Origin: Acanthopleura granulata
Lineage: Eukaryota > Mollusca > Polyplacophora > Chitonida > Chitonidae
Length of the DNA: 64,000 nt
NCBI GenBank assembly: GCA_016165875.1
Contig: JABBOT010000023.1
Span: 4,201,469 to 4,265,468, forward strand
Reading direction: 5' to 3'
Part shown: positions 1-64,000 of the stretch, piece by piece
How positions within the stretch are numbered: position 1 is the stretch's first letter
How the letters are laid out: every line of letters begins with the position of its first letter
Translations under genes and position numbers: made by a program
Notes under the pieces: generated by a model
Databases searched by the model: none
What the model saw: the letters and a program-made list of their open reading frames with translations, nothing else
Told to the model about the DNA's origin: nothing

Positions 1-939
1 TCTTTGTCCATTGCATCACCAAAGTAAGATTTTAATCCTCAGAAATGCCTGTAAACATATAGGGACCTGAAACGACTGCCAAGATAATCCCCTACATCCC
101 AGATCAGTGATGTTCACCCAGTTTTCTTGAAACCTGTTAAGATGTAAGATGATGTGGTAACAATCCAGTGAAAACATTACCTTCTGCGCAGAGGTGCTCT
201 GTAACATCTGTTACTCTTTAGGTTTTGCTTTTAGGACTTACATAGCCAGCATTCATTAATGTCCAAGTCAGAGTTTCTAGATTCTCCTGCTTCCTTTTGT
301 CCTGGAGTGGCAAGTAGTGCTTGATACCCTTGTGCAGTATTACACGAAGTTCTCTGGAGACTGCTTGCCTCCCACTAATAAAACCCCTGTGACTAGGCAC
401 CGAAACAGATATTTGTGTACCGTCGGTGAACTTTAAAGAACAATTCCGGGTTAATAATTGCAAAACCAGTGTCTAAAAGAACATTCAATACATGTTGGAA
501 TGTTCACGTTATTTGCGAAAGTTCTGTGGTTTACTTGTAGGTATTCCAGTTTCCCTTTACCTGTTAAACTTGTGCCATTGCATCCACTTTTTCTCAGGCA
601 ACAAGTCCGCGTCTATCTGCTGTAGACTGGTGTTCAATACTGTGGTACAGAAACTGCCCTCCTGGTTCTGTTCTGTGTGGAGGTTCTTGCCTTCATTCTG
701 CTATCCTTGTTGGATACAGTTGTAATTAGTTGTAATCCTGAAAGCACAGGTATCCCAGAAGTATATTTAAAAAATGTAATATATTTTTTGAATGATGAGT
801 AGATTGAAATCAACGCTGAGGATATGGCATTGATAGAAACTTCACTCCAAGTAGCCGTGTTTCTGAGTTACGGAATTGTGTGGTACATTTTGTGTGATAC
901 AAAGTGAAATGTTGGAGGGTTTTTTTTCTTTGCTTCCAG
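1..939. other. Presumed NOLC1 intron
   Basis: No exon of the expected NOLC1 composition (acidic-serine or lysine-rich) is visible before the acceptor at 938-939. Two open stretches occur here, one on each strand (218-463 minus, 492-725 plus), but neither shows a recognisable domain or splice context. I treat the stretch as intron. Confidence 0.5.
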
Positions 940-1898
940 AATAGTACTCCATTCCGTAGAGTGAAGACGGAGGATATAGCAGTGGACCCAAGGTTGAAGG
1001 ACAACTCATTTGAAGCTAAGGTGAATTGTTACAGTCAAGCAGAATGAGGTTCCGCTTGGCCTATTTGTAATTGGGCTGTGCTTCAGCTCTGTCCAGTCTA
1101 AGTGGCATTGGTCCATGGTTAAGAAGCTCCTGATGGACATGGAAATGTAAGATCACACATCTACAGTCGTGCCTGAAAATTGGTGCCCGATATTTTTAAA
1201 AACGTCCCAGTGGAAAACTAGGGATGACCCATATTAAACATGTCCGTATCCATCTCACCGCCTGATTTTGAAGAAAAAGGCGCTCAAATCGACTTTGCGC
1301 TTGCTTGAGGCGCAGTCATAATTCCTGCAGAACAACGCACAAACTGGAAGTGGTTTTGCACGTTAAGTGGTTTGCACATTTGTCAGTGCTGTGTAATTGT
1401 AACGCGCGTATTGTCAAATAGTTTTGGCATTGAGCATGGCCATCAGGAATAAAGAGCATCAGTGCAAAAATATGCCAAATTTGCCAGCAGTTAGATACTT
1501 ATTTACATGTACCTAAATCGCCTTGTTTTAATATAAGATAGATCATATGTTACCCTAAGTTTGTCATGTGGTGGCACACAGAGATATTGTGTTGCCATAA
1601 CGTCACAACTTAAAAACAGTGTTTTCTCGTTCTCAAAGGTGATCATCAGCACAGTATGGCTCTATTAAGTATGGCGTTAAACCTCGATCGTTTATGCAAA
1701 ACTGTTCTCAGTGTCCATTTTGTATTCTGTCTTCAGAAAGGTGCTAGAGGGTCCTGGGGAGAGAAGGCCAACAAGGATTTGAAATTCACAAAAGGGAAGT
1801 CGTTCCGACACGAGAAGACGAAGAAAAAGCGAGGAAGTTACAAGGGTGGTCTGATCGACTCGAACAGTGTACATTCTATCCGCTTTGACAGTGACTGA
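940..1898 (+). CDS. NOLC1: NOLC1, last two coding exons (partial, 3' end)
   Basis: Nucleolar and coiled-body phosphoprotein 1 (Nopp140/Srp40 family), a nucleolus-Cajal body shuttling chaperone of box C/D and H/ACA snoRNPs. Two coding exons are visible: 940-1020, preceded by a pyrimidine tract and cag, and 1737-1898, after ttcag; the intron is gt-ag. Together they encode 81 residues to a TGA stop. The peptide is the SRP40 C-terminal domain: a TPFRRV entry, a DNSFEAK stretch ending exon 1, then a GSWGEKAN segment, the near-invariant KFTKGKSFRHEKTKKKRGSY block and a final SIRFDSD. This tail is typical of the family in animals and fungi. Upstream exons with the long Ser/acidic and Lys repeats are off the left edge; 1-939 reads as intron. 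Identity is confident from the C-terminal block alone. Confidence 0.93.
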
Positions 1899-2875
1899 TG
1901 GCTTCGTGGGAATATAGCACGGGAAGACTGAACAATTGTGTGTGCAGAGAGTTGTCACTGTGAAGGAATGGTTGTCATTAAGCCAGTATTATGATCAGAA
2001 GTTGACATTTGAAGTTGGATCTGATTGACATTTGAGGTCAACTTTTCCCACTTACATAAGTGTGTTCCAAGCTGTGTACAAATGCATCTTGTCTCTTGTT
2101 AATGGACCGCAGTGCTTGTGAACTACCACTCTGCGTTAACGTTGCTACGATGTGACTGAAGTACAGTTAAACCCCAAGCATTCATTCTTTGCATTACAGG
2201 CATAACAGAAACAAAGAAATACTGCTTAGAGTAACTTTTGACAGGCAAGGTTCTGTGTCGAACATGTTCTCGTTGTGATGGTACAAAGTGTGAATGTTTC
2301 AAAGTTCTATTACTATTACACTCAGTGTTCTATTACACTAATTACCACTACATGTTAACTTCATTATCAAGGTTCACATCACCTGCACTCAAGTGAAGTG
2401 ATGATGACGGTCACGGTCCTATGAAGTCCTGTGTCGGGCTTATGTTAGGCAATTGTGAGAAAACGAAGTATGAGAGTTTAAGTAAGCAATGACTTTGAAG
2501 CATGTGGGCAGTATTTTGCTGTAGTTGGGATGTTGAACAGTTGAGCTCGACAAACATGAGGGCTTATGACGGGACTCGGATTAACTTGATAAGTTGCGTG
2601 GAGTTGGTCCCTGACGACGATGGACGTGCAACTTCGGAAAAGACCTGCTCACGTAACGATTGAAGGACATGTCTGCTTGGGTCGTTTCCTTATTCTGCTG
2701 ACATGAGCCCTTAGGACCCGAGGCAAGTCGAGTTGAGTTGGATCTTCAGCTGTCATGCATGCAGAGCTTTAAATGCATATAGCTGGTTGAGCTGAGTGGG
2801 TTTCCCCCCCTCAGCTCTGTACTCTTCCCTTTTCGCCTAATACACCAGTAAAATAAATCTTTCATTTATGCTCGT
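1899..2875 (+). other. NOLC1: NOLC1 3' UTR
   Basis: Non-coding sequence after the NOLC1 stop. A canonical AATAAA lies at 2852-2857 with T-rich sequence after it, so cleavage near 2870-2880 is likely. Further AATAAA matches downstream (near 3415 and 3663) could extend some transcripts into the foldback element. Extent is inferred. Confidence 0.5.
2852..2857 (+). terminator. Polyadenylation signal, NOLC1
   Basis: AATAAA about 950 bp after the NOLC1 stop codon, followed by T/GT-rich sequence. Position and strand fit the end of the NOLC1 transcript. Confidence 0.5.
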
Positions 2876-3460
2876 TTCTTGATGACAGAAGTTATTGGTT
2901 TTTTATCATCATTGGAAATGTTTACATGCCATTGCACGCTGTTAGTTTTGATCAATGATCCCATGTATGTGAATAGCATAAACTGGAAAATCTTATCTGT
3001 TTAAGATTTAGAAGACCTCATTTTTTCAATGCATCATTCGATCATGTTACCTGAGCATTTCTGCCGTGTTTAAGTTGTAGATATTGTCTCTGGAAGAACA
3101 TGGATTGTACGTAATTTAACTTTGCATAAAGGGGCAAAATCTTGTACATTTTCTTGCACGAAACCCGCTTTGTTTAAGAGTGCATAGCTACCATGGCGAC
3201 GTAATGCCTACAGTGCTGGTTGCCATGACTGTTGCACGCTCGTAAAGTTAAGAGTGCTTCCAGCAAGTGTGGCCCAGAAGCCTCTATTCTGTACCACTAC
3301 AATGTTTGTGTTGAGTAAAATAATCATTAAATGTTATTGGGTTGATCCATGGATGGGAAGAAATTTCTCCAAGAGTTCAAACAATATGCATTACATTGTA
3401 TTTATTGGGTCATATAATAAATATGTACAGGAACATGTCCGGTTTTTCCTTAAAGGTAGA

Positions 3461-4026
3461 GAAAACATAAAAATTACGTAAATCTCACCTGAAAGAGTGC
3501 GAAAAGTTTATTTGTAAATGTGGTCTTCAATGTTTTTTTGATTTTTCTTTAAGGAGAAAAAGACGCTTGAAAATAATTTTTGTATGGTGGATATTTGGGA
3601 CCACCTTTTGGTACATATAGTCTTTATGCAATAATGTTATAAATGAGGATGTTACACGTGTTTAATAAATATTTTTGTACTAGACTGTCCCTTTCAGCTA
3701 ACAAATTCAACCTGGATTTTGATCATGTTTGTATTTTTAATATGTTCATAAATATTATTGTAATTTAGGTTAAATGCATTTGTTTGGATATGAACAACAA
3801 ATTTACATTCAGACAAATTAGTTAGACATGCATCACACCCTTATTTAGAACATTATTATGCAATGACGATAAATACCAAAAGTTGGTCCCAAATACCCAC
3901 CATACAAAAATATTTTCAAATACAATTTTTTTCTGGAAAAAAAAATGTGAAAAAATATTAAAGACCATATTTGCAATAAGATTTGATGCTCTTTCATCTG
4001 GTTCTGGCGTCATTTTTATGTTTTCT
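3461..4026. repeat. Foldback element with about 200-bp inverted arms
   Basis: The left arm (3461-3662) and right arm (3825-4026) are imperfect reverse complements joined by a loop of about 160 bp. Anchors that pair by eye are GAAAACATAAAAAT near both outer ends, TGGTCTT near the middle of each arm, and TTTGTATGGTGG with TATTTGGGACCA closer to the loop. The loop and left arm resemble a second stretch near 49,200-49,370, so this is a dispersed family. It looks like a palindromic non-autonomous DNA element; no transposase is present. Confidence 0.7.
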
Positions 4027-5426
4027 TCATGAAATAGTCTCTCACCTGTTTTGTTTTTTTTTTTTTTTTTTCTCTCTTATTTTTGTTCAGTTTTGTTTTA
4101 CACATTCATCTCGAGTTGAGCGTATGAACGTATTTGTGTTAGATATAATATTCTTTCTTCTTGGTACATACATGTATAATGTGTGTGTATGGTAATTATT
4201 TTCAATCATACCTAGTTTCATTTGTTTCTCTGTCTGATAGATGTATACAACAATGCAAGTTTCTGGTCTTCTGCTGTGATGAGACATAGGGACAAGAGAG
4301 AATTCAAATTGTCCATAACGAAATAAATGTATGTGCCCGATATAGTAAGTCCTCTCCAGCCTTGTTGAAATTTAATGACAACAACCACCGATGTGCATTG
4401 CTATGGAAAAGGTTTCCCGGATCATTCATGTATTTTGGTGAAATAGGGTAAAACCCCACCAACTGGAAATGGGGAGTTTATCCTCTGCCACAGCGAAATA
4501 TTCAGTTTCTATACTGCCGACACGGGGACAGTGCTCTGCATTTGTGTTAATCTAGCAATTCTGAAGAATCATTTAAAAAAATTCTTGGATCTGATTGTCA
4601 CCAAAATGTTCTAGATTGGTGCTTGTGTGTAAAGTTTCATCAAATTCTCCCTTTGAAGTGGGCAGTTGTAAAGAACAGTTTTGAGATTGATCTTCTTTTG
4701 CTGCTAATAGAGTCAACAGGTAAAGCAGTCCTACAGTATTATGTGACTTGTTTTTGGCAAATGTCAATGAGAATTGCCTGTGAGACGTTTCTGTCAGAAC
4801 CTGACATTTTCTCCAACCTTGTGTAGGCTTATATCTAAATATTGACTTTGTGAAACTGATGTCAGATACTCGTTATAGTCAAATGTATTCATATACAGTT
4901 TCCTAACAGGTCACATGATTCGGAACTTCTTTTACCTTTAGTGAGAGTTCAAACTCAAAACTCCCCTGTTTTAGGAACCTTCCTAGATATGGATCGTTCC
5001 AAAAATGTAACTGATTGGCTTTTGTGTTAAGGCCAAGCTCTGCTCAAAGTCGCATTGAAATCTGTGTGTATTAAACTTTATTACAATATCTGGCTATTCT
5101 CAAAACTTCAAAAAATGTCCAGATCGTGATCCAGAAAAAAATTGGAACGATGCTCGTCCCAAGACCAAGCAATACCTCAATCTGTGCAGTAAAGCTGCCG
5201 AGACATTTGCCAGTGGTAAAGAAGCAGTTCAGAACTTGCTGGATCTTTATCCAGATCACCACCGATACTTTATGGTTCGGTGCTTTTGCCCCAAAGCTAA
5301 ACTGTACCTGAAATTTCATCCGAATCTGTAATGAGACAATAAGACATAGCGAAAACGTAGCCCTAGTTGGGGGCATTGAGATAAGTCTTGATATGGTTGA
5401 TTACAACCAGTGGGTCGCACTGTTTT

Positions 5427-5577
5427 GATTATTTTCAACCGTTTCAGTTGACAATAGACTGAAGAAATGTGAATAAAAAGTCCCTGGGGATTGGGAAAGC
5501 TACTTTTCCCAATACCCAGAGAATTTTGATTCACATTTCTTCCATCTTCAGTTGACCGAAACTGAAGAAAATAACCC
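5427..5577. repeat. Short palindromic (foldback) element
   Basis: Two arms of about 65-70 bp are imperfect reverse complements meeting near 5500. Paired blocks include TTTCAGTT/AACTGAAR, GAAGAAATGTGAAT with its complement ATTCACATTTCTTC, and CTGGGgATTGGGAAA with TTTCCCAATACCCAG. Short loop, no coding capacity. Probably a MITE or a hairpin remnant. Confidence 0.6.
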
Positions 5578-6570
5578 TTGATAATCATAAATTCCAACGA
5601 TGTCCACGGTTGCAATTCTATTTGACATGTCATATCATAAATAATTTCTCACGTTTTCAGCTTGTGGAAAGTCATTTAATATCTTACTGTGTACATGTAC
5701 ACACTTTGTAACACAAAATATAAACTTAACATATTTACTGATTTAAACATTTAAAATCCAAATCACAGCAGGATATCGAATACTTGTTTGAAAAAATCCT
5801 TAAAGTCTTCATTTCTGGTAAAAGTTATCACAGATACATCCTCATCACAACAGCCAGCACAAAGGTACATGTAAGTAACAAGATACTCATAAACACTTTA
5901 ACAGTTTCATTTCAGCATTTTACATGCAATTATTTATAGACGGAAGTGAAATATTTGACTTTTACAGACATATTTTACGACAAAAATATTAACGCTGGGC
6001 ACTATGAATACTTGGAACGGTAAACACTGTGATTAGTGAGGATTTGTATTCATAAGAATTTCATAAAATATAATTATATATAAGTAAATATACATAGATA
6101 TCAGTGATAAAAGTCACACATACAACATATCCCTAGTGAATCAAAGCTTTTGGATCTCACTTCAGTGCCTTTTGATCGTTTTTTTTCTCAGTTGCAAAAT
6201 TGGCATGTGGGAAGCACAATACAGCACTAAGATTCAGCCAACATTTTGCAAAGTTCTAATTACAAAATACTCTTCGATTTACACAAAAATAAAAAAATAC
6301 TGTTGTTACATGGCATGGTTCTGGCATGCATACCTTCTCTCTCATTCCGAACATTTGTAGTAAGGCACAATCAAACAACTGTTACATGTAGACTGCACAA
6401 AATTTGACTTGTTCTGAAACTTCTTGTTTGGCCCAGCCAATATTTCTTTGAACTCGAGATATTTTTGATGTAAGTTAAAATTACCTCCACAGCAAATATT
6501 ACTTGAAGCAGGAGGAGCAAAGCTGTAATTAAAGGACAAAGGCACTTTGTGCAGGAATGTGGAAGCTGTT

Positions 6571-9500
6571 TCACATAATCTTCAGTCTCTGGATGATTGG
6601 TGCCCCTTTGATAGGGGAGGACACAGCTGTCGTGGTCAGTTTAAGGTTACTGCGGATGTAGTTGATGCGATCCTTCCTGGCCCGGGGGTCTGGATGTGGT
6701 CCTGCCATGGGGGCAGAGGACCTACCCTGGGGTGGGGAATAGTCCGGTAACACACCACGCACATCGTAGCTCCACTGCATTTCTGATGTCTGTGAAGCAG
6801 AGTGAAATACACCATTAGTAAATCTGAAAAATATACTTGGAGTGGCCTAACCTACAACCATGGAATTTTTAGACCGATCAGTTTGACAAACTGAACACAC
6901 ATTCAAGCTTTTTACATTTAATAAACAGTCTGACTAATTGCCAGGGTGTTAACATCTCTTTCCACCTTTACTTCAGATACTTTAGGTTACTCTCCTGGCT
7001 CATACACATGTGATTTTCATGCTGCCTCACTGTAACATAAGGCCAAGTAAAACAAGACATCACATCTCACCTACTCATAGTATTCTGACAGTGGTCCGAC
7101 TTTTAATTAACCTAAATGTGAAAGTACAAGGACTCCAACTGTCAAACTAGATGTCTTAAATCATGACTAGACTGAACTTGAATTACTCCATAAGAGTTTG
7201 TTGATACATGTAACAGTTCATTTGGTTACACCTCTGCTACAGCTCAAGGGCCTCGCTCGCTCAGGAGGTTATTAAAGTGCTGGCCTGCTGTGACTTTCAG
7301 GCTCTGGAGTGATGAGTTCATGTGTCTGAAGTCAGGTTGCACTGTTTTGGTTACAGTTTAAATCAAGACTTTCCGTCATGAATGGGGCGAAGGCTGATGG
7401 TTTCCTCCACCCATTAATCTGACCACAATCATATAAGAGAAAAATTCTTAGGCACAGTGTTCAACATTAATCAATCAATCACTATTCTCGAGCTCCTACC
7501 AGTATGATGAGTTTGGCCTGGTACAGTTTTCCATAGACAGTGGGCAAGAAGTCAATCTGTATGAGAGAGCCGTTTGCTTCCCTTGGGAGGAGCTCTCCAG
7601 TCTGGGGAGTTACACAAAACTCTGGGTCACTGTTAGCCAGGAAGTAGGCCTTGTACGGTTCAGGGTGGCTGAAAACACACAAGAAAAGCGAGATTGTCAA
7701 ATACTTGTCAGTGAAATTAAAAACAAATATGTGATCTTGCGTGTTTAACATGTTCCAACGAAAGAAATGTGAATTTTTGTGCAACTTGGATGGGTTTTTT
7801 CTGAGCTATGATATGGCTACACATGTGGGTAACAACCACTACAACAACCCTGCAGTCATTGGCCAATAAATATACTACTCTAAACCAAGTTAGCACCTAA
7901 CTGTCACATCAGTACACTCGAAGTTTAAATGGAGCTGAAATGGGGTAAATGTACTAAATACAAACCGTTTATCCATGAAGACACCTTTTAAGGGTCTTTG
8001 TGTGAATACACATTGTAAGGGTGTATTCAGGGTGCTAAAAGGGTGTTACTATGATATATCGGCAAAATGGAGCAGGAATCCCTCATGGATGTTGAAAAGA
8101 CGCACGTGGTGAAAGTAGTGGAAGATACACACTGCAACCAATGATAGTGTATGGCATATCGGAAGTTTGTAATTTGAACCAATCATAGGATGGTTGTTAC
8201 AGTAGTTGTAACCCTGCATGCAGTACTATATTACACCTGATTTTCTTGATCGTCGTGCAGGAATCTACTGACCTGGGTTTAACACCGCATTCGTCTTATG
8301 TTGTGAGAACATATTACAACCAGGAAAGGACTAATAAAATGGCGTTCGGAATGATAATGAAAACATCGAAAATCAAAACGAAAAATGACAGACGATGTTA
8401 AATCTAGCTAAGAAAACAGTTAAAATTTTACAACCATGTTAAATATTTTAAAACACATAAGAATATGATATACATGGTACATGTAAATCTTATGATGCAT
8501 AAGTCAATAGCCTATAAATAGTCAATGATAACTTTGCCACACCCTGTCACCAACAACTGAAATATCACGTTCTCTGTGTAGAATCTTTGCAGTATACAGG
8601 CTAAGTGAGCCAGCCAATGTTTGTTGCCACATTAACCATTACATAATACCTTCATTGAGAAAAATACAAATTAGAAAACAGAAACTATGAATTTCATATC
8701 AGTCGTTTTTGGCTGCAGTTATCACAATAATGAAAGGACAGACAGACAGGCAGAGGGACGGACATGACCAAGGTTTAAAAGAACGGATCACATTTTACGA
8801 AAGTAGGCATCATCTGAAAGGCAATTTCATGTTGATTCCAAATATGGCCTTCATTGTTTGGCATTTTTTTTATAGTAATTAAAATGGAAATAAAGACTGA
8901 GGTGCTACAGTGGACTCTTTGACCATACTGAAGCATAGTGACCACACAGATTCTTTTTTGCCACTAAAGAAAAGAATTTGTGACATCAGTATGCTTCAAT
9001 AAGGTCCAAAGTCCACTGCAGTATTACCGTTTTAATCACTGTAAAAAAAATGCCGCAAAAATAAAGACAATATTTTGAATCAGCACGAAACTGCTTTTCA
9101 GATAATGTGTACTTTCTAAAAATGTGGTCTGCTCTTTGAACACCCTTTAGTCCTCTGCAAGGCTCTGTTACATGAGCTCTCTCACCTGGACTGGCTGTGC
9201 AACCTGAAGGACACGCTGGACTGTCTGTTGAGACCCGAGGCCTCGATAGAGATTGTGTCGTCCACCTCAGGTTCTGTGGCCACGAATCTCAGGGGGAACT
9301 TCCACACCCCTCCTGTGGCCGCTCTCACGTGCAGATGGACATTGTGACTATAGATGATAAACACTTGCTATTAACTATTAACTTTAACAAGCAGTTTTCT
9401 GTGTCAAGTATCATAAATTACCAGTAAATTAGAGTAAAATTTTACCCAAAGAGAGTACTTTTAGAGGCCAATTAATGTCATCAAGTATGACTTCTCGTGT

Positions 9501-12500
9501 TCAATCCTACCTTCCACACAGACCTCAACCACATCTTTCTAAGATCAACAGAACTCTCAGAATCAGACAAAATGTGCAACTTGGTAGTGATTGAAATTTC
9601 TTCCTTTACAGTGATCCAGTCACAGTCAAATCACAGAATGACGGCATATTTACTTCTGTAATTCTTCAACCTTTTTGCATGTTTGCAAGGTGCGTATTCA
9701 AGCATATTCTGAAGGCATTATTCTGTGCAGACTGATAAAATTATACTTTTAGTGAAGCTCTGAAACTGGCCAATCCAACCAATGTAGACGTGTCTCCAAA
9801 ATCAGATTACAAATGTGCACAAATTGTGCTGAAAGCTGCTTTTTCACAGGCAAAAAGGTTGAGGAATTAGGGTATCAGTAAACACTAAAAGGCAATGCGC
9901 ATTTACCATCTAGTACGACACATTCAATATCTACAATATTATACCATACTTAAAGGCAAGGTGCATTTACTATCAGCATCACACTAAATGGACAGACACA
10001 CTGTGAATTTACCCTCAAATTTCATCCATGACTCCAAGGTAATCATTTTGTTTGTTTCTGACAGTTTTATTGATCTTAGAAAACTGTTTTGATGTTTGCT
10101 TGGAAGGCAAGAAGATTTCTCCAGTATTGGTTGCAACAAGGAACTACAATGTATATATGAGCAACTTCTGACTGAAGTTAAAATGTTAAATATGATTGAC
10201 ATAGTTTATTTTGGGGACATTTAATTGAAATTTTGAACCCCTCCTATAAATCATCTTAAGACAAATGTGTCAAAGTTCAACTTTCAGTTTTAAAAACTAA
10301 ACACTGTGACGAGGTTTTAGACTTTGACTGAATTCAGAAATCACTTTGCGGAAATACCCGAGATGCTTTTTTTCAGCCTGGCAGGAAAATTTCCTTTTCA
10401 GTCATAGGCCACACTATACAAGCTTTAGGATTAAATCCCCACTTACTTCATAGCCTTCAGTGGAGTGTAAACGATGTTGAACACCAGAGCCACAAGTCCA
10501 GAAACTTTGTCACGGTGCTGCCGCACCAAGGAAATAGCCACAGAATTTTTCATGCTTTCTTCCGTTTCTTCTGAGTCATACACAAGATGCTGTGTGAACT
10601 CCTCTGCCACTATTGGTCCTACAATTGACAAGTTCAGTATTTATAATCTTAGGAAAATTCAAAGCAGATTGGAATTCAAACTGACTGAGGACAACTGGGA
10701 TATCATAAATGTAGATTATTACATGAATGCTCTGTGAGCTGCTTTGCCAAAGGGAATGAATGTAAACACAGTGAATGGAAAGATGCTGAATGCAAACACA
10801 CTGACTGTAAACATGTTGATGTAAACACACTAAATGGTGCTCACTGCAACTCAGAATCACATCCCACTGTGTTAAACACTATGATATGGCTGAAATTCAT
10901 TCATTCACTAAGCATTACAATCACGGCATAATCAACTAGCAACTAGATATTGACAAAGTCATCTTGCCAGCTGTATTGTAACATGTGTTCATAGTTCTGA
11001 TTTTTTAGGCTTATATTCATATCTAATTCATATACTTTTTTCAAATAATTCCAGAGTACTGTTAGTCACTTCATCCCAGTACAGAATTCTAGACGTTTGT
11101 GGCGTAAATCAAACTTTCTGTCACATTATTCCTGGACCATTGATTGCAACGTCATACAAAATGTCTTATATATTATTTTAAACATTTTCACAACACAACA
11201 TATCTGTGACTTAATCTCAGCTGTTTATTGTGTAATTTTCTTCCAGTCCATCGTACCTTCTGCCACGACAATTCCCTCTGGGGGCTTGGGGGACTGGTTG
11301 TTGGGGGTGACTGCACGTGTCCTCATGGCCTTGTGGGGGTACTGGCCCGAGGCAGAGGCAACCACACCCGTCAGAATAACCTCCAATCTCTCCTCCACAC
11401 GCTCCCGCGCGCGGCACTCAAGCACTGATGCTTGCGAGTCCTTCACTGCCTGAGCCTCTGGGATACCATGGATAGGGAAGCGCCAGCAGATCTCTGTCAG
11501 CCCGCCGGTGTTGGTACTCGACAACGGTTGGCTGTAATACGAGGCAAGATTTATTTTCTATTTTATTTTCTTGATTTCATTGACAGGGATTCAACGTCTC
11601 TTTCAACATTATTTCAGTCATGTATGCATTTATTGATCATCACACTCTATGATTTTTCATCTGATGTGATATATAATGATGTCCACGTTTACTGGAGGAG
11701 AACAACGATAATACATGTATGTTACAATTTGATGTTAACACCCAGTTGTCTGCCCTTGTCTTACCCCTTGTCATCCGTGGGAATGTACGGCCATGGCTGT
11801 CTGTCTTCCTTTCTCATGACCACTGTGCACACGGCCTCATACAGCACCATGCTGGGCGGGGCAAACGAAATGGGGATGTCCAGGATGGACTTGGGGCCCA
11901 CACGAATCTGGCTCCTGTGTTTGAGCAGCAAGCAGAATGGAGATTGTTCCATCATATCAGGGAAACCCTTCTCATCCTCCAGTGCCTTGTCCTTGTCTGC
12001 AAATTAAAGGTTCAGTAGTGTTTTACGGTTTTAGTCCAACAGCATGTACTTAACTAGGATAAAGTTAAAAAAACAAAACATCTCATTCCTCACATGGTAC
12101 TGCAGAAACTTCTTGACTGAAAACCATCAAACTTTTTTTTTGTTGGCATCACTGAAGGTGATTCCTAAATTAAATACTGCTGCTAGTTTGACTCAGTTTG
12201 AGCTTAGTTTCAATTTATCTACGTCATCCAGTGAAGTCTCTAAGTCGATACTGAGTGACTTTGAGCCACACTTTAGACACACTCCCAAAGACTGAACTGA
12301 GACTTCCTAATCTCATTTTAAGTGGAAATGGAATTACTGGTAGAATCCATCAGCCAGTAGGTCTATCAGGGTTCCAAATAAAAAATCAGCTGGCCAGGAA
12401 ATAACTGTAAAACAGTTACCTGAACATGTGCATGCCTGCAAATAGCTGAATATCATTTTCCAAAACACCCCTTTGGTGAAAGTGGTTTGACCCAAGAGAC

Positions 12501-15500
12501 CTTGGTCCAGTAATATACAACACTGACAACATGGTCACATCACTTTATCCAAAGGTGTGTTTTCAAAAATGTCAGGCACCTTCCTGCAGGTTTGTATATG
12601 CGAACTCGCTAATGCTGACTAGTTAGGGTGCTTACCTCTCAGAAGAATATCGATGAACACGATGTGATCTGTGGGGTTTCTGAAGGGTATGATGAGGGTG
12701 GTGTTAGAGCCGACGGAGGTGTAGACGCACGAGGGTTCCTGGGGCTGAGGTAACAGGCCTGTCCCACACACAGTGAACACCCATTCTCCTAGCTGTAGGA
12801 GAGAAACACACAATAATCAGTGATCATTAAAACTTGTAAGGATCAATTTTATATCTGTATAATTAACTGCTAGGGCCATTAAGTGTATAAGACTTCATGT
12901 CGTTTAGCACTCTGGACTGTCATTAAGGGATAGTGCATGTTGAAAAATAGGAGATCCATGTTAAAACAAAGGCGGTCTATGTTAAAACACAGGAGGCCCA
13001 TGTTAAAACATGGGGAGGCCCTTGTTGAGACAGGATGTCAAGAATTGGACACACCAACTTACAGGGAGAGAATCTGACAGAACCACATCTATAAACAAAT
13101 TACAAACATGAAAACAAAGACAGTGTTTTAATCGGCATGTCGAACCACACACTCTTTATAGATTCAAGAGCAGCTGTAAGAGCATAAAAGCCAAATTTCT
13201 GGATATTAGGATACAAAATAAAAGAAATAACACTTTTTCAAAACAAGATTTTTTCCAAACCAGTCTCATCATTATGTAAATATAGTTCTTTGGTAAAACT
13301 GTCTGCATGTTTGCGTCTGTCACAGCCTGAGGTGCTCTTGTCACCGGAGTACCAGCTCACCTGATGAGTGAAGAAGGAAATCTTTGACGTGTGATCACCT
13401 GTTCCCAAACTGGAGGGCATGAAGGTGAGCGGAATCTGCAGCTGTGAATGGGCGGGCAACTCTATCGGCCTTTCGTTGTCTCTCTCCAGGTAAAAGTTGT
13501 TCGTGTTACTGATGGAAGTTATGAGCTGGAGGTTTTCATTGGTTGGATTCTTCAACATGACGTTTTGAGTCGTCCACCTTTAAAAAAAAGAGGTAAAATT
13601 TACATATTTACTGACAGCACACCTGAGGCAAGTGACATTACCTTTACACATATACATGCTAAAAATATGGCACTAAATGGTTACCATGGTCTCCAAGACC
13701 CAATAAACTGATCAGCGTATCTGCAAACAGTTTTACTACTTCTAAGTAGTCATTCCTAACACTACGCCTAAGAATGTACATGTACACCAAAGTCTCGATG
13801 ATTTATTTATTCATCTGATTGGTGTTTTACGCCATACTTAAGAATATTTTACTTATACGATGGCGACCAGCATTGTGGTGGGAGGAAGCGGACAGAACCC
13901 GGGGAAAACCCACGACCAATCGCAAGTTGCTGGCAGACCTTTCCACGTATGGCTGGACAGGAAGCCAGCATGAGCTGGACTTGAGCTTACGGCAACCGCA
14001 TTGGTGGGAGGCTTCAGGGTCATTAAGCTGCGTTAGCACGCTAACCAACTGAGACACAGAGGCTCCCCAAAGTCTCAATGATATTGTTGCTGTATAACAA
14101 TGCTTTGTCCTAAATATCCTAACAAGCAGTTAGTTTCATTCGTGGGTAAACCACCAGCAATTGGCAAGATACTGACAAACATTCCCACGTGACACGAGCA
14201 TCATTAACAAGGCCTCAAGAACAGTGGAAGTGGGGAGGTCCACAAATATGTGAGCTCAACATCATTCAGCAATTATGTTTTCAAAGATATCAACTCAGAA
14301 ACATTGAATCTTTCCTAAAGCATACAATTAAAAAATACAGCACTAATGTGTAATTTGAAAAAGCAAACCTGGTACCTACCTTCCCAGTTCACATTCCATG
14401 TGAGGTAACACAGTCGGAGCTGGGGATTCCCCTATCAGGACAAGGTCATACCAGAACTCTCCCACTGCGTCGTTGTAAAATATCAAGCTGGAAAGTAAAA
14501 GATGCAAAGATATTCAATATTATGACGAACAAATTCATTACTTCCTTACCGCAAGTCTACTGCAAGTTATCCAAGTGATGTTTGCAATCCTAAAAAATTT
14601 TCACACTCATTACTGTACCCTATTGTTTATGGACCAACAATGGTGCAATTATTGTCTGACACAAGTTCTGTTCTTTCTTCTTTTTCACTAATGTTTCACA
14701 TTATATTACTCATGAGTGCTTAAGCAATTCATAACACTATATATTTCCGCACATTCAGTTTTACACCACAGATTTCAGTGCTATAAAACTTTTGACTTAC
14801 TAGGCGAGGTGGTGGTGGATATTCCGGAGTCTTCGAACAATTAGAGTGTCCGAAAAATTAGAAGAATTATGGTACTCATAACACGTACTTAAGGTTTTTG
14901 TTGTAAAAGAATGTAACATTCTGAGTGACCCTAAATTCTAAATTTCAGCGAGTCACTCAGATCAGTATTACATTTTAGCCCTATTTTCTACCTGTAGTTA
15001 CACATATTAAGCACACTACGCACCTTCCTGAAGACTTGCCGATGATGGAGGGGAAATAGGTGAGGAGATAGACATCCTTAGTTCCTGATGCCAGGGTTAT
15101 GGAGGTGGGACCAAAGAGGTCACGCCCTTCTATATCCACGTCAAGCGTGATCTCCTCTGTGGTGGGGTTTCTCACTAGCACCTCCACTACCATACGTTTC
15201 TATGGTAACAAGAAAAAGTTTCACAGATTAGCAAGAAAAGAATTTACATATTTGTGGTCACATGTTGCACTGCAGTCCATGATTCCGCAATCAAGAACAA
15301 GAAGTGCATCATCTCCAACAACAAGAACATAAGCCTTCCAAAAGAGGCTTGTTGTAGCTATAAAAAGTGTAAAAAGCCTGTCAGTTTAATACAATGTGTA
15401 AGCTTCTTGGAAATGTAGTATATCCATGTAATCAAGACAGTGAATACAGATTTAATTACTAAACTGAACAATTTGGACACATAAAACACCCTCTGAGCTT

Positions 15501-18500
15501 GTAATGAACGAGCGAAACAGTTATAAAGAAATGATGAACACCTTGAAATTGGGAGTGATCATGAAAAGTTCAATATTTCATGCTGTCCCAGACACATCAT
15601 ACGGTACTTACATGACAGGCTGATCTGACCTCCAGTGATTTCTCAGGTGGGGGTGGGCTGACCTTGACAGTCAGTGAGTACCACACCTGGTAACCATAGT
15701 AATCTGAATCCTCGCTGTCAGAGCTGGGCACCTCATCACCGTCACTGTCCACTTCCCTGCGAAAAACAGAAAACACACGAACATACTAACTCAAACTGGC
15801 TTTACTGGGGCTTTTTGTCATATTTGATACATTAGTATTTTATGCCATCAGGAAGACCTTTCATGGGGGAAATTCTATCATATACATGAATATGGAAAAT
15901 TGTGATGTACCTTCAGGAAAAAAAAATGAGCTCATTGGTTTGGGCCCCCTTATTAAAAGAGGAAAAGAAATTTATCTTACCACAAAAAACTCTCCCACAG
16001 AACTTACATGAAAGTAACTGAAAAAGCAGGTTTCTTTCCTACTATTTGTAGTCATAATGAAGCTATCTGGATTTCAGCCTAAGGCTTCCCTTAGAACAAA
16101 ACTGCATATATCTTTATCTTTTTATCTTTACCTTGTCAGCCAATAATAATCCCAATGAACTGATATAATTCTTAAGATCGTTTGCCAGGAATAATAAGTT
16201 TCAAACTTACACGACTGGGTTTTTGCCAGCTGTGAAGGAGATGATACCCTTCTGGATTCCCCTCCTGGAAGGCATCACCTCCATGTTGTATATCCCGGAT
16301 TTCCCTGGCAACACACTGATTGACAGGTTCCCACCCACACATGGCAAGTCAGACTCCACCTACAGTAACAACATTTCAAGTTCTCTTCATAATGAGATGT
16401 TGGCATAGATGTCATAACATAACATCACCGAATGTATGCTTGGATATTACATCATATTCAACAATTTTTCAGATGATGATGATGAGTCCTCAGAGTGTAT
16501 ATATAGTGTATCTCTGTGGAAAGGTGAGTCCATACTGGCTAAGTGGTGCTGAGTCTATGCTGCCTAAGTGGTGCTGCCACTAGAACATCATACAGAAGAC
16601 ATCAGATGTAACACATACCCAGTCACATTATACTGACACCGGGTCCACCAATCCTGTTTCCTTGCAGCTCTGACCTCACAGTGCCAAGTGCCAAGTGTGG
16701 CAGAAACTAGTACCATTTTTAAAGACTTCTGTACAACCTGACCCTGGGATTGATCCCAGATCTCCTGATTTCACGGTAGACACCCTAACCACCAGGCCCC
16801 CAAGGTCGTTATCACTGAGTAAGATAAAGTTGTGATGGAGTCTGTGATGACATAGCTGATGCAAACACACTTTGTAATGAGACAGGGTGTAGTCTGTTGG
16901 GTGATCCAATATATATGTACAGAACATTTTCAGACACATACATTGGTGTGTCACTCAGAGATTCACAAGTTCATTTGGGAAACCAAGTTTTGTGAAAGTC
17001 ATGTCAAAAGGCCACGTATACCACCAAACACTGGAAACTTGAGCTTACGACAAATTTTATACTGAGTTTTCACTGATGTTTTTGATACACTGATAACAAA
17101 AACATATTGAGCTTTCTGAACTGTTCAAGTTGAGTTTCTAAAGGGAACTTGGCTAAAAAAAACCCTCTGTTCATTAGACTTACAGTGAAAGTCAGCTTTT
17201 TCCTAGTCTGGTTTGGAATCATCAAGGGCACAAAGACACTGAAACATACAAGCACTAAAACAGTCCATCTATGTTTACAAGATTGGTAGAATCACCACGA
17301 AAATACTCTGCTGCACTTCTAAGTCATGCATACAAATACGAATCAGTTTCTTGGATACAGGTGAAAAAAATATTTGAATTTTTTTTTTATTTGCTAGCAA
17401 TGACTAATCCACACCATATTTAAATTATTTCATATATATACGTACATACATATATGCTTGTAAGTATGGAGAAACATTTATCACAAGTTCCAATATTTGC
17501 CACAGAGAGAGATTCAAAGTACAGATTTCGTGAGTGTCATGCAAGCTTTCATATTTGAGGTGAACTATCACACTCCTGAAATAAAATCTAGGTGTGCTAA
17601 TAGCACCTGACATAATGAAGAGTCTGAGGGGTGTGAATCTAGGTAGGAAAATCACACTCCTGGTCTTCTGCAAGGGGTGTGATAATCACACGCCTCTCTT
17701 CTGCAAGGGGTGTGATAATCACACTCCTCCTCAAAAACAAAAACAAAGTTATGGTACAATAAATGGCAAATCATTCACTAGGACTTGGAATACAGAACAG
17801 ATTCACACAAGGGTAAGCAGTCCTCACCTTTTCTTGGCCTCACACTGCACAGTGATGTTGTCCAGGGCCAGGGGTTTCTCAGCCTGTCCCCTCAACATGA
17901 ACACATGGTCTGTCCCGTCATCTGTGTTGGTCAGAATGGCCTTACCCTGGGGCAAGCAACCACAAAAGTCAGCCATGGATTATGCTGTGATATGTATAAA
18001 GGGTACAGGGTCCGCACTATACATGTATGTTATTGTAAAAAGCAACTGGCTTATCTGCTTGTTGTTTAGCACAGTTCTCAAGAATGTTTCACTTACATGG
18101 CCACTATGGAGTCACCCAGGGTGTGCAGTCGCATTTGTTAAGGAGTATGTGCAAATTTATCATTAATATTTATCTCAAGTTGCCTGAGTGTGTTAAAGGC
18201 TTCAGAAATATGATAATCCTTATGTGCTTACAGTAATTTCTGCCTCGTAGGATGGTCTGAAGGTGAGTGGGTAGTTGGTGGTCTGTCCTGCCTTAGCCAG
18301 CAGCTTGGTCGGCCCGGAGAAGCCCTCCCCCTCTATGGTGGCCCGCATGTGCCAGTCACACTTGGTCGAGTTCATCTGCCAGGGGGAAATGGCATACAAG
18401 GTACCTATATGATTGACTATCAACTTATCAAATAAAACTGAGGGTAGGTATTAAGGTATGAAAAAATATTTTGAGATAGGTTTAACTTTTCCGTTTATAT

Positions 18501-21500
18501 TTATTTAATCTGACTAAGTATCAAAATGCTACATTTTCAAGAAAAGCCAGAAAAATGATACCAGAATTATCCTTCCCTAATTGTATGCCTCTGCCATAGA
18601 GACGAGAAAATAAAATCACTGACATATGATGATATTATACTTAAATTCCACTCTCTGACATTTGCCACAGGTGACAGAGTCTGGGACACTCATCAGATTT
18701 TTACACTACTGCGTACTTTTCATTTCAAAAAGTTAAAACAGATAAGTGAAAGGTCTCCTATTTTTTACATTTCACACACAGAGATAAAATGACACATGGT
18801 ATACTTACAACTGGCAGGTTCTGAACAACAGAGTGATGGACAGGGGCAGAAAACTCTATCTCGGCCGTGCTGCCCTCGGGGTTGACGGTGCACTCCACTC
18901 TGACCACGCGGATGTCATCCTGGCACTTCAGCAGAATCTGACATGGATAGTGACCTGCCTGAGTGGCCCTGAACTTGATAGGCAGGATCATGACACCACT
19001 CTCAAGGTTGATACCTGGCAAATCAGCAAACAGTACTTAAAAATTGGTGTCAGCGAAGGCATTTTGAGTTATTAAAACTTTGCACATTTATGCATGGTTT
19101 CTTTGCACTAAACTGAAGTCCATGAAACTGGTTGAGAACTATAGGTACAGATTACAGTGCAATAAGGTGAAATGGTTTACGAGGAAAGTTGCCAAAAAAT
19201 TAACTTTGAGAAAGTGAGCCCTGGGAAATTTCTCGACATGAAGTCACAGCTAATTGCCAATAAACTGAAGAACATAACTGTACAACACAGTGTATCACTG
19301 TAACAAACAGAAAATGTTTATGACTTTATTCAACTGTTCAGGAGAAAACACTACGTTAAAACATGCAAGCACAAGCAAGTGACAGGCTATGGGCCTTATA
19401 TATGCTGTGCTCTCCCCTGAATAGATGAAAATGGCCTCTATATGTGCTTGAGACACCACAATCATTCAAGACAGGACAACACACACTAAACTTGCCAACC
19501 ACTAAGTGTATTCACACCACAACTTCACCATCTCCCTACCTGATGGCACTGAGTCCAGGTCAATGCCCTTGGGGAGGGGGGTTCCAGGGGCGGGGACAGT
19601 CACCGTGGCTGGGGTCGAGAAGTACTTAGAGTTTAGCTCTACTGTGAATGAGGTGTTGGGTGCTTTTTTGACCTGATGAAAAACAGTGACAAGAAATCAA
19701 AACACACAGAAACCACACACAAAATACAAATATACAACGTTTGAGAAAAGTAAAAATTACATTAGACTCTTTATTGAGTCAAAGAGGTATGTATCTTGTT
19801 GTCTTACTGGTGACTTTCATATTTAAATGTGGATATTTATGCTCCAACAAAGAGTGATGACACTACAGATATTTCTGTTATGATTGAAAGTGATGACAAT
19901 ACTTATTAGAAATAATAAATTCAACCAGTTGAATTTCCAAGAAAAAAAAATACATGTTGACTGTGACACAGAAAGAACATCAAGTTCCACACCAGACTAG
20001 TTCAGTAACACTGATGAAAACGGTGAAAATCTGACAGTGACAACTGACACCAGGAGATTTAGTATTTGCTAATATACTTAGTTGTCATACATTCTTTTGA
20101 ACTATGTTGTCATCAATATTTTGACTCCTTGAAACTGTAATACTAGTTCCTACAAGTGAAGTCACTGATTACCCACTGTAAATATGCAGATATATTCAAT
20201 GAGCCCATAAAGAAAACTGCTCATTCTGTATTGAGTGAGCATGGCTGCTCACATCAAAAGGTAACGTGTAACCTTGGTATGTGGCTTTGATGTTCTTGCC
20301 TCACAATAAACTCCATATTTTTCCACCAATCCCTGAGGAAATGTTTCCAGCCCGATATCCATATTGTCTTACCTGTTGTAGTACAGCAGCTGGATTAGAG
20401 GTCAGAGCTGATATGGTCCGAGCTGTGACCGCGGAGCTAAACAAGGTACCAGTCACTCGCCGTCGCTCTATCTCTACATCAGACATCAGCTGCAAAGAGC
20501 AAACAATGTTACTTTATACATGTAATAAAAACTTCTGTTTTAACAACATGTACACATAAATGGATTTTTCAAGTTTATGGATGTTATCAAAGTTGTCATT
20601 GTGTCAGCTGAATGTAATACGATCTCAGTCGTATGCAATATGGTCTCAGCTACAAATAATACAGTCTCTGACCTACATATACATGTAATATGGTCTCAGC
20701 TACGTGTAATACAGTGTCCAGCCACAGGTAACGTCTGAATCTATTAAACAAGGAGACCATACCTTGGCTTATTTTCCCACCCAACCAAGAGATAGTGCCA
20801 GTCTTCCACCTACAAAATTGGTGGATGAAAAATATGTAAAATGGTGCCCAGATACATATATAAACAGGGTCCATACAGCCACAAGAGAAATGTCCCACTG
20901 ACCTGCTGAGAAGCCACCAGCAGGGCCTTCTCTCTGGTCAAGTTGATCACCGGGATGACCAAGGTTTCAGTCAGCGTCTGGCCGACCTCACACTTCCAGT
21001 ACACCACACGCTCATCTCCCCCGAACATCCCCTTACCATGTCCTGAGGAATGTAACATGCAGCAATCAGTTATATGTATGCTCAGCTCATTCGACACCGA
21101 GGATATTCGGACACTTTACCCGCTTGCGGTTGCGGCAAGCAGACGACGAGGTGAAAGATAAGAAGGGACAGGAAAATGAGCAACTCTGGACGACAGTCTG
21201 AGAACTACGGCTTAATTATGAACGTTAACAAAACCTAGTTTTGGATTTAAGACGCCACGAGGCAGAGTTCCCTATTAACTTCCATGTTATTTTGACAATG
21301 TTTACACTGCCATGCCTGTGCGCGCAAAGCGTGTTGGCGCGAGTAAAAAAGGTAATGCCCTAATGTCCGTGGTCTTGAATAATGATGGGCAGACATCAGT
21401 GGTGTGTCAAGAAGGCTGGTGGAGGACCGAATAAATACATTATCAGCCATATTTTACAACTATCTTTTGTAAGCTTACTGAAGAGGCTAGTGCATCCTAA

Positions 21501-24467
21501 AATCTAAAGGATCAGAGAAGACATCTGAATAGTAATTTAGGACTCAGGCATTGCAATATCTAATTAAAATGGGCTCATTTATCATGCTCTAAACATGGAA
21601 TTATGTTAACTGCTCAATCTCATTTCGCATTTCTCAACTTCGCAATGAAGAGTTTATAATGATGTACATATACTCAATATAAACAAATACAAAATTACAT
21701 GTTTACACAGATGCCTGTCACATGATTGAAATCAGGGCCAGTGAACAAAGAGGCAATTGTATATTTTCAGCAAGTCCCAATGTTTTGGTTTGATGTCATA
21801 CATGACGTAACATTTTCTGTCCTGTTTTCATTTTTTCATCACGCCACGACCTCACAAAATAAATTTTCATTTCACCATCATAAATAAATTATGAGGTCAA
21901 ATGAATCAGTTATTATTTACTGAGAAGGTTCTACGCAGAACCTAGAAATTATTTACAATGTTTCATCTGTGTCAGGTGTCTGCGTGCTGTGTGACTCACC
22001 TGCTGCAGCAGCACTGCTGATCCGGACGCTGTGCTTTGTGGGTTTAAACGGCAGCACGCTGGCCAGAGGCAGAAGAGCAGTCGCCTCGATACTGTAAAAC
22101 AGCTCCCCTATCTTGTCATTGGTCAGAATGACCGAGCACTGGCGCTCTCCGGTGTGGAAAGGGAGAAAGTTAACATGAACTGACGCTGTACCATGCGGCC
22201 TCAGGTATACGCTGGCATGTGGGCTGAAGAAGGCGTTCATATGGAGAACATCTGTTTAATGAAAAACAAACTGTTAACTTCTATTTTATTTTGTTTTATA
22301 GACTGACAGGTAACAGATTTGTTTATAACCTTGTCTGTTCTTTGCGCAAATAAATATAGGAAATAACTAAAGGCTGGGACTACTGTAACTGTTATATTAG
22401 CCCCAGGTAAAGGTAACATAAACAGAGATGAAAGTTAACACTAAACGAAAAAAAGGGATATCTTACCCTCCTTGTTTGATGATGGGATCAGTTTCTCAGT
22501 CGAGTCTATAGGAGCAGACACCATCAACTCTGTCTTGGACTGACCATGATCCACCTTAGACTTGATCACTTTCTTCTTCTTCTCCTTGGGTTTAAACAGA
22601 GCCAGGGAGTGGCTGAGGTCTCCACTCTGGGGATTCCCTTTGGCCTCTATCAGCAGGATTCGGAATTCCCCTCCTTCACTGAACGGGTTGGTTACAGGTA
22701 TGACAACCTTCTCCATCTCATAACAGGAACTTTCCACTTTGACAACGTTCTAAAGAAAAAGACATACAGCCACAAGCTATAACAACATTTCATCAGCCAC
22801 GTGATATATAGCGCGGGGCCATTGGAAATGCCTACCAATAACATGTCCACCAAGTCCATTTTTACTCTTTCCATTAAACTAAGAAGAAATCAACATATGC
22901 ATTTGTCTTTTTGCTCACACAGAGCTTTCAAATATTTCCCATTTATCATGCACACATAAGGTTTGGTAGAGAATAATTCCTATGTGGAAAAGTCAGAAAA
23001 CTCTGGTACATGCAAAATAACTAAGAAAGGATGGAAAACAAAAGCCTGGATTACAATGGAACCACCTGAAAATTGCCAAAAAGGTTGTTTTAGCTTAGAT
23101 AGTAATTTCAGCCTGTTTTCTTGTTAAAAAAAACAAACAAAAACAATACCAAGACAACATTATTAATGATTATAATTAACACCTGGAAGATAAGGTTATT
23201 ATTACCTACTACATACATCTGGGGTTGAAAACATTATGTGGGTAAAACAAAGAGAGCTGATCATAAACTGTTATATAACGTCCCAGTATCCATGTACACT
23301 GATATCATACAATATTTTGTTTTATATTTTATTTTTTTCAGATAATCATACGATGTTTACATAAAAAAATCTGATGCTGAATATGATACAACATTATAAA
23401 TTTCTTATGGAAAGACAACTCTTTCAGACAACAGGTGCACAGGAAACAACAGTGACTTTTCAGGTTGTTTTCTGGTGCATCTGTACATTTTCAGTCAGAT
23501 GTCCAAAAACACACTGGTTAATAACACTTGGTAACAACAGAACTATGTTATTTCACACAATGTGCGAGAGTTATTCCACTGGGCCACTGTGATTGGTGCC
23601 ATTCTGGGGAGGGGTGAAATATATGAGCTAAAATCACCATCCACACACATAAGTAGAGTATTGAATCTCTACCTTATTCTTATCTGCTAGAGCCTGGAAC
23701 ACATACAGTAGAATGTTAAGGTTACACACTGCCTTTAATGTCTTTTGCTTTTGTTTTCATATAGTATAGTATTGTATCATATTTACTTATTCCACCTCAA
23801 CAAAAGAACTGCAGATTTTGAAATAAATTCTGTGAGAGAGAAAAAATTTCGACAATGTGTCCGAATGTGTACGAAACATTACATACACCAACAAGGGTAA
23901 CCGATTTGCTCATAAATACAAAATTGCTGATTTGGTACATTTTTTCACTTTCACAAAACTGGAAAGACAAGATCTTTCTTAAAATTATTCAATCCACTGT
24001 TTTCCCCCAAAATTTTAAGTCCAATGTTTATGGGGGCCTCTAGGAAGAACAGTCTAATGACTACGAGAAAAATGTAACAACTGTAGAGCATTGCCACCCT
24101 CTGCAAATAGAGATATATACAGTCCATGTACAGTTTAAAAATAAAAAGCAAAAATTGCCAATTTACATGCGTCTTTAATACTGATCAGACAGAATGAACT
24201 CACCCTTGGTATGATGTTATCTACTTGAGTTCCCAGTTCAAAAACAAGCGTTGACCCCACAGCGGAGCCCTGACGTCGTCCAATCAGAACCAGCACAGCC
24301 TCTGCTGGTCGCAGGAAGCGACTCTTGAACTCTAGAGACAGAGGGTAGGTGGACTTGGGTGGGACCGTGACGTAGTCTCCCTTGGGCACCACGAAGTCAC
24401 GAGCGTCTCGGCCAGCCAGCAGGATCTGATAGACTAGCGGTTTGCTGGAAGGGTTACTTAGCTTCAC
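6571..24467 (-). CDS. CFAP47: CFAP47 exons 39-60: C-terminal ASH repeats
   Basis: Encodes about residues 1916-3212. A series of beta-sandwich modules recurs after the CH domain (for example VKLSNPSSKPL, VEVLVRNPTTEEI, VMLKNPTNENL, IPFRNPTDHIVF, each the N-P hairpin typical of the repeat). Two low-complexity charged inserts interrupt them: a Lys run in exon 40 (KPKEKKKK) and an acidic Ser/Asp run in exon 50. The last exon reads TSEMQWSYDV to LKIM before the stop. An acceptor at 6790-6791 is needed for frame; the alternative at 6783-6784 breaks it. Confidence 0.85.
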
Positions 24468-27400
24468 CTGAAAATCAAATCATACATGTGCCAAGACAGT
24501 GTTAATTTTATTCAATTTTTTCTTATTGGTTCAGTTATGTATGTGACCTAGAATTTCACCCATCACTAAGTTGCACATACCCTGTATTGCCAGATTCTGA
24601 CAGTTCTATTGATCTTAGAAAGGTACTTTCAGATCTGTTTGGAAGGTAGGATGTTAAGGAAATTTTAGCACTAAAAGTAATACTTTCTGGTATCTACTTG
24701 CATTTAAAGGTGCACTTTTTGGTGGCAAAATTTTAGGATGTTTAGGATAGGTTTTTATTCTCCTAAATTAACATTGTAGCAGTTGATCAGATGTAAAGAA
24801 ATGGAATTATGCATTCTTAATATGGCAATTTATTGTACATGAAAAAGAACTGTTTCTTCAAGTTTATAATTACCTACGTCCACTAGTGCGGAGCCAGTTC
24901 ACCGCATCTCTCTGTATAATTTGCATATGGAATACAAAATTTGGGGGATACTTGACAATGCACTTGTCCCCAGCTATCCACCCAGTAAATTCAGGTCGAG
25001 AGTGTATATAGTTAACGGAAGAAATAAATAACATAGATACATAAAGAGATTAATTCCTTTATAGATAAAGGAAAGTCTTTAACTTAAAATTCTGCAGTAA
25101 ATATTTTGGGCATAAGGGAGAGATAACCATTACGTTACCTGTCTGACAATTTCGGCATGGAGGGAGCCTGTGAAGTCCACTGTGGCCTTGGGAATGTACT
25201 GAGGCAGTTTCTGGTAGAGATGGTATGACAACATCAGCAAGTTGATGGGATTTGGGTCTGTGATGTCAATAGCCTGTGACAGTGACAAAAGAAATGAACA
25301 TAATGTTTTATATACTTTTTACAGTAAATCAGGTTCAATTCCCAAGAACGGGTTGCTCAGAAATATCACCTTCATAAGGAATTGTTCGAAATATTGAGTG
25401 TGAGAATTATGAATTTGCTACACATTCTTTTCTATTGTTGTTCACTTTTCTATCAATCTTTTGGGTGACAAAGATTAAGAAAATATTGTACTGAGTAATG
25501 GATATAGCCAAATATTATATTTAATTAGAATTTATATACATGTATAATACACAAATTATTTCTTATTGCGTTCTATTTTCTGCATTCAAATTGTGTTAAT
25601 TGTGAGAATATGGCCAGACACATGACCATGAACACGTTGTGGTATGAGAACCTTTTACTATGACTGTAAAACTTTGCAGTTAAGATGTGAACAACTGGAT
25701 GTACCATATCAAAACCCATTTAAGTCATCAGAACAATATGGCTGAAATACTGCTGAAGTGGCATGAAGGCATAATCATTCATTCATTCATTGATTTAAGT
25801 CCCCATCAAATGGAAGACTGTCCATGGCGTGTAATTCTACTGACCTGTATGTCATAGTCAATGCCGGCATGTCTCATGGCATGCACCACCTTAAGAGCGT
25901 TGTGAAGACACTGTTCAGCTGAGTCAGGGTGAGTGTACATATCATTCAGGTGAGACTTGATCTGAAATAAACACCAGGTGACTTTTTATCCTCTACATTC
26001 ATGCAGTCTCTTGGCACTTTATGCTATGCTCAAGATATATGTAATTTACCTTATGTAAACAGTGGCTGTATTTATGGTTTAGGGCTATATGTGACTTGCC
26101 ACAACTCTGCAAGTACTTCATTTGAATTCCTGAATATCTCGGCACCATGATCAAAAGTAATGTTCAACTTAAGCCTGATTTCAGTCTTAAGTTCATAACA
26201 GTTTGGTGACTTTTCCTGTGAATTTTTATTTTAACACATAGGAGTTTTCTCAGACTCTGACACAACAAAACTGAAAATTAGTACTGAAGTTCACATTTCA
26301 GTTCAAAAACAATACCACACGTTAAGACTAAGTCAAAGAGAGTTTTGTGACACTGGAACTCTTGCCATATGTCAGAACTATATTAATAAAATCAGGCAAC
26401 AAACAAAATCAAATACCAGTACATTATCCACCCAATGGGGTTCTCTGGCCTTCTACAAGGGAAGCAAATCTTGTAACTCATAAAACATCAGTTTTCGCTA
26501 TCTACCAGAAAAACAATGTCCGCTATGGTTATTCATGATCACTCTTATTGACATTGAAAGCAGCAGTATTGTTATTCCTGTGGGAATAGGACACAGGCTG
26601 TTTTGTGAGTTGAAAAATTTGCTCCCCTTTGCAGAAAGCTGGACCCATTTGCACGCAGCCCTCTTAACATTACAAGCATTGCAGCCATCAATGTAGACAT
26701 TACGTCACCACGGCAGTTACGTGCTCAGAACATTAAAAAGGCTTCAGGCAAGTGGACCTTGCACAACTGTTGATCCTGAACACTGCAAACTTTCTGTCCA
26801 ACCCACCCACTCACCAGGAAGGGCATATGTGCTCCGAGAAGAGCACCCAGAACCAGCCCGTCCAGGAGGTCAAAGTCAAAGTTCACCACCCAGCGAGATG
26901 GAGGCACCCCACCTGTAACAAACACCAGAAACTCAACTGTTTCACATTCATAAGTCCTAATGGCATGTTGGGGCTTGTTGCATGAAATACATTTAGTGAA
27001 GTAAGCCCTTACGTTGTAACTACATTGTACCATGACAATATACGTTGTAGAGACATGAAAAGCACTGTAATAGCTAACTGTTAAGGCTTTGAACATGATG
27101 AAGTGCCTTATAAAAACTTAATATTGTGACATCCTTGTTTGCATGAGGATTCATCTAGTTAACATCCTTTCTAGAAATTATGATTCAGTTTGATCAATAA
27201 AATGAAGTCAAATGAATTCAGTCTTGTAGCCACATATATAAGTACAAGTTACATTCACAAACTCTCATGTAGTGAACTCTGATTTAACTGCCACAACTGT
27301 TTCACACTGGCACATGGAAAATATTCTGCTCTTACAATAATCGTGATACACCAGAAATGGAAGGAACTTTTTATGAAACTTTAAGGCTTCCTTAAAAAAC

Positions 27401-30400
27401 TCTTTGTTGGCTATAACCTAAACTTATGAGACAAATTATGGTCAGTCACAAAGTAATTTTTTCTATTATCCTGGCTCTTTAACATGGCAAGAAAAATTTA
27501 AAAAAAAACTTGAATTATTAACCTTTGAGTAGACTCTTTTTTGATGGGTTGGTCTGGTTACGCCCAACGAAAAATATGTTTAAGGATGACCTCATAAGAA
27601 CGATGTGGTCAAGGTTACACAGTTATACGGCACGACAAGGTTGCTACCTTTGGGACAGTTATCCCAGACCTGCAGCCTGTAGTGTTCATAGTGGTGGTTG
27701 AGCCAGGCCAGCAGGATTCTCTCCCCTACGCTGTACACATTACTACACAGAGGGTCGTTGTTGACAGGGGGTAGGCTCAGGCTCTTGTTGGGGAGGGACA
27801 GGGTCTTCATGGTGCGCGGTGTTATCTTAGCCAGTACCAGACACTGAAATAGGGGACATCAGCAAAAGTTATATTACTCCCTGCTACCTATAATTCCATG
27901 TTAGGTTTTACCAACTACTGTATTTGCTGCAACAACTTGCACAAAAAGCTGTTTTTAGAGCCAATTTTCATAAAATATCGCAGGGTGCTTAAACTCACAG
28001 TTTTAAAGTAGGATAACAGCCTATCTTCCCAACAAACATCAAAACACTTTTCTAAGTTAAAAAAAAAAACAAAAAACACTCAAAGTCTGAAAAAATGTCA
28101 TCAATGAAATTTAGATAAAATGCAGCTATCACCCATGTGTACTACAGTTTGTACAGGAGCTGTTGCAAAATCTCATGAAATTACACACTAGTTAATTTGC
28201 TATATCCACACTCAAGTGCCAAAACCAACGTCCATACAGCTTCAGAATTATCAATTTGCAACTGAGGAAATAAATGATGTGACTACAAGTGTCTAAATGA
28301 ACATTTAATCTGATTTTCTCACTGCAGTTCAAAATATACATGAAATGATGCCAAAACTTAAATCGTGACAATCCACGGAAAGCCTGGTGTGGCATTCTAA
28401 ATGTTTTTCATTAGGTAAAAGAAATGATGAACTTTCACACAACGAGACACATATAAGTCACAAATAACCACTCTTACCTTGAAGATCTGTAGCAGTATGT
28501 CTGACCAGGCCCTTTTGGAGACGGCTTCAAATGCTTCCTCCTCTAGAGCCTCGTCCTCCAAGGTTGGGGTCATCTGGTGCGTTTCCACACTTTGTCTCTC
28601 CATCTCCAGCAAGGTCTTCCACAGCTTGAAGTCATGAGGCTCCATAAGGTACTGAGGTTTGATGCCGGCAACACAACCTCCTTGACATCTATTTGACAGA
28701 AATATTGATTTTTATCCATTTGATTGATGTTTTATGCCATATTCAAAAATTTTCACTCTATGACAGTGGCTAGATTTACTGGTGGAGGGTGGCCAAGGGC
28801 CTATAATAATAACCCTTCACAAGTTATCCAGCCAATCTCCTGACTTAAAGCTGGTGATGAAGCAGCCAGCACTGGATTTGAACACACAACCTCACTGCAC
28901 GAGGGCTTAACAGTCACAGTGAGCCAATGATATAACCGTCTGAGCCATTCAGTTCCCCTAAACTGAAAAGAAAAAACTATACTGTAAACAATTTCCCTTG
29001 TATGTATTCATTACTGGGGCCAGTAAACTAAAACAAAACACTATACTATAACAATTTCACTTGTATGTATACATTACTGGGGCCCAGTAAACTAAAACAA
29101 TACACCATACTACAAACAATTTCACTTGTATGTATTTATTACTGAAAGCCAGGTTAATAGCGGAGGAAACCATATGTTTGTCAAGCTCCTCATCCAAGAT
29201 GGGTATCAATTGCTGATCCAACCAGAGCTGCATTTGAACACTTTAACACGTTACATGTAACTAAGGGCTAACCCTTAAGGGGGACCACACTTCGACCACC
29301 TGATCAGCGTTATTAGAAGGTACAGCGCTGGATACAGACAAAAACTGCACAAACAACACACATATGTGAATTCTAATCCGACACCCTTGCCTGCCATACC
29401 TAAGGAAGGTGAGTAGAGTGGAGTGCTGCCAGTACACCTGTTTGACCCGCTCTATAGGTTCCGAGGGCAGGGGCGTGTTGATGGGGATCCCTGGCATGGG
29501 GCGCCCGCTCAGGTGGGAGATCATGTCGTAGATCGTCTTGTGTTCATTCTTAACGGAGTTCAGGTGCCAGCCACCCTTCGCCTTTCCCCCATACTCCTCA
29601 TCAGGGGGCTTACGACTGATCCCACTGAAAAAAAGGGTACAGGTGTGGTAATCAATTATCACACCTCAAACAGAATGCTGGGGATTTCACATGTGCGGTG
29701 TTAGTCATCAATTGCAACACGTACAACAGAATGCTGGGATTTCAGATGTACAGTGATAGTCATCACTGTGACACCTCCAACAGGATGCTGGGACTTCATG
29801 TTGTGGTGATAGTCATCAGTTGTGACACCTCCAACAGAATGCTGGAATTTCACATTGTGGTGACAATTATCTATTATGACACCTCCAATAGAATGCTGGG
29901 CATCAATCACGTTGGGCTTACAATCCCTTTAGGCAAGAGGGTGTTGAAGACGAATTAGGGCTATGATCACCATCTTTAGATATCTCAGTCTTACAATCCC
30001 TTTAGGCCTGAAGGTGTCATATATATAACTTAGACTTATGATCACAATTTTAGTAGTGATCTGCAATCAGCTACATTTAATGTCTTGGCAATATGCAATC
30101 TGCTTAGTGATCCACGATCTGCCAAACCTCACCTCCTGAGAGTCTGTGGGATGGTGATAGGATATGGTCCTGCTGGCCAACCATGTGAGGAGAACCAGCG
30201 CTGAGCCCCCATGAGAACCTCCATGTAGAAGGCCCCCTCCTCGGAGTCCTCATCCGGGAACATGGCCGACCCCAGTGACCTGGAAGCCATGTCCTGGCGG
30301 GTCCGGCTGAACTGTTCTGAGGCCGACGGAGGCTTGTTCAAGGCACCCGTACGTGTCATAGGCGTACTGCCTGTAGACTCTAAGAGAGGTACAAACAACA

Positions 30401-33400
30401 AAGTTACAAGTCACTGAAAGGTTTGAAATATCAATAGTGAGATATCAAGGGCGACATTTTCAGAGGGTGCATGAGTCGACTATTGAAGGAAGAATATCAA
30501 TGGTTCACCTTGAATTAATTGAACTCAAAATTTGCGATAATTCTCTGGTATTGTCTCTATAATTGACCTTCCTTGTCTAGGACTTACTCACCCGAGAGAC
30601 TGGTCTCATAGCTAGAGGAGGAGACCATGAAGTTAGAGCTCGTGGCACTAGTGCTGGGACGGCTGTTGTGGGTCGGGGAGGCACAAGGTACAAAGACGGC
30701 CTCTCCAGCATTCACACTCTCCTTAGACACAGTCTTCCTGCCCTTCAGAGTCACACCCTGATGACACACAAAAAATAACGAGAATGTCGCAAATAATGGT
30801 GAATAGATGTATTACTTTTCAATTCTCTGATGTTAGTATTAATCTGATTTCGATTTTGTGTTTCAAAATCTCCTGCCTTGATTTCATTGTTTCAATTTCA
30901 TGCATGTTGTCAAAGAAGTCCTAGATCTCTACTGACATGTGTTACGGTGTATAAACTTGGTTCAGGCTATCATTTATCAAACATTTAATACTATTTCACT
31001 GTAACTGTAAGTTTTGTCATTACCTGTTCACAGACAATCTGATGGTCTGTTCTGTGCACAGCCAGGAAGGGATAGCAGGTCAGCAAACAGTTGTCAGCTG
31101 TGGCAGTGACAGCCAAACTGAAACTGAAACAAAACAAAGCACTAAATTACTTGATGCACTAAAATTACAACTATCAAAATCACTGACAGGTAAACTCAGC
31201 CTGTTGAGTCCCTACTATATCTTCTCTCAAGAGATACCATGCAGTGTTAGATGCCTAGAAGTTACCTAGTATATCAAACTATGTGTGTAGAGGGGTTACA
31301 CTTTCAGTCCTACTGTAGTCTAAAAGAGCTCAGTGAAAAAGTTCCAACATGTGTGCTTTTGCACAAAGAAAATGAAATACAGAAAACAATTGTTTTAAAG
31401 TTATGACATACATTTTCCTCCTCTACATTTTGTCTTCATGTCCAGGTTTATGTATAGTACAGTAGCAGACAATTTAAAAGCTGCATTATGTAACTAAATA
31501 AAAAAGTAAAAATGTGAACAGCCTGGACACATACGTCCTGTCGTCCTCATCTGTGAATGTCAGCTGGACTCTGCAGGACAGAGGTTTAGGGCTGGAGAAC
31601 ACCACACGACATGGCAGAGCATAAGGCTCTATCTGAGCCTCATTACCACAGCAGGGCTTGATCTCTGAATACAACACAATAAAATACCACTCAGTGCAAA
31701 TCTGAATCCAAAACACCTCTGCTAATGGCATAGTGCAGTTGGCTTCATTTTCCAAAATAATATCCCTTATTTACCCTGGAATAACAAGGTTCCACATCTT
31801 ATGGTGAAAACCTAGCCAAAAAGTAAACATACTGTAGGTGGTTAACTAAAATCTGAACTGCTAGAATCTTCAGGGATTTGGTTGATTTTCATGATCATTT
31901 TTAAAAATGAGATAATTTAAAACCAGAAGTCTATTTATAAATCCCCAAAACAAGCCCTGGAATAATAAGTTAAGAGCATAAATTGAACCTTGGAGCTGAT
32001 CACTGAGTCATGGCTGAACAGTTGAATATATGATCAGACAACACAGACTTTTCACTAACTTGGACACTTACCATTTCCTTCTGGGAAGTACACTTTGAAT
32101 GGAGAAATGAGGCTGCCATCTACAGACTCCACTTCAACTAATGTCACATTCAACTTGGTTGCTCTGATAACAAAATGTCAATGAATACTGTGTAAATACA
32201 GAAAACAATTTTGGGGGGTGTGGGGACAATGATTTCCCAAATAACTGCACATTTAAGAGTACTCAACCATGAAAACAGTATCACTTGTTAGAATGTCAAT
32301 TTATAATCAAATAATCAGTATTTAGTGGCACAAAAGCCCAAATAGTTCACAAATTTTCTGTTAATCCTACAGTGCTGTTTTGTACATTCTAGAAACAGGT
32401 TTTTTCCAAATCTTTAATATTTATAACCATAATTATAGGACTAAGGAAATAGAACAAGTGGCGTGTCTTCATACCCTCAAAGATATACAGACTTGAAATC
32501 CATTAACAAACGACTGCCATCTTTGTACCTGATAGCCTTTATTATCAAAACAGCTTACTTTCTGTACTGAGCAGCCAAAATGGTGAAATCGGCAGAGACT
32601 TCTGTGACTAACGGTGCAGGGGTGAGATTGACCACTGGCGGTTCAAACCAGACACGGGGGGACTTGAGTATACCGATCACACGGATGTACTGATACGGCT
32701 TTTCTTTGTCCTCGTTCAGAATAATCGGCACCAAACACTCGTACACACCTGGCTCACCTGAAAACAGAAAACATATTGCATTTATTTCAAAACATTCTTT
32801 TTTCAAGTTTGAAAACAGAGAACATGTCTAGCACTAAGAAACAACATAAAATTAAAATGAACTTCCATCCATGGATCAGTCTCTTCTCGAAGCAGCACAA
32901 GTTAAGGGGCAGCAAGAGTTAGGTTAACTCTAAATAGGAGCTGTGAAGCTGAATGAATTCTTTCACAATGTAAAATACAAACAATTTCCTATAATTCTTC
33001 CTCATATGGATGAGACAACAGTGCAACAATCCCAATATATCCCTCTTTAAGTAGTACCAAATTATCTCCCCTTAAATTCATACCAAATTATCCCCCCTTA
33101 CTTGTAACCGATAAAACAAGATAACAAAAAAGATACAAGTAACTTACTAGGACAAAAGTTGACACAGACAGTCTCTGTCTGCCCAGGGTCTAGCGACCCC
33201 TCCACCCCCTCTGAGCTGAAGGGGACCCCTGAAGTCTGCACAAAGCGAAATACTCCTGCATCCAATGCCTTGTTTGGTTTGGACAGGTCAAAGGCCCACT
33301 TCAAGGTTTTGTCACTGTTGTTCACTAAGATGGTTCCCTGAAAACATGAAAGGATATTTTTTTCCACTGAACAGAAGATTTACTGCAGTGTCTGAGTTTC

Positions 33401-36400
33401 AAATACAGCCAATGTTATATTAACAGCTCTAGCCATTCCGTTAATAAAAGAATTTTACTACCTGCGCTTGCTAGCTTTCATAAAATTACCTGTGCTGCAT
33501 AAAATCACAATACATAAATATCGCAGGCATAAAATTCCAATATAACACATACAATCTGATGAGATAAAAGGAAAAAGTTAACAGGACACTCCTTTCATTT
33601 TTAATGAAATTTAAACAACTGCACATGTATGTGTGTTATTACATATTTTTTTTTATAATTTGAATACTGGTGTTAAAATGTTCCTTACTAAGAAGCTGAA
33701 AGTGTATCTCTCATCATCCTGTGAATTAAGCCTTATCACACATAGTACTTCGTTTAAAGTTTACATAAGTATATTTCTTTCAAGACTTTCTGGCCTACAC
33801 AAATGAAGATGGCTACATTTTGTAATGCAAGCATTCGGCACAAACCAAACATAAGCTGAGTTGGGTAAAATCCAGGTTTCCTAAAGGGAAGGGAGACACT
33901 TTTCCATTAAACATATTATAATGAGGAGAATATGATCAGAATCATTAAGCTAAAACATATATCAAGCAGACAGAAGCAGAAGTTTGACGCATGCAATTTT
34001 CCATGATATGTAATATCTGACAGGTTGATATATTTAAAATCAGATGGTGGGTTAAAAAGCTGAAGATGTTAAAATTCATTACCCAGCTGCCAATGTAATT
34101 TAGACCTCAACTCCATTTTTTCATGCACATGTTTCAATTTAAAATTAAAGATCAAGAACATCCTCAGTATGCAAGATTATAGAAGTAAGAGATGTTAATA
34201 ATCTAGTTGTACAAACTACATCAGTAACTTCTACAAGCAATGAAAGATATACCTCAATTGTGAACTGAAATAAAATCAACAGAGAATTAAAGGTGTAATA
34301 AAACAAAGAGACATGTCCAACCTAAACTTTGTACCTGTATTATGAATGGAATATTACCACCATTCGTGTCTCGGTCATCTCATATCTTGTACGATGCACA
34401 TGCTTGGAATACAATTGCCACAGTCTAAACTTTCAAAAATTGTTACATTTCCAAGAATTATCATCAGATTACCCAAAACTGTGACTGAAAACAGCTTTAC
34501 TTATTTTTTAAATCTTTCTTCATTAGAATAACATGACTTAGTATTTGACATAGTTGAGTGGTGTTTCTACGCTGTACTTGAGTATTTTCACTCATACGAC
34601 GGTCAGCATTATGGTGGGCGGAAACCAGGCAGAGCCTGGCAGAAACCCATGACCATCCGCAGGTTGCTGGCAGGCCTGCCCATGTACATCCGGAGAGGAA
34701 GCCAACATGAGCGGTACTTGAACTCTCAGCGACCGCATTGGTGGGAGGCTAGTGCGCTAACCAACTGAGTCACGTAGCCCCCCACCCCACCCCCCAAGAT
34801 GGGCTTTTTGTAAATATAGTCATAGTGTTGGGGCGGCTGGCATTATACACTTTTCCTTTTTGCTATCAAAAAAGTTAGGTATATAATGGTACATAAAAAC
34901 CACCTTAGAGTTTAAACATTTCAATTCAATTATTTACATACCAAATTTCTTTTTTTGTGTGTTTTTTGTGTTTTTTTTTGATAACTGGTATTTTCAGATA
35001 CATTCCTCACTGGCTGGCCTGATGGTGGTCTGAATTTATTTCCATGTTTGCATTTCCATGTTAATAATAGCATGAGAAAAACTTAAAAAAAAATGTTACC
35101 TTTGTGTGAGCAATTCCTGATGCTTTAGCCATTTCAAAGAAATCAGATGGAATTGCAATCTCAATCTGATTGGTAGACAATTGCAATGGCTGCCTCAAAG
35201 CTGTGGCTATGACATGTCTTCGGGGGGTGATGATGTGGGCCTTCTGGGGGCGGGGATTGACGATATGGATACTGCTCCTTCGGGCAAGGTTCGCACTGGA
35301 CGGGAGAGGGGTTGAAGCAGGGGTGGGAGCCTTTGTCTGGTTGATGAGGATTGGCATGACAAAGTCATATGCTGCTACCTGCGATGTACAAAACACATAG
35401 GGCTGACATGGGGTTTTTAACGTAAAGGTGATTGCCTTCAATTATGGAGAAAAAATAATTGCTGTCAGCAGACTTCTCATGCTATTATGTAAGGCTGTAG
35501 AAGTTTTCTTTGGAAACATGTTGCATTATTTAATAATGTCCATTATTTAATATACGAATGTCCAATGTCCAAAACTGTTCCAATGCTTATCTGTCTTTCT
35601 TTTCAGAATGTTCTGATGTCACTGGTGTGTCACTTTTATTCGCCCCAGTGGGCACAAAGATAAGTTCTCCCTCCACAACTTGCTCTGGTAACAACATCAC
35701 ACTGAAGACTGTTTGTTAATGATATGTGTGAGGGACAGACTACAGATATGCCTCAACTCAGTGGGCATGAAGATAAGTTCTCCCTCCACAACTTGCTCTG
35801 GTAACAGTGTCACACTGACGATTGTGTTTATTAATGCTATGTGTGAGGGACAGACTACAGATATGCCTCACCTCCGTGGGCATGAAGATAAGTTCTCCCT
35901 CCACAACTTGCTCTGGTAACAGTGTCACACTGACGATTGTGTTTATTAATGCTATGTGTGAGGGACAGACTACAGATATGCCTCAACTCAGTGGGCATGA
36001 AGACAAGTTCTCCCTCCACAACTTGCTCTGGTAACAGTGTCACACTGACGATTGTGTTTATTAATGCTATGTGTGAGGGACAGACTACAGATATGCCTCA
36101 CCTCCGTGGGCATGAAGATAAGTTCTCCCTCCACAACTTGCTCTGGTAACAATGTCACACTGACGATTGTGTTTATTAATGCTATGTGTGAGGGACAGAC
36201 AACAGATATGCCTCACCTCCGTGGGCATGAAGATAAGTTCTCCCTCCACAACTTGCTCTGGTAACAACATCACACTGACGATTGTGTTTATTAATGCTAT
36301 GTGTGAGGGACAGACTACAGATATGCCTCACCTCCGTGGGCACAAAGATAAGTTCTCCCTCCACAACTTGCTCTGGTAACAATGTCACACTGACGATTGT

Positions 36401-39400
36401 GTTTATTAATGCTATGTGTGAGGGACAGACTACAGATATGCCTCACCTCCGTGGGCATGAAGATAAGTTCTCCCTCCACAACTTGCTCTGGTAACAGTGT
36501 CACACTGACGATTGTGTTTATTAATGCTATGTGTGAGGGACAGACTACAGATATACCTCACCTCTGTGGGCATGAAGATAAGTTCTCCCTCCACAACTTG
36601 CTCTGGTAACAGTGTCACAATGACGATTGTGTTTATTAATGCTATGTGTGAGGGACAGACTACAGATATGCCTCACCTCCGTGGGCATGAAGATAAGTTC
36701 TCCCTCCACAACTTGCTCTGGTAACAATGTCACACTGAAGATGCCAGGGTTGAGCAGCTGATACATGTAATCCTCTGTGAAAGTAAGACAAAAGGGAAAA
36801 TAATGACACATTCACATTATCAGAGCTTCTCAACAATCGTGATTACATCACAAAAACATGTACACACAGTTTCAAAATACATGTATCAAGATATTTAAAA
36901 ATTCAAACACTATTTGTTCTAACCATTCCAGCCAAAACGTTTTTAGATATTATTTACAACTTAAATTTTCCATACAGCATATCATTCTACCTTCCAAGTA
37001 AATCTCTACACACCTTTCTGAGATAAAAAAAGCTCTTAGAATAATGCAGATTGAGCAACTGTATCATGGACAAGTGATTAGGTTTTATATGGAGCAAATA
37101 CATTCCTTGAAACTGTTTTTTGACATTTTTTTTTTTATATAATTGTATTTTAGCTTTCACACTGACCAGATGATACTTTACAAATGCCCACGGTGCTCTT
37201 TCATTCCAAATGTACTTATTATTTAACAATGAATAATATTTAAGAATATGATCCTCAAACATAGTAAACTAATGAACAGAAATGAAAGTGCCATACCTGC
37301 TGTTTGGTATCGGGGAAAGTTGAGGCTGAAATCTTTATGTCTGGTCAGGTCAATTTCCACTCGAGCTCTGGTGCACATCTGGTGAACCAAAATGAAATAC
37401 ACACAGGACTATTCATTTTTACATAATACAGGTACACATCAACATTTAAGAACTTTGTTTTCACATCAAAAAAAAACAGGAACTTTGTTTTCAAGTAAGA
37501 AAAACAAATTAGAGTGTCACCTTCTTGGAGAGAAATGATTGAAAACTGAACAGTGATGATATAACATTTTTTGTTATTAGCCATTAACAGCAATATCCAT
37601 CTATTTTTCTCTGGTACTTACCTTATTGGTTAGACTGAAATTAATCACACTTCCTGAGCCACAGTACACACCTCCAAAACCAAATTCACTCTGAAAAACA
37701 CAGTAGAGAAAAATACATTCAAGCAAACAAAAATGAATTACAACTATGCACAGAACAACAGAAAACTTATCTTGCTTCAGATGGTATGACGGATTTACAT
37801 TTACTCCATAAACCGCACATCCGTATTTCTTGTACAGCCTGCCTATAGTTAAACAACAATGTTGAGAATATTATCCAGTTTAAGAAAATTATCTACTGTG
37901 TTAATTCTTTTGACAGCAGTTCAATTTAGTTTGAATCCTCAAGACACTAGGACACTTTTCTATACTGGCACGAATGGACACTTTTTTTAAATACTGGAGG
38001 TTGAACTCACAGCGACCGCATTGATGGGAGGCTTGCAGGTCATTGTTCTGCACTAGCGTGCTAACCGACTGAGCCACGGAGGCCCCCTGATTTGCTAAAA
38101 ATCACATGTGACTTAATTTTCACATGATTGTCCACCAACCAATCATCCTTCAGAACTAAAGTTTGGCCACTAGAGCAATATCTGATGCTCTTTCCATACA
38201 AGCCATTTCAAGGGTTCAAAATTATACATTTTTCTTGCTGTTACTAAACTCCCCTTACCACATCAATGTCCACACTAGGCGGTTCCACCGAGCCTCCTAC
38301 CCTCAGCTCTATACTCTTCCTGCCCTTGATGGCTACCTCCAGGCGGGTGTCAAACTTGAGGATGGCATCAGGGGTGAGGCTGATCTGTATCTCAGCATGT
38401 CCCCCCACAGGCACGACCCCATGGACTGGGGAGACTGTCAGGCCAGGGAAGGGGCAAGGGTCCATCACCTGGTTATTGCACAGATCATACATGTCATCAC
38501 AACATGTGCCACTGAGGACAACCAATCACAATAGGCAGTTAAATTACTAAAATAAACTTCATTCAGAGGCAGCAAAATTCAGAATTTTCTCACATTCCTG
38601 AATGACAAAATATAAAATCTATAACTTCCCCTGATTAAACATTTACTGAATACGCACCCTTAACCACAATATATAGATTATTATTTGATTACTGCAGAAC
38701 AACACTCGCTAAAGCCAAGATTTCTCAGCTGCTGAATATAATTCTATTAAGTGTAATTATCCAGTAATCTCTCAGTTTAAATAAGTTAACAATGCCCAAT
38801 ACAATAGACCTCCACACATTTTCTCCTTTGAAATTTTGTCATGAATATTAGGTACGGAAAGTTTAATCAATTTGCAAGAAACTCATGTACAGTGCCATTT
38901 GAATACAGTAACTAACGCTAACGGATGGCTACACTGAGGCCTATTAACACAGTCACCATTGAGGAACATTCAAACAGACTCTCATTGTATACGCTCCCTA
39001 CCTGAAAGAAGGCATGGTGTTGTCCTAGGTTCTGGAGCAGAGCCTTCTTTGTAGTGGTCAGGTGGACTGGGACCTGGCCAAATAGTACTCTGTGCTCCGT
39101 GAACTGAACCACAGTGTCACCCAGCTGAGAAAAATATAACACTAAACTTATACACTGTAATAGCCCTATAAATCACCCACAAAATGCATTTTTAAAGGAA
39201 AATAATGGTCATATAATAATTTAGAAGGGTGTTGCCCAGGCAAACTTCAAACATCTCTCTAAGAGCAACAGAACTGACAGGATCAGGCAAAATGTGTACT
39301 GTATCCAAGAACAAAATTTTAAATTGACCACAATATAAAAAGTACACAAGTTACTAGACTACTGGGAATCTATCTCCCTTTACATTCTACCTTTAATTTT

Positions 39401-42400
39401 GTGTTGTCTCCATGCATTGGGCATGAATTTCTCTATTTTTGACATATCACAATGGTATCCCCTTATAGAAGGCTTTCTTCAATGTCAACACATTTTCAGT
39501 GCTACCTCACTAAAACACCATGCTAAGTACCACAATCCTAATAAACATGTATTAATACCTATCCACCAACCTGTACATGGTGTATCATGAGCACATTATA
39601 AAGTACAAAGACTGCCAGTCTTCGGTATGTGCTAAACTTGAAATAGGGATAAAACTTCCGTCTCTTTCTTTCGAGGGGGATTTCAGGTCATACATGTAAC
39701 TTGCAATTTGATAAAGCATGATAATGCAAAAATGGCAGTTGTTTGTTGTTGTGAATTTGTTCTGACAGGGTTAATACTATCATAGTAAGATTACTCGATA
39801 TAACACAGATTAATGGTAATCTGTCATAGTGAAATGTCTGCAGTGTATGCATCTCTGTCTGTGGACTACTTCCTACAACCTCCTACCTCTGCCTTACACT
39901 GGAGCTGTAGAGTGTTCCCCCCATGTACCATGAGGGAGAAGGAGCCATCGTCAGGGGCCAGGTAGGACGGGTGCCACACCACCTCACACGCCAGGTCTTT
40001 GTACGCATCAACCGTACCTGGCAAACCGTACACAATCATGAAGATGAATTAAGAATTACATGTATTACAGAAACAATAGGTTCCCTGGTTCTAATGGTTC
40101 TCTACTATTACCTGAAGAATTGGCACACCTAAAAAAGACTTGCTGTGATCAGTTTTGCAATTGTTTGACAATTTTTAATTTTCCGCTGATACTATACTCT
40201 TGTTTGCATATCAAACAATCACAGTATTCACAACAACAGAATATGTTCTCAACTTTGGACCAGTAGCAAAATATTTTCTTTATGAAACAAAATATTTGCA
40301 GCAGGATTCTCAAATTGTCCTGGCATAAAATAGAATCAGACCTCAAAATTTTATCAGCTTAATGCACATATTTACGAGTTTAATATGATTTACAAGTTTA
40401 CACTAAAGCCCAAAATCACTTTGTGAAATGGGCCTTTGGTTCTCCCAGTCTGACAATGCTCCCTACAAATCTGTTTACTGGCATTACAGTGAAGGGAAAA
40501 AGAGACTGGGGTAAAAATATACATATTAAGAAATAGATGCACACAAAATATTTTTGTGAAGAGCAACTGATCCTAGACAGAGATGTCAGAATTACAGTTA
40601 AGAACATTTTAGAGCTGACATAGTGTTCTGTTACCTGAGGCTGGTCTGATGGAGAAAGCTGTCCCTTTCTCGCCCAGGTTAGGGGACCAGGTAAATTCGG
40701 CTGGGTAGTTGTACCTGTTATACAGGGTTATCACCCCACGGAAACCTGCAACATAGATGTATGTGTAAGAATAAAACCTTAAATATGTATCTACTGAAAT
40801 ATTACAGCCATCACCACTCAACAGAATTGACATATGACACCTTGTTTACATATCAATACTTTACTATATCTTGATATAAAATACTGTCTCACAACAATAT
40901 CGTGAAGTTTTAAATTACAGTAATGAACTCCCTAAGTGCACGTGAACTATTGCCTTAACAACGATTAAGCATATACAACGACTAACTGACCCTTTCAGAT
41001 CCTTCACAATTTTGGAAAAAATAAGTCTATGACAAAAAAAACAACATTTTTAGTTGTGCACCAGTATGTATCACCTATACCAAAAAGTTTCATAACTATT
41101 TGCAAAGTGTCCCCCCACAAATGGGCTATTACTAACTAGGCTGTTACATATGACATACTTGTAGCAGAATGTATCCCATCCAAGTTTAAGGACACCACGG
41201 GATAGGCTAAGATTTGTTTAATTATGGGTTAAGCAACATCATATCATGCCTTTTATTGAATAAACATACGACATAACCAGTCCTATACATATTATCAGAG
41301 ATATCATGATCAGAAGATACAAAATCTAAGTATCTTGTTCAGCGACGTTTCAAAAGTATGTTCACATAAGTACAACATCAACGGTGTGAACATTTTGGGG
41401 TGGGGGACACATTTGTAATCACATTACATTCAACTGCATATTGTAATGAAAAGTGTTATATTGTGGTAGAGGTCTAGTTGTCTTACCAGCATCACCAGGG
41501 AGGCCTGGGGAGGCGTGGAGGACCAGGCTATCTGTGGACAGGGACAGACCCACAGACACGACCTCTGCCTGAACAGTCACATGGTCCTTATAGAAACCAT
41601 TGATGGAGTATGACACAGACCTGCATATAACAAGTACAGAAATATTCATTTGTTTATTTATTTAATTGGTGATATGCACAACCATCAAATTTATGGGTCA
41701 AGGAAAACGTTAACAAAATATTCAGGACACTCGTTATGAATTGTCAAGAAATGAATAAAAAAAAAGACTACAAAGGTTTGCACATACTGTCTTTTCCACA
41801 ACAACATTATTTCGAGAAGAATCCACTGTATTACATTATCAAGGCCGCACAAATCCAAATGGCTTTCAGTTTTTAGCCAACTGTATAACATTTTGTGCTG
41901 CAAAAGAATATTTCATAAAGTTTTCACATTTGTTGACCACAAAAGTTGACAAATGAGGACTTTCAAATACAGTTTGCAAATTGAAAATTGATTTAAACTT
42001 CTTTTTAAGACAAATTTCAGGGAGTTGAAAGGCATACCTCTGAAATGTGCCTTTCGTGTTGGATTCAAAGATGAAGGGTAGGCAGGCTCTGGAGTTTGGA
42101 GGGACAACCTGGGATAGGGGACTGGTCTGACGCAGCTCACGACAGTCAACCTGTGTATCACAGGGCAAAGGCAACGATCTTAGTTTAACCTCATATTTAT
42201 AGATCATATCATATGTAGTCCAAGTGAGGAAGAAACTAAAACAAATGGAAGAAACTAAACAAGTGTTGTATCAAAACACAAACAGTTTGTGAGAAAACAG
42301 GCAACATTTTCAGGAGAGTGCAGGTCACTTTTATGAGCAATGAATGTCAAGTTGGTTGATTGCTTTCATCATCATACGGCAAAAAGTCCATCGGATTTTG

Positions 42401-45400
42401 AACAGTGCAATATTGTTTTAGCTGCCAAATATGCGAGTTTGAACACTGCACACATGTACATCTTTCCTAATTGCCGCAATTTTTTGTATCTGTACATTAT
42501 TTATATCACTCCTACATGTAGTAGGATTGAGTTACCATACTAATTTAATGTAACTAATTTAATTTTCTATAATGTCTGCGGGGCCATTGAGAGAAAGGCA
42601 ATTATTAATGTAGCCGCTATCACCATATGCATGTTTTCTCCTTCTGTTTTCTTTCCGATTTTGCAAGGACAAGCTTGTTTTACAATTCAGCTGCTATATA
42701 TATATATACACAGTCTACAGAATGAAAAAGGATCAGACAATAGGAGTTGACAGATACAAGAGTTCACAGACAGCTCTGCAAAATGTGCTATAATGCAGAA
42801 GCTACACAGCTGGACCTTTCCTCTTTTATTGCCTTTAATTTCACATGTAAAAACACCAACTGGTATAATACATGCAAAAACACTAACTGGTATAATACTA
42901 AGAGGTATAAAAGAAACAAGTGGTAAAAAATCCAACAGGCTGATATGTCTGAAGACTATGTGTGCACCTACCACAGCCTGCACGTGGATATACTGATCCA
43001 GGTTATTGATGATGTTCAGCTCTTTGGTAGACACAGATCGCAGACACACCTCACCAAAATCCACCACTGGAGGGCCTGCCAAATAGATCGCAGCATACAT
43101 TACAGGGTTTAAAACACAGTTTGTCAGGCACATATTTCATTCTTGTCATGTGATGTTAGCTCAAACCAATGATCTCATAGTGAAATTAGAATGTACTACA
43201 AGAGTGCAAAACTCCCACAAATCTAAATCTGCAAATATTCAATCAAGGGGACAAATAATGCTTCTGTGTCCTATCTTGCAATGAAGAGAATTGCTGAAAA
43301 AAATTTCATGGACTAGTACAGTGTGAAATCATGTACGACATTCCATGTTTTTTTTTTCTCCAAGAGAGACAAAGAAATGCCAGCAAAAATATTCGAGGCC
43401 ATGGACATTGCACACTTCCCCTACATGGGGCATGGGCAAGCAGACGATGAGGCGAAAGATAACATTGGGAGGGCATAGGGAATTGAACGACATTGGATGA
43501 TACTGTATGAGAACAACAGCTGATAATGACCATTAGTAATAGCATATCAGAAAGCAAAACAGTCTGCTTGGAACATGTAAATTGTGAATGGACTTATGAG
43601 GCTGTGGAGTAGAGTTGTGTATTAACTTCCACGTTATTCAGACAATCTGCAGGGGTAAAGCATGTTGCTGCAAGTAAAACTGCAAACGCCCAGATGTCTA
43701 CAGTCTCAAATAACCTCCTTGGCCGAGGCAGAGTTATTTAGATCAACACAAGTCAGTAACATTTGTTTGTATACATGAACATGGGCCATTATGATACTAA
43801 TGGTATCTTACATTGTTTGTCTCAAACTGTTTCCAAAAAAAACCATTGTTTAGTGGAAGCCTCACTGACCTATGATAATCCGATGTAACTCTTGAGGAGA
43901 GAGGATTTTGGTGCAGTCGGCCTTCTCCAAGTCAGAGACAGGAACAGCATTCAGGCCATCTTGTATCTGAAAGTTCAAGAATGTGGAAGTATCAAATTTC
44001 ATTTCATTTCATTTCTCAGGAAGGGCTCCAAAATGTCCTTAAAATGTAAAAAAAAAAAAAATCACTTTAAACACTTTTATATTCTTGAAGGTAATGAAAT
44101 AATAGCAGGCATTAACTATTAAATGGAGGTTTAAGGCCTATAACGCTTGATCCCTCATTTCCCGCCTTCAGATGGAAAACTGGAGAGGACGGCAGAAAAA
44201 CACTCATTTTTCATTATCACTATTACGCCAGATCAGGTTGTCTACATTATTTCACGCAGAGAAGGTGATATCCTTATAAGGTAAGCAATGACAATAAATA
44301 AAAACTTATTTAAAAACTTAATATAAATTTGTTATAAAGGTGATAAACCTTGGAAAAGAGTTTTTGTGTACTACAAGATATCTTCAGTGTTCACGAAAAT
44401 CACAGAAAACCTTACACTTTCTACAGATGTGCTAAGAGCCAAGATCTCCGGATGGAGTCAGTATGGATGCATTTCACCTAAAGTTTAGCATTTTTCACGT
44501 GACACATTTTGCTTGATTATAACTGGTTCAACCACCTTACATGGCCACTTAAAAGAGTTTTATGTCCAGTCTGATTTACTTCTTATCAGAAAAAATTATG
44601 AGTTGGCATCAAAGGTATCATTTTAAGGCCTTTACATGCCTCTGAAAGGGCATTTTTATGTGCTAAACTTTGGGTGAAATAAAAGTATATTCCCCTGGTT
44701 TGATATCGTGTACATGTGCTTACTGGTTTACTGACACAATCCAGCTCAGCACTGGCCAGCTCCTTCCTGCTCAGAAGCTTCCAGTAGTCATTAGGTGGCC
44801 TTGGGGCTGAAAACAAGCAGGTCTGTCAGTAAATGTACACATAACAACATAACTGTCTAAGGATGCAGAACTTTATGGGTGTGTTAAGTTGCAACACAAA
44901 AACACAGATGTGGCCACTCAGATTATATATGAATAGAAAATGGGACAAATCCAAAATCATTCCACAATCTGAAAGAAATCAGGATTGAACTGATTATACT
45001 TGGATGAATTTACTCTTAAAGTCACATATAATGGATAGGCCATCTGTATCATGGTTATTTCACCATAATTCATCCAAAGAGAAACATTAAAATAAAAGCA
45101 GGGATGGGTTGATGCAAAAATCATTCAGAATTAAAAACTTGCTCAGCTGGAGGGGTGGGAGTATTCTATTAAGGAAAATGACATCATTTGCATATACCCC
45201 AGGTGTTTTCTTTTCAGAAACTCAATCAGAATCAGACAACTCAATGTATCAAAAACTCAATTTCTTTCCTGAAAACTCGATAAAAAATTTGTCTAAAACT
45301 CAATTTTCTGATATTTCTCATGGTACATGTAGTTATCCCATCAAGAAAGTGGCTAGAAAAACCTCATACTACCACCACTTGACCTGTGTAAGACATAGCT

Positions 45401-48400
45401 TCTCTATCACAACAGCAATACCACTCACATCTTGGATCAGGTTTGATTTCCTCTTGGGTCAGTTTCTTGGGTCGCAGGCCAGCGCCTGTCTTAATGCCAA
45501 TATCCATTTCATTGTTGGTGTCATTGAATTCCCTATAGTACAGACATTGGAATTGTGAAATGAATTGTGGAGTCATGGAATTGCTGACATGGTTTCTTCT
45601 CGTATACAACAACCAGTTCTATTGTAGATTGCAACGTCATGAATCGCAGTATATCTTTAAATCAATGTTCGTTTAAATCATCAATTTTTAAATGTACCAT
45701 ATAAAATTCAAGTGATCAGAAATGGAATGAGCTGCAAGCAGAGAAAGGTCAAGCAGAGTTTCTGAAAGAGAACCCAGACCTTCTGAGTTTAAGATGTGCG
45801 ATTTAACCATCTGGACTAGCCTTACGCAAAATACATAAATAAAAAACACAGACATCAATCTGCTCCTGTGGTATTTGCAGACATGTCTCCCTTAATGACT
45901 TGCCTGTCTTTTAGGATGCCCAGTCTGGTTTGGCGCATATTCCTCAGCATCTGTCTGTAGTGATTTCTGTGAGACTTCTTCTCCTTCTCCTCCTTGTCAG
46001 TATAGGCATAGTCTGGATCCACATAGTTGTGTCGATCTTCCTTGGTGAAAATTGTCCTGCACAAAAAAATTTACATCGATGAAATCATGGATTTCATTGA
46101 TAGGACTAACTTAATGATAGATCACATGAAATTTTATGTGATAAACAGTAAATCACCAATAATTTCACATGGTGTTTCAGCACATACTAATCACTTTTTT
46201 TGTACAGTTCCCACAGCGTAATGATTTACTGTACTACAACTACATGGGACAAACCACCAACCTTTGGCAAGTACCTCTCCACATATCAGACACAGATATA
46301 CATCCCATATCAGTAGAAGGCAAATAGCCTTTAACAAACATTAGACCACTCAAACAGTCACATAAGCATCGCTGACCAAACCTTACAAAATGTGAGAGCA
46401 CAAATTCCCGTTTAACACTCCAAGAGGGAATCAGCTTACGCTTTGTGTATCTTACCTGTATGCCTCCTTCCTATTGCTGGGCCTGATGCTGTGAGCTCTG
46501 TCATTAGGGAACGTGACCAGAGGATCCTCATCACCACCAGAATGGCTTGACTTGTGATCGTGAAGGCTGCTCTTCGCTGCATACGACATGGCGTTCCTTG
46601 GCTTGTTAGACTTTAACTCTGACATTTTTGTATCGACATACAGACCCACCTCACTGGCTATCAGTGGCGTTACGCCTACAAAAAAATACACAACACTGTC
46701 ACAGGATTGTAGGCTTTTTAATTCTAACTGAAATGAGGTATATTTCTTGCCTATGTCTAGACAGAGGCAAAGTGAAAATCTTGTACTGTGAGTTGTGCAA
46801 CAGTCCTTTCAACATTTATGCATGTATTTCGGTCAGACTGGGATGGTGTCTGCTGGTAGCAGATTGGTTCCAATGCTGACAAATTTATTTATGGTGCTAC
46901 CTCACTGGAACATCATACCAAGGACAATCTTTACACCGTCACAGAAAACAGACATATAAGCATCCTCATTTGTGCAATCTTATCACAGTTCTGAGTGCTG
47001 AAACCACTAACATGACCAAGTACACAAATATTTAAGTCTTATGCACAGCCCAAGTTACACGATATAAATCCTGATTTGCACAGTGAAAACTTTCTTTCAT
47101 CTGAGGATACCAGGTAAACTAGATCTGAAAGCCAACAGTATTCACTGACAGGAATTTTTCTTTCTTACCTGGATTAAACTTTGGGGGCCTTTTGACAGTT
47201 ATGGGATCACTGCGCCCCACTAGCTGGAGTGGGAAAGTTTGGATGACCTCTAGATGGTACATGACAGGATCTCTGTCATCTGCCACTGGACCAACCACGT
47301 CCAACATCTGCTGCGGTTTGAAACTCCCTAAACAATAAACAAACCCACCTGTACATACAGATTTTAAACAATATTATATACAAAAATTCCTGTTGGTTTA
47401 GTTTCACGTGAACTGAGTTTTCCAATCACTCTATATTGATCATACATCGCTTCTTTAAAATTCCAAACAACACTTTATAACATTTAAACATAATTATTCC
47501 ATCTTTCCAACCTTCAATTTAACACGACTAGTTTAATTTCATTTTATGATCGTATTACATCAGACAATATTTAGAAAAAAAATTGTCAAGGTTTGAGGCC
47601 TATCCTCTGGGCATCCAACTGCCTTCATGCTTATTCAAATTCCTAAACATATAATTCCTTTTCCTTGCTAGAAAACTTGGAAGAGTCTACAGATAACAAT
47701 TTCTTATAACTCAAAAAAGCTTGTATAAAATTCAAGTAGCTTTAGGCAAACAGACTCAGTGATTTATATATTTATTTCATTTATACGACGTCAACAAGTG
47801 TTATGGTGGGAAGACGACGGGCACAGCCCGGGGCAAACCCACGCCCATCCACGGGTTGCTGGGAGACCTCCTCACGTACAATCAGAGAGGAAGATAGCGT
47901 GACGTTGTCTCAAACTCACAGTGACCACACTGGTCAGGAGTTCCTGAGTTATTGTGTTTTGTTAATATGCTACAGCCACTTCGGACCCCTCACTGATTTA
48001 GTACATAAATGAACCGTGACTTTAGGTAAGGTCCAATAAACAAAAAATGACACCTCTCAAATTTTTACAAAGAATTTCAACACGAATACTACATGACTTT
48101 TTTTCCATCAAAGATTACAATGCTCCACAGTTTTGATCTCATCACATACCAACTTGATTTGGTGCAAATGAAATGGTGATGTCTTGGGAGTGTTTGGGAG
48201 CTATGTTGCCCTTGGTTGGATGGACACTGAAGTGGGCGATCTTCCTGAACTCATAGGTAGCCGGTAGAACATTGGAGTTGTTGCTAAGAGAGCAGAGTAA
48301 ATCCACTCGTTCCCCAACGGGGCATTCTCCAAAATCATACTTCTGCTTGGGCTGTATCTCCAGAAGCACAGGTAAGGCTGTGCCAGTTAAAGCTACCTCA

Positions 48401-51400
48401 ACAAATGTACCTAGGAGAATAAAATAAGGTTGTAAGACAACATGAAATGGGAAAATATCGAACACTGTATTCACTCTGAAACTACACCCAAAGAATTGCA
48501 TTTTCATAGGCAAATAAAACTCAAAGGATATTACTTCTGGTGCTGAAGATTTTTAAAACGTGTTTTTTAAGATCAACAGAAGTCTTAGAATCAGGAAAAA
48601 TGAGAAACTTGGTCATGGGTGAACTTTAAGGTCTAACACAATGGTCTAAGCTACTAAATAGCTGCATATTGGATAACGGCATACTAATGAAGCAGGTGAC
48701 AAAAAGTTTTTACTAATGATATAGGTAATCCAAAAACAATAGCTGTACTTTACACAGAATATCTGCATAATACATCAGAATGGTTCCTAAAAAAATTATA
48801 ATATTTATAGGGAAATGGGCTGAAAAATGTCATAAGAAACAGATATTTGATTTATCCAAATGCTGTTGTAACGTTAGTGGTGGAACTGAACATCATACAT
48901 GGAGTGGCAACATTTGATGTGGTGCTTTGTTAAATGTGACTGAATGAAACATCGCCTGGTTTCTGTACCTTCCACAGTACTTTTCTCCACATTTTCAGGC
49001 CTGCTGATAAAACCTCTGTTTGCTCCAATCATCTGGATGTGCATGAACAGGGCAAAGTCCTTTCTGGGAGCCGGCTCAGTCTGTGTCTTCCAGCCTTGAT
49101 GGGAGGCATGCCATCTGAAAGTTGTTTATTTACTTCACAAGAGTTTAAAAATGTACTCAAAAATTTTAACTCACATGACAACTCCCTCTGGGACAAACTA
49201 ACTGTAAACTATTTGTGCCCAAACTTGGTCCTTCCTCTCAACAAATGTGTTCAACCTGAGTTTTAATCATAGTCATATTTTTTATATCCATGTATTCATA
49301 AATATTATTAAAATTCAGACTTAGTGCAAGTATTGGGATCTATATAAACAACACAATTTTTTCTTTGCAGAAAAAAAAGTTACAAGAAACACAACTTACA
49401 AAATTTCATGAAAGTGACTCCTAATCACATCAAAAAGTCAACATGCATATTCCTCTAAAGGCCATATTATTACAGTAAAACCTAGTGATGTTTTTCCATC
49501 GCCTGGGACGGGAACAATACCTGGGACTGAATCTGAATATTACTGGAATCTTCTCCCAAGGTGCCAAGATACCCTGGTTAGGTATGGCTGTCACTAGTGA
49601 TGTCAGAACATTGGTCTTTCCTCGGCTCTTATCTCCTCCACTGCTCTGTTCTGCTAGCGTGGCTTCTGTGGTTAAGGTGAGGTCCACACCCTGATTTAAT
49701 AAGCCATGGATTTGAGAAGAATGTTAAAGGGAAAAATAAACTGCATATCCACATCGTTAATTCAATAATTTCAGGTACCTGTACAAGATATTTTTAAATA
49801 TCTCCACTTGAAAGTTGAAAATGTATTGTAGTAATTACTGTTACAAATAAAAATGTCAGACATCCAAAATTTTTACAGACTGAGAAAATCCTCTTCAAAA
49901 AATATCATACAGGAACAAATCCTGTTATTAAGTCTTCATGCGTAAGAAGACCACCAGATAAGTTCTCCAACATGCAATTTCAATATAATCAAGGGTATGG
50001 TGTGAAACCCAGAATAAATACTACAATCACATCTCTGGTATATGTATAATGATTTATTTATATAATTTATTTATTTGATTTGTGTTTCATGCCATGCTCA
50101 AGAATACTTCATTTATACGATGGCGACTAGTATTACCGACAGTGAGAGGATATATGTATAATTAATATATTCAACAGTTAGGACCAGTTAGCTAGTAAAC
50201 ACAAAAATATACACAAGGCCATTTGATACCAAAATGTGGAAAAATCTCAAAAGATCAGTTACGATATCTGAGATCATTTCAAAACTTACAGCCTCCTGAG
50301 CGATGGCATCCTCATCCAAAATGGCAACAAAACTGACTGGCTCTGGACCGTTGTTGTACAAAATGGCCTGCTGAGCTTTGTCTGTACCATAATATGTGGG
50401 TCCGAACTGTATACAGTCCATTCTCTCCTCGGTATCCATGGACAACAACTCTAAGGCTCGCTCCATAATGTTTCCCCGCACACGAACGGTTTTGCTTTTC
50501 TCATATCCTTCAAGTTTGACCCTGAAAAAAGAACAACAAAAAACGCTATCAGTACAAGCAATATGTAGTCTCAAATGCAAAATTTTATGAAATGGCATAT
50601 AATTATTGATGGCAAGTTGTTGCTGTATTTCACAGATGTTTACCAAAACGAGAAGCATTATGTGGTGTCCAAAACATAACAAAAACCCAACACATACAGA
50701 TGTATACTCACTATAATGACAACACATTAACCGTTTCCAACAATGAAATCATATCTAGAGGAGACATTCCCTAATGAACTGAAATGTTACGTAACTACAA
50801 TCTTGAACCAATTTCGGAACTGCAAACTGATGTTTACAAAACATTCAATAATTAATTTTGCTTTCACAATCACAGCCGACATTTGCACTTACTTGAACTC
50901 CTCATCAATTCTGTCGGCTTTGTTTGTCACAAGTTCCACCTAAAAAGGTAAAATTATATACAGTTAATTAAACTGGTATTTCAGTTGGGTTATACTATAT
51001 CACATAAAACGAATGACAGTTCATGAATTAATATATTCATGTGTTCAGTGAAGTTTAAGCAGCACAAGGTCTGAATAGCAGAAAAAGCAACCACATTAGG
51101 TTAAACGGCATTTCTTCAAGGCCTTAACCAACTTAACACCTTGTTCATATAAATCCCCAGTTTGAGTTCATTAGAACATGACTCAGTCTCTAGAGTAAGA
51201 AACACTCAATTACAGTAATACTTTTGAATTCTCCTGGCAATATTACATTGAGAGCAATGTTGTTCACAAATTTATGAATCAGGATCCAGCACCCACTTAC
51301 CTTTATAGACTGCACACTTTTGGCAGATACAATCCCAGTTGTTGGCAGAATCGAGATGGGCTTATCCCCATTGTATTTGATTCTGAACTCGCCTGGCTTG

Positions 51401-53195
51401 GAGCCACGGTTAACAATTTTAACGGTTTTAGACAAGACTTTACTGTTTGCCACAACACTTCCAAAGTCCACTCCTCTGTCAACTTCCAGGCATGGTTGAG
51501 CTGGATATCTGTATATAACAAAAACAGACAGATAACGTCAAAATAGTGTGTACACAATTTTTTTTCAATCATATTTGATTCATTGGGCTCTAGATAAGAG
51601 CAAATGAAGAAAATAAAATTTCTATTTTCTTTTATTTCTTGTTCATGCTATCACACTTTTGTTAATACTTGTAACTAGTGCACTCAACATTATATCACTC
51701 TGGTAGTGCTAATAAGACATACATGTAATAGCCGAGAAACAGTCAAAGTTTGAGGCAAATACCTACTTGTGACAAACTCCTTGACAAAAAGTCATGGGGA
51801 GACAATGTCCATGAACTTATGAACTCTGAAGTATTCTTAGAGATTTATTTGTCCTTTATCCATTAATCATAAAGACTAAAATCACAGACATCATTAAACT
51901 CCAGCATATTACTATACACTACTTTCCTGTTCAAATTGTGTGTAAACAATTATTTTTATAGATTACTGGGTGTAAACCGAAACGCGGGATTTTTAAATAA
52001 TGCACTTAAGGTAAAATGGGTATTACTGATATATCACATGTCCAATACATTTTGACAAGAGAGATATGTTACAGGACCGACTATAAAAAATGTCCCATCT
52101 ATAGCAGTTAAGTACCTATAATGTTTGAAATGAGAAAATTTTCAGCCATGTTCACTTTCTAGAGGGTGATTAAAAATTAACTGAAGTACTGTGAACTAGA
52201 CACATACGCCTGTACAGGAACTTCCACGACATCTCCGTCCACCGTAATGACAAGGCGGTCTTGTGCCTTGGTTGTTTCTGGTGACTCATACTCAACTACA
52301 GCTGGAACACACAGGCCAGGAGCTACTGGATTTTCTGGGTTTTTAACTTTCAGCTTAAACTTCTGTAAACATATATGAAATATTCATGACTTTTTCTTCT
52401 CAAAAATTTCTCTTGCATTACTGATGCCAAAGGATGTGGGTCTAAGGCCAAACAATATGTATGTAACACATAAATGTATATACATGTAGTTACAATTTAT
52501 TTATTTATTTATTTATTTATTTGATTGGTGTTTTACGCCATACTCAAGAATATTTCACTTATACGACGGCATCCAGCATTATGGTGGGAGGAAACCAGGC
52601 ACAGCCCGGGGGAACCCACAACCATCTGCAGGTTGCTGGCAGACCTTCCCACGTACGGACGGAGAGGAAGCCAGCATGAACCGGTCTTGAGCTCACAGCG
52701 ACTGCATTGGTGGAAGGCTTTGGGTCATTGTGCTGCGATAGCACGCTAACCGACTGAGCCACGGAGGCCCCCCTAGTTACAATTCAAATTATGAATTGAC
52801 GATTAACGGTAAAAGTAAGGTAGGTTGGTGAAATATGTGCCTAAAGTTACATGACAAGTTAACTTCAATGTGCCTACTGATCATAAAATTATTACAGATT
52901 ACAATGGTAAAAAAATTACCCCTTAATGATTCAGACTAAAACAATGTCAATAGATGTATACACCTTCAACACCACACAAATGTGAATGTTTCATTTTAGA
53001 AAATCTCATTTATTCATGGAATAACATCTCCGGAAACTAACTTACCTTTGATTTTGGTCCATAGTAACGAATATTTTTGCTGGTTTTGCTAATGTTTTTC
53101 ACAGTGACATGTACTTGGTAAAGAGTATTCGGTGCTGTGTCACAAAAATCAACGACAGATGGGGTGATGCGAATTCCGGCAGTGTCGCCATCCAT
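6571..53195 (-). CDS. CFAP47: CFAP47, complete, 60 coding exons
   Basis: Cilia- and flagella-associated protein 47, an axonemal protein of motile cilia and sperm flagella, built of many ASH/MSP-type beta-sandwich repeats with one calponin-homology domain mid-protein. The start ATG at 53195 follows two in-frame TAA codons; the stop is at 6571. Exons, 5' to 3': 53046-53195, 52208-52362, 51301-51508, 50893-50939, 50290-50521, 49521-49690, 48969-49114, 48150-48410, 47169-47327, 46456-46675, 45904-46056, 45429-45532, 44724-44806, 43870-43966, 42972-43075, 42038-42150, 41487-41620, 40635-40745, 39887-40017, 39002-39124, 38259-38468, 37622-37690, 37297-37378, 36677-36774, 35100-35378, 33148-33337, 32559-32757, 32072-32163, 31535-31664, 31024-31123, 30592-30757, 30133-30379, 29400-29624, 28478-28688, 27648-27843, 26815-26912, 25845-25961, 25139-25273, 24204-24467, 22467-22749, 22000-22251, 20903-21042, 20373-20489, 19540-19672, 18809-19014, 18232-18375, 17828-17946, 17184-17238, 16211-16359, 15612-15756, 15024-15199, 14380-14487, 13361-13577, 12636-12792, 11765-11996, 11257-11531, 10447-10618, 9186-9347, 7500-7668, 6571-6789. 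All phases agree: 9,639 nt, 3,212 residues, near the human length. Introns are gt-ag except one gc-ag. Exon edges are hand-read; a few may shift. Confidence 0.93.
7246..7482 (+). mobile_element. tRNA-derived SINE with the shared tail
   Basis: The head is tRNA-like (CCTCGCTCGCTCAGGAGGTTA with an A-box feel, and GAGTTCATGTGTC at the B-box place). The tail reads ATTAATCTGACCACAATCATATAAG, then TTCTTAGGCACAGTGTT and an ATCA-rich end. The tail is a diverged form of the 3' tail of the other SINEs here, but the head differs. It ends about 18 bp before the CFAP47 exon 59 donor. Confidence 0.6.
8857..9060. repeat. Palindromic MITE-like element, arms about 95 bp
   Basis: A near-complete inverted repeat centred near 8962. 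The left end TTTGGCATTTTTTTTATAGT pairs with the right end read on the other strand, TTTTGCGGCATTTTTTTTACAGT. Further pairs are TTAAAA, CAGTGGACT, TTGAAGCATA/CTGAAGCATA and ATTCTTTTTT/ATTCTTTTCT. Nothing is coded. It sits in the CFAP47 intron between exons 58 and 59. Confidence 0.7.
9500..9880. repeat. Opposed copies of a dispersed repeat
   Basis: AATTCTTCAACCTTTTTGC at 9660-9678 is matched in reverse complement, with one mismatch, by GCAAAAAGGTTGAGGAATT at 9851-9869. The left part also carries the motif AAGATCAACAGAACTCTCAG with ATCAGACAAAATGTG. This motif recurs near 39,255 and 48,570 and in reverse near 10,065, 24,600 and 58,475, so the unit belongs to an interspersed family of unknown class. 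Confidence 0.5.
12940..13031. repeat. 22-bp tandem repeat, about four copies
   Basis: Successive units of the form CATGTTAAAACAxGGxGGCC lie in a CFAP47 intron between exons 53 and 54. They are degenerate, with period about 22-23 bp. Confidence 0.7.
13801..14068 (-). mobile_element. tRNA-derived SINE, full length
   Basis: Minus-strand SINE. The right end is the tRNA-like head: GAGCCTCTGTGTCTCAGTTGG then GTTAGCGTGCTA (A box). A DNA-binding-like central part contains GGAAGCCAGCATGAGCTGGAC in reverse sense. The left end is the tail TGGCGTAAAACACCAATCAG with AAATAAAT. Same family as 52,497-52,771. Confidence 0.8.
16725..16812 (-). mobile_element. tRNA-like SINE head fragment
   Basis: On the minus strand it reads GGGGGCCTGGTGGTTAGGGT (A-box-like), then AGATCTGGGATCAATCCC (B-box-like). 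It is a short truncated element without a recognised tail, in the CFAP47 intron between exons 48 and 49. It could also be an old tRNA pseudogene; no functional cloverleaf is claimed. Confidence 0.5.
17664..17731. repeat. 34-bp tandem duplication
   Basis: Two and a partial copy of a unit containing CTTCTGCAAGGGGTGTGATAATCACAC, in a CFAP47 intron. A degenerate copy (GGGGTGTGAATCTAGG) precedes it near 17,628. Confidence 0.7.
21115..21430. repeat. Dispersed repeat, copy A
   Basis: Shares blocks in the same order with 43,435-43,735: GGCAAGCAGACGA, GAGGTGAAAGATAA, GAGGCAGAGTTC/GAGTAGAGTTG, TATTAACTTCCATGTTATT with GACAAT, and a GCCC-ATGTC-GT-TC end. No coding domain. Class unknown, probably a non-autonomous element. 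Confidence 0.55.
24595..24765. repeat. Dispersed repeat copy (GATTCTGAGAG family)
   Basis: Partner of 58,465-58,635 with blocks in the same order, including TTGGAAGGTAGGATG versus TTGGAAGATGGATG. In the CFAP47 intron between exons 38 and 39. Class unknown. Confidence 0.55.
25139..28688 (-). CDS. CFAP47: CFAP47 exons 34-38: calponin-homology region
   Basis: Encodes about residues 1663-1915. The CH domain runs roughly from residue 1770 to 1895. It opens with an amphipathic first helix (ERILLAWLN), continues with a WVVNFDFDLLDGLVLGALL segment that fits the conserved DL-DG-L core of CH domains, and ends with a D-NPINLLMLSYHLY helix. The preceding part (exon 34) is acidic and helical. In CFAP47 of other animals the CH domain also sits mid-protein, which supports the model and the exon order. 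Whether this copy binds microtubules or actin cannot be read from sequence. Confidence 0.85.
28715..28960 (-). mobile_element. tRNA-derived SINE, second head type with shared tail
   Basis: The minus-strand head reads AGGGGAACTGAATGGCTCAGACGGTTATATCATTGGC (tRNA-like A box). The tail TGGCATAAAACATCAATCAAATG matches the tail of the main SINE family here, while head and middle differ. It ends 27 bp before the CFAP47 exon 34 acceptor, so its tail forms part of that intron's 3' end. Confidence 0.65.
28975..29143. repeat. About 64-bp tandem repeat, 2.6 copies
   Basis: Units begin ACTATACT-TAAACAATTT and contain CACTTGTATGTAT, ATTACTGGGGC and CAGTAAACTAAAACAA. Intronic in CFAP47 (between exons 33 and 34). 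Confidence 0.75.
29655..29910. repeat. 54-56-bp tandem repeat, five copies
   Basis: The marker CAACAGAATGCTGG recurs at 29671, 29727, 29781, 29835 and 29889. Each copy also carries TGACACCTCC and a GATAGTCATCA-like block. Short reading frames here, with SNRMLG on plus and HSVGGV on minus, are by-products of the repeat. Located directly upstream (gene sense) of CFAP47 exon 33. Confidence 0.85.
34553..34783 (-). mobile_element. tRNA-derived SINE
   Basis: The minus-strand head GGGCTACGTGACTCAGTTGGTTAG sits at the right end. Conserved body blocks are GGAAGCCAACATGAG, GGTTGCTGGCAGGCC and CATTATGGTGGGCGGAAAC (plus sense), and the tail at the left is diverged. It lies in the CFAP47 intron between exons 25 and 26. 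Confidence 0.75.
35646..36738 (-). repeat. 115-bp tandem array copying an exon end plus splice donor
   Basis: Ten copies of the same motif (plus-strand GTGGGC) lie at 35648, 35761, 35876, 35991, 36106, 36221, 36336, 36451, 36566 and 36681. Spacing is exactly 115 bp, except 113 bp for the first. On the gene strand each unit is about 58 bp of exon 24 (through its terminal GAG), a gt donor, and about 55 bp of intron. Copies differ at only a few sites, so the array is recent or homogenised. Donors are gtgagg in most copies and gttgag in two (upstream of 35761 and 35991). The exon-like and intron-like halves are equally conserved. Confidence 0.95.
36677..36774 (-). CDS. CFAP47: CFAP47 exon 24, parent of the 115-bp array
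   Basis: Encodes about residues 1088-1120. The acceptor is ttcacag before AGGATTAC and the donor GAG|gtgagg at 36676-36675. Its last 58-62 bp plus about 55 bp of the following intron are the unit that has been copied nine more times downstream. Splicing at this first donor joins phase 0 to phase 0 of exon 25 (35100-35378) and gives family-like sequence across the join (FMPTE then VAAYDFV). Use of more distal donors would break the frame. Confidence 0.85.
37998..38088 (-). mobile_element. SINE fragment (5' head only)
   Basis: Plus-sense blocks GAACTCACAGCGACCGCATT, GGGAGGCTTGCAGGTCATT and GCGTGCTAACCGACTGAGCC correspond to the tRNA head of the main SINE family. The body and tail are missing. 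Confidence 0.7.
43435..43735. repeat. Dispersed repeat, copy B
   Basis: Same ordered blocks as 21,115-21,430 (GGCAAGCAGACGATGAG, GCGAAAGATAA, TATTAACTTCCACGTTATT then CAGACAATCTG). In the CFAP47 intron between exons 14 and 15. Confidence 0.55.
45429..46675 (-). CDS. CFAP47: CFAP47 exons 10-12: charged linker
   Basis: Encodes about residues 510-668. Unlike the flanking beta-sandwich modules it is hydrophilic, rich in Ser/His (HDHKSSHSGGDED) and then Lys/Glu/Arg (DKEEKEKKSHR, RQMLRNMRQ), and probably forms helix or disorder. The intron between exons 11 and 12 begins with GC rather than GT: donor at 45903-45902, exon end ACAG followed by gcaagt. Only this donor keeps the frame. The neighbouring exons resume normal CFAP47 sequence. 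Confidence 0.8.
47169..53195 (-). CDS. CFAP47: CFAP47 exons 1-9: N-terminal ASH/MSP-like repeats
   Basis: Encodes about residues 1-509. The start region reads as an immunoglobulin-like ASH module (an ITPSVVDF entry, then a YQVHVTVKN strand). A second module opens with VDFGSVVANSKV, whose strand pattern with NRGSKPGEF is the usual signature of these repeats in HYDIN, CFAP47 and related axonemal proteins. Later modules start at QFGPTYYG and YDFGECPVGE. This part lies next to the divergent DNAJB13 promoter, so it is transcribed first. Known role of the family: axonemal scaffold, with loss giving abnormal sperm flagella in mammals. Confidence 0.85.
47760..47945 (-). mobile_element. Diverged SINE fragment
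   Basis: Plus-sense blocks TTTATACGACG, GTTATGGTGGGAAG, GCACAGCCCGGGGCAAACCC, GGGTTGCTGGGAGACC and AGAGAGGAAG follow the order of the main SINE. The head is lost or very diverged. Confidence 0.65.
49130..49440. repeat. Relative of the 3.5-kb foldback element
   Basis: Contains AACAAATGTGTTCAACCTG, TTTTAATCATAG and TTCATAAATATTATT in the same order as the loop region of the element at 3461-4026 (CTAACAAATTCAACCTG, TTTTGATCATG, TTCATAAATATTATT). Inverted arms are not obvious here, so it may be a half copy. Confidence 0.45.
50049..50140 (-). mobile_element. SINE tail fragment
   Basis: Plus-sense TTTATTTGATTTGTGTTTCATGCC, CTCAAGAATACTTCATTTATACGATGGCGAC. This is only the tail of the main SINE family, truncated. 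Confidence 0.65.
52497..52771 (-). mobile_element. tRNA-derived SINE, full length
   Basis: The best preserved copy in the window. Minus-strand head GGGGCCTCCGTGGCTCAGTCGG then TTAGCGTGCTAT; B-box-like GAGCTCAAGACC; body GGCTTCCTCTCCGTCCGTACG; tail TATGGCGTAAAACACCAATCAA and a run of AAAT repeats (52,497-52,523). In CFAP47 intron 1. SINEs of this layout are transcribed by RNA polymerase III and moved by partner LINEs; no LINE protein is seen here. Confidence 0.88.
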
Positions 53196-53320
53196 TTTCA
53201 GTTATTAAAGTGAGTATGATCATCTGTGAGAAATCATTGCGAACTAAAGTTACCAGCGAACTGTCATTTTGACATGTTCAATCGCGTTTCTCACGACCAC
53301 AGCCATATTGTTTGGTGGTT

Positions 53321-53333
53321 GTTGCGCGCAATA
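53321..53333. promoter_or_regulatory. X-box-like site, CFAP47 side
   Basis: GTTGCGCGCAATA: a near-palindromic pair of half-sites (GTTGC, GCAAT) with a 2-bp spacer, as in RFX X-boxes. It lies about 126 bp upstream of the CFAP47 start codon. One half departs from consensus. Confidence 0.45.
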
Positions 53334-53545
53334 AGTCTTCATGATTCATAGCCGCGATGTAGCATTCACTGCAAGACTTTTTAGGATAGTCTTTGTGAGA
53401 AGTTGTAAAAAAATATCAAATTCTTTCCAAATATGCAACAAATGCCTGTTATTATAATACATGTTACGTAAAAACATAAATGCAGGCTGTACGAATTTTA
53501 CGAATTGATGGTTAATTTGTAAGTTTCGACAGCTTTGCAGATCCT

Positions 53546-53560
53546 GGTTACCTAGCAATC
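53546..53560. promoter_or_regulatory. X-box-like site, DNAJB13 side
   Basis: GGTTACCTAGCAATC fits the RFX X-box pattern (GTTACC, 2-bp spacer, GCAAYC). It lies about 93 bp upstream of the DNAJB13 start codon, within the usual range for ciliary X-boxes. Confidence 0.6.
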
Positions 53561-53652
53561 CGCCATTAAACTTCAACAACACATCGGAAACTGTAAATAA
53601 ATACAAAACTGGCAGTTTCTGTCGAGTGTGTGAAGTTTAAACAGTTATCATT

Positions 53653-56600
53653 ATGGGGGTTGACTACTACAATATATTAGGGCTGACACGCAGTGCCGCT
53701 AGTGGAGATATTAAGAAAAAGTAAGTCTATTTCATCAAAATAATCGCCGCATTCTCCAAGTAGAATATTCCCATTCGTCGATTATTGAGTGTATTTCTTA
53801 ATGGTGTTTTAAGACATTTTGATACACAGAAATGCCGCGCATAATGTTCATCCATGTAGTAGTAAAACGTTTCAACAATAGCAACAATTTACAGAACCTG
53901 AATGAATAACAGTTTAATGATGTTCAGTCCAAAATCATGGGTAAGTAATCAACCCCGGCAAGTGTCAGTAGCTGCAGGGTTTAATTATGGTTGCAGCCAT
54001 AAATCAAAAAGGAACTCATTGTGCAGTACAAATGTTAGTTAATGAATTGAATATCTGACTGCATTAAATTGTTTGCATTTTTTTCAGTTATCGAAAACTT
54101 GCCTTGAAATATCACCCAGAGAAAAACCCTAACGACCAAGCAGCATATGATAAGTTCAAGCAGCTGGCAGAAGCATACGATGTCCTCAGTGACTGTAAGT
54201 AGTCATCAAGAGATGTGGTTCATTCAGAATTAATTTTACCAAAAAGAACAAGGTTATTTATAATAAATATGTATGCCATATGAAATAAAGAAGTAGTAAC
54301 ATGTTTGAATGTGAACATATGAGAAGGAAATAAATTTAAGAAACAAATCACCTGATACATTTAGACGAAAATCCTTTTAAGTGACTTTTTTGTTGCAGTA
54401 AGGAAAAGAGCTGTGTATGATCAGTTTGGAGAAGAAGGTTTAAAAAATGGGGTCCCAGAGGGCAGTGGAGAGTCAGGAGCCTGGACCAAAGGCTACACAT
54501 TTCATGGCAACCCTGACAAGGTCTTCCGAGATTTCTTTGGTGGAGATAACCCATTCCAAGGTATAATTGCTTAACTGCTTTTCAGAGATTTCAGATAATA
54601 CATTAAGAGTAAAGAGTGTAGAATGGATTATAGGAAAATATTCTCCATCCCACCCAGAAACCTGCGCTTATGATTTTCTAATCTTTAGTGAAATATCCTG
54701 GATGATGGTGATAAAAACATTTTTACAAGTGTAATTTGTCTTGCTTTACACACACTAAAGCCGTTCATCGAACAACTTCCATCCAAAGAGTTTTAAACTT
54801 GAAGACAGTCACCCTTTCCAAACACAGTTGTGTACAATAATTCCATTCATACAAAGGATGTTTGCATGAACATTTCATTGCAGAGTGATCACCTCTCTGA
54901 AAATCAGATGTTGTGACTCTCTTTGCTGCTACATCTCACTTTGTCAATTTATTTTTGATAAGGATTCAGCAGGTCATGTCTGAATAAGTTCTTTGATTTT
55001 ACAGTAAATCATATATTGTTGTGGAATCCAGTGAAGGCTGGTACACTTTAATTAAATTAATGGTGTCAGGCTGTACTCTTCACCTATTTGTAAACCACTG
55101 CTTACAGCTTCTAATCAAGTCTTTCAGCACTTGATAAACCCATTATGTACTCGATGATCTTTGTCTTGATATGGCATTAAATATTTATCATTGCAGTATG
55201 TGGTCACTAAAGGGTTAGATAAGTACATTGTAAGCCACCAGATGTCTCGCACTAAATTATTAACAACCTCGGATTCCCTTCCATCTTATAAAGGATCTTG
55301 TATCGTTACTAAGAACGCTGTTGATCTTATCAGCTCCTTCCTGGTGATATAGCAGAAGGTGCATAGCTCTCTACTGTTGAATACCAATGTAGGCATCATT
55401 CACATTATATACTGTTTTTCATAAAAGAACAGAACTGTTTGAGTGAATATTGAAGTCTTTAACATGTCATCAGATATTTATTGTTTTTTGGTGTAAACTT
55501 AATAACCAGAAAATCATCCCTATGAGTATTGCAGAGTCATGACAGTGGACCAAAGTCTTAACAATCTGTGCACCATGCAACAGACACTTGTTTTCTTGGC
55601 AGGACTGTATTCTCTATAACAGGATTACACACATGTGTTGTGGTGATGTTTTTGCAGAATTCTATGACCGCGTGGACGGTGACCTGAGTATGGGGTTTGG
55701 AGGGCTGGCAGGCAGGGGCAGGAAGAAGCAGGATCCACCCATAGAGAGAGATTTGGCTCTGTCCCTGGAAGAAGTTTATCATGGCTGTACCAAAAAGATG
55801 AAAATTTCTCGCAGGGTAAGAAGTTATAATGCTGTTAAAGTTACCTGTCAGACAGGCTGTCCAGAAATGGGAAACTTATTACTCAGGTCTACTTGCTATA
55901 TACTTTTACATGTTAATGATTTCCTTCACCTTTTGAACACATGTACTACTGTGAAATACTAGTACATCAGACAGGTATTGCCTATTGATTTTCAAAAGAG
56001 GTTACATTAAAATTAAAATCTTATTACCATGAATTTCAGGTTATGAATGATGATGGTCACACATCGAGTATCAGGGACAAAATTCTAACAATAACAGTGA
56101 AGAAGGGGTGGAAGCCTGGAACAAAAATAACATTCCCACAGGAGGGTGATCAGGGACCAAATAACGTACCAGGTTAGTGAGTTTTGCTGTAATTAATATA
56201 TGGTGTCAGAATTTACTTTTGTAACTGATCACTCCCATACTCAAAACATATTGGGCACATCCTAGCTGGTGATTGTTATCTATAAAAGATTGTATTGTTT
56301 ATTTCCTTTTCCATTTCAGCTTTGTGGTTCAGAAGGCTGATGTGAAAGATGGTATTCGTTCAAACTAGATAGTTTGGGTTATCATACTTCAGTCGTATGT
56401 GATCATATGTACATGTAGTGAAATAGGAAAATTACCTGCCTGTATAGTCTCTGTTTAGTTTTGCTAGAGGACCAGAAGTGATAATTCAAAAGCTCTGCAG
56501 CATTACAGGGGACAATGATATGTCGTTACACATCTTAGAACTAGCTTGTGAGAAGCGATTACGCCCAATGTCAACAAACAGCTCCTTGAGCATTTTCTGC

Positions 56601-57494
56601 AATACAGCAAATGTGGTGTTAGTAATAATTTACATTTTCTATTCACAGCCGACATCGTGTTTATTGTGAAAGATAAGTCACACCCAAATTTTCGGAGAGA
56701 GGGCACCACTTTGATCTACACAGCCGACGTTCCCCTAGGCAAGGCTCTGACTGGCTGTACTGTAGACATTCACACCTTGGATGACAGAACACTTCACATT
56801 CCCATTAACGATATCGTCAAGTAGGTGACATCAGTTCTACTTACTCTGCCGAATCACTTTGTAATGTAAACATGTTCTGAAATACTTACTGGCTGCATTA
56901 TTTTAGTTGCATTCAAATGTACCACTCCATTACCTATTTGATTGATTGGTGCTCCATAATGTTTCACTTACATGATGGGGGTCAGATTTATGGGTGAACA
57001 GAGTTGGAGTGCCAGGATTAAACCACTGACCTTTGCCAGGCACCTGACAGACCTCCTTAATTCTGCAACTCAAACTGCAAGAGCTAGATTTAAACATGCC
57101 TGGTAGTCACAGAGATCCAGTATCTGGTCTATACTTTCTGATTCTTCAGTAATTTTGTACATAAATTATTACGTAATCAGGCTTCTGAAAATTGACCTGG
57201 AATTTGATCCACAAAACTGTCATAGATTAAGTTGATTTCCCTACCAAATACTTTTGTTCAGTTTGTATAAAGTAAGCTACTCTTTATTCTATCAACTACG
57301 ACCGACAGTGTTAAAAAACTTCTTTTCTCTATCATTTCAGGCCAGGTTATGTTAAGGTTGTTCCTGGAGAAGGTATGCCCATATCAACAAATCCAGCTGA
57401 AAAAGGAGACTTGATCATCGAGTTCAACATCATGTTCCCAACGACGTTATCCCCAGAGAGGAAAGAAGTCGTACGAAGTGCCCTTTTGCATTAA
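53653..57494 (+). CDS. DNAJB13: DNAJB13, complete, seven exons
   Basis: DnaJ homolog subfamily B member 13, a type-II J-protein of the axonemal radial spoke; in humans its loss causes primary ciliary dyskinesia and sperm defects. Exons: 53653-53720, 54088-54194, 54399-54560, 55658-55815, 56040-56172, 56649-56820, 57341-57494. All introns are gt-ag and phases agree: 954 nt, 317 residues (human 316). An in-frame TAA lies upstream of the ATG. The J domain covers about residues 1-70 (DYYNILG, then helix [10 protein letters not shown]), followed by a short Gly-containing linker ([15 protein letters not shown]). The C-terminal peptide-binding domain runs from about 135 ([14 protein letters not shown]) to the end, with conserved [14 protein letters not shown] and VVPGEGMP. 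The catalytic HPD of the J domain is HPE (residues 32-34), as expected for this atypical family. Divergent from CFAP47. Confidence 0.96.
56938..57120 (-). mobile_element. Probable diverged SINE in DNAJB13 intron 6
   Basis: The plus-sense start TTTGATTGATTGGTG with TGTTTCACTTACATGATGG resembles the shared SINE tail, and the later CAGGCACCTGACAGACCTCC resembles the body. The head is not clear. Low-confidence relative of the shared-tail family. Confidence 0.4.
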
Positions 57495-57764
57495 ACCAGT
57501 GAAGCTTGCAGATTGACAGTAGCATGAGAGAACCATTCACTTTTTAATATGCCATTAATATTCCACGTCATGACTCAAGTGAAATTTTTATTCCGTCATG
57601 TATAAATCAACACTTTTAGAAGAAATGCTGTTAAAGTCTTTACCAACTTTTTAAAAAATGTTAATGTAAATCTTTAAACTCTTAAAATTTTACATCATCG
57701 CTTTGGAAGTGTTACTTTATACAAGTGGAGAAGTGTCCCGTACTGTTTCATACTTATGTTTGTA

Positions 57765-57770
57765 AATAAA
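57765..57770 (+). terminator. Polyadenylation signal, DNAJB13
   Basis: AATAAA 271 bp after the DNAJB13 stop codon, preceded by a GT/T-rich stretch. This gives a short 3' UTR of about 290 bp. Confidence 0.7.
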
Positions 57771-58040
57771 AATAACTTTAAAGTATACATATGAACAGCC
57801 TGACTTTTGAGTTGAATTCCTCAGCCTTTGTCAGAATAAAAAACATTATCCATCCATATGAAGCAAACAAGATAACGCCAAGCCAAGATCCCACCTCGTT
57901 TTTATACAAAGGCTGGGATATGAGCAAACTAATTTGTGTATGACGCAGTGAACAAAATACATGCATAACACAGATGCCAAAGTTCCCCGTTTTTGAAGTC
58001 TTATGCTGTGTTGAAGGCTACAAGCCGAGGATAAAACTGA

Positions 58041-58290
58041 TTTGATTTATTTATATATCTGATTCATGTTTTACACCAAATATTTCATTTATACGACTGC
58101 GGCCTTATGGTGGAAGGAAACTGGTCAGAGCCCGGGGGAAACCCATGGCCGTCCGCAGGTGGCTGGGAGACTTTCACCATACAGCCAGAGCGGAAGCCAG
58201 GACGGGCTAAACTTGAACTCAATGACTGCTTTAGTGAGAGGCAACTGGGTCATTGCACTGCACTTGCACACTAACCAACTGACCATCTGA
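58041..58290 (-). mobile_element. tRNA-derived SINE
   Basis: Plus-sense order: TTTATTTATATATCTGATTC tail, TTTATACGACTGCGGCC, GCCCGGGGGAAACCCATGGCC, GGAAGCCAGGACGGGC, then ACACTAACCAACTGACC head. Moderately diverged and full length. Confidence 0.75.
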
Positions 58291-58464
58291 TTGATGTTTG
58301 AAGCTATTCACATTGAGAAGGGGGAAAATTGCATTATATAAACAATGTCTTGATGGGCTAGTCACCTTCAAAGAAACGCCTTTACCTGGTTCTGGCAGCA
58401 AGGGCTGCTGCCACAAAAAGTATAACATGAAAGGAACTAACATTTCACCCATCACTTGCGCATT

Positions 58465-58635
58465 TTGCGGGATTCTGAGAGTTTCATTGATCGTATAAAA
58501 ATGTTTTGTGACTTATTTGGAAGATGGATGATCTTTTACTGGAAAACTGTATGTTTTAGAATCAGAGCTAATATTTTCTGACATTTATTAACCTCTAAAA
58601 CAGCACTTTGGGGGCAAAATTTTAGGCAGTTCACC
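58465..58635. repeat. Dispersed repeat copy (GATTCTGAGAG family)
   Basis: GATTCTGAGAGTTTCATTGATC and GCACTTTGGGGGCAAAATTTTAGG match GATTCTGACAGTTCTATTGATC and GCACTTTTTGGTGGCAAAATTTTAGG near 24,595-24,745. Other partial copies lie near 10,060 and, reversed, near 28,030. Not coding. Confidence 0.55.
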
Positions 58636-58742
58636 AAAATTCCGAAGGTCCAGTAGCTCTGAGCAAGGACTGCTAATCCACATCACCAAGTCTGAAACAA
58701 CAGTGCTGTGATACAGCAGTGCCTATATACAACTGCATGGAG

Positions 58743-58996
58743 CAGGCCTCTGTGGCTTGGTTAGCACGCTAATGCAGCACAATGACCCAGAAACCTTCCA
58801 CCAGTGCGATTGCTTTGAGCTGAAGTCCAGCTCATGCTGGTTTCCTGTCCTGCTGTACGTGGGAAGGTCTGCCAGCAAGCTGCGGGTGGTTGTGGGTTTT
58901 CCCGACTCAGTCCAGCCCAGTTTCGTTCCAGCATAATGTTGGCTGCCATCGTTTGTGAGTATGGCGTAAAACACCAACCAAATAAATAAATAAAAT
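58743..58996 (+). mobile_element. tRNA-derived SINE, plus orientation
   Basis: Head GCAGGCCTCTGTGGCTTGGTTAGCACGC; body GAGCTGAAGTCCAGCTCATG (B-box region) and GTACGTGGGAAGGTCTGCC; tail GAGTATGGCGTAAAACACCAACC then AAATAAATAAAT. It is the only full copy of the main family on this strand. Confidence 0.85.
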
Positions 58997-60189
58997 ACAA
59001 CGGCTTTGTTTTCCTCATAGTATACAGGAGTGCCTCATAGTATCAGGAAGAAACAACACATGGCTGTAATTATTCGTGTGATTTTTCAACAACTGCTCAC
59101 CCTGTTGTACCTGTGCAACAGCTTGTACACTCCTGTACAGAAGAGGAATTCCCAAGAGGTTGTAAGTGATTCACTGTACTACACAAACTGAGGTGGTTTT
59201 GTTCAAATGGCAAGAGTTATTTTTTTACTTGCACATGGCACAGTTAAGGTACATGTTCACCCGTGAAACACCATGGCCAGGTACTTGTATCACTAAACCA
59301 TCAACATGTTTGGTGCTGCCCAAATGCCATTACATCCATTTGCCCACCATTTGATGTAATTTAATGTCATTGCAACCAAATTCAAAAAAAAAAAAAAACA
59401 GTTACTTATTAACTTATTTAATATTTGTTCCCCCATGCCCCCCACCCCCACCCCACTGGCTGACTGGAATGTGGTCCTAGGATTGAACACTGTTTTCAAC
59501 ACTGCGCATGTTTGTTAGGGTGTATTTGTGTTGGTAACAAACAAGGCTAGTAAGTCCTGTAGTTTTAATCTGACTGAAGCAATCTTCCGATTGAAGGGAG
59601 ATAACTGACATGCAGGATCAGCTACTATTCTTTCCCTCTCCGTAGTAACACATAATTTTTCACATATATCATTTTGAATTTTAGGTATAGACTTGAATCC
59701 TCCAATGATTCATTCTTTTATTCTCTTTTATATAACACTTTAGCAACACCTTAACCAAAGATACGCTACAACCCATTAAATCGCCCCAAATAGATTCTCT
59801 GCTGACTACAGGAAACTGAGGAAATGACAAAGCCCTACTATAATCTGGTATTTCCACGAAACAGACCATATAAGAGTACAAAAATTTACTTTTGTAAATT
59901 AACTTGACACAACAAATCCCCATACATGTATATGAACTTTTGTTTATTTACAGTAAAAATCCATGCACACACCATTCAGATGGGAGACAGTTACCATCAC
60001 ATTAAACTGGTCTGCACTTAACCACGAGAGTCAACCTCTTTTTCCTACACTGTTTCCATGGTTACACACATTCAGCACTTTCCTCCAAACGTCATATTTA
60101 GGCTTTATAAAAGTCCGTGAAAAGTAGGGCTGCATGCTGAACTTTCAGTCAGCACACATTTGGCAATTAGCTGCACATAAAGTCCCATT

Positions 60190-60212
60190 GTGCACACACA
60201 CACACACACACA
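60190..60212. repeat. (CA)n microsatellite
   Basis: About ten uninterrupted CA dinucleotides. Confidence 0.9.
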
Positions 60213-61054
60213 TGCCATACACCAGAGTTTCCAGGATTCTTCATGAAGTCCAGCAAAGGTATAAAATCTGAAACATCATTAAAACCAATGTATGTTAACA
60301 AAATACCACAGTAACTTTTTCACACATGTTTATGAACATCAATTAACAACTAAATTAAACAAAAAATACAAATACACTGGATGTTTGTAAACAGCTTTGA
60401 AGTGCAATGAGCTACCAAAGATTTGAATTATGGATTTATTGATCAGTGCTTGGCTGTTCTCAAGATTATTTAACTTCCACATGGTCTATTGGCCTCATTG
60501 GTGACATAAGCCACAAGCTTTTGGGACAAAGCAGACAAACTTTTCAATATCTGAAAAACACATCTGTCACATACTTTCAACTGCAGAGCAGTCTCAGTGA
60601 ATGTGTAAGCCATATGAGATTACATAAATGGTCCAATAAATTTTACCGATCGTTATAAAGGCACTGAAAATAATGGAAAAAGAAGGCTCTCAAAAAGTTA
60701 CTGTCTGAAGCTGGAATTGATCCATGACCTTTTGATTGAAAGTCAACTGTGTTGATTATATGGCCACAACCTGACCATTAGGTTTCCAAGAACCAAAATT
60801 TATCCTGAGGAAACATTGTATTTCATTTTCCCATAAAGTTCTACATGATCTACACTATCAATAGGCTTTCAATTTTATGAAGTCTGACAGACTTTATATA
60901 TATTTATTTGCTTGGAAGTTTACACAGTACTCCACAACTTAACTATGTAATAGTTGTGAAAAGAGATATTGTGCAGTGTCAGATTTATATGAGAAAACTA
61001 CCACAGGGAATCTTGCACCTGACAAACCTCAAGATCAACAGACAACTGGCAGAA

Positions 61055-61207
61055 TTTATTTATTTACCGTACTCAAGAATATTTCACCTATAGAGTAAAG
61101 GCCAGCGTTATGGTGGTAGGAAACCTGTGCAGTGCCCGGAGAAAACCCACGACCATGTGAAGGTTCCTGACAGACTTTCTCACGTATAGCCGGAGAGGAA
61201 TACTGCC
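61055..61207 (-). mobile_element. SINE fragment (tail and body)
   Basis: Plus-sense TTTATTTATTTACCGTACTCAAGAATATTTCACC, GCGTTATGGTGGTAGGAAACC, GAAAACCCACGACCATG and AGCCGGAGAGGAA follow the main SINE order. The tRNA head is missing. It lies in the COX17 3' flank and supplies a minus-strand AATAAA that could serve as a COX17 polyadenylation signal. Confidence 0.7.
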
Positions 61208-61402
61208 ACTTCCATGTTATTTTACACTGATATAAACAGAATCAGACAAATCACACTCGTAAAACACGCTGATTGTCTTAAGTTTTTTCAAGGTCATTAT
61301 TCTGAAGAACCTGGACTACTGAAAATGTTCACCCTTGTACAATGTGCATAACTCCATAAATACAAATACTCACCACAATTAAAATAAATTCAAACATTTA
61401 AA

Positions 61403-62512
61403 TTAAATTTTGAAGCCTAATTTCCTCATACATTCTTTATGTGCCTCAATAAGATCTCCACATTCTTCTTGGCCTTTTTCCATGATACTGTAACATAACA
61501 AAAACAAACAAATGAGATGTATAATTTACACAAAAATGTTTAGGATCAAGACAATTTTAAGACAAAGTTTAATACATGTGTCTAACTTTAAATATGTCAA
61601 TGTATGCTCACAAAATCATATACACCAGACAAAGGTGATCAGTACAGAGGGAATTATGCCATTCACTTTAGCCATGCTCACAATGTGACATCAACTGATG
61701 CAGACGGCTTTATTTTCACATAGTTTTTACAATCTTTACGCCTAAAGGAAAACCGGAGTACCATGAACTTCTGACATGATGTTACTGCCTGATGGCATGA
61801 TGAAAAAAGCTCCTGTGCTGTGTTTAAAAGCTGAGCTGCCATCATGTCACTTAAAATCTCTAGAGTAGACTATCACATTATACACCAATCAAATAAATAA
61901 ATGAAATGTGCTAAATTGATCATTCCTTGGTCACTAGATAGTTGTGATGATTAATTAATATTTCGGGTATGGTGCATGTAAATTCAGGATCATTATCCCT
62001 ATCAGGATTCACACAATATTTTTTTATTTGATTGACGTGTTACAGTTGTCCATGACCATCACTATGTTATGAGCAAGCTGGAAAACCCACGTCCATTTGC
62101 AACATGCTGTCTGACCTTCCCGGTGTCCCTCGTCTGAACGAATCAATGAAGTGAATAAACAGTGCCATTCCACATGATATAACCTGTGATCACTGTCATT
62201 CATTCATTTTCCTATCGTAAAGGAACATTCTTTATGTAATGTTGTCATTAGTCATTCACTTTCATTCGTCTTTTGGATTACTGATTCCCTGACCTTCCCA
62301 CGAAGGACCAATGGCCCAATATTACAGGCAGATGAGATGATGAAATACGTGTAAACCGACATTAAATAGAAAGTAAAAACTGCTGTGACACAAAACATGA
62401 CGAAGCAGGCAGAGACAAGGATGATTTACCAGGCATCCCGAACTTTTTTAGTCTCCGGACATGCACAGCACGGCTTCAGCTTCTTCTCTTCCGAGGGCTT
62501 ATCTTCTGGCAT
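61403..62512 (-). CDS. COX17: COX17, complete, two exons
   Basis: Copper chaperone of the mitochondrial intermembrane space, delivering Cu(I) to SCO1 and COX11 for cytochrome c oxidase assembly. Exon 1 is 62430-62512 and exon 2 is 61403-61487, with a gt-ag intron splitting the codon of Cys28. Product: 55 residues (human 63). The copper site is KPCCACPET, with Cys15-Cys16. The twin CX9C motif is complete: Cys18-Cys28 and Cys37-Cys47. The C-terminal [12 protein letters not shown] is nearly as in vertebrates. An in-frame TGA upstream of the ATG fixes the start. As in the family, no cleavable presequence is seen; import is expected by the MIA40 pathway. Divergent from TAF13 with 165 bp between starts. 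Confidence 0.96.
62017..62135 (-). mobile_element. Highly diverged SINE fragment in COX17 intron
   Basis: Plus-sense TTATTTGATTGACGTGTTAC, CTATGTTATGAG and GAAAACCCACGTCCATTTGC echo the tail and body of the main SINE family. Weak. Confidence 0.4.
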
Positions 62513-62677
62513 TTTGGATGTCGACTTTCAACAAGTACTACAAAATATCTGCGTACGATAGCAACAACACCGGCCAAGCACGTTGTGATATAACTCGTCA
62601 CTCTCCGTCGATGAGGAATTTGCCCTTCACTCTCCTAACATTCGGTTAAATCCGTATATCGGTGTGACAACAACAAC
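62513..62677. promoter_or_regulatory. Divergent promoter of COX17 and TAF13
   Basis: Only 165 bp separate the two start codons, so promoters and 5' UTRs are compact and shared. No TATA box. An imperfect palindrome GTGATATAACTCGTCAC is present at about 62,584-62,600. No factor is assigned. Confidence 0.65.
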
Positions 62678-63040
62678 ATGGCAGAGAGTGAACGAGAGCA
62701 GGTAAATTATCGTCGCAGTTCTTGTCTTTGGTGAAACCAGAGGGGACTTTGATCCGTCAAAATATTAATAGATAAACTATAAAGAATAATATGTGGTTGT
62801 GACAATGTGGCTACTTTATGACGTATTGAAGCCATTATGGGTGTACTGTTTATTTTGATGACGAAAATTGGGCGTTCGCTGATTCTTATCCAGTTTTAAC
62901 CAACTAGCATGACTGCTGCCAATCAATTGAACGTGTAGTGTGTAATAAGCTCCATGTTTCTTGAATTTCACAGTTTGAAGATGAAGATGTGGAAGAAGAC
63001 ATTCCATTGGAGAAAAGGAAAAAGCTGTTTTCAAAAGAGT
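62678..63040 (+). CDS. TAF13: TAF13, first two coding exons (partial, 5' end)
   Basis: TFIID subunit 13, which pairs with TAF11 through a histone fold in the RNA polymerase II initiation complex. Exon 1, 62678-62701, encodes eight residues (MAESEREQ). Exon 2, 62974-63040, encodes an acidic stretch, then KRKKLFSKE, and ends one base into the next codon, as needed for the LRCMMYG start of the histone fold. The KRK-LFSKE motif just before the histone fold is the TAF13 hallmark, and the acidic N-terminus is typical. The histone-fold exons are not found before 64000 and should lie to the right. Splices are gt-ag in consistent phase. Identity rests on this short block, but it is distinctive. Confidence 0.85.
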
Positions 63041-64000
63041 GTAAGGATTTTCTATCGAAAAACTAGATCTTGGCTTAGTCCGAGGTAGCTCTGACCTTGG
63101 GATTTGCATTAGAAATTCTAATGTATCCAACCAATCTGGTCCACTGCTACCTGCAACTGAGGCCAGAGGCTCAATCACTTTCTGGACAGGTGAAATTCCT
63201 ATCACGTTATCTTTTCCGTTGTAATGGCTGATTAGGTAACAGCTTTCTGCCAGGTGAACAATCTGAACCTCTCTTCTAACTTTTATTTTGTAACACTCTA
63301 AAAATATAGATATCATCACCCAAAGTACAACTATCTCATGCAATGTGCTATAACAACAACGTTAAGATGTAGTTCTGAGTTTTTACACTTTAATTTCTAA
63401 CAGCTTATGGGTTACAGCATATCGATCTGATGAAGATCAGACTGATAATGATCTATGCCCTAACACACTTTTTGAGAAAGTTACTTTCTTCAGAATAGTG
63501 GTTTGGGTGTATTTAGATCTGCCATGGAGATCCGCCAGTCCTGAATACGAAGCAATTTCAGTAGCCTCAAAATGTCATTTGCTTTCTGCTGAAAGAGTTA
63601 CTCATCATGAAAAGGTAGACATCTCCTGTGACTTGGCTTCAGCCTCAGTTTAGTTTCGTCGCTTCCCCAAATTTTGCAGGAGACCGACAGCCAAAGAAAA
63701 CAGGTGACTGGGTAAAGTTTATCCAGAGTTTATGATTACAGAATGGACATCTGAAATCAAATGCACAGTGTGTTACATAGTAAGTGCACTATTCTACATA
63801 TGTTGTGTATGACAGATGTGGTGATTAATAGTTGGCTTCCAGGAATAGCCCTCCACGTACCTCTAGCTGGTCAACTTCTCGTCATAGCATCTCCCCGTCT
63901 CATTGCCACACATAATTTTGTAAGGGTAATCTAATCAAGTAACATTTATAAAGAGAAAGCATGCAGGCTGGGTGGTACAGACATGTTTTCAAAATGGCTG
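63041..64000. other. TAF13 intron 2 with unexplained open stretch on the minus strand
   Basis: The right edge of the window is within a TAF13 intron. On the minus strand a 175-codon open frame (62,816-63,343) runs through this intron and across TAF13 exon 2. Its part outside the exon has protein-like composition (for example GSSGPDWLDTLEFL), but I recognise no domain, and stops interrupt it upstream. It may be chance or a decayed mobile-element fragment. Confidence 0.4.

Follow-up and report, generated by a model that had tools for sequence, protein, structure and literature searches.

A tandem array over an exon end and splice donor of CFAP47 in the chiton Acanthopleura granulata resembles the amphioxus mirages

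Introduction

Minisatellite-like tandem duplications of exon/intron boundaries, termed mirages, are described in amphioxus in the globin genes BflGb6 and BflGb9 and in Adh3, TnC and PGBD5 (PMC3087553, PMC3902484). The passages of these reports that deal with the repeats give units of 150-160 bp for BflGb6, 157 bp for BflGb9, and 60 and 108 bp for PGBD5, and the globin, Adh, TnC and PGBD5 mirages hold splice signals, reportedly without disturbing regular splicing (PMC3087553, PMC3902484). Human genes offer related cases. The VNTR in intron 18 of ABCA7 has a 25-bp unit that starts with the exon 18 donor GT; in the passage concerned, retention of one unit accounts for about 2% of isoforms, if its 'respectively' follows the listed order, and a longer repeat goes with more exon 19 skipping and lower expression (PMC5954066). 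For CBS, one source lists both a 31-bp VNTR, c.1444_1467+7(16_21), whose name indicates 16-21 copies of a unit made of 24 nt of exon and 7 nt of intron, and c.844_845ins68, a 68-bp duplication of the intron 7/exon 8 junction, with splicing strongly favouring one of the copies (PMC2630376). Internal tandem repeats in human duplicated genes are mostly minisatellites, according to the relevant section of a further report, and at exon-intron boundaries they can alter splicing (PMC2812944).

Here we analyze a tandem array at an exon end within a 64,000-nucleotide window of contig JABBOT010000023.1 of Acanthopleura granulata, which adds a mollusc to the hosts of boundary-spanning minisatellites in print (amphioxus, human). 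The homologue of its host gene is a ciliary protein. Such arrays can lead gene prediction and the mapping of short reads astray.

Results

On the basis of homology, we assign the array-bearing gene, on the minus strand, to CFAP47, its product matching CFAP47 chain 9ijj_4A. The reading frame runs on from exon 23, which ends at 37297, through exon 24 (36677..36774, 98 nt, numbered after the sequence-only reading) into exon 25 (35100..35378), which is 279 nt long, a multiple of 3, and has homologues in P0001-P0009. Splicing of the first donor to 35378 preserves the run F.P.EVA.YDF common to the CFAP47 of 9ijj, and the relative P0002, which has no intron at that place, reads the same exon 24/25 junction. 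In another relative, P0010, the residues of exon 24 recur unchanged.

Alignment of the copies places the array at 35644..36734 (minus strand) as the 58-nt exon tail, which is the last 58 nt of exon 24 and constitutes unit 1, followed by nine repeats of an intron piece (57 nt, 55 nt in the last) plus tail. Tandem Repeats Finder reports 35648-36742 with a period of 115, 9.5 copies, 96% matches and a score of 1987. The sequence-only reading had described ten copies at an exact 115-bp period, each composed of about 58 bp of exon end, the donor and a piece of intron. Ten copies are indeed present and their content is as described (58 + 57 nt), but the spacing is 115 nt in eight of nine steps and 113 nt in the last. 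The array was also said to reach 36774, which is in fact the first base of the true exon, the TRF repeat beginning at 36742. A 26-mer from the core of the array occurs 10 times within the window versus 0 times in 100 shuffles, and is absent from viral contigs. A single DNA search of the whole genome with the unit, in which repeat counts are lower bounds, returned at least 10 matches, every one inside 35644-36734 and none elsewhere. Units 2-9 each differ from the consensus at 0 to 4 positions. Unit 10, in contrast, has 42 differences in 115 sites, with a non-homologous intron part and a tail in which 6 of 58 positions depart from the exon. That copy number varies between individuals, as had been proposed, is plausible.

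Splice sites were scored with human frequencies, not with a model trained on this species. Donor 1 (GAG/gtgagg, 36675..36676) scores 11.38, a value matched or beaten by 0.4% of 4326 GT sites. The same nine bases recur at donors 2 (36560..36561), 3 (36445..36446), 4 (36330..36331), 5 (36215..36216), 6 (36100..36101) and 8 (35870..35871), so that seven of ten donors are intact and not the ten near-identical 5' splice sites first proposed. The donor places of units 7 (35985..35986) and 9 (35755..35756) read GAG/ttgagg, and that of unit 10 (35642..35643), where homology to the array ends, reads GGG/gcgaat; all three lack GT. Since the seven intact donors share all nine bases, a choice among them cannot come from their sequence alone, and position can provide it. 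The locus is a natural test of spliceosome choice within one intron, with the site constant and the position varying. Local RNA folding gives no support for a structural choice of donor 1, which does not stand out: its 9-mer has an unpaired probability of 1.7e-5, the other six intact donors range from 1.2e-6 to 1.3e-3, and all seven lie below the regional median of 8.1e-3.

The modelled consequences of these choices are uniform. Use of donors 2-10 (three of them not GT) or retention of the whole intron leads to a premature stop in 10/10 cases, donor 2 adding 115 nt and bringing a stop in exon 25; sets of 58-nt pseudo-exons stop early in 31/31 cases, and sets of 80-nt pseudo-exons in 63/63, at the second codon. 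The only modelled outcome free of a stop through exon 25 is donor 1. These results bear out the earlier expectation that wrong donors or pseudo-exons disrupt the frame (115 and 58 each leave remainder 1 on division by 3, as stated) and that full-length protein requires splicing to prefer donor 1.

The exon 24 acceptor (36774) scores 12.15, a value reached by only 0.16% of the 3861 AG sites on the strand. The cag preceding the exon-like copies scores -4.42 (-2.08 in unit 10), and 63.5% of AG sites score at least -4.42. This cag had been placed directly before every intronic copy; it stands before eight of nine, unit 2 having cat. The potential 58-nt pseudo-exons drawn from it have both cag and GT in five of nine intronic copies, but with so poor an acceptor they are the weaker of two possible kinds. 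A better acceptor inside the unit, ccctcacacatag, opens 80-nt pseudo-exons, of which six of nine are complete (before units 2, 3, 4, 5, 6 and 8). One, ending at donor 3, occupies 36447..36526 and would bring its stop at the second codon if included. The ccctcacacatag acceptors score 4.67 to 6.85, near the 5.83 of the true exon 25 acceptor, an observation that counts against a mirage with normal splicing. The unit also carries the hexamer AATAAA, 39 nt past donor 1 at 36632..36637; counting this copy, it stands in eight units (first bases 36637, 36522, 36407, 36292, 36177, 36062, 35947, 35832), with one further copy just outside the array at 35640; the 1298-nt intron thus holds 9 of the 71 copies on the whole 64-kb minus strand. 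No Rfam family was found in the window at gathering scores.

Comparison with relatives rests on the proteins, not the DNA, of P0001-P0005 and P0010. Of 3 candidates, one, P0010, is homologous to the peptide translated from exon 24 onward across units 1 and 2, and the match is confined to the exon; a frame on the opposite strand of the array has no homologue. Precisely at the donor of exon 24, P0010 departs from the coding frame and continues with different sequence, for which reason the array is probably young. When the eight residues and stop that follow in P0010 are compared with 2000 random GT starts, the sequence after unit 10 is a better fit than 94% of them (fraction 0.06, the GC of unit 10 being read as GT), and the intron of unit 1 is a worse fit than the majority (0.91). 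This is suggestive of an original intron start beyond unit 10. In P0001, P0003, P0004 and P0005, homology stops immediately ahead of VAAYDF, where the preceding residue is Q, as cag would give; P0006-P0009 start inside exon 25 and are hence uninformative on the intron.

Discussion

Judged by its sequence, the CFAP47 array is a member of the mirage kind already in print, a further host and not a new kind. It is a head-to-tail minisatellite-like repeat whose unit contains exon, splice site and intron of the adjoining true boundary, a GT donor is kept in 7/10 units, and inner units are homogenised with a diverged edge unit. As far as the amphioxus passages go, unit size is similar, a true boundary is spanned (an exon end in BflGb9, as here), splice signals persist in many but not all units and edge units escape homogenisation. 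Unlike those cases, the host is a mollusc, as its haemocyanin also indicates, the gene is CFAP47 and the array is known from one assembly's DNA. The claim that this is the most unusual structure in the window may hold there, but its kind has been described.

The human cases, within the passages cited above, are less close. Like the ABCA7 VNTR, the array begins at a functional donor, a unit offers a spare donor, and retaining one unit causes a frameshift (remainder 1 for 25 as for 115), with the next exon in frame. The ABCA7 unit, however, is intronic from the GT on, holds no exon copy and is far shorter, whereas here the unit includes exon sequence and three of ten lack GT; the CFAP47 array may work like the ABCA7 repeat, and we do not claim that it belongs with it. 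The CBS VNTR likewise joins exon end to intron start, in shorter units and another gene, and the 68-bp case duplicates an exon start. The human boundary repeats of PMC2812944 differ in sitting in recent segmental duplications, with novel introns as the reported effect.

We consider it likely that the array is a near-neutral mirage in which donor 1 is nearly always used. A stretch of about 115 bp, comprising exon end, donor and intron, would have been repeated in tandem and then expanded by slippage or unequal exchange. Donor 1 would be chosen almost always, the 98-nt exon being defined between its strong acceptor and the nearest donor, and rare use of donors 2-6 and 8 would yield frameshifted or stop-containing mRNA removed by nonsense-mediated decay. 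The array would thus be a by-product of a minisatellite-rich genome, and it would be tolerated since the true exon is protected by exon definition. A 200-kb genome sample contains 35 non-overlapping arrays of period at least 30; in 9 of these the copy number is at least 5 and the match at least 90%. The missing GT of units 7, 9 and 10 and the missing cag of unit 2 give no sign that each copy is kept intact. 'Near-neutral' may nevertheless be too mild, since an exon whose end lies inside an array is open to gene conversion. The effect of the ABCA7 array on exon 19 skipping and expression also counts against a near-silent array.

The same motifs could instead make the array a length-dependent damper of CFAP47, in which spare donors, poison-exon cassettes and AATAAA divert transcripts and copy number sets the amount of full-length mRNA. 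Seven donors within the top 0.4% of GT sites, six complete 80-nt cassettes with acceptors comparable to that of exon 25 and stops in all modelled sets, and the density of AATAAA in the intron would favour it, as would an exon 25 whose skipping would stay in frame and the correlation of longer ABCA7 repeats with reduced expression and increased exon skipping (PMC5954066, in the passage concerned). We regard this as unlikely: the motif counts all stem from copying one unit and so amount to a single observation, a cag and three of the donors have been lost, and the first cassette begins 35 nt past donor 1, probably too close for joint use. The further step, that the unit is a transcript-diverting cassette whose drifting copy number tunes full-length CFAP47 and creates heritable variation through splicing noise, seems distinctly improbable. 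The unit does combine a strong donor, an AATAAA 39 nt on and an acceptor opening an 80-nt exon.

An error of assembly, in copy number or in the array as a whole, also appears quite improbable. Units 3 and 8 are identical across 115 nt and the A. granulata assembly is a hybrid Illumina/Nanopore build, able to mis-size arrays; against this, units carry distinguishing variants, some common to non-neighbours (4 and 10, 5 and 10, 7 and 9), and Nanopore reads are long relative to an array of 1.1 kb. Least credible is an intron gain in progress, by which a tandem duplication carrying AG/GT created the intron. The units do carry GAG/GT, P0002 reads through without an intron, and mirages have been proposed as a way in which new introns arise (PMC3087553). 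The relatives' proteins disfavour an intron absent before the duplication, because the breaks in P0001, P0003-P0005 and P0010 indicate that the intron existed without this unit beside its donor.

Two other arrays in the window were considered as mirages and rejected. The array at 28959-29144 has a 64-bp unit in 2.9 copies, and its open frame, which extends as far as a GT, has no PDB match at E up to 10. To one side of it the CFAP47 homology reaches residue 1630 of 9ijj_4A, and to the other side it starts again at 1625, which together with the lack of a PDB match places the array in an intron. The 54-bp array at 29651-29900 ends, by eye, about 26 nt before an acceptor and so stops short of that exon.

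Structure of the CFAP47 array

The array of ten tandem copies spanning an exon end on the minus strand was resolved by TRF at 35648-36742, with a period of 115, 9.5 copies, 96% matches and a score of 1987. The ten copies claimed by the sequence-only reading are all present, and its exact 115-bp period holds for eight of the spacings between exon-tail copies, the other measuring 113. The array opens with a 58-nt tail, followed nine times by an intron piece plus a tail, and its homology ends where the tenth tail ends. Because the intron part of unit 10 is non-homologous, this unit differs from the consensus at 42/115 sites, its tail departing from the exon at 6/58 sites; for units 2-9 the figure is 0 to 4 sites, and the tail of unit 6 matches the exon's own tail exactly. 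Variants common to non-adjacent units (4 and 10, 5 and 10, 7 and 9) suggest that copies have exchanged sequence inside the array. The exon-like copies also carry paired CA -> TG changes at two sites, one in units 5 and 10 and the other in units 4 and 10, as expected if CpG decay had acted on either strand.

A chance origin is excluded, because a 26-base core of the array has 10 occurrences in the window and none in 100 shuffles. A DNA search of the genome with the unit, which scores the best candidates only and may miss distant copies, returned 10 matches, all within the array itself (C23:4237116-4238210).

The exon that bears the array, which we take to be exon 24 following the first label it was given, lies at 36774-36677 (98 nt), between exon 23, which ends at 37297, and exon 25 at 35378-35100 (279 nt), all on the minus strand. 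The frame is open through the joined exons 23-24-25. Because their 153-residue product matches residues 1069-1192 of Cilia and flagella-associated protein 47 in PDB 9ijj (E 5.6e-5), and two other window frames align to the same chain at residues 1576-1630 and 1625-1696, we assign the host gene by homology to CFAP47.

Relatives of the exon are known here from proteins, nine (P0001 to P0009) retrieved with the 153-residue product and one (P0010) with the peptide read from the array. P0010 is identical at 36/36 residues, which cover exon 24 and reach two residues upstream and one downstream of it; the match is followed by INAKGDI and a stop. Judged against 2000 random GT starts, its post-donor reading fits the unit 1 intron poorly (91% equal or better) and the sequence past unit 10 somewhat (6% equal or better). 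P0010 thus shares the exon and donor position and lacks the unit over the ~24 visible bases. Homology of P0001, P0003, P0004 and P0005 breaks exactly before VAAYDF; P0002 runs unbroken from MPTE into VAAYDF.

Splice signals and reading-frame consequences

Splice sites were scored with matrices of human frequencies, and all scores serve to rank sites only. The nine bases at the donor (GAG|gtgagg) are identical in units 1-6 and 8 and score 11.38, a value reached by 0.4% of the 4326 GT sites on the strand. The proposed ten near-identical 5' splice sites thus reduce to these identical ones, as units 7 and 9 (GAG|tt) and unit 10 (GGG|gc) have no GT at the donor place. Similarly, the cag proposed before each internal exon-like part precedes units 3-10, and unit 2 is preceded by cat. 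As an acceptor this cag scores -4.42 (-2.08 in unit 10), and 63.5% of the strand's 3861 AG sites equal or exceed -4.42; the true acceptors of exons 24 and 25 score 12.15 and 5.83. The unit also contains a better acceptor, ccctcacacatag|CATTAA, whose score is 4.67, a level reached by 9.2% of AG sites, and rises to 6.85 in front of unit 6. It opens an 80-nt pseudo-exon that is complete with AG and GT in 6/9 cases, the first starting 35 nt downstream of donor 1 (the exon 24 donor) and probably too near for splicing to it. Local folding did not set donor 1 apart. AATAAA occurs on the gene's strand in eight units, at 36632-36637 in unit 1, 39 nt past the donor, and in seven further units; these hexamers are possible intronic poly(A) signals.

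Frame modelling covered donor places, intron retention and sets of pseudo-exons, each taken separately. Joining donor 1 to exon 25 keeps the frame open. Donor 2 (+115 nt) leads to a stop within exon 25, and donor places 3 to 10, as well as retention of the whole intron, to a stop ahead of it. The five 58-nt pseudo-exons that are complete, with both cag and GT, give a closed frame in 31/31 sets. All 63/63 sets of the six 80-nt pseudo-exons are closed too, with a stop at the second codon of the 80-nt exon. Skipping of exon 25 (279 nt) would preserve the frame.

Exon definition is the general principle behind our reading of donor choice: exon 24 would be recognized as the 98-nt stretch from its strong acceptor to the closest donor, with the donors beyond donor 1 bypassed. 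By analogy this is the most likely arrangement, because exon definition, the sparing of regular splicing by mirages (minisatellite-like tandem duplications over exon/intron boundaries) and the low unit retention of ABCA7 all favor it. Mirages reportedly leave regular splicing undisturbed (PMC3087553, PMC3902484), with a warning that their splice sites could act as cryptic ones (PMC3087553). For ABCA7, one-unit retention is reported at 2 +/- 1%, reading the listed order as given, and exon 19 skipping rises with repeat length (PMC5954066).

Precedents and expected frequency

The CFAP47 array is a true and instructive structure of a kind already in print. Tandem repeats over amphioxus exon/intron boundaries were named mirages (PMC3087553), and human internal tandem repeats are described at exon-intron boundaries (PMC2812944). 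Like the CFAP47 unit, that of the CBS VNTR holds an exon end and an intron start, its name, c.1444_1467+7(16_21), implying 24 exon and 7 intron bases (PMC2630376). None of the paper titles listed names a molluscan or CFAP47 case; the survey was aimed at neither, and we do not claim absence from print.

Tandem repeats were sampled in 20 stretches of 10 kb (200 kb), one per contig 1-20 at a fixed offset. Periods of at least 30 gave 51 rows, or 35 non-overlapping arrays, in 13/20 stretches; nine arrays combine 5 or more copies with a match of at least 90%, and five have a period of at least 100. The highest sample score is 1382 versus 1987 for the CFAP47 array, which none reaches. G+C is 34.1% in the sample versus 38.8% in the window, and the sample may hold fewer genes.

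Extrapolated to the genome searched (606,523,666 bases in 87 contigs), the sample gives an estimate, rather than a count, of ~27,000 arrays with 5 copies or more and a match of 90% or better. The published Acanthopleura granulata assembly has 606.9 Mb in 87 scaffolds and 20,470 genes (PMC7850002). Assuming 15 boundaries per gene, an estimated ~3% of random 60-bp seeds strike a boundary; hundreds of boundary-spanning arrays would therefore be expected to arise before selection, again an estimate and not a count. Among the arrays in the window, that of CFAP47 alone overlaps an established exon end.

Other features of the window and genome

Two smaller arrays lie near CFAP47 exons, one inside an intron (28959-29144, 64 bp x 2.9) and one that seems to end ~26 nt before an exon (29651-29900, 54 bp x 4.6). 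The neighboring gene on the plus strand, DNAJB13 (54365-56821, its reach judged by eye from open frames), is matched at 56552-56821 by DNAJB13 of 9fqr (E 5.9e-20), and two ciliary genes therefore adjoin. Inverted repeats occur at 3533-3954 (arms 145 nt, 72%) and 5429-5574 (arms 70 nt, 79%). A SINE-like dispersed repeat, which seems to resemble a SINE of molluscs, is present on both strands in pieces 63-91% alike (13801-14048, 34623-34750, 47773-47942, 50061-50147, 52507-52720, 58126-58196, 58757-58903 and 61130-61200). A search of the genome for COX1 gave no match; the genome paper treats the mitochondrial genome separately (PMC7850002). Elsewhere in the genome, ~11 kb of one contig holds eight tandem matches to the molluscan haemocyanin beta-sandwich, 8/8 above the cut-off.
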